A stretch of 33,333 nucleotides of DNA from Lachnospiraceae bacterium (GCA_024695205.1 JAILIQ010000132.1:1-33333); one strand, 5' to 3'. Counted from the stretch's first letter, positions 1 through 33,333 are shown. Numbers and translations are program-made. The notes: generated by a model from the sequence alone, not told the origin.

Positions 1-72
1 CACGCCCTGTAACACTTTTTTTTCACCGAAGCTCTTCTTAAGCCCCTTGATCTCAAGGATATCTGTTCCCAT
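1..72 (-). CDS. ABC transporter ATP-binding protein, N-terminal fragment (continues beyond window)
   Basis: Minus-strand translation from ATG at 72 reads MGTDILEIKGLKKSFGEKKVLQGV, typical of the start of an ABC ATPase; a GGAGGTT-like RBS precedes it. Confidence 0.75.
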   Translation of the reverse strand, partial: MGTDILEIKGLKKSFGEKKVLQGV

Positions 73-135
73 AAATATTGTAACCTCCTGAGTAATATCC
101 GGCCTGTCTGGTATTTAGATTGATTTCTAATTAGA

Positions 136-164
136 ATTATATCTAAATTATTACCGGCTGTCAA
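136..164 (-). promoter_or_regulatory. Sigma70-type promoter for the ABC transporter gene
   Basis: Minus strand TTGACA (164-159), 17-nt spacer, TATAAT (141-136): exact consensus hexamers at optimal spacing, about 60-90 nt upstream of the ATG at 72. Confidence 0.75.
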
Positions 165-172
165 TTGTTTTT

Positions 173-1390
173 TCAGCCTTTTCCCCTGACATGTATTGCA
201 TGTTGAGGGCACATTTCCTGACAGCAGTAACATCTGATACATTTTTTGTAATCGTATACCGGGGGTTTGTCTTTTCCACCGGTAAAATCAACCGCCTTAC
301 CTGGCACCGGGCAGTGACTGACGCATATCCCGCATTTTATGCAGCTGCTCCTGTCGATCACAGGACGCCTCGCAAATCCGGTCATGATATTCGAGAAGCT
401 CTTTAATAATGTAAGCTTTGGTTTTCTGCGCGGCACATCAAACTTCGGATTGCCGTATTTTTCAAGCAGTTCATTGCGGGATACCACACGTTTTTTTATT
501 TTGGGAACAGGATGTGCCGTTTCCTGTCCCGGTAAGCTTTCTTCGTATTGAGCAACAACAATCTCAATATTCTCTTCCTTGTCGGTCCCGATCCCGAGCA
601 CTTCACCCTGAGAGCAGGTAGGGACCAGTTCGGGGTCAAGATCGACCAGATAGCAGAAAACCGTGTCAAGCGCTACCGGATCGGCAGAAAACAGCATCAC
701 CCTCATCGGAACGGAACTGCCGGACGAAGGGCCGTTGCCTTCCATTGCCACGATCCCGTCCATTATGTTAAGACGCGGTGTTTTGTATGCATGTATATCG
801 CAGAGCATTCTTGCAAAGATCGTATCGTTCGGAAATTTGGCGTGTCCTGCAGCCTTGTGCAGCCCGCATACATAGCCGTAGACATTTTTGACCGCTCCGG
901 TTATCCGCTCAAGCGCATGAGTCTTCATCTTGCACAGGTTTATTATTGCGTCCGCTTCGACAACTTCTTTCGTAAATACAAAATCCCTGCAGGTTTTTCC
1001 GGCTTCAAAATGAACCTTTGCCTCTTCATTCATATCTGCTGTCCTTGCGCCGAAGGAATTGCTTTCATCAAGTCCCAGTTTACGCGCTGCTGCTTTGCTC
1101 GACCCGTGTCCCGACGAGTCTCCGTATGCCACGTCCGTATATCCTTCTTCCTGTAAGATGCGCAGCATTCCCCTGATAACAGAAGGGTGCGTAACGATCG
1201 CGCTGTCCTGATCGGCAACACTTAAGAAATTTGGTTTGACAAGTATCTTCTCATCCTGCCCTATCAGGCTTTTTATGCCTCCAAGCAGTCCGATACCCGT
1301 TCTCATTGTTCTGTATACCGATTCTTCATCATAATCTTTACATCTGATCACTATCACTTGGGATTTTTCCATGATCGTTTTTCCTTTCAC
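173..1390 (-). CDS. DUF362 domain-containing protein with C-terminal 2x[4Fe-4S] ferredoxin domain
   Basis: 405 aa ORF; C-terminal CIKCGICVSHCP and CIRCYCCQEMCP motifs; N-terminal DUF362-like sequence (VKPNFLSVADQDSAIVTHPSVIRGML, NLCKMKTH...GAVKNVYG). Confidence 0.85.
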   Translation of the reverse strand: MKGKTIMEKSQVIVIRCKDYDEESVYRTMRTGIGLLGGIKSLIGQDEKILVKPNFLSVADQDSAIVTHPSVIRGMLRILQEEGYTDVAYGDSSGHGSSKAAARKLGLDESNSFGARTADMNEEAKVHFEAGKTCRDFVFTKEVVEADAIINLCKMKTHALERITGAVKNVYGYVCGLHKAAGHAKFPNDTIFARMLCDIHAYKTPRLNIMDGIVAMEGNGPSSGSSVPMRVMLFSADPVALDTVFCYLVDLDPELVPTCSQGEVLGIGTDKEENIEIVVAQYEESLPGQETAHPVPKIKKRVVSRNELLEKYGNPKFDVPRRKPKLTLLKSFSNIMTGFARRPVIDRSSCIKCGICVSHCPVPGKAVDFTGGKDKPPVYDYKKCIRCYCCQEMCPQHAIHVRGKG

Positions 1391-1434
1391 CGGACATTCG
1401 AAGAAGACATATGCCCCTTTGGTCTGTTTTATGT

Positions 1435-1463
1435 ATTATAGCATCTGTTCGGGGCGCTCTCAA
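1435..1463 (-). promoter_or_regulatory. Probable promoter of the DUF362 gene
   Basis: Minus strand TTGAGA (1463-1458), 17-nt spacer, TATAAT (1440-1435), about 45 nt upstream of the start codon. Confidence 0.6.
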
Positions 1464-1503
1464 TGAGACCGTTAAAAAATATCAAAAAAATCTAAAAAAG
1501 ATG

Positions 1504-1537
1504 TTGACAAATAATATTATACGTCATATAATATTAT
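1504..1537 (+). promoter_or_regulatory. Promoter and overlapping operator of the PadR operon
   Basis: TTGACA (1504-1509), 17-nt spacer, TATAAT (1527-1532); a perfect 11-bp-arm inverted repeat ATAATATTATA-CGTCA-TATAATATTAT (1511-1537) covers the spacer and -10. Confidence 0.75.
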
Positions 1538-1596
1538 CGACGACAAAATATTATATGTTTTATCATTTTTTGACCAATGAAAGAAAGGTGACAATA

Positions 1597-1941
1597 ATGA
1601 CTTATCAGTTAACAGCTCCGCTTCTTGATGCCTGTGTACTGGGAGTCGTTGCGGGCGAGGATGTTTACGGATACACCCTGACACAGCGTGTCATGGATGT
1701 GGTGGATATTTCCGAATCAACCCTCTATCCCGTTCTGCGGCGACTGCAAAAGTCCGGTCTTCTGACAACTTACGACCGGCCGTATCAGGGCAGAAACAGA
1801 AGATATTACAGCATCACATCGGCCGGCAGCGAACAGCTCAGCTTCTTCAGGAGCGAATGGGAAGCTTACAAGGATAAGGTGAACATGCTGATCAATCCTG
1901 CACCGGAAAAAACTGATGATACCATAGGAGGCTTAAAATGA
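1597..1941 (+). CDS. PadR family transcriptional regulator
   Basis: MTYQLTAPLLDACVLGVVAGEDVYGYTLTQRVMDVVDISESTLYPVLRRLQKSGLL is a PadR winged helix; the start at 1597 (RBS GAAAGGTG) is preferred over the longer ORF start at 1411, because the latter would lie upstream of the promoter. Confidence 0.88.
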   Translation: MTYQLTAPLLDACVLGVVAGEDVYGYTLTQRVMDVVDISESTLYPVLRRLQKSGLLTTYDRPYQGRNRRYYSITSAGSEQLSFFRSEWEAYKDKVNMLINPAPEKTDDTIGGLK

Positions 1942-2525
1942 ACAAAAATGAATTCATGGATGAACTTGGGCATTATCTGCGACATCTGACTGATGATGAC
2001 AGGCAGGATGCTCTTGAATATTACAGTGAATATATAGATGATATCGGGCTTGCAGCCGATGAAGACGTCTGCGCCAGGATAGGTACTCCGCGCGAGGTAT
2101 CAAGACAGATCATCGCACAGACCACCGAACGCAGGATCGAAGAACAAAGGGAAAAGAAAACCGTAAGAGGCTCGGGTTCGATCCTGTGGCTGGTTATTCT
2201 CGGGATCTTTGCATCCCCGATAGCTCTTCCCCTCGCGATCGCGGCAGTTGTCATAATACTTGCCCTGGTGATCACAGCCGGTGTGATAGTCTTCTCCTTC
2301 TTTATCAGCGGTGCGGCTCTGACAGTTGCAGGTCTGTTCCTGTGCATACTCAGTGCATTTACGGGAACTGTCGGACAGGTTCTGTTTTCCATAGGCGGCG
2401 GTCTTTTCATTATCGGACTCGGAATACTTATTCTGATGCTCAGCCTGAAACTCGGTTCTGTTCTTGGTCGCTGCATATCTTCGGCCGCCAGGAAAAGACT
2501 CAGCAAAAAGACAGCCGCAGTCTGA
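1938..2525 (+). CDS. DUF1700/HAAS-domain membrane protein
   Basis: N-terminus MNKNEFMDELGHYLRHLTDDDRQDALEYYSEYIDDI (HAAS/DUF1700-like) followed by hydrophobic helices; overlaps the PadR stop by 4 nt. Confidence 0.82.
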   Translation: MNKNEFMDELGHYLRHLTDDDRQDALEYYSEYIDDIGLAADEDVCARIGTPREVSRQIIAQTTERRIEEQREKKTVRGSGSILWLVILGIFASPIALPLAIAAVVIILALVITAGVIVFSFFISGAALTVAGLFLCILSAFTGTVGQVLFSIGGGLFIIGLGILILMLSLKLGSVLGRCISSAARKRLSKKTAAV

Positions 2526-2564
2526 GATCACGCTTATCATATTTTCGCCGCATGCATGCAATTA

Positions 2565-2585
2565 TATACATTATTAGTGTATAAT
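2565..2585 (+). promoter_or_regulatory. Possible promoter/operator upstream of the DUF4097 gene
   Basis: TATAAT at 2580-2585 overlapping dyad TATACA-7 nt-TGTATA (2565-2583); the -35 match is poor. Confidence 0.4.
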
Positions 2586-2622
2586 AATTATTCAAGGATG
2601 TTTCTCTACCGAAAGGAGTATT

Positions 2623-3594
2623 ATGAAAACCAAAACAAAAGTCTGGCTGACAATAGCGGTGTTATTCATATTCGGCGGTCTTGCGCTCGCCGGGATCGGC
2701 ATTGCTTTTGGTGCAACCCCGAATTTCACATATTTTTACAGTAACGGTCATATCAACTTTAAAAAGGGATCAGAGGATCTTGTTTATAATACCGTAGAGA
2801 TTGATGATTTCAGCAGGCTCACAGTCTCTTCAAACACGATCGATGTAAGGATCGTTGAAAATGCCGATAAAAACTGCATAATCTACAATGTACCCGAAGA
2901 CAGTGTGCCCACTGTCACAGGCACCGACAGCCTTAAGATCGAAGTTCCCGTAAAAGACAATGTATTCTTTTTCAATTTCGGTGATGTCAACATGGACGAA
3001 GATCCGTATATCATCGTAAATATTCATAACGGCAATAAGGTTCGCGATTTTGACATCAACAGTTCTACAGGCGATATAAGCATTGAGAATACATCTTTTA
3101 ACGGCAGTATAAAAGCTTCTACCGGTGATATCCGCATCAGCTCCGTTACAACCGGTGACATAAAGATCGAAACCTCAACCGGAGATATCCATCTTAGCGA
3201 CATTGATTCTGCACAGGTCAAAGTACAGACTTCTACCGGCGAAAGCCATTTTAACGATCTGACTGCCGACGGGATGACCATCAAAACCTCAAACGGAGAT
3301 GTAAGTATTACCGATTCCGATATCGATACGATCAAGCTTGACGGTTCCACCTCCGATTTCAAGGTTGCGGGCTCCGCCCTGCGCGACATCAACGTAAAAG
3401 TTTCGACGGGTGACTGCAAACTCGACCTGACCGGAGATATCTCCGATTATTCATGCTCTCTTTCATCAAGCACCGGTGATATCCATTACGGCGGAAAAGA
3501 ATTTGAGAAGAGATATTCCGCAGAAAACGGCGGAAACGGTTCTGTTGTCATCACCACAAGCACCGGAGAGATAAAGGTCAATTTCAATAAATAA
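2623..3594 (+). CDS. DUF4097-family beta-strand-repeat protein, membrane anchored
   Basis: N-terminal TM helix, then recurring STGDI/STGE beta-repeat motifs; strong RBS GAAAGGAG. Confidence 0.8.
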   Translation: MKTKTKVWLTIAVLFIFGGLALAGIGIAFGATPNFTYFYSNGHINFKKGSEDLVYNTVEIDDFSRLTVSSNTIDVRIVENADKNCIIYNVPEDSVPTVTGTDSLKIEVPVKDNVFFFNFGDVNMDEDPYIIVNIHNGNKVRDFDINSSTGDISIENTSFNGSIKASTGDIRISSVTTGDIKIETSTGDIHLSDIDSAQVKVQTSTGESHFNDLTADGMTIKTSNGDVSITDSDIDTIKLDGSTSDFKVAGSALRDINVKVSTGDCKLDLTGDISDYSCSLSSSTGDIHYGGKEFEKRYSAENGGNGSVVITTSTGEIKVNFNK

Positions 3595-3610
3595 TCTGTG
3601 AGGTTTTTTC

Positions 3611-5338
3611 ATGGTTGCCATCTTCTATGATATTTTATTTGTGCTTTCTCTTGTACTGACACTGGTTTACGCACTGATCTGGCATAAACATTTCAGCATT
3701 TACATTACGCTGATCTTCACGCTTATCCCGATCACCAATCTCGGTTTTGCCATTACCGCCAACGCCGCAAAAGACCAGAACATCGATGCAGCCCTTATCG
3801 GCACAGACATCTCATATATCGGCGGCTGCTTTCTCGTGCTTTTTATCCTGCTCAGCGTTTTTAACCTCTGCAAGCTGAACATGCCGAAATGGCTGTCCAT
3901 GATCCTGCTGTCGGTCTGCGCGCTCATCTACCTGTGTGTCCTGACTATAAGAAGCGATTACGGGATATTTTATAAAAGTGCGACATTTATTACAACGAAC
4001 GGTACCGATTATTTCATGAAAAAAGAATACGGTCCGGCACACACTGTGTTTATCATAATGGTCATCACCTACTTTCTCATCAGTCTTCTGGCCATGTGTT
4101 ACACATATTTTGTCAAGACCGATGTATCGAGCAGTCTTCTGTTTAAGCTTTTCCTGCCTGAACTGGTCTGCGTCATGGCATTTTTCGTCGGCAGGAGCAT
4201 TACCGACAAGCTTGAGTTTTTGCCTATGGCATACGTATTTGCCCAGATCATGTATCTAATCATAATCCACCGTGTATGTCTTTACGATATAACCGATACG
4301 GGCATCGACTCGATCATTGAAAACGGCGATACCGGCTTTGTATCATTTGATTTTAAATATGATTTTCTGGGAAGCAACGAAACGGCCAATGCGATTTTTC
4401 CCACATTAAGGAATCTTACGGTCGATGAGCCGATAAGCAGTGTGAGTGTAATAAACGATCTGTTCATGCCATGGCTTGAAAGATTTAAGGCTGATGAAAA
4501 TGATGATATCAACTACTACAAAAAAGATGATAAGATCTATATGATCGATGTAAATTACCTCTACAACGGTAAACACAAAAGAGGATATCAGTTCTTCATT
4601 ACCGACGATACCGCCAATCAGAAGCTGATCGATGTTCTGAATAATTATAACAGCGATCTTGAGAATCAGGTTGAGCAGAAGACGGCCAACCTCGTTGAAA
4701 TGCATAACCGTCTCATTCTCAGTATGGCAACCATGGTTGAAAGCCGCGACAATTCCACGGGAGGCCATATCAAGCGTACAAGTGAGGTTGTAAAGCTTCT
4801 GATGGATGAGATCATGAAGGACAATACTTTGGGACTCAGTAACGATTTTTGTAAAAATATTATCAAAGCCGCTCCAATGCACGATCTCGGCAAGATCGCG
4901 GTTGATGATGCGATCCTGCGTAAACCAGGACGTTTCGAGCCTCAGGAATTTGAGAAAATGAAGGCTCATGCTGCCGAAGGCGCCAGGATCGTTCACCAGA
5001 TACTTGAAGGCACGGAAGACATCGATTTTCATATCATTGCCGAAAACGTGGCTCAATATCATCATGAACGATGGGACGGCTCAGGTTATCCCGAAGGCCT
5101 TAAAGGGGACGATATTCCCATCGAAGCACGCATCATGGCAATTGCGGATGTTTATGACGCTCTTGTCAGCAAACGTGTTTATAAGGATGCAATGTCCTTT
5201 AGTCAGGCCGACCAGATCATTATGGAGGGTATGGGAAGACATTTTGACAGGAATCTGGAGAAGTACTATGTCGCCGCAAGGCCTGCGATCGAGAGTTATT
5301 ACTCTTCGCTGAATGAGGAGATCATAAAAAGTGCCTGA
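3611..5338 (+). CDS. HD-GYP domain protein with N-terminal 7TM (histidine-kinase-type) sensor region; probable c-di-GMP phosphodiesterase
   Basis: Multiple N-terminal TM helices; C-terminal HD-GYP signatures: MHDLGKIAV, HHERWDGSGYPEGLKGDDIP, AIADVYDAL. Confidence 0.85.
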   Translation: MVAIFYDILFVLSLVLTLVYALIWHKHFSIYITLIFTLIPITNLGFAITANAAKDQNIDAALIGTDISYIGGCFLVLFILLSVFNLCKLNMPKWLSMILLSVCALIYLCVLTIRSDYGIFYKSATFITTNGTDYFMKKEYGPAHTVFIIMVITYFLISLLAMCYTYFVKTDVSSSLLFKLFLPELVCVMAFFVGRSITDKLEFLPMAYVFAQIMYLIIIHRVCLYDITDTGIDSIIENGDTGFVSFDFKYDFLGSNETANAIFPTLRNLTVDEPISSVSVINDLFMPWLERFKADENDDINYYKKDDKIYMIDVNYLYNGKHKRGYQFFITDDTANQKLIDVLNNYNSDLENQVEQKTANLVEMHNRLILSMATMVESRDNSTGGHIKRTSEVVKLLMDEIMKDNTLGLSNDFCKNIIKAAPMHDLGKIAVDDAILRKPGRFEPQEFEKMKAHAAEGARIVHQILEGTEDIDFHIIAENVAQYHHERWDGSGYPEGLKGDDIPIEARIMAIADVYDALVSKRVYKDAMSFSQADQIIMEGMGRHFDRNLEKYYVAARPAIESYYSSLNEEIIKSA

Positions 5339-5364
5339 GGGCCGCCGCACTTTTGCTGCGGCAG
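5339..5364. terminator. Possible bidirectional terminator between convergent HD-GYP and metA genes
   Basis: GCCGCCGCA-CTTT-TGCTGCGGC hairpin (one internal mismatch); the T-tract on either strand is not ideal. Confidence 0.45.
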
Positions 5365-5440
5365 CCCCCGGGTTACTGTGTGTTTTGATCGTTTTGTTTC
5401 CGAGAACATGTATGGTGGGTACGCATATGTATAAAAGTGT

Positions 5441-6346
5441 TTACAGAACGTACGGAGTTACCTGATATACGTAGTAGTTGAGCCAGTTTGAATACATTGT
5501 ATTGCAGTGGGCCCGCCATGTAAGAAGCGGTTTTTGTTCCGGATCGTCTTCGGGATAGTAGTTTTTTGGTATATCTATGTCGAGTCCTTTATTCTTATCC
5601 CTGTGATACTCCGAATCCAGTGTCATGCGGTCATATTCAAGATGTCCGAACACAAATATCTGGCGGCCTTCTTTTGCGATAGCGATACATATACCGGCCT
5701 CTTCGGAATCGGCAAGCACCGTAAGCTCGGGATGATTGCGTACCAGGTCGGGATCGACGGTCGTATGCCTGCTGTGCGGAACATAGAAAACATCGTCAAA
5801 GCCGCGTACAAGCGGCTCTTTTCTTTTATGTACGGTGTGTCTGAATACGCCGAACATCTTTTTAGGCAGCGGCTGTTTGTTGATCCCGTAATGGTAATAT
5901 ATTCCGGCCTGGGCGCCCCAGCAGATATGAAGCGTCGAGGTGACATTGGTCTTGGACCACTCCATCACATTGCACAGTTCTTTCCAGTAGGCAACCTCTT
6001 CGAATTCCATCTGCTCTACCGGCGCACCTGTAATGATCAGTCCGTCGTATTTGTGCTGCATCATTTCCTCAGTCGTGACATAGAACTGATCAAGATGGCT
6101 TTTCGCCGTATTTTTTCCGACATAGGATGAGGTTGTCACAAATGTCAGGTTGACCTGCAGCGGCGTATTGGACAGAGACCTCAGCATCTGCACCTCTGTA
6201 GCCTCTTTTAACGGCATCAGATTGAGGATCGCTATCTCAAGGGGACGGATATCCTGCGACATGGCGCGGTTTTCGTCCATTGTGAAAATATTCTCTTCCT
6301 CGATGATCTTCTTGGCCGGAAGATCGTTTGAAACCCTGATAGGCAT
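5441..6346 (-). CDS. metA: Homoserine O-acyltransferase (MetA family)
   Basis: 301 aa; MPIRVSNDLPAKKIIEEENIFTMDENRA, NLMPLK, and LHICWGAQAGIYYHYGI with the catalytic Cys are MetA hallmarks. Acetyl versus succinyl specificity was not determined. Confidence 0.93.
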   Translation of the reverse strand: MPIRVSNDLPAKKIIEEENIFTMDENRAMSQDIRPLEIAILNLMPLKEATEVQMLRSLSNTPLQVNLTFVTTSSYVGKNTAKSHLDQFYVTTEEMMQHKYDGLIITGAPVEQMEFEEVAYWKELCNVMEWSKTNVTSTLHICWGAQAGIYYHYGINKQPLPKKMFGVFRHTVHKRKEPLVRGFDDVFYVPHSRHTTVDPDLVRNHPELTVLADSEEAGICIAIAKEGRQIFVFGHLEYDRMTLDSEYHRDKNKGLDIDIPKNYYPEDDPEQKPLLTWRAHCNTMYSNWLNYYVYQVTPYVL

Positions 6347-6394
6347 AATGCATAGTCTCCTGAAAGTTTAGTTTATTTATATCTAAAAAGATCC

Positions 6395-7351
6395 TCAGCG
6401 TCCGCGCTTATAGACCGCTTCAAGCTTTCTGCGCACATACTCGCGTTCTTCTTCCTTAGCGAGATAATATACATAAGAATCTATAAGTATCTGCACGGGC
6501 AGACCGCGTCCGACAAGCTTAAAATTCACGTATCCGCGGTCGATATACTCCCCTATCGTATCATTTCCTATAAATGCAGGCCTCTTCGATGCTTCGTCAA
6601 ATGAAGGAGCCGTTTTACGATTCGGACAGGGGAACGGTGTGTCCTTATCAAATGTAAGCTGTCTTAAGCCTTCATCCGCATAATGCTCCTTGCGTTTGGG
6701 ACACTCGGGATAGCATATCTCATCCACCAGTATCTCGATACGCCCGGCATCGGGCTCAAGGGCCTTTAACACCTCTTCGTTATGGTTAAGATCATAATCA
6801 AGCACAACAAGCCTGTAATCCTTCGCAAGCTCTTCCCTGATACCGTCAAGCCCCTTTATACGCTTGGTGGTTGATGAAAGGTAACCGAAATCCGGATAGT
6901 TTTTACGAAGATATTCCTCAAGCACCGCGGAATTGACAAGCACCTGATTGTCGACATGACCGTCATCTGCTATTCCGATGTTGCTGCTCGCCTTCACCTT
7001 TACAGCGGTCATATTGCCGGCTGCATCCTTTCCCGAAGCCAGCTGCATTATCAGATTGCAGTAGGTATCGTTCAGATGCTTTTCCTCAATAAGCGGATTC
7101 GTCCATGTAAATCGCACGGGAACACCAAATGAATTATATGAATCGATCACTGTCTTCATATCCTTCTGCGACATCATGCCGAATACGGCTCTCCCGCCGT
7201 TCCAGATTGCTCCGGGAAATGTCCCGTAAACACTTCCGATCCGGTAGCCTTCCCGGAATCTGTAGTGTTCATCCTTCATCATATGAAGAAGGGTCTGATG
7301 CACCGGATAAAAGGAACAGAAACCGGGCAGATGCCAGTATACCTCTTTCAT
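6395..7351 (-). CDS. Conserved Cys-rich protein, U32-peptidase-like (putative Fe-S), paralogue B
   Basis: Start moved from 7459 to ATG 7351 (MKEVYWHLPG), preceded by RBS GGAAGGAGAT and removing overlap with the upstream gene. Shares YCN, DYxLN, CxxxCPxRxxHY and NFKxxGR motifs with the neighbouring gene. Confidence 0.7.
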   Translation of the reverse strand: MKEVYWHLPGFCSFYPVHQTLLHMMKDEHYRFREGYRIGSVYGTFPGAIWNGGRAVFGMMSQKDMKTVIDSYNSFGVPVRFTWTNPLIEEKHLNDTYCNLIMQLASGKDAAGNMTAVKVKASSNIGIADDGHVDNQVLVNSAVLEEYLRKNYPDFGYLSSTTKRIKGLDGIREELAKDYRLVVLDYDLNHNEEVLKALEPDAGRIEILVDEICYPECPKRKEHYADEGLRQLTFDKDTPFPCPNRKTAPSFDEASKRPAFIGNDTIGEYIDRGYVNFKLVGRGLPVQILIDSYVYYLAKEEEREYVRRKLEAVYKRGR

Positions 7352-7403
7352 TATAAAATCTCCTTCCGGATGCTTAAAATTATGCCTGCTGACGGCCTTG
7401 CTC

Positions 7404-8387
7404 CTACTCAAATCTTCCGGGGCGGGGACGGTTAACCTGTATGATATGACTCTCCTCAAGGTTGCGAAGCAGTAAAAGTCTCGCTTCGCCCGCTTTCTCA
7501 GGCTTCAGCATAAAATAGCTGTAGGTTTCGATCAACGAGAACAGATTCGCTGTGCGTCCTTCGATCTTAAAATTATTGATCCCGCGGGGAAGATAATCAT
7601 CCCAGATCGATTCTACCGGCACAAATGTAGGATAATTCTTGATACGGTAGATCCCGCCATGATCGCCGTACTCACAGTACCACGGTTCGATAGGCTTCTG
7701 TTTGTCGGGCGGAAGCTTGCGGTTCTCAAGCACGATCCTTCCGTCACGCGCCATATTCCTGTAATGTTCCCCACGTCTCGGACAATTGGGCAGGCACAGA
7801 CAGTTTATCAGTATCTCGAGCATTTCCGGTTTATTCAGTCTGTCTATGATGTCCCATTTGTTATTCAGATTGTAATCAAGAACAACGTACTTATAATCCT
7901 TCTCCATTTCTTCGTTGATCTCGTCAACATCCTTGATCTCCTTGCATGTTGAGCTGTTAAGCTTGTACGAAGGATATTTGTCCCTGATATACTGCTCAAG
8001 GATCGGTGAAAAGATCATGACCTCATTCATTCCGTTATCACCGACCTGCATGCAGAAATTGCAGTAAGGATCGTCAAGATCCTCTTCCGTGATAAGGGGG
8101 CTCGTAAATGTATATCTTACAGGTATCCCTGCATTGTTCAGAGCCTTTACGACTCCCTGTATATATTGTCTGTCACATTGATCGCTTGCGATAAACCTTC
8201 CTCCGTTCCACAATGCTACCGGGAAACATCCGAATACGGATCCGATCTCAACATTTTCCCTGAAAAATTCGGGATGGGTCTTTAAAAGACTTATCCAGAA
8301 CATATTCAGGGGATAATTCTGTCTGAGTCCCGGTAAATGAAATCTCACGGGAAGATTGCTGTTTACGTTGTTACTGTTCTCTGACAC
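7404..8387 (-). CDS. Conserved Cys-rich protein, U32-peptidase-like (putative Fe-S), paralogue A
   Basis: Start likely GTG at 8387 (VSENSNNVNSNLPVRFHLPGLRQ), since GGAGG in the ORF-track start region acts as its RBS. Homologous to 6395..7351. Confidence 0.7.
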   Translation of the reverse strand: MSENSNNVNSNLPVRFHLPGLRQNYPLNMFWISLLKTHPEFFRENVEIGSVFGCFPVALWNGGRFIASDQCDRQYIQGVVKALNNAGIPVRYTFTSPLITEEDLDDPYCNFCMQVGDNGMNEVMIFSPILEQYIRDKYPSYKLNSSTCKEIKDVDEINEEMEKDYKYVVLDYNLNNKWDIIDRLNKPEMLEILINCLCLPNCPRRGEHYRNMARDGRIVLENRKLPPDKQKPIEPWYCEYGDHGGIYRIKNYPTFVPVESIWDDYLPRGINNFKIEGRTANLFSLIETYSYFMLKPEKAGEARLLLLRNLEESHIIQVNRPRPGRFE

Positions 8388-8416
8388 TTTATTTCCTCCA
8401 TATTTCACGCATTTTC

Positions 8417-10006
8417 TTATACTTCTTTTTTCTCAGGTATCAGCTGATTGTATGAAAATGTTTTAAAGCATGCGTACTCAGGCTGTTCCCTGTCTTCGCT
8501 CAAATCCTTGGCAAACATTCCGACCGTACATCCCACAAAACCACCGGCAACTTCGGTTGAAAGAGCTGATATGTCGATATTTTTGATCAGCGGTTTGATC
8601 TCCGGATCGGTACGCATCGCAACACTTGCAGTCAGTCCGGTAACGCATAAGAGTAACACTACATAAGTAGAATTAAATCTCTCCGCGATCAGAAGTTCTT
8701 CGACTCCGCCTGTTGCACGCATAACATAGCAGATACCGTTTGATACCTCGATCCTGAGATGATATCTCTCGTTCTGGAACAGCATAAGTCCCGCCGATGC
8801 TCCGGTGTAGAGGTTTTCCGCACTGAGTATCACGCTGGCTTCGAACGAGTGGCTGTCCTGTCTGATCGAAAGGTATGATATCTTCTTTTTATCGGCAATA
8901 GGACCTTTTTCACATTTAAGGAAAAGCCCTCTGCCCGGCTTGAACATGTACATATCGGGATCGGGATTACGAAGTGCCATAAACTCCGAGCCAAGTTTAT
9001 TCATTGTCGTGAAGTCGTAATTCTTACCATATCCAGGCAGTGAATTCTGTGCATATACGGTTTCATACTCCGGCAGATCGATCACAAGCTCTTTGGTTAG
9101 AGTACCTATCCCTGCATTCACAAGGGGCCAGTCATTCTCCCAGACAACCCTTGCAAGGAATGTTTCTCGTCCCATCGTGGTAAATCCGTTAATGGACCTT
9201 ACCGCAAGCACGACCATATACCAGTCGCCTTTTGATGTCTTGAAAAGATCTCCGTGTCCTACGTAACGGATCGGATAGCGCTGACCCAGGTGTCTGTGTG
9301 TAAATATCGGATTAACAAAATCATTTTCATACGGTCCGAATACATTGCGGCTGCGCGCAACACAAACGGCATGCTCAGGACCGGTTCCGCCCTCTGCGTG
9401 AAGCAGATAATAATAATCTCCTATCTTGTACAAATGCGGACCTTCGGGCCAGTGGATACCCTTCATCGCACCGTTCCAGACATTGTATTTTTCTCCGACC
9501 AGTGTAAATGTCCTTATATCAAATTCCTGAATATATATATACCAGTCTCCGTCGTATTTGCATCCGTCGGGATTGGGATGTGTTCCGATGTAATAGCATT
9601 TTCCGTCATCATCGAAGAACAACGAAGGGTCTATTCCGTCCGCACCTTCTATGAAATGCGGTTCCGACCATTCTCCTGCAGGATCTGTTGCCGTTACGAC
9701 AAAATTACCGTTCGGAACACAGACATTGGTGCAGATCACGTAGAATACACCTTTGCTATATCTTATCGTAGGTGCAAAAAGTCCGCGGGATACTCCGGCA
9801 TGCTCAAGAGGAAGCGGAAGCTGGCTCTCTCTCGTCAGGACATTTCCGATCTGTTCCCAATGCGCAAGATCCTTACTGTGCATGATCGGCAGTCCGGGAA
9901 AATATGAAAATGAAGAATTTACCAGATAAAAATCATCTCCCACCGCGCATATCGACGGATCCGGATAAAAACCGGGAAGTATTGGGTTTTTTGCGATAAC
10001 GGTCAT
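8417..10006 (-). CDS. Glycoside hydrolase family 43 (beta-xylosidase/arabinofuranosidase-like) with C-terminal beta-sandwich domain
   Basis: MTVIAKNPILPGFYPDPSICAVGDDFYLVNSSFSYFPGLPI; candidate catalytic residues in FYPDPS, DGIDPSLFFDD and HWPEGPHLYK all present; RBS TTGGAGGC before ATG 10006. Confidence 0.9.
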   Translation of the reverse strand: MTVIAKNPILPGFYPDPSICAVGDDFYLVNSSFSYFPGLPIMHSKDLAHWEQIGNVLTRESQLPLPLEHAGVSRGLFAPTIRYSKGVFYVICTNVCVPNGNFVVTATDPAGEWSEPHFIEGADGIDPSLFFDDDGKCYYIGTHPNPDGCKYDGDWYIYIQEFDIRTFTLVGEKYNVWNGAMKGIHWPEGPHLYKIGDYYYLLHAEGGTGPEHAVCVARSRNVFGPYENDFVNPIFTHRHLGQRYPIRYVGHGDLFKTSKGDWYMVVLAVRSINGFTTMGRETFLARVVWENDWPLVNAGIGTLTKELVIDLPEYETVYAQNSLPGYGKNYDFTTMNKLGSEFMALRNPDPDMYMFKPGRGLFLKCEKGPIADKKKISYLSIRQDSHSFEASVILSAENLYTGASAGLMLFQNERYHLRIEVSNGICYVMRATGGVEELLIAERFNSTYVVLLLCVTGLTASVAMRTDPEIKPLIKNIDISALSTEVAGGFVGCTVGMFAKDLSEDREQPEYACFKTFSYNQLIPEKKEV

Positions 10007-10046
10007 AAATGCCTCCAAAAAAATATATTGCTGTATCAATAAAAGA

Positions 10047-10075
10047 ATTATAAATGCTTTCAGAGTATAAGTAAA
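10047..10075 (-). promoter_or_regulatory. Probable promoter for GH43 operon
   Basis: Minus strand TTTACT (10075-10070), 17-nt spacer, TATAAT (10052-10047). Confidence 0.55.
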
Positions 10076-10156
10076 GCGGTCTTTCTTTGTATTTTCCGTT
10101 TATTTCTTAAGTAGTCTTACCTGCCGGATATCCTTAGGGGATTTCTCCTGGCATAG

Positions 10157-10187
10157 AAAACGGATGGTGCCCGGAAAACACCATCCG
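10157..10187 (-). terminator. Rho-independent terminator downstream of the 530-aa-ORF solute-binding protein gene
   Basis: CGGATGGTG...CACCATCCG hairpin (10161-10187) followed on the minus strand by TTTT. Confidence 0.75.
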
Positions 10188-10261
10188 CTTTTATTGATTT
10201 ACTATAGAAGACGATATACAGAATTATCTGTACCTCTTCCTAAGGAAAAAGCAATTATAAA

Positions 10262-11779
10262 TTACTTGTTAGCTGCATCAACATATGACTTCCAAGTATC
10301 ACGGATTGCTTCCTGAGCTGCTGCAACGTCAGCGTTAGGTCCGATACCCCACTGGAAATCGGGTCCAAGGTTAAGATCCGGAATAAGTCCGTGGTAAGCA
10401 ACTGTACCATGAGCAGCCTCAACCATCATAGGAACGGTCTCGTTCTTTGCTCTGTCATCGAAGTTACCATTCAGCTGTGCGTCAACAAGTACAGAGTTGT
10501 AATCCTCGAAACCGGGAACGGGCTCTGTGTAAAGGTTCCAAGCAAATGCAAGCTTGCCGGCCTTCATCTTGTCATAGTTTGAAGGAATAGCTACAGGGTT
10601 GTTAGACCAAACGTTAACAAGCTTACCCTGGGGTCCCTTCGGGAACATTACGAAGCCGATGTTACCAGCCATAGGTGCAAGGAAGTTGTTAGCGCCCATT
10701 GCTGCGTACTCATCTTCTACCATGAATCCAACTACACCACTAAGGAACTCTTCCTTGTAGTAATCCCACTGAACACCCTCAGGATCATGCTGATCGTACT
10801 TGTTGTACATATCAACTGCCCAGTTAAGAGCTTCTGTGGTCTGAGCGCTCTCAAGGTTGTAGAAGTATCCGTTGTTATCTTTGCCGATGTATGAACCATT
10901 GTTCGAGAAGATAGCTGCTGTGGTCATAACACCTTCGTTAACGGTAAGACCATAAACATCATCGACACCGTCTGAATCGGTATCTCTCTGAACCTTGCCC
11001 ATGTACTCATCGAACTTAGCCCATGTCCACTGATCATTCTTCTGAAGATCATAGATCTCGTTGGGATCGATACCAGCGTTCTTAAGAACTGTGGTATTGA
11101 AGTAAACACCTGTACGAGGCTCTGAAGCGCCTGCATACATACAATAGATAGCACCCTTCTTGCTGTACTGCTCATGAAGCAGGTTCTTCTGGAACTTGTC
11201 TTCGCTGAAGTCAAGTGCGGAAAGGGTTGAAAGGTCGAACATAAGTCCGTTGTTCATAGCTGATGTAACAGCAGGGTCATCACGAAGTGTGAATACGTAG
11301 TTGTTGCCATCATCCGGAATAGAAGCGTAATCAACGAAGTCCTGAGGAACTGTTCCCCAGTCGCCGATTGTGGTGCTCTCGATGGTGAAGTTGTACTCAG
11401 CCATGATCTCATCCCAGTAAGCATACTGAGCGGTATCGTAAGCGGTAAGGTTCTCTGTCTTTCTTCCGCTTGACCACCAGTCACGAACTACGATGTGCAT
11501 TCCACCGAGGTCGATCTTGTTGCCAAACTGGTCTACATAGATTCCGTCATCGTTAAGCTCGCAGTAGAACTCATCTGCGGGAACGTTCTTAACTTCCTTT
11601 GTAGGCTCAGGTGTTGTCTCAGTCTTTGTTTCCCCCTTGTTTTCCTCAGCCTTGGTAGGAGCTGCGGTAGGATCTGCGGGCTTATCTGCGCCAGAATCCT
11701 TAGTACAGCCGGCTGCGGTTACTGCCATAGCGGTTGCCATGAAAGCAGCAAAAATTCTTTGCAAATTTCTTTTTTTCAT
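10262..11779 (-). CDS. ABC transporter solute-binding lipoprotein (extracellular solute-binding protein family 1)
   Basis: Signal peptide with lipobox (AVTAAGC), Thr/Pro/Glu-rich linker, family-1 SBP motifs; start at 11779 (RBS AGGAGGA). Contains DTDSDGVDDVYG, a possible Ca-binding loop. Confidence 0.88.
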   Translation of the reverse strand: MKKRNLQRIFAAFMATAMAVTAAGCTKDSGADKPADPTAAPTKAEENKGETKTETTPEPTKEVKNVPADEFYCELNDDGIYVDQFGNKIDLGGMHIVVRDWWSSGRKTENLTAYDTAQYAYWDEIMAEYNFTIESTTIGDWGTVPQDFVDYASIPDDGNNYVFTLRDDPAVTSAMNNGLMFDLSTLSALDFSEDKFQKNLLHEQYSKKGAIYCMYAGASEPRTGVYFNTTVLKNAGIDPNEIYDLQKNDQWTWAKFDEYMGKVQRDTDSDGVDDVYGLTVNEGVMTTAAIFSNNGSYIGKDNNGYFYNLESAQTTEALNWAVDMYNKYDQHDPEGVQWDYYKEEFLSGVVGFMVEDEYAAMGANNFLAPMAGNIGFVMFPKGPQGKLVNVWSNNPVAIPSNYDKMKAGKLAFAWNLYTEPVPGFEDYNSVLVDAQLNGNFDDRAKNETVPMMVEAAHGTVAYHGLIPDLNLGPDFQWGIGPNADVAAAQEAIRDTWKSYVDAANK

Positions 11780-11941
11780 TTCTTCCTCCTTGTAAATTGA
11801 ATCGGCAAATGCCAATTTATTTAAATTGCGCGTACCGTACGGCCAAAAGTACATTCCGGGAGTCGCAGACGGTGTTGCAATTTAGATACATTTTTTTGAA
11901 TGGATCAGGAGTTTTGTAACTTAAAAAACATCACATGTTGG

Positions 11942-11970
11942 ATTATAGCATATCATTTTTCACATGTCTA
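11942..11970 (-). promoter_or_regulatory. Probable promoter for the lipoprotein SBP gene, flanked by TCACATGT direct repeats
   Basis: Minus strand TAGACA (11970-11965), 17-nt spacer, TATAAT (11947-11942); plus-strand TCACATGT at 11931-11938 and 11960-11967. Confidence 0.6.
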
Positions 11971-12093
11971 ATCATATTTAAACTTTTATATGCTGATATT
12001 TGCTATATTTCACAAAAATGAAATCTTTTTCCGGTTAATTTTCACATTTACGACAAAACATAAACCAAAAACCAACCGGCCGATGCAATTAGA

Positions 12094-13158
12094 TCACATC
12101 TTGATACCGGTACTTGCCAGACTTTCAACGAACTGTCTCTGTGCAAACAGATACAGCAGTATGATGGGCGTAACGATCATCAAGGTACCTGTTGAAAGTA
12201 TCTGGTTCGAACGTGCTACGGATACCGAAGCCTGCGATGCTCCGTTACCGGTCTGGTTACGTGCTACCTCTACACCAAGACTCGCAACGATCGTTGAAAG
12301 GCTTGTGCTGACAAGGGTAAGCTTGCTCAGGAACAGTCTTGAATAGAAACCGTCTGTCCACTGCCATACAAATGCAAACAGGAAGCACGATGTAATGATG
12401 GGCTTCGCCTGAGGAAGCATGATCCTGAAGAATGTCCTTAATGTGCCGCATCCGTCGATATATGCCGCCTCTTCAAGGTCTACGGGGATGTTACGGAAAT
12501 ACTGTCTTACCAGATAGATATAAAGTCCGTTTTTAAGTCCCATGCATCCAAGACTCATCAGATAATACGGAACTGCCGAACCACGAAGGTTAAGAGTATT
12601 GCCCGTAATGGCCTTGATGATCCCGAGTACGTCAAACATACTGAAGTGCAGGAACAATGAAGTCGAAACCGTCTGCGGCGGAACCATGATCAGCAGCATA
12701 ACGAAAGCAAACCACATGTTCTTGAGCGGGAACTTAAAACGTGCAAATCCGTATCCTACCAGCGTCGTCATAGCTACCTGAATGAGCGCTATGGACAGGG
12801 AAACAATAAGTGAATTAACGATACCCTTGCTGTAATTCATGATCTTGGCCGAAAGGATATAATTATCAACATTCGGATGGAGCGGTATCGAAATAACTAT
12901 GGGATTATACAGGTCCTGCTCTGTCATGAAGCTGACAGAGATCTTGTTAAGAACGGGCTGAAGGATCAGGAATACCAGACCGAACAGCAGGATTCCTCTT
13001 ACGATGCTTATAAATACCGAAAGCACTTTTCTCCTGAGCAGATAACCATTGGTAAGCCGGTTTCTCTCCCAAAAGGTTCTCTCTACCACGGCGCCGTCTG
13101 AAGAAGCAGGGCTTACAGCAGTTATATTATTGTCTTTTTTTGCTTTATCTTTCGTCAC
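12094..13158 (-). CDS. Carbohydrate ABC transporter permease (MalG-type)
   Basis: EEAAYIDGCGTLRTFFRIMLPQAKPI is the EAA loop of binding-protein-dependent permeases; multiple TM helices. Confidence 0.9.
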   Translation of the reverse strand: MTKDKAKKDNNITAVSPASSDGAVVERTFWERNRLTNGYLLRRKVLSVFISIVRGILLFGLVFLILQPVLNKISVSFMTEQDLYNPIVISIPLHPNVDNYILSAKIMNYSKGIVNSLIVSLSIALIQVAMTTLVGYGFARFKFPLKNMWFAFVMLLIMVPPQTVSTSLFLHFSMFDVLGIIKAITGNTLNLRGSAVPYYLMSLGCMGLKNGLYIYLVRQYFRNIPVDLEEAAYIDGCGTLRTFFRIMLPQAKPIITSCFLFAFVWQWTDGFYSRLFLSKLTLVSTSLSTIVASLGVEVARNQTGNGASQASVSVARSNQILSTGTLMIVTPIILLYLFAQRQFVESLASTGIKM

Positions 13159-14095
13159 TGTAGTACACCACCTTTGAGATTAAGAATGAAGTTATACCGA
13201 TAAATGCCATTATCACTATGAAGTATATCCAGGCCATCGCCGATGCCGGCCCGTATGACTGTTTGCTGACCATAACAGTCTGGATCTTGTCGATAACCTG
13301 ATTATCGGAACGCATACAGAAATCAACTACCGTATATACCCAGTTAACCAGGAACAGCGAGCTTACCATCGGGAAGGTAACCTTCCAGAGGCTCTCCCAT
13401 GCGGTACATCCGTCGATACTTGCGGCTTCGTACAAGCTTGAAGATATCGTCTGCAAACCTGACAGGAAGATTATGATCTGGATACCGGAGGCCATCGCCA
13501 CATCATAGATATTGTCGATGACTTCGAAGACCGTTTCATAAGCTCTTACGCCGACTCCCGCAGTTCTGAGTATGGTCTCTAAGGCAGCCGTAACACTTAT
13601 TCCCTGAGTCGTGGTCTCAACTGTCTGCTCAAGAACCTGCATGTACTGGTTGTTCGACTCAAGACCGAGCATAACACCCGATGAAAGAATTACGGGAAGG
13701 AAGAATATGGTTCTTACAAGTGCCCTGCCCTTGAATTCCTGATTCAGGATCAGCGAAACAAAGAAGCTGAATACGATTATCGCAAATGTATATATCAGCA
13801 TTCGCGTCAGCTCCTCGGTCAGGAGCCTTAAGTATTCGGGATCCGTTCTCAGAGCGAACCTGTAATTCTCGATTCCGATCGGACTATATGATACATTTCC
13901 GCTGCTTAGGATAACATCGCAGAAGCTCATATAAAGCGAATGGAACAGGGGCTTGACCATGAATGCCAAGAAACCGATAATGAACGGAAGGATAAACAGA
14001 TATCCGGATATCGCCTTGCTCTTCGCAAGACCGTCCATCTTGCCTCTCTTACGCTTTTTCGGTTTTACTTCTGCCGTACTTACCTGATTTTTCAT
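13145..14095 (-). CDS. Sugar ABC transporter permease (MalF-type)
   Basis: YEAASIDGCTAWESLWKVTFPMVSS EAA loop; overlaps the next permease gene by 14 nt. Confidence 0.9.
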   Translation of the reverse strand: MKNQVSTAEVKPKKRKRGKMDGLAKSKAISGYLFILPFIIGFLAFMVKPLFHSLYMSFCDVILSSGNVSYSPIGIENYRFALRTDPEYLRLLTEELTRMLIYTFAIIVFSFFVSLILNQEFKGRALVRTIFFLPVILSSGVMLGLESNNQYMQVLEQTVETTTQGISVTAALETILRTAGVGVRAYETVFEVIDNIYDVAMASGIQIIIFLSGLQTISSSLYEAASIDGCTAWESLWKVTFPMVSSLFLVNWVYTVVDFCMRSDNQVIDKIQTVMVSKQSYGPASAMAWIYFIVIMAFIGITSFLISKVVYYSDER

Positions 14096-14134
14096 ATCAA
14101 ATACTGCCCTTTCTTTTGAGCTATTTATTACTGT

Positions 14135-16729
14135 TTATCGAACCGCCTTATAGTTTCTGGCAGGAACCAGTGTTCCGTCCGGTGCAGTGTAATCTGCGAA
14201 ACTGTAGTTGACATATACCCTGGTACCGTCTGCATATACGGTACATGATACTTCGTTTGTCAGCTTCTCGTGATCGATCATTTCCTGATTGAAGATTCCG
14301 CCGAGTTCTTTGTTGTAATTATTGTAAATGGTACTGATCCTGTCCTTCCAGTTAGTGTACTCACATCCGTAATACTTGGTGTAGAGCGTATCCTGAAGGA
14401 TGAATGCGTCCTCATGCATAACAGTGAACATCAGACCTGCTCCGTATTCCGCGGAATAAAGGATCTCGTCTTCGATGTTGCCGCAGATATTAAGAGGCTC
14501 ACCGGTATAATTTACATAACCGTGTAATGCAAGCTGGAAGAACGGTATGTTCTTATCAAGGATCGTATACTGGCTTCCCGAAAGATCCGTCTCAACGATC
14601 ATGTCTACATAAGGAACGGCGTAATCATTACCCATTACGACGATCTGCTTCATACCCGAATCATTGACTGCTTTAAGTTTCTCGGTCTGAAGTTTCTTGG
14701 CTTTTTCACGGCTCACAGGATTCTTCTTGTAGAAATCGGAAGAAAGATCCATTCCGACATCTTCATAAGCGATTCCCGAATTATACTTGTCGCCGGCACC
14801 CTTAAGGGTATCCATCATCTCAAGTATCCTGTCGGGATGAAGCAGGAAGAAGCTGTCTGTACCCTCTCTTAACGCATAAGTTACGGCACTGAAAATATGG
14901 AGCTCAGCTCTCTGCTTGCCGACGAATTTGGCTGCATCCGTATAGGAGAAGAAGCCGTCAAACAGGTTGCTGTTGTAAGCATACTGTGTGATACCGTTCA
15001 GGCAGAGATCTATATTAAGATCCTTTGCGGTCTTTGAAAGCTTATCAAGTCCTTTCTTACCGCCAAGCTGTGAAAGAACCCTGGCCTTCGTAAGAACTTC
15101 CTGATTTACTCCGCCGTTGCACCATCCGGACAGCCTTACCGTGATATTGTTCATACCGTCGTTCTTTAACGATTTTAAAATATCTTCAGCCTGTTCAAAT
15201 GTTGTAAGAGCCAGAGGACGGGAAACGGGAATACCCATTACCTGTCTTACCTTATCAGCGGCGCCTACAATATCAAATACAACAGGAGCTTCTGTATCGG
15301 TATTGAGTGTCAGGTAGCTGCCGTATCTGTCTTTAAGATATGAGCCGTAAACCTTGGCCATATCAACGTAACTGCCCGAATCGATAAATCTGTATCTCTG
15401 TACGAGTGACTCGTCCTGAGGAAGATTCTCGTTAAATCCATAGATATCACTGGATGAGATCTGTCCTACATCATACTGCTCACGAGCCTTGATGGTGTAA
15501 AGAGCATTGACGAAATTGTAGCTGTGTACCCTGCCGCTTATATCGGCCTGGATACCTGCATATGAGGCGCCCTCTTCGATGAGGCAGATGAATGAGTCAT
15601 TGCCTTCCGAAATTCCGAAAAGGTTGTAATAAGCACGTGTATCATGAACGAGGTCATTCTTCTTCAGACAGATATCACGTCCGTAAACATTTGAGAAATA
15701 GTTGTTCTGAGAGTTCCTTCCGTTGTTGAAGTTGATCAGCGCTCCGCCGCCTTCCGGAACAAGGAGGAAACCTTCCTTATCGGTACCTGCGGCTCCGAAG
15801 TACGGAAGAACCGTAAGGTTTGTCACTCTGTATGATGAGGGGCTCTCAATGCTTGAGATGGGGACTTCCGCAATAAGATCGCTGCCGTCAAGCCTGTAGG
15901 TAACATCAACTCTGAAGATGGGCTTGTCACTGGTATTTTCAAGATTAACAAGAGCTTTGTCAGCCTCATAATCGGCTTCGGTATATCCTAAGTCTGCCAG
16001 TATGTTTTCAAGTGAAGGTTTACCGCCGGAAGCAGCCTCAAGTACATATATGGGTTCTTCTTCGATCATAGGATACTTTGCGATAAGATCCTGTTTCTTT
16101 TCTTCGTCCTTAACCTTCTTAAGATCATACTTGGTATACATACCCTGAATGTAGATCTTCTTGTTCATGTCAAGACCTGCGGTCAGTTCCTTGAATCTGT
16201 CCTCGGTCATCATAGGAGGTATGATATACTCTCTTTCGATATCACCTAATGAATAATGAACCGTTATATAGTCCGAACCCTGCTCGATATCATAGATACC
16301 GCGCGATGTGCTGAAAGAATACGAATCATACAGCGTATCAAGACCGTTCTGAGTGGTATGGTTGAGCAGTATCTCAGACTTGAGCTTGCCTTTTTCCGAC
16401 ATTTGGGCAATAGGGTCTGTATCTGCGCCATGAACCGATGAAGTCCACTCCTTGCCGCTTGACTTGACAAGCAGCGTAAAGTTGGTCGTCAAAGGGTCCA
16501 TCGTAAGCCTGAGCTTATCATTTTCGATGACGATGGGTTCCTCACTGCCTTCATATTTTTCGGGAATGACCGAAGGTTCATCGTCCTCTGCAGCACCGAA
16601 ACGTACGATCAGAAGAACGGCTACCACGATCACCGCAACGAAGACCAGAGGAAAGATCATGCTCTTCAGCGTTTTCTTAAACTCATTTATTCTTTCTCGT
16701 TTTACTTCAGGATTAATGTCTCTTCTCAT
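14135..16729 (-). CDS. DUF5696-like membrane-anchored protein (putative beta-sandwich + TIM-barrel, glycosidase-like)
   Basis: 864 aa; single N-terminal TM (MIFPLVFVAVIVVAVLLIVRF), long ectodomain, genomic neighbourhood typical of DUF5696. Family name from memory, fold inferred. Confidence 0.7.
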   Translation of the reverse strand: MRRDINPEVKRERINEFKKTLKSMIFPLVFVAVIVVAVLLIVRFGAAEDDEPSVIPEKYEGSEEPIVIENDKLRLTMDPLTTNFTLLVKSSGKEWTSSVHGADTDPIAQMSEKGKLKSEILLNHTTQNGLDTLYDSYSFSTSRGIYDIEQGSDYITVHYSLGDIEREYIIPPMMTEDRFKELTAGLDMNKKIYIQGMYTKYDLKKVKDEEKKQDLIAKYPMIEEEPIYVLEAASGGKPSLENILADLGYTEADYEADKALVNLENTSDKPIFRVDVTYRLDGSDLIAEVPISSIESPSSYRVTNLTVLPYFGAAGTDKEGFLLVPEGGGALINFNNGRNSQNNYFSNVYGRDICLKKNDLVHDTRAYYNLFGISEGNDSFICLIEEGASYAGIQADISGRVHSYNFVNALYTIKAREQYDVGQISSSDIYGFNENLPQDESLVQRYRFIDSGSYVDMAKVYGSYLKDRYGSYLTLNTDTEAPVVFDIVGAADKVRQVMGIPVSRPLALTTFEQAEDILKSLKNDGMNNITVRLSGWCNGGVNQEVLTKARVLSQLGGKKGLDKLSKTAKDLNIDLCLNGITQYAYNSNLFDGFFSYTDAAKFVGKQRAELHIFSAVTYALREGTDSFFLLHPDRILEMMDTLKGAGDKYNSGIAYEDVGMDLSSDFYKKNPVSREKAKKLQTEKLKAVNDSGMKQIVVMGNDYAVPYVDMIVETDLSGSQYTILDKNIPFFQLALHGYVNYTGEPLNICGNIEDEILYSAEYGAGLMFTVMHEDAFILQDTLYTKYYGCEYTNWKDRISTIYNNYNKELGGIFNQEMIDHEKLTNEVSCTVYADGTRVYVNYSFADYTAPDGTLVPARNYKAVR

Positions 16730-16775
16730 AACAGCTCCAATTTATTCATTAGTTTAAAGATGACCGTTGCGAGCT

Positions 16776-17432
16776 TTACAATCGGAACAGCAGCTCTTTA
16801 CCCAGCGAAACAAAATATGCGATACCCTGTGATATCATACTGAAGAACAGCATCAGGATGAAAATGATGATCAGCATTGCAACAAGCGAAGCAAACATGA
16901 ACAAGATGTTCTTGGCACCGGAGTATTCATGTATCTGCCCCATAGCAACCACGATCAGGATTCCCGCATAAACAAGCGAAATGGTGTTAAGCGTTGTATA
17001 GAACTGCGCTTCATCAACAGTAACGAAATTACTGAATATCGTGATCGGAACCATGACAACCGAATAAGGGAGCATGCCGTAGCAGGTAGCCATATAAACC
17101 TGACCGAGCCTTCCTTTTCCGTCGAACAGTGTCGTAAGTGCCCAGTTACCGACAACAAACAGAGCCAGAGGAAAGATGATACTTGCAATGTACAGGAAAA
17201 TGTTGATCTCTTCCCAGTTTACCACCTGAATTACGAAGCCGGTATACTTAAGTGACAGCAGTCGAACCATAACGGTAATAAACAAAATCGTATTGGCTGC
17301 GGCATAGGTCCCGCGCTTCTCATGCGTCAGATCCCAGAAACCGTCCATCGGATGGCTCATGCAATAAAACGCGAATTTCAGCGAATCAAGATACTTGTGA
17401 AATTTATCACTCTTGAATATAGCTATTTCCAT
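16776..17432 (-). CDS. Yip1-family multi-pass membrane protein
   Basis: 218 aa; several TM helices with Yip1-like spacing (HPMDGFWDLTHEKRGTYAAANTILF...FDGKGRLGQVYMATCYGMLPY). Confidence 0.75.
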   Translation of the reverse strand: MEIAIFKSDKFHKYLDSLKFAFYCMSHPMDGFWDLTHEKRGTYAAANTILFITVMVRLLSLKYTGFVIQVVNWEEINIFLYIASIIFPLALFVVGNWALTTLFDGKGRLGQVYMATCYGMLPYSVVMVPITIFSNFVTVDEAQFYTTLNTISLVYAGILIVVAMGQIHEYSGAKNILFMFASLVAMLIIIFILMLFFSMISQGIAYFVSLGKELLFRL

Positions 17433-17486
17433 ATCTACTCTTTCTCCACTCTATAATTATTTAGCTCCGATGAAACGAAACCGTTG

Positions 17487-18986
17487 TCATTTGAAATACT
17501 CTGCTGTACTGATCTCGTATTTGGCACGTTTAATGAATTTGATAATGCCGGGTATCAGTACCAGGGCCAGGATAACACCGATCACCCATACAATATGGTC
17601 TTCAACCCATTCTTTTCGATATTGCTTAAACGCCTTTGAATAATTGTCGGCATCATATTTGAGCTTAAAGTACTTCATTGCTTCCTTGTACTTCTTCTGA
17701 CGGAGCAATGCACGTCCGATACCGATGTAGGCAAGGTAGTAGTTACCGTCAACATCCATGACCTTCTGCCAGCAGTCACCGGCTTCATCGTAAAGACCAA
17801 GGTCGAATGCATCTACCGCCTGATAGATATTCTTACCGAAATCGGTACAGGTAAAGATCGTGATCGCACAGTCAAGATAGTCAAGAACGAACAGATCGTA
17901 ACCGATATGCTCTATTGCAGTGGGACGTCTGAAATAACCGTCCATATTGCCGTTGCCGCCGAATGCGAATACCAGACGGCCCTGCTCATCGTAACCGAAG
18001 ATCCTTCCGCGGTTCTTATCGAGACAGCAGTAAATATCATTATCAAATACCGTTATATCAGTTAAAAGTGAAGGTCCTGAATATCCGCCGCCGCTTCCGA
18101 AATAGATGTCACCGATGATCGGAACTTCCTCGTAGCCGTTACGGATAAGAATGTCGCTACCAAGCAGATTAAGCTTTCTTACCGCATCTGCCGAACCGCT
18201 TCTTAAGTCAGCTTCTTCCTGACCGTCCTGAACCGTATAGATAAAGCCTTCTTTATCCATATAAAGGTTATCGTACTCTGTAGGAACAAAGCTCTTCATC
18301 TGGGCACGTGCTTCCTGTGAAGCGAAGAATTTCCAGATATAATCCCAGAAATCGTATACCACGGGAGTTGCTCCCACGAATCCGGAGAATACGCCATCGG
18401 GCTCATATTTAACAAGACCCTTGTTGATACCTGTAGCAAGGCAGTAAACACGCTCTGCCGAATCGATTACAAGCTTCGAAGGAAGGAATGTAAGCTCGGG
18501 ATCGAGTGTTGCTTCATTCGGCTTGTCAAACTGCATGATATAATTAAGATCGGAATCCAGCTTCAGAATTCTGGAATTGTTCTTGTCGGCAATGAACACA
18601 TTACCTTCCTCGGAAATGGCGATATCCGTAGGTCCGGCAAACGTATTGGGTCCGGGACCGCCGTTAAAGCTGTCTATGATCCTTACGACCTCAAGATTCT
18701 CGGCAGAAACACGGTTCAGCTCGATGATCCTGTTATTGCCGGTATCACACAGATACAGCGAATTACCGTACGCATACAGACCTTCGGGCTGCTTGATCTT
18801 CACATCAAGACCAAGATCCGAAGATGTAAGAACCTTGCTTACGGTGTATGCATCCGGACTCTCCTGATACTCACCCCAGAAATCATAGACATATGTATAG
18901 CTGGTCTCAGCCAGTGCACTCACAGGTGCACATACAAGAATGATAGCCAGAAAGGCCGCCGTAAATCTAATCAAATTCTTCTTCAT
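17487..18986 (-). CDS. Secreted NHL-repeat beta-propeller protein with TPR segment and C-terminal TM anchor
   Basis: Signal peptide (MKKNLIRFTAAFLAIILVCAPVSALA), NHL motifs (PEGLYAYGNSLYLCDTGNNRIIEL; PTDIAISEEGNVFIADKNNSRILKL), TPR-like C-terminus, TM WVIGVILALVLIPGIIKFI. Start at 18986 has GAGG RBS. Confidence 0.78.
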   Translation of the reverse strand: MKKNLIRFTAAFLAIILVCAPVSALAETSYTYVYDFWGEYQESPDAYTVSKVLTSSDLGLDVKIKQPEGLYAYGNSLYLCDTGNNRIIELNRVSAENLEVVRIIDSFNGGPGPNTFAGPTDIAISEEGNVFIADKNNSRILKLDSDLNYIMQFDKPNEATLDPELTFLPSKLVIDSAERVYCLATGINKGLVKYEPDGVFSGFVGATPVVYDFWDYIWKFFASQEARAQMKSFVPTEYDNLYMDKEGFIYTVQDGQEEADLRSGSADAVRKLNLLGSDILIRNGYEEVPIIGDIYFGSGGGYSGPSLLTDITVFDNDIYCCLDKNRGRIFGYDEQGRLVFAFGGNGNMDGYFRRPTAIEHIGYDLFVLDYLDCAITIFTCTDFGKNIYQAVDAFDLGLYDEAGDCWQKVMDVDGNYYLAYIGIGRALLRQKKYKEAMKYFKLKYDADNYSKAFKQYRKEWVEDHIVWVIGVILALVLIPGIIKFIKRAKYEISTAEYFK

Positions 18987-19027
18987 ATATAGCCTCATTT
19001 AGCAAATGATATTATGAAACCCGTTGA

Positions 19028-19933
19028 TCAATCCTTCATACCGGAGCTTGCCATTGTTTCAAGTATCTGAGTCTGCGAGAAAACGAACAGCGCGATCGGA
19101 ACAACCATCAGAACTACCGTAACGGCCGCAGCCTGACCGGTTCTTGCAATACCGCCGCCCTGGATCTGTCTCATCGCAAACGGGAGCATCTTCTTCTCTT
19201 CCGAGAAGATAACCGTTGATGCTGTCTGGTTCCAGAGACCCTGAACCGAGAAGATTATAAGTGTCATCCACGCGGGCTTAACATTCGGCATAACGATCGA
19301 GGAAAATACCTTCCATTCACTCGCTCCGTCGATCTTCGCAGCCTCGACCAGAGACATCGGAAGATTCTCCATGAACTGCTTCATAAGGAAGAGTCCCATC
19401 GGGGAAGCAAATGCGGGAATGATGATCGCCCAGTATGTATCGATCCATCCCAGTTTGCTCAGGAGGATATAGTTCGGGATACCGGTAACGTAACCGGTGA
19501 ACATGATCGCGGTCGTAACGATCTTGAAGAATCCTCTCGAACCGGGGAATTCATACTTCGAAAGAACGAACGCACCCATCGAAGCAAAGATCAGATGGCC
19601 CGCGGTACCGACCGCCGTGATAAAGATCGTGTTGAACAGGTATCTCGTAAATGTAACCCACGATTTACCCATCGTAACAAACAGGTCGGAGAAATTGTGA
19701 AGTGTGGGATGCAGCGCCAGGAATCTCGGAGGATTCTTGAACAGCTCATCAAGAGGCTTCAGTGCATTCGCTACGGCGAAAACGATAGGGAATGCCATTA
19801 TGACAGCCATCAGCGTCAGGAAAATGTAAAGCGCAACGTCACCGCCGACCGAACGGTTGGGTTTTCTTCTCCGTATCAACGGCTTATGATACTCTTTTTG
19901 AATAAGTTCTTCTTTTTTATTACGTTTACTCAT
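19028..19933 (-). CDS. Carbohydrate ABC transporter permease (MalG-type)
   Basis: VEAAKIDGASEWKVFSSIVMPNVKPAW EAA loop; start at 19933 supported by TTGGAG RBS. Confidence 0.9.
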   Translation of the reverse strand: MSKRNKKEELIQKEYHKPLIRRRKPNRSVGGDVALYIFLTLMAVIMAFPIVFAVANALKPLDELFKNPPRFLALHPTLHNFSDLFVTMGKSWVTFTRYLFNTIFITAVGTAGHLIFASMGAFVLSKYEFPGSRGFFKIVTTAIMFTGYVTGIPNYILLSKLGWIDTYWAIIIPAFASPMGLFLMKQFMENLPMSLVEAAKIDGASEWKVFSSIVMPNVKPAWMTLIIFSVQGLWNQTASTVIFSEEKKMLPFAMRQIQGGGIARTGQAAAVTVVLMVVPIALFVFSQTQILETMASSGMKD

Positions 19934-19989
19934 CTTTAAGTCTCCAAAATGTTTATATGTCAATAACTGTTAACGCCGGACTGTGTTTA

Positions 19990-20928
19990 TCAGGTTCCCA
20001 CTCTTCTGATCAGACTCTGGATAGCCTTGTTTGTTACAACCATGATCAGGAAAAGGATAACTGCGATCGCACAGGCATAACCCATCTCAAATCTTGAATA
20101 ACCGTAGTCAAAAAGGTGAGTTACAATTGTTCTTGCGGCATAATCCGTACTGGGATATCCGCACAGCGTCATTGTTACATCGCATACATTAAATGATGAG
20201 GTGATCGTCATTACCGCACCGAACACGAGCATGGGCTTCATACTGGGAAGTGTGATGTACCAGAGCTCCTGCCAGCGGTTCTTGACACCGTCGATCATAC
20301 CGGCTTCTATCTGCGCCGGATCAACGCCCTGAAGACCTGCAACGAATGAAAGGAATCCGGCACCAAGGCTCATCCACAGGATAACCAGCATACATATAGG
20401 AAGCATGTAGGTAGGGTTGATGAAGAACAGGATAGGTGAATCGATAAGACCCATCTCTATCAGTCTTGAATTGACCATACCGTAAGCATCGCCACGGAAT
20501 ACGATCGAGAAGATCGCGTAACAGGTACCTGCAAGCGAAGGTGCGTAAAAGATAACAACCGCAATGCTTCGTACCATTCTCGGAAGCTCATTGATGAGCC
20601 ATGCGAAAAGGAATGATGCGATATAACCCAAAGGACCGGTTATAACTGCGATCATGAAGGTATTCTTGATACCTATCAGGAATATATCATCTTCGAGAAT
20701 AAGACTGATATAGTTCGACAGACCCAGAAATCTCGGAGATTCCAGAATATTGAAATAAGTAAAGCTGTAGTATATTGATGCCACAACGGGATAAATGAAG
20801 AACATCGCAAATACTATGGCATACGGAAGCAGGAAAAGGTAGCACATTTTTGCCATCTTGGCCTTCTTCAATGCCACAGAGAAGTTATGTCTCTTCAGCT
20901 TGATATAATTAGTAAAAAAATCTTTCAT
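19990..20928 (-). CDS. Sugar ABC transporter permease (MalF-type)
   Basis: IEAGMIDGVKNRWQELWYITLPSMKPM EAA-like loop; six TM helices; start 20928 with GGAGG RBS. Confidence 0.9.
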   Translation of the reverse strand: MKDFFTNYIKLKRHNFSVALKKAKMAKMCYLFLLPYAIVFAMFFIYPVVASIYYSFTYFNILESPRFLGLSNYISLILEDDIFLIGIKNTFMIAVITGPLGYIASFLFAWLINELPRMVRSIAVVIFYAPSLAGTCYAIFSIVFRGDAYGMVNSRLIEMGLIDSPILFFINPTYMLPICMLVILWMSLGAGFLSFVAGLQGVDPAQIEAGMIDGVKNRWQELWYITLPSMKPMLVFGAVMTITSSFNVCDVTMTLCGYPSTDYAARTIVTHLFDYGYSRFEMGYACAIAVILFLIMVVTNKAIQSLIRRVGT

Positions 20929-21028
20929 CAGTTGCCTCCATACCACTTACATTCACAGGTCTGTTGCTTTTGATCATACGGGATGATCACTGCTGCGAAA
21001 ATTAAAACAGATAAACTTGTTCGAAGGA

Positions 21029-24022
21029 TCAATCGAGTTCGTCTATCGGAAGACCGAACTCCTTACGTTTCTTTATGATCTCCTCATCTATCAGGATCGA
21101 GTAGTCGATGATCGATTCACGGGTATCAACTCTGGTGTTGATTACCTTTCTGATAGCGTTGGAAATATGACGTCCGGTAAAGTATCCGCCGGGTACCTCA
21201 CGGATTCCCCTTGTCCAGGCCCACTGGGCTTCAAGTGTAGCTATATCGTTCGCGCTCCATGAAAGGCTTGAGAACGCGCGTCTGTTAGCTGTGTTGTATC
21301 TTGCGGACGAACCGAGAAGAGCTTCGATCTCACGTCCGAATCTTACCTGGGTCTCAGGTTTTGCCCACCACTTCATGAACTCCCATGCGTTGTTCTTAAG
21401 TGTCTGGTTTTCGGTTCTGAGCATCATCGTTGCAGCACCGGTAATGAAGTCGGATCTGTCGATAAATGTCTCGCCGTTCGCATCAACCTTCTCTGTACCG
21501 GGGATAAGGGTGAAGTCCCAAAGTCCTCTGATCTCGGGAGCCGAAACCATCAGAGTGTTATAGGTCGAATAAGGTGCGATACCGATAGGCATCTCGCCCG
21601 AACGGAATCTGGTAGCAAAGTCATATACGGTCGGAAGTCCGTAATCGTTGAAATATCTTACGTAATCATCGAAAGCCTTCATTCCGGCTTCGTCATTGAC
21701 CGTAGTCTTGGTTCCCGCTTCATTGTACATATCGCCGCCGTTCTGGAACAGCAATGTGAAATACAGTGAAAGGTCAGGTGTATTGGACATAACGGCTGTT
21801 GACGCCACACCGGTCGAACTGCTTCCTGCTGCGGAAGGGATACCGATCGAAAGGTTGTTGCCCTGAATGGTGGGAAGCATCTCGATCAGTTCTTTCCAGG
21901 TATTGGGGATTCCCAGTTCAAGCTCTTCAAGAACATCCTTACGGTAGAACATTACGTTGAAAGTCTGAGTCTCCGGTATACCGTAGATATGTGTAACACC
22001 GTTTATATCATCAAGCTCGTACTGCTTGTAGGAGCTTTCGGAATAATCTGCAAATACGTTCTGCCATCCGTCAAACTGAGTCAGATCCTCGGATGCACCT
22101 CTTAATGCGTAGTTTACAGGCTGGTCGGCGCCGACTGTCAGTGCTACGTTGGGGCCGTTGCCCGACATTACCGCATTCAGAAGGGCTCCTGCGTCAACGA
22201 TCTCAACATTGACCGGAATACCGCTGTTGGGAGTAAAGTCATCATCGATCATCGACTTAAGGATCGTACCCTGATCACGACCGGTCATGACCCAAACCTT
22301 TATTACACTGTTGTCCGCATCCGTATAGACATCTCCTACGGAATTGTAATCAACGAAATAGGAAGCAACGAAGGATTTTACTTCATGCCATGCTTTTGAG
22401 AAAATGTTGGCCTTCTGTGCCTTAACATTTACATCCGAGCTTGATATTACCAGATAATCTACATCGAACTTGCTCTCGCTGAGGGTAATAGCCGAAGTAC
22501 CGATAGCAGTTATGTTATCCTTAAATGTCTGGAACTCTGTCGTGATCTTCTGGGGCTTGCTCACAAATCTCTCAAGCTGTGTCGCCAGAGTCTGGCAGGT
22601 TGCTATGCTCTCTGCCTTCTGTCCGCTGTAATCAACCATGTCGTCAACTATCTTGAACAGTCTCCTGCTCTCAACATCCATGGCTTCGATAACCTCGGGA
22701 TAGGCCGACTCGATATGATAGTCACGATACTTGTCGGGGCTGGCTCCGGTATAAACAAGAAGCCTTCTGTATATCTGATTGAGACGGAAGGTTGAATCCT
22801 CCATTTCCTCAAGGATCGATCCGAGACCGCCGAGAGTCGCCTCAAGTCTTATCGTATGCTTTCCTGCAGGGAGGTAGATGTCATAGGGATTACCGTCAGC
22901 ATCCGAAAGTGTCATGTTCTGCCAGTCATTGTCATATTTGAAAATAACTGCCGAGAGCTCTTCGAAAGGAACCTTGCCGTCGATCAGGACCTTCCTGTTG
23001 GCTACGTTACCGCGTGAATAGTTCTGACGTCCCTTGACCATGATGCGATAGAAGCCGTCCGAAGGAACCTCAAAGTTCCACTCGATCCACTGTCCGTTGG
23101 TCTTCCATGCCTCACCGCCGATATAATTAAGAACTGTATAGGTTACACTGTTGGGTTCCGTTGTAGGTGATGATCTGTCAAACTTCGCATATAACGACGA
23201 CTCCGAACGGAGTGATGAATCCTCGCCCTGGAGCTTGATCTCAACAGCCGATGCCGAATTGCCCTTGCCGGAATTCTGTGCTTTGTAATCAGCATATGTA
23301 AATTCCTTTTCAACCGGAGCAAGCTTGACCGCACCGATGATCAGCGGTTCGTTTTCTGCGGAAAGAGTGATAACATTGTTGCCGCTTTCAAGGAAGAATT
23401 TGTATGGCTTGTTCTCATATCCGCGGACATCGCTGAGTCTGCAGCTCTGCCAGTCGTACTGCTCGATCTGCTGGGGTCTGATCTCATTGCCCTGGTTGTC
23501 GATCTTCTTCTGACCGCCATCCTTCCAGATACGTGCAAAGCTGACATTCTGGGCATCCTCAAAAGGAAGGCTGCCGTTGATGCTGATGCTTCGCTCGGCG
23601 GGAACTCCGTGAGACTCGGGGATAACATACTCAACATAAATATTGTAGAATCCCGAAGTCGGAACATTGACATTCCAAGACACCGTAGAATTGAGTCCGG
23701 TATAAACAGCAGACTGCGCACCGAAAGACTTGCCGTATCCTGCAAGCTCTCCCGCAGAAAGCAGATTCACATCGCCCTCGCCCTGAAAATCGGCAACATT
23801 CACGGATACCTCCGCATCGGGATAAGCAGCATCAGAATGAGAATTAAGATAATCCCTGTATGTTCCGGTCCTCTCCAATCCTTCAATCTGCCTGTTCAGA
23901 TCAAAATCCCGATACTTGCCCTCAAAAGTCTCGTTACCGCTTAAATTCAGCAATACGCACACCAATACGATCGCTGCGATAACTCCCAGGGTAATAAGCA
24001 ATTTTTTAACTGAATCTTTCAT
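21029..24022 (-). CDS. TM-anchored solute-binding protein fused to two N-terminal carbohydrate-binding-like beta-sandwich modules
   Basis: 997 aa; N-terminal TM without lipobox, two homologous modules (aa ~73-237 and ~260-410), C-terminal family-1 SBP (VKVWVMTGRDQGTILKSMIDDDF...NVMFYRKDVLEELELGIPNTWKELIEML). Confidence 0.82.
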   Translation of the reverse strand: MKDSVKKLLITLGVIAAIVLVCVLLNLSGNETFEGKYRDFDLNRQIEGLERTGTYRDYLNSHSDAAYPDAEVSVNVADFQGEGDVNLLSAGELAGYGKSFGAQSAVYTGLNSTVSWNVNVPTSGFYNIYVEYVIPESHGVPAERSISINGSLPFEDAQNVSFARIWKDGGQKKIDNQGNEIRPQQIEQYDWQSCRLSDVRGYENKPYKFFLESGNNVITLSAENEPLIIGAVKLAPVEKEFTYADYKAQNSGKGNSASAVEIKLQGEDSSLRSESSLYAKFDRSSPTTEPNSVTYTVLNYIGGEAWKTNGQWIEWNFEVPSDGFYRIMVKGRQNYSRGNVANRKVLIDGKVPFEELSAVIFKYDNDWQNMTLSDADGNPYDIYLPAGKHTIRLEATLGGLGSILEEMEDSTFRLNQIYRRLLVYTGASPDKYRDYHIESAYPEVIEAMDVESRRLFKIVDDMVDYSGQKAESIATCQTLATQLERFVSKPQKITTEFQTFKDNITAIGTSAITLSESKFDVDYLVISSSDVNVKAQKANIFSKAWHEVKSFVASYFVDYNSVGDVYTDADNSVIKVWVMTGRDQGTILKSMIDDDFTPNSGIPVNVEIVDAGALLNAVMSGNGPNVALTVGADQPVNYALRGASEDLTQFDGWQNVFADYSESSYKQYELDDINGVTHIYGIPETQTFNVMFYRKDVLEELELGIPNTWKELIEMLPTIQGNNLSIGIPSAAGSSSTGVASTAVMSNTPDLSLYFTLLFQNGGDMYNEAGTKTTVNDEAGMKAFDDYVRYFNDYGLPTVYDFATRFRSGEMPIGIAPYSTYNTLMVSAPEIRGLWDFTLIPGTEKVDANGETFIDRSDFITGAATMMLRTENQTLKNNAWEFMKWWAKPETQVRFGREIEALLGSSARYNTANRRAFSSLSWSANDIATLEAQWAWTRGIREVPGGYFTGRHISNAIRKVINTRVDTRESIIDYSILIDEEIIKKRKEFGLPIDELD

Positions 24023-24221
24023 ACCTACCTCTTTTTGACTTGAAGTTGATTATTTTTGAAATAAACAAAATTCCCGTTTGTTCACAGTTATGACACAATT
24101 TTAATCAAATATTCATAAAGCGTCTTGCCAAATATTGCTATATTCAAGTCATGGCTTGCTACGGCTTTTACCATTATTTACTAAAAATTTTTATTAATTC
24201 TTGTTAATTTTTACCATAAAC

Positions 24222-24263
24222 AAAAAAGGGGCTCCGGGAAAAAATCCCGATAAACCGCCCTTT
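24222..24263 (-). terminator. Rho-independent terminator downstream of DAHP synthase gene
   Basis: Minus strand AAAGGGCGGTTTATCGGGATTTTTTCCCGGAGCCCCTTTTTT: inner CGGGA/TCCCG stem, outer GGGC/GCCC, then a T-run. Confidence 0.7.
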
Positions 24264-24393
24264 GTGAAAATTGACTATTCATTTAAAAAAAGAAATGTTT
24301 CATTTTTGAGATATCAAAACGTTTTTATGTACTGTTATGCATTTTTACCAAATATTGCTGTCCGGAATACGGTTTTTTCAACTTTTTCGCCGA

Positions 24394-25422
24394 TCAGACC
24401 ATCTCCGCAAGATCATAGATCATCTTTTCGGTTTTTTCCCATCCGAGGCACGCATCGGTAATGGACTTGCCGTAGATGCCCTCTCCGATCTTCTGACAGC
24501 CGTCTTCTATGTAGCTTTCCACCATAAATCCCTTTACGAGCCTGCGGGCGTTGTCATTGAATTTCCTGTATCTCATGACTTCATCGACTATCCTCACCTG
24601 CTCGAAAGGATTCTTGTTTGAATTGGCATGATTCGTATCGATCACTACCGCGGGATTTTTCAGGTCCGATTTCTCATACAGTTCGTTCAGATACATAACA
24701 TCTTCATAATGATAATTCGGAAATGTCTGGTCGCCTTTTGTGTTGAATCCGCGCAGGATCGCATGCGCATATTCGTTGCCCGCAGAATGTCCGGTCCAGC
24801 CGCGGTACAGGAATGTGTGTGGCCTCTGGGCGGCATGGATCGAATTCATCATTACCGAAAGATCGCCGCTTGTGGGGTTTTTCATCCCGACAGCTGCCTC
24901 TACCGCGCTCGCCGTCAGCCTGTGCTGCTGATCTTCGACAGACCTTGCACCCACAGTCACATATCCCAGGATATCATCAAGATACTTGTAATTTTCGGGA
25001 TAAAGCATCTCATCGGCGCAGGCAAAGCCCGTCTCCTTCACCGCTCTCATATGGAGCTCGCGGGTTGTGATGATCCCCTTGAAAAGATCCGGTTTTTCAC
25101 CGGGTACCGGAGAATGCAGAAGTCCCTTGTATCCGTCTCCCGTGGTGCGTGGCTTGTTGGTATAGACCCTCGGAACGATAAATACCCTGTCTTCCACCTT
25201 TTCCTGAACTTTCCTGAGCCTCAGGATATAATCGATCACCGCGTCCTCCCTGTCTGCGGAGCAGGGTCCTATCACAAGCAGGATGCGTTCATCCCTTCCG
25301 GAAATGATCTTCTTGATCTCCTCGCGTTTTTTCTCAATGGTCGTCTGCACGGCCGCATCTATAGGGAACATCTCCTTTACCTCCATGGGTATGGCGATCT
25401 TCCTCTCAAATTCCATATTCAT
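24394..25422 (-). CDS. 3-deoxy-7-phosphoheptulonate synthase (DAHP synthase, AroF/G/H class)
   Basis: LLVIGPCSADREDAVIDYILRL, VPRVYTNKPRTTGDGYKGLLHSP, GMKNPTSGD and DTNHANSNK motifs. Confidence 0.94.
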   Translation of the reverse strand: MNMEFERKIAIPMEVKEMFPIDAAVQTTIEKKREEIKKIISGRDERILLVIGPCSADREDAVIDYILRLRKVQEKVEDRVFIVPRVYTNKPRTTGDGYKGLLHSPVPGEKPDLFKGIITTRELHMRAVKETGFACADEMLYPENYKYLDDILGYVTVGARSVEDQQHRLTASAVEAAVGMKNPTSGDLSVMMNSIHAAQRPHTFLYRGWTGHSAGNEYAHAILRGFNTKGDQTFPNYHYEDVMYLNELYEKSDLKNPAVVIDTNHANSNKNPFEQVRIVDEVMRYRKFNDNARRLVKGFMVESYIEDGCQKIGEGIYGKSITDACLGWEKTEKMIYDLAEMV

Positions 25423-25457
25423 AAACCGCTGTTAACTCCCTCAATCCCGTGCCTTAG

Positions 25458-25570
25458 ACGGGATGTATGTTTATCTCCTAAGAATTTCGCTTCTATCGGG
25501 ATCTATGTTTATCTCCCGGGAATTTCGCTTTTACCGGGATATATGCTTATCTCCCGGTATTTACGCTTCA
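25458..25570 (-). repeat. Three imperfect ~38-bp tandem repeats with internal dyad
   Basis: Units at 25458-25494, 25495-25532 and 25533-25570 share (A/C)CGGGAT.TATG.TTATCTCC..G.ATTT.CGCTT; the last unit overlaps the stop codon of the Ldh gene. Confidence 0.85.
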
Positions 25571-26670
25571 AACGGGAATCTGTAATCGAGCCCGAATTCA
25601 TCCCTCAGTTCCACAAGTTCCTTCTGAATGCTCTCTCCGACGGGAACTCCCTTATCCTTGCGTTCATTCCATGAGATCCATTCCTTCTCTCCCGCCGTGT
25701 AGATACGCTCTGCACCCGGAGCCTTCCTGGATCCGCGCAGTCCCCGCAGGATCCGGCCCGCGGTCTCCTTAAACACGTCAAGACCCATAAAGAACTCGGG
25801 ATTGATTACGAAGAAGAAATGCCCCAGACGGTACATTCTCTTGTTGCCGTTCTCGTCAACACCGCTCAGTTCCTTCATAAAAGGACCGCCGGCAAGTGCC
25901 GCCGAAAGTATTTCTACTATTGTCGTAAATCCGTAGCCCTTATATCCGCCCGTTTCCTCACCGAGTCCGCCGATCGAAAGCAGTGCACACTTACCCGCTC
26001 TCATATCCTTTAAGATCTGGCCCGAGTCGGTCATGGTTCCGCCTTCTTCGGTGACAACAAGTCCTGCGGGTGTAGGCTTACCGCTTCTTTCGTAGAACTC
26101 GATCTTGCCGTTCTGAACTATACTTGTGGCACAGTCGAAATTAAATGGAAATTCCTCATCCGTAGGCATCGTAAATGTAAGCGGATTGGTTCCCATCATC
26201 GGCTCAACGCCAAAAGTCGGTGCAACCGAAGGTCTTGCGTTAGTTCCGGAGATACCGATCATTCCGGCCTTCTCTGCCATGGTCGTCCAGTATCCCGCGA
26301 TCCCGTAATGCGTGGAATTGTAAATGGTCCCGCCCGCCATACCGTATTCCTTTGCCTTTTTTATCAGCATTTCCATCATACGGTGGCTTGCAACCATGCC
26401 CATACCGTTATTGGCATTCATCACAACGGTTGTCGGTGTTTCCTTAATTATCTCGGTATCAGTCACAGGGAGCAGCGTCCCGTTCTTGATCCTGTCAAGG
26501 TAAATAGGCTTAAACCGGTTGCAGCCGTGACTTTCAATTCCCCTGCGGTCGCTTTCGAGCAGCACATCCGCACAGATTTCGGCATCCTCCTTCGGAACAC
26601 CGTATTTAACAAAAACATCTACCATGAATGAATTCATCATATCCCACGGTACATAAGGTCTGGTCTCCAT
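25561..26670 (-). CDS. Ldh family (malate/L-lactate dehydrogenase-type) oxidoreductase
   Basis: VLLESDRRGIESHGCNRFKPIYLDRIKNG, STHYGIAGYW, ISGTNARPSVAPTFGVEPMMGTNPLTFTMPT, GYKGYGFTTIVEILSAALAGG are family signatures; RBS GGAGG. Confidence 0.92.
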   Translation of the reverse strand: METRPYVPWDMMNSFMVDVFVKYGVPKEDAEICADVLLESDRRGIESHGCNRFKPIYLDRIKNGTLLPVTDTEIIKETPTTVVMNANNGMGMVASHRMMEMLIKKAKEYGMAGGTIYNSTHYGIAGYWTTMAEKAGMIGISGTNARPSVAPTFGVEPMMGTNPLTFTMPTDEEFPFNFDCATSIVQNGKIEFYERSGKPTPAGLVVTEEGGTMTDSGQILKDMRAGKCALLSIGGLGEETGGYKGYGFTTIVEILSAALAGGPFMKELSGVDENGNKRMYRLGHFFFVINPEFFMGLDVFKETAGRILRGLRGSRKAPGAERIYTAGEKEWISWNERKDKGVPVGESIQKELVELRDEFGLDYRFPFEA

Positions 26671-26739
26671 TGCATTTCCTCCGTTTTCCGAACGGTCCTT
26701 CAGGCAAAAGGAACCATTCTTTTTCCAACATTTCTTTTT

Positions 26740-28908
26740 TCAGTTTCCGGTCTCTTCGTTTACAAATTCACCCGCCGGACTGGTGTATAATATCTTAACC
26801 GTAACATTGTCGAGATAAAAATCGTCAGTGTTTCCGGGTGCTTCCCAGTAGAAGCGGTAGCTTCCGTTATCCATATTGGAGTACAGAGTCATGTACCCTT
26901 CAGCATGATACCACTTCCCGGCTTCCATGTTCTCGCACACCACTCTGTCATTCTCGCCCGAAGGATACCATGTTCCGCCGTTACAGGTAAATGTGGGCGT
27001 ACACGAGATGCTTCCTCCGTTTTCGAGCATACAGTCATAAGATACATACATCATATAACCGTAATTGTTGAAATAATCGTTCGAAAGCCCTATTCCGTTC
27101 CACTCGGCGCTTCTTCCGGTTACGGCAAGACAGCCCTTCCCGTCTGAGCCGCCGTCGGCTTTAAGATTTCCCCTGCTGCTTCCCATCTCCGTAAATGCAG
27201 TCAGGTCCTCCGCCGAATCAAACGCAGCCTGTACAATCACAATATCTTCTTCCGGTGCTTCTGCAACGATCTCTTCGGTGATAACATCATTTTCATAAAC
27301 AACAGGAGTAACTTCAGGCACCCGGACCGGTGTATCTCCGGGATATCCGGTAATATCTACCGAAATGACCGATCTGGCCGGGATCAGAATGCCCCCGGAC
27401 GGATCATACGCCCCGACATTTTGGAAGCACTTTTCCTCTGATTCGCATTCTTCGCCGAACTCGCTCAGATATACGGTGCTGTCGGTGATCGTATAGTCTT
27501 TGGGGTCCAGGATATATGAGAATTCCCTGTCCGAATTGTTAACCAGGACAACCGCAAGCTTATTCCCATAGGGCGAAATAAACGCGCATACCTTGGCGCC
27601 CGAATCGGCCGCAGCGGCATCGACCCTTGTATATCCGGGTCTTATAAACTGCGAATAATGGCGCATCGCATAATAATTTGCGCTGAGACGCCAGTTGCCT
27701 GCATTATCGACATCAACCAGATGGAATGACTCAAACAGACCGGGCGTCGAATCATCCCACACACCGCTCCAGTACAGATATGCCGTCATATCCGCATAAG
27801 TAAGTGCGTAATACAGCAGTTCCGAGGTCTGGATCCCTTTGCCGATGTAGTATTCGGTCTGCCAGCGCCTGATGTCGCCAAAATTGTTCTTTATACCCGA
27901 AAAATTGGTCATAAATGAACTCGGCTTCACCGTATTGGTTGAAGAATCCCCGGTTCCTCCGACGTAGAGGTGATATGCAACACCTTCAAGCGCTTCGGGT
28001 CTTTCTTTCAGAATGTCTCTTGTATAATTGAGAAGATCGGTCGTAGTACAGCTCATACTCTCGGGTCCGAGCATCCGCGGCGCGTCGTCTCCGAATTCCG
28101 CATGGATAGCATCATAAACGGCTATAAACGCCTTTGCATACGAAGCCTTATCGGCGGTTTCTTTCGGTCCGAACAGACACCCTTCATAATCGTCAGGAGC
28201 AAAATCCACTTCATTCTGGATCGAGAGATAATCAAACCTTATTCCGTACGACATGTAGTATTTAAGCGATTCCACCCACCAGTTGGCATACTCGTCGTAA
28301 ACAAACCTGCCGTCTTCATGTTTTGCGAGAGTTCCCGAACCTTTGGCAATGGAATTGTCGGATTTCAGATATGCGGGAGGGGACCAGCAGCACATGAGGA
28401 CATAAACCTTTTCACCGTACTTTGCAGCCCTTTCCCTGGCTTCCTTATAATTTCTCGCCATGGTAACGGCATTTGAAGCCTTATCCTGCACATGATAATT
28501 ATATTCGTTCTTGACTCTGAGTATGGTAAGCTTAGCGTCGCTGAACAGGGCATCAAGTCCCGCTTCGGCATTTTTGGCGTTCAACAGCCTCTCACCGTAC
28601 CAGGTATATGCGGCACCGAAGCCGTCCATAGTCTGATACGTTACAGACGGATCGATCACGATCGCAGGAAGATCCGCTCTCATATCCTGACTGCTGCCGT
28701 CTCCTGTTGCACCGGGCACCGGAGCATCATCCGCTCCGCCGGCATTTTCGGCATTAGCACCGTTTTCCGTATTATTGCCTCCCGGCTGCGAATTCTGTAC
28801 TTCGCTGCCGTTCCCGGTATTCTTGGTACAGCCCGTTATTGCCACGGCAAGAGACAGAATAACAGCCAGTGTCAACGTACAGATGTGGTTAAAAGCTTTA
28901 ATCTTCAT
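26740..28908 (-). CDS. GH30-family glycoside hydrolase lipoprotein (xylanase-like) with C-terminal carbohydrate-binding-like domain
   Basis: Lipobox AVAITGC; MDGFGAAYTWYGERLL, MCCWSPPAYLK, LSIQNEVDF (acid/base), WQTEYYIG (nucleophile), AYLYWSGVWDD. Confidence 0.87.
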   Translation of the reverse strand: MKIKAFNHICTLTLAVILSLAVAITGCTKNTGNGSEVQNSQPGGNNTENGANAENAGGADDAPVPGATGDGSSQDMRADLPAIVIDPSVTYQTMDGFGAAYTWYGERLLNAKNAEAGLDALFSDAKLTILRVKNEYNYHVQDKASNAVTMARNYKEARERAAKYGEKVYVLMCCWSPPAYLKSDNSIAKGSGTLAKHEDGRFVYDEYANWWVESLKYYMSYGIRFDYLSIQNEVDFAPDDYEGCLFGPKETADKASYAKAFIAVYDAIHAEFGDDAPRMLGPESMSCTTTDLLNYTRDILKERPEALEGVAYHLYVGGTGDSSTNTVKPSSFMTNFSGIKNNFGDIRRWQTEYYIGKGIQTSELLYYALTYADMTAYLYWSGVWDDSTPGLFESFHLVDVDNAGNWRLSANYYAMRHYSQFIRPGYTRVDAAAADSGAKVCAFISPYGNKLAVVLVNNSDREFSYILDPKDYTITDSTVYLSEFGEECESEEKCFQNVGAYDPSGGILIPARSVISVDITGYPGDTPVRVPEVTPVVYENDVITEEIVAEAPEEDIVIVQAAFDSAEDLTAFTEMGSSRGNLKADGGSDGKGCLAVTGRSAEWNGIGLSNDYFNNYGYMMYVSYDCMLENGGSISCTPTFTCNGGTWYPSGENDRVVCENMEAGKWYHAEGYMTLYSNMDNGSYRFYWEAPGNTDDFYLDNVTVKILYTSPAGEFVNEETGN

Positions 28909-29596
28909 AAACTCTTCGTTCCTTCCGTGCCGCTCTTATCTTGTTTCTCAATTCGAAAGAATACTCGGCAAGTGCTGCGTAAAGGGCTACAAGTGCCGAT
29001 CCGAGCAGCATTCCGCCGCAGATATCGGTAAACCAGTGATATCCGCTTAAGGCTCTTGACAGCACCGCAAACAGCATGACCGCAAGCGCCGCAAGACTCA
29101 TAACAAACTGTGCTTTTTCATCCTTAAGCCTTTTGTGCAGGGCGATGATCGCAGTGCCCATGACCGTAACAGCCATCAGCGTATGCGACGACGGATAGGA
29201 TGCTGCAAGCTTCCCGTCCTCAAGCAGAGGCCTGTAGTTGATGATAACGGCCTTGTCGAAAATGATATACAGAACAGCCATGATCACATATATCACCGCA
29301 AGTGCGTAAATATCGGGATCAACGCTCAGCAGATCCCTTGTCCTTATCAGTTCGTAAGCGCCAAGGCATGCAAAGCCGATGACCACCAGAATGACAAGTA
29401 TTCCGAAAAATGTTGATAGCCCGTACCACATGTTGCTTGTCCCGACATTTCTGAAGATCGCCCCGTTGATCCCCGCAAGACCCATCAGTGAGCCCTCCGG
29501 GCCGATCGGTTTTCTGTCGACCGATTTTACAAGGATCGTAAATAATATAAAGCATACAAACAGTATCACCGACATTCTGATCTTCTTAAAATCCAT
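28898..29596 (-). CDS. PAP2-family phosphatase, membrane protein
   Basis: KAVIINYRP (KX6RP), YPSSHTL, SRALSGYHWFTD (SRX5HX3D) motifs; TM helices; overlaps GH30 start by 11 nt. Confidence 0.88.
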   Translation of the reverse strand: MDFKKIRMSVILFVCFILFTILVKSVDRKPIGPEGSLMGLAGINGAIFRNVGTSNMWYGLSTFFGILVILVVIGFACLGAYELIRTRDLLSVDPDIYALAVIYVIMAVLYIIFDKAVIINYRPLLEDGKLAASYPSSHTLMAVTVMGTAIIALHKRLKDEKAQFVMSLAALAVMLFAVLSRALSGYHWFTDICGGMLLGSALVALYAALAEYSFELRNKIRAARKERRVYED

Positions 29597-29648
29597 GTTT
29601 ATAATCCTCCGTTGACATCTTTTACGACTGTCGTCCTTACATCATTCT

Positions 29649-29718
29649 ATCCGCCCGTCCGGTATGCCGGGACACTCCCCCATCTGTTCCGACAGACATA
29701 GCTGCGATCCGGGCGGAT
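29649..29718. other. Dyad-rich intergenic segment, potential three-way junction RNA/DNA structure
   Basis: ATCCGCCCG (29649-29657) pairs with CGGGCGGAT (29710-29718), enclosing CCGG-TATG-CCGG (29659-29670) and TCTGT-TCCG-ACAGA (29683-29696). Confidence 0.55.
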
Positions 29719-29760
29719 CTGTATTATCTTACCCGGTTACCAGGTTACTCAATAACCCGG

Positions 29761-31296
29761 TTATTCGGTATAGCCTATCGAAAGGATCGTAAAACTCTTA
29801 TCCTCGCTTCCTTCGGCCATCTTTATCTCCATAGTATGCTCAGCCGCTTCCTGTTCATCAAGTACCAGCGCAACATTGCAGTTATTCCACGAACCGTCCT
29901 TTCGACCGTCTATGGTATCCACAAGCTTACCGTCATATTTAATCTTGACAGGTTCGCCGTCGATATACACCGCAATGCTTCCGAAACCTGCATCCGTCGA
30001 GGTCTTAAAGTTGATCAGGATATTCTTGCACTTTACCTTCAGTTTGAGCGGGATATTCTCATCCCCTGCTTTATGGCAGAAATTATTCGGAAATGAAACG
30101 GCTTTTGTAAAGTACATTGTAACTACCTTATCATCCGTAGATCCAAAGCTGCCGGGGTCGAGGCCTTCCACGGTATTTAATGCGTCTACCGTGACAAGGT
30201 TCATGAAATCCCTGCCCTTTACCGCTTCCTCAGGTATTTCCTTCGGCACGTTGGGCTCAGCCTCGTCAACCGTTTTCAGCAGGTTCATGAGACAGTTTTT
30301 CATGAGCGTATGTCCGTATGATGCGGGATGATACTCGTCGTAAAAATACATCGATTCGTCTATTCTCGCAGTCTTGCTGTTTAAGGATTTAAATACGGCA
30401 TTACGCACGCTTACCAGCGGCACAAGATAATTCTTGGCAATCGGCAGGTATACATCCTGCGTATTCCAGTTTCCCTTCGAGACCGAACACAGACTGATGA
30501 CAGCACATTCCTCATTTGCCGTAAGCGCTTCGCAGATAAGGCTCTCATAAGCTCTGCCGCTTGTTACTTCGTTCCAGTCATTGACGGCAAATTCGATTAT
30601 AAGCAGGTCGGGAACGGCCCCGAGAAGATCAAGCACGTCCTGCTTATATCTCATGATGCCAAGAGACGAAGGCGTTCCCGACAATCCGGCATCTACAAAA
30701 TGTACCGTATCGGAGCCTTCCGGAGCATATGTTTTTTTAAGATCTTCGGCAAACAGATAAGCATATCCCTTATCGTTGACCGAAGCACCTGCTCCCTCAG
30801 TAACCGAACCTCCCAGGGCCGCAACAAAAACATCCTGTCCGGCTCTCAGCTTTTCGATCACCTTCTTGAGCCTGTAATTGTTTCCTGTAAATACCAGCGA
30901 TTTCTCAACAGCCTCGGCATATATCTCCTGCGGGCTTGCGGTAACTTCATTCGAAGCTGCATCTCCCTGTCCGGTGCCGGTCGGAGCGGCCGTAGGCTCA
31001 GCTACCTCAGGTACGGGTGTTGCGGTTGCTTCAGGCTCAGGTACGGCTGTCGCAGCCGGTGTTGATGCTACTTCTGAATCTGACGTCAGGCCATTCGTAT
31101 TATCGTTAGTCATTTCGTTAACCTTTCCGTTGTCTGCGGTTTCCCCGCTTTTACCCGCACATCCCGTCAGATTCAGCATCAGGGCAAACACAAGCCCCGT
31201 TGCCACCGCCTTTGCGTATATTCCCTTTTTTGCCCGTACAGGATCACCTGCGGGCTTTTTTGAAATCCCATGGTTCTTCTTTATCTCCCAGGACAT
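29761..31296 (-). CDS. SGNH/GDSL hydrolase lipoprotein (putative carbohydrate esterase) with Pro/Thr/Ala-rich linker
   Basis: Lipobox (MLNLTGC), low-complexity linker, GGSVTEGAG (Ser block), EFAVND (Asn block), DEYHPASYGH (Asp/His block); RBS GGAGG. Confidence 0.82.
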   Translation of the reverse strand: MSWEIKKNHGISKKPAGDPVRAKKGIYAKAVATGLVFALMLNLTGCAGKSGETADNGKVNEMTNDNTNGLTSDSEVASTPAATAVPEPEATATPVPEVAEPTAAPTGTGQGDAASNEVTASPQEIYAEAVEKSLVFTGNNYRLKKVIEKLRAGQDVFVAALGGSVTEGAGASVNDKGYAYLFAEDLKKTYAPEGSDTVHFVDAGLSGTPSSLGIMRYKQDVLDLLGAVPDLLIIEFAVNDWNEVTSGRAYESLICEALTANEECAVISLCSVSKGNWNTQDVYLPIAKNYLVPLVSVRNAVFKSLNSKTARIDESMYFYDEYHPASYGHTLMKNCLMNLLKTVDEAEPNVPKEIPEEAVKGRDFMNLVTVDALNTVEGLDPGSFGSTDDKVVTMYFTKAVSFPNNFCHKAGDENIPLKLKVKCKNILINFKTSTDAGFGSIAVYIDGEPVKIKYDGKLVDTIDGRKDGSWNNCNVALVLDEQEAAEHTMEIKMAEGSEDKSFTILSIGYTE

Positions 31297-31334
31297 ATCG
31301 TCAATCCTCCGAATAAATCTATATATACTGTCTT

Positions 31335-32384
31335 TTACAGATATTTTACCAGTTCGTCCCTTACGGACGCATACTCCTCATCCGCAATACCGAAGCTCAT
31401 ACCCTTATAGGTCCATACCGCACGAGCTATACCGTGTTTTTCAAAGGTCATATTGATAGTCTTGAACCATTTTAAAGCTTCGTGCGGATCGGCATTGTGA
31501 ACCACCCCGTATTCGCCGCAGTACAGATATTTGTCTCTGTCGGCAGCTATCTGAACGACTTTTTTTAGTCTGTCCTCGAAATAATTCGAATCAAGCATCT
31601 CATTATCATCACGTTCAACATCCGTAAATCCCGTGATCCTTCCGAACAGCTTTATCGTCATCTCCTTGTATTCCTTGTAGGTGTGTTCAAAGGAATACCT
31701 GAAATCCTCCGGCATTCCCTGAAGCCACTTGGCGCCCTGATGCGTAAAAACATGAGGTCCGTTAAAATGGAAGGTATAGGCGATCCTCCGGTCAGTCAGA
31801 TTGGGCAGTTCTCCTACCGTAGTACAACTGTTATAACTGCAGCCGCCGAAGATGATCAGCGTAAAAGGAGCATGATACCTGATCCTGAGCACACTGTGTT
31901 TTATTATATTATTCCAGGCCAGTGAATACTCCTTTTCGGTGACATCGCTCAGGAGTTCAAATGCTACACTGCTGCTGTATTTGCCGAAACGTGCGGCTAT
32001 CTTTTCCCACAGCTCGTAAAACTTTTCCTGTAACAGCTCGTTATAGAAGAAGCCTGTGTTCTCCTCAATATCAAAAAATGCGAATCCGTCAACCTTGTTA
32101 AGATCGAGGATTATGTTCAGTCCGCAGTTTCTTGACTGTTCGATCGCCTTCTCAACATAATTGAAGCCGGACTCTTTAAAATTCCCGTTCCTGTCGACAA
32201 AAAGGGCATAATCGATAGGAAGCCGCACATGATCACAGCCCCATTGCTTTATGATATTAAGGTCATGTTCGGTAATATAGGTTTCATAATGCTCTTTGCT
32301 CGTATCCTCATTCTGTGAGAACCAGCCGCCGAGATTAATCCCCTTTTCAAACCCTGTCAGACGTTTTAATTGCAGATCACCCAT
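31335..32384 (-). CDS. GH5 (cellulase-fold) family protein, probably catalytically divergent
   Basis: GFEKGINLGGWFSQ, HVRLPIDYALF, FTHQGAKWLQ, YCGEYGV match GH5; several canonical active-site positions are substituted (see findings). Confidence 0.82.
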   Translation of the reverse strand: MGDLQLKRLTGFEKGINLGGWFSQNEDTSKEHYETYITEHDLNIIKQWGCDHVRLPIDYALFVDRNGNFKESGFNYVEKAIEQSRNCGLNIILDLNKVDGFAFFDIEENTGFFYNELLQEKFYELWEKIAARFGKYSSSVAFELLSDVTEKEYSLAWNNIIKHSVLRIRYHAPFTLIIFGGCSYNSCTTVGELPNLTDRRIAYTFHFNGPHVFTHQGAKWLQGMPEDFRYSFEHTYKEYKEMTIKLFGRITGFTDVERDDNEMLDSNYFEDRLKKVVQIAADRDKYLYCGEYGVVHNADPHEALKWFKTINMTFEKHGIARAVWTYKGMSFGIADEEYASVRDELVKYL

Positions 32385-32488
32385 ACAAAACCCTTCTTAC
32401 ATTCCCATTAGACACTTTGCCTCTCGCCGGAAGAAAGTTAAAAAGAACCGATCAGGTCTTAAACTTTCCCATATAAAACAATATCACA

Positions 32489-32537
32489 AAGCAGAAAAAA
32501 CAACAAGCCCCGGCGGATTTTTTTCACCCACCGGGGC
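32489..32537 (-). terminator. Rho-independent terminator downstream of pyruvate:ferredoxin oxidoreductase gene
   Basis: Minus strand GCCCCGGTGGGTGAAAAAAATCCGCCGGGGC followed by TTGTTGTTTTTT. Confidence 0.85.
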
Positions 32538-32561
32538 ATTATCGTTTATTGTATCATTAAA

Positions 32562-33333
32562 TTATTTGTAGAGTTCAACGAGCTTCTCAAGATGAGCAAA
32601 TCTGGCCTTTGCAGCCTCTTCTGACTCCTTGAAGAGCTTCTCTGCTCTCTCGGGGAACTTAACCTTAAGTGAGGTGTAACGTGTCTCATTGTTAAGGAAT
32701 GCCTGGTAGGTCTCATCACCAGCCTTGCTGGTAAGGGTGAAGGGATTCTTGCCCTCAGCCTTAAGAGCGGGATTGAATGAGAACAGATTCCAGTATCCTG
32801 CTGCAACAGCCTTCTTCATCTCATCCTGGCAGTGGTTCATGCCGCCCTTAACTCCGTGGAGCTCGCAAGGTGCGTAGCCGATGATGAGTGAAGGTCCGTT
32901 GTAAGCTTCAGCCTCGGTAAGAACCTTGACTGCCTGAGCAGGGTTGGCGCCGAGAGCGATCTGTGCAACATATACGTAGCCATAGCTCATAGCGATCTCA
33001 GCAAGAGACTTCTTGCCGATCTCCTTACCTGCTGCTGCAAACTGGCAAACCTCACCGATGTTGGAAGCCTTCGAAGCCTGTCCGCCGGTGTTCGAGTACA
33101 TCTCGGTATCGAATACCATAACGTTGACATTCTCGCCGGAAGCAAGAACATGATCGAGTCCGCCGAAGCCGATATCGTATGCCCATCCGTCGCCGCCGAA
33201 GATCCATACGGACTTCTTTGACAGATACTGCTTCTTCTCAAGAACCTCAGCTGCAAGAGGATTCTTCTTTGCAACCTTCTCGAGCTCTGCAACGAGTGCT
33301 GAAGCTGCTGCGGGATTCTCCTTGGTGCTGTCC
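32562..33333 (-). CDS. nifJ: Pyruvate:ferredoxin (flavodoxin) oxidoreductase, C-terminal part (truncated by window edge)
   Basis: Open frame to the window edge: ...WIFGGDGWAYDIGFGGLDHVLASGENVNVMVFDTEMYSNTGGQASKAS...YAPCELHGVKGGMNHCQDEMKKAV, characteristic of the TPP-binding domain of PFOR. Confidence 0.94.
   Translation of the reverse strand, partial: DSTKENPAAASALVAELEKVAKKNPLAAEVLEKKQYLSKKSVWIFGGDGWAYDIGFGGLDHVLASGENVNVMVFDTEMYSNTGGQASKASNIGEVCQFAAAGKEIGKKSLAEIAMSYGYVYVAQIALGANPAQAVKVLTEAEAYNGPSLIIGYAPCELHGVKGGMNHCQDEMKKAVAAGYWNLFSFNPALKAEGKNPFTLTSKAGDETYQAFLNNETRYTSLKVKFPERAEKLFKESEEAAKARFAHLEKLVELYK

Follow-up and report, generated by a model that had tools for sequence, protein, structure and literature searches.

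A conserved cassette of two CUT1-type permease pairs with NHL/TPR, Yip1-family and DUF5696 proteins in gut Clostridia, and its possible role in glycan uptake

Introduction

Among described systems, the closest are the CUT1 importers with a shared ATPase, in which a substrate-binding protein (SBP) is combined with two permeases carrying the EAA motif, as in the MsmX-dependent AraNPQ and YtcQP-YteP and in MalFGK2-MalE. It is established that MsmX of B. subtilis is one ATPase serving several sugar importers; its gene lies apart from those of the importers, which belong to a context of plant cell-wall oligosaccharides (PMC5730181). In Gram-positive polysaccharide utilisation loci, such as the MLG locus of Blautia producta, an ABC importer is found beside glycoside hydrolase genes, often together with an AraC regulator; the Blautia locus has a single importer with its own ATPase, and the searchable part of its description contains no NHL, Yip1 or DUF proteins (PMC10318527).

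Here, we analysed a window of 33,333 nucleotides, the whole stretch of Lachnospiraceae DNA under study (GCA_024695205.1 JAILIQ010000132.1:1-33333), which holds an eight-gene cassette followed by a lipoprotein SBP gene. The cassette shares with MsmX-type importers the SBP, the EAA-motif permeases, the remote ATPase gene and the plant cell-wall context, but differs in that two permease pairs and two SBPs are placed together, one SBP is tethered by a transmembrane (TM) segment and carries two CBM modules, and three dedicated membrane-anchored accessory proteins are present. In the open-access journal literature searched, no publication on the cassette was found, nor any paper on DUF5696 or joining Yip1, NHL and ABC proteins in this context. 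The cassette is real and widespread and, within that literature, undescribed, the last of which the sequence-only reading had already suggested.

Results

The eight genes occupy positions 12094-24022 on the minus strand and are transcribed in the order SBP997, p4, p3, NHL/TPR, Yip1, DUF5696, p2 and p1, after which the lipoprotein SBP530 follows (Table 1). Their number, strand and families had been read from the sequence at the outset and are borne out by the coordinates and by Pfam, which finds BPD_transp_1 in all four permeases, PF18952 in the DUF5696 protein (E 3e-188), Yip1 (E 4.8e-11), NHL (E 3.1e-10, with a weak TPR match), and SBP_bac_8 together with CBM_35 in the 997-aa SBP. The predictions also agree that the accessory proteins are membrane-anchored with apparent extracytoplasmic domains, because one N-terminal TM segment is predicted in DUF5696 (as in SBP997), a signal peptide and a C-terminal TM segment in the NHL protein, and several TM segments in Yip1.

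Table 1 Features of the cassette and its downstream neighbours in the window
Feature	Position	Strand	Remarks
SBP997	21029..24022	-	TM at the N terminus, followed by a duplicated pair of CBM35-like beta modules, a helical bundle and an SBP domain of maltodextrin type at 570-988
CUT1-type permease p4	19990..20946	-	EAG motif
CUT1-type permease p3	19028..19963	-	EAA motif
NHL propeller + TPR protein	17487..18998	-	Signal peptide, C-terminal TM; fused to Yip1 at other loci
Yip1-family polytopic membrane protein	16776..17432	-	Pfam match, TM prediction
DUF5696 protein	14135..16729	-	N-terminal TM anchor and GH129-like fold; Val698 at the GH129 acid/base position
CUT1-type permease p2	13145..14095	-	EAA motif
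CUT1-type permease p1	12094..13158	-	EAA motif
Promoter-like site 5' of the lipoprotein SBP	11942..11970	-	TAGACA-17-TATAAT, TG ahead of second hexamer; consensus match only
SBP530, lipoprotein SBP	10262..11854	-	Lipobox form starts at about 11779; most variable cassette part
GH43 + GH43_C2 protein (beta-xylosidase/arabinofuranosidase type)	8417..10039	-	Downstream gene; present in 16 loci

The genes are closely spaced, with gaps of 82, 26, 29, 54, 46, 39 and -14 nt in transcription order (the last being an overlap), and the median gaps over 132 loci are 12, 1, 12, 3, 16, 14 and -8 nt, followed by 135 nt to the lipoprotein SBP. In the window SBP530 starts 239 nt after p1; within this gap, at 11970-11942, lies the region's top promoter-like match (11/12), although such matches are no commoner across the region than in shuffled sequence (20 vs 26.8).

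The EAA motif E-A-A/G-x-x-D/E-G is kept in p1-p4 (119-129 aligned sequences), consistent with two permease pairs of CUT1 type. The predicted structure of SBP997 (pLDDT 86.1) consists of a TM segment at 2-27, beta modules at 72-236 and 261-396, a helical bundle at 400-556 and an SBP domain at 570-988. The two beta modules align with a score of 135 vs 31 +/- 5.5 (maximum 57) for shuffled sequences, which upholds the duplication first noticed by eye. The SBP domain is of maltodextrin type (VIA Z 35.8 to MalE3 and 35.2 to 5ysb); it is close in fold to maltodextrin- and beta-1,2-glucooligosaccharide-binding proteins, a similarity that does not identify the ligand. SBP530 weakly resembles an arabino-oligosaccharide-binding protein (6rjy, E 3e-5). 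No MalK-type ATPase was found in 132 cassette neighbourhoods. A cassette-encoded ATPase was considered and rejected, as the neighbouring ATP-binding genes score at most 116.7 bits against an MsmX-like query and belong to other ABC classes. Four OB_MalK genes lie elsewhere in the window's genome, so that a MalK/MsmX-type ATPase is available.

The comparison covered 60 loci from class genomes and 80 named loci from Lachnospiraceae (including Butyrivibrio, Acetatifactor and Roseburia), Lachnotalea, Clostridium sp. 12(A), Christensenella and several Treponema; the named loci were found with a close DUF5696 set, a broad DUF5696 alignment having no conserved stretch. Butyrivibrio proteoclasticus P6B7 and Butyrivibrio sp. 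AE3009 and MC2021 are among the carriers. About 150 loci (Clostridia, other Bacillota, Treponema) show near-identical gene order, often with the lipoprotein SBP next in line, an arrangement far beyond chance given its recurrence at nearly all of them; the genes absent from it seem mostly to reflect contig ends or opposite-strand frames from the simple ORF caller. A 3021-aa DUF5696 frame at one locus (L227) was left out, as several frames on both strands are open in that stretch. Among 291 class genomes, DUF5696 scores above the cut-off in 77, SBP997 occurs in 63 (adjoining the NHL cassette, or on separate contigs in fragmented genomes), and 80 of 83 NHL copies have DUF5696 at most 8 kb away, the other three fitting contig breaks. 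All 61 NHL-bearing genomes also carry DUF5696 (table 61/0/4/226, Fisher p = 1.5e-58, a value that overstates independence because the genomes are related). The proposal that NHL, Yip1 and DUF5696 form one unit with the permease pairs therefore passes the gene-neighbourhood check, both in kept order and in co-occurrence, and chance or hitchhiking co-location is ruled out on the same grounds. On this comparison, the cassette is a real operon, conserved in numerous gut Clostridia and in some Treponema. NHL was found in 27 of 299 genomes of a phylum-wide sample, some with at least five copies. Full or near-full cassettes also occur in Treponema/Spirochaetia MAGs (L189, L191, L193, L198), where an argininosuccinate-lyase-like gene and amino-acid-type SBP and ABC genes lie immediately downstream; horizontal transfer of these cassettes is possible.

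The claim of a single eight-gene unit holds only in part, since the block is conserved but some loci do not have SBP997-p4-p3. These genes are absent from minimal cassettes in other Bacillota (L224, L228, L231 and L241, as well as L223 and L226). At L226 NHL+Yip1 comes after p1, and L223, L224 and L228 adjoin GH106, apiosidase-like, WbsX, DHDPS or PdxA genes. Judged from the gene content of these loci, the minimal unit is NHL/Yip1 and DUF5696 with p2/p1 and the lipoprotein SBP, and thus the two importers need not work jointly. Divergence rises from the permeases to DUF5696 and SBP530, the median identities (percent) being 68-70 for p3/p4, 57-58 for p1/p2, 55 for SBP997, 53 for Yip1, 49 for NHL, 41 for DUF5696 and 38 for SBP530, a pattern suggesting that recognition parts vary on a chassis that stays fixed.

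The predicted structure of the DUF5696 protein is good (pLDDT 88.6) and resembles GH129/DagB-type glycosidases (NagBb 5wzn; DagB 5opq, 8rzk) over its whole length, sharing their beta-sandwich, TIM barrel and C-terminal beta domain. In a profile search of PDB, DagB is matched at E 9e-15 and NagBb only weakly; Foldseek places DagB on top (E 1.2e-36), and in VIA alignment of residues 65-864 six entries, all GH129 or DagB, reach Z 27.1-28.4 (28.4 for 5wzq, 27.3 for 5opq), followed by an unrelated GH13 at 19.1. With an hhalign probability of 98.3, the overall GH129 fold is well recovered. The protein differs from those glycosidases in its TM anchor, its identity of 12-18 percent, its catalytic residues and its link to ABC permeases; the GH129 family PF11308 matches neither the window DUF5696 protein (PF18952 alone at E <= 0.01) nor anything in the window's genome.

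The sequence-only reading had allowed for trimming of glycans by the accessory proteins, which the comparison does not bear out. In a profile alignment with GH129 proteins, the nucleophile corresponds to Asp657 and the acid/base Glu to Val698; the catalytic pair is incomplete in the window and is kept in only 2 of 47 wider-family members and 1 of 51 close relatives, which disfavours an ordinary active GH129. The full-length fold, and Asp at position 657 in 42 of 51 close relatives (47 counting Glu), would be compatible with an exo-glycosidase active at the cell surface, which would trim side chains with an acid/base located elsewhere and be kept by the importer through NHL/Yip1. Such a relocated acid, for example Asp725 (conserved in 51/51 close relatives and 39/47 of the wider set), is conceivable because the active site of DagB departs from the catalytic residues of NagBb and yet DagB is active (PMC5698469). 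However, roughly half of the wider family lacks Asp657, the acid/base position is occupied by N, K, V, A, S, D or E, and no barrel acid is invariant over the 47-member family, so that we consider this explanation unlikely. Because the GH129 pair is rarely kept and the window has Val at the acid/base position, DUF5696 is probably a non-catalytic glycan binder rather than a trimming enzyme, although one of the conserved acids elsewhere in it (Asp725, Asp665, Glu761) might serve as a relocated catalytic residue. Some further DUF5696 matches (e.g. G052:C14, G177:C200, G004:C96) form a second class, with proteins of about 565-600 aa that cover only profile positions 187-612; these unanchored or shorter relatives possibly have active GH129-like enzymes among them.

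At 29 of 122 loci, NHL/TPR and Yip1 are fused into a single reading frame, and the Yip1 part of these fusions matches the YIP1 HMM at E 1e-50 to 1e-83. The genome that contains the window has such fusions in its cassettes on C150 and C359, and on C240, where the fusion is cut by the contig end. On a p1+p2 tree at least 8 switches between the fused and split states are needed, of which well-supported branches force 5. Together with the predicted NHL C-terminal TM segment (468-486), the fusion implies that the propeller/TPR part would be extracytoplasmic and attached to the polytopic Yip1 part.

Propeller and TPR are common protein-interaction folds, which would also suit a surface glycan sensor or importer-regulating gate made of NHL-TPR-Yip1 and DUF5696 and standing outside the uptake path. 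Upstream AraC regulators, seen at 22 other loci, are in line with such a sensor, but the flanking regulator is not constant. In the window, no regulator gene adjoins the cassette, and only a PadR gene is present, at 1411. The cassette encodes no kinase, receiver, sigma or anti-sigma domain detectable by Pfam, and the tight linkage to p2/p1 persists in minimal cassettes, so that this role seems rather improbable. Least likely of all is that NHL-TPR-Yip1 serves to assemble or fold the cassette's permease group and does not handle glycans: Yip1-family and TPR proteins frequently have roles in membrane-protein trafficking or assembly and there is about one NHL copy per cassette, but not every cassette would have to encode such a factor, and some genomes have at least five NHL copies, each one examined belonging to a cassette.

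Flank genes across the loci encode GH43, GH10, GH5, GH130, GH115, GH9, CBM65 and GDSL esterases, and a GH43/5/9/10/115/130 gene is found in the flanks of at least 55 of 132 loci, which places the accessory genes among those for glycan degradation. In the window, the sugar-transporter genes are accompanied by a GH43 gene downstream and by GH5 (31335-32384), GDSL and GH30-like (26740-28908) genes on the upstream side. These neighbours weakly suggest xylan or arabinoxylan as the substrate, an assignment that is unsure because the GH flanks differ between loci.

Discussion

Taken together, the comparisons incline us, if only slightly, to see the cassette as a machine dedicated to capturing plant cell-wall glycans at the surface and importing them. 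NHL-TPR-Yip1 would be an integral scaffold at the outer face of the membrane next to the p2/p1 importer, while DUF5696 would use its degenerate active-site cleft to grip a glycan chain, leaving it uncut. Neighbouring secreted glycosidases would release oligosaccharides, which SBP530 and SBP997 would bind and hand on to p2/p1 and p4/p3, both driven by a shared MsmX-type ATPase. As the fastest-diverging parts, DUF5696 and SBP530 would set the substrate preference, and the permeases, SBP997 and NHL/Yip1 would form the common chassis. The glycan-capture interpretation with which the analysis began thus survives as a conserved, anchored unit amid glycan-degrading genes, but without its trimming step.

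A more ambitious and tentative reading, possible rather than probable, is that all eight or nine products assemble into a single surface complex with more than one importer, which would make it the Gram-positive counterpart of Sus systems. The pseudo-glycosidase and the CBM-bearing SBP would then hold the glycan on the NHL-TPR-Yip1 membrane scaffold, and the two ABC importers would draw products from one captured chain. The likeness to Bacteroidota Sus-type systems is one of analogy: both pair a fixed surface module with a glycan specificity that varies, and genomes carry many copies of either, but the cassette is without a TonB-dependent transporter, its energy being given by ABC permeases, and no SusC/SusD domain is found among the window's main predicted genes.

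The cassette is present in about a fifth of the sampled class genomes (61/291), in other Bacillota and in Treponema, some genomes having at least five copies, and it neighbours genes of hemicellulose and pectin breakdown. If the capture-and-import role is true, the cassette would be a missing piece in the competition of fibre-degrading Gram-positive gut bacteria for plant cell-wall glycans, and DUF5696 and the bacterial Yip1/NHL protein would gain testable roles.

Several other genes near the cassette were also observed. The GH30-like gene encodes a 722-aa minus-strand protein with only a partial match to the GH30 TIM barrel (159-234, E 6e-7) and is possibly a divergent GH30-like enzyme. Upstream of the cassette, the window carries a DAHP synthase gene (24394-25422, minus strand) with no evident tie to glycan uptake, relatives of which have the same position in seven other loci (L104, L114-L117, L123, L159). 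At L155, L136, L137 and other loci, the genes 3' of the lipoprotein SBP encode HlyD-like proteins (about 15 loci) or an FtsX-like permease (about 10 loci). Two neighbouring, mutually similar minus-strand ORFs of the window (6395-7459 and 7404-8408) have no Pfam match (E <= 0.01) and no PDB match; they share the Cys motif C-P-CPKR/CPRR-EHY, and their relatives, 50 genes in 32 of the 132 cassette loci, show a weak match to Peptidase_U32.
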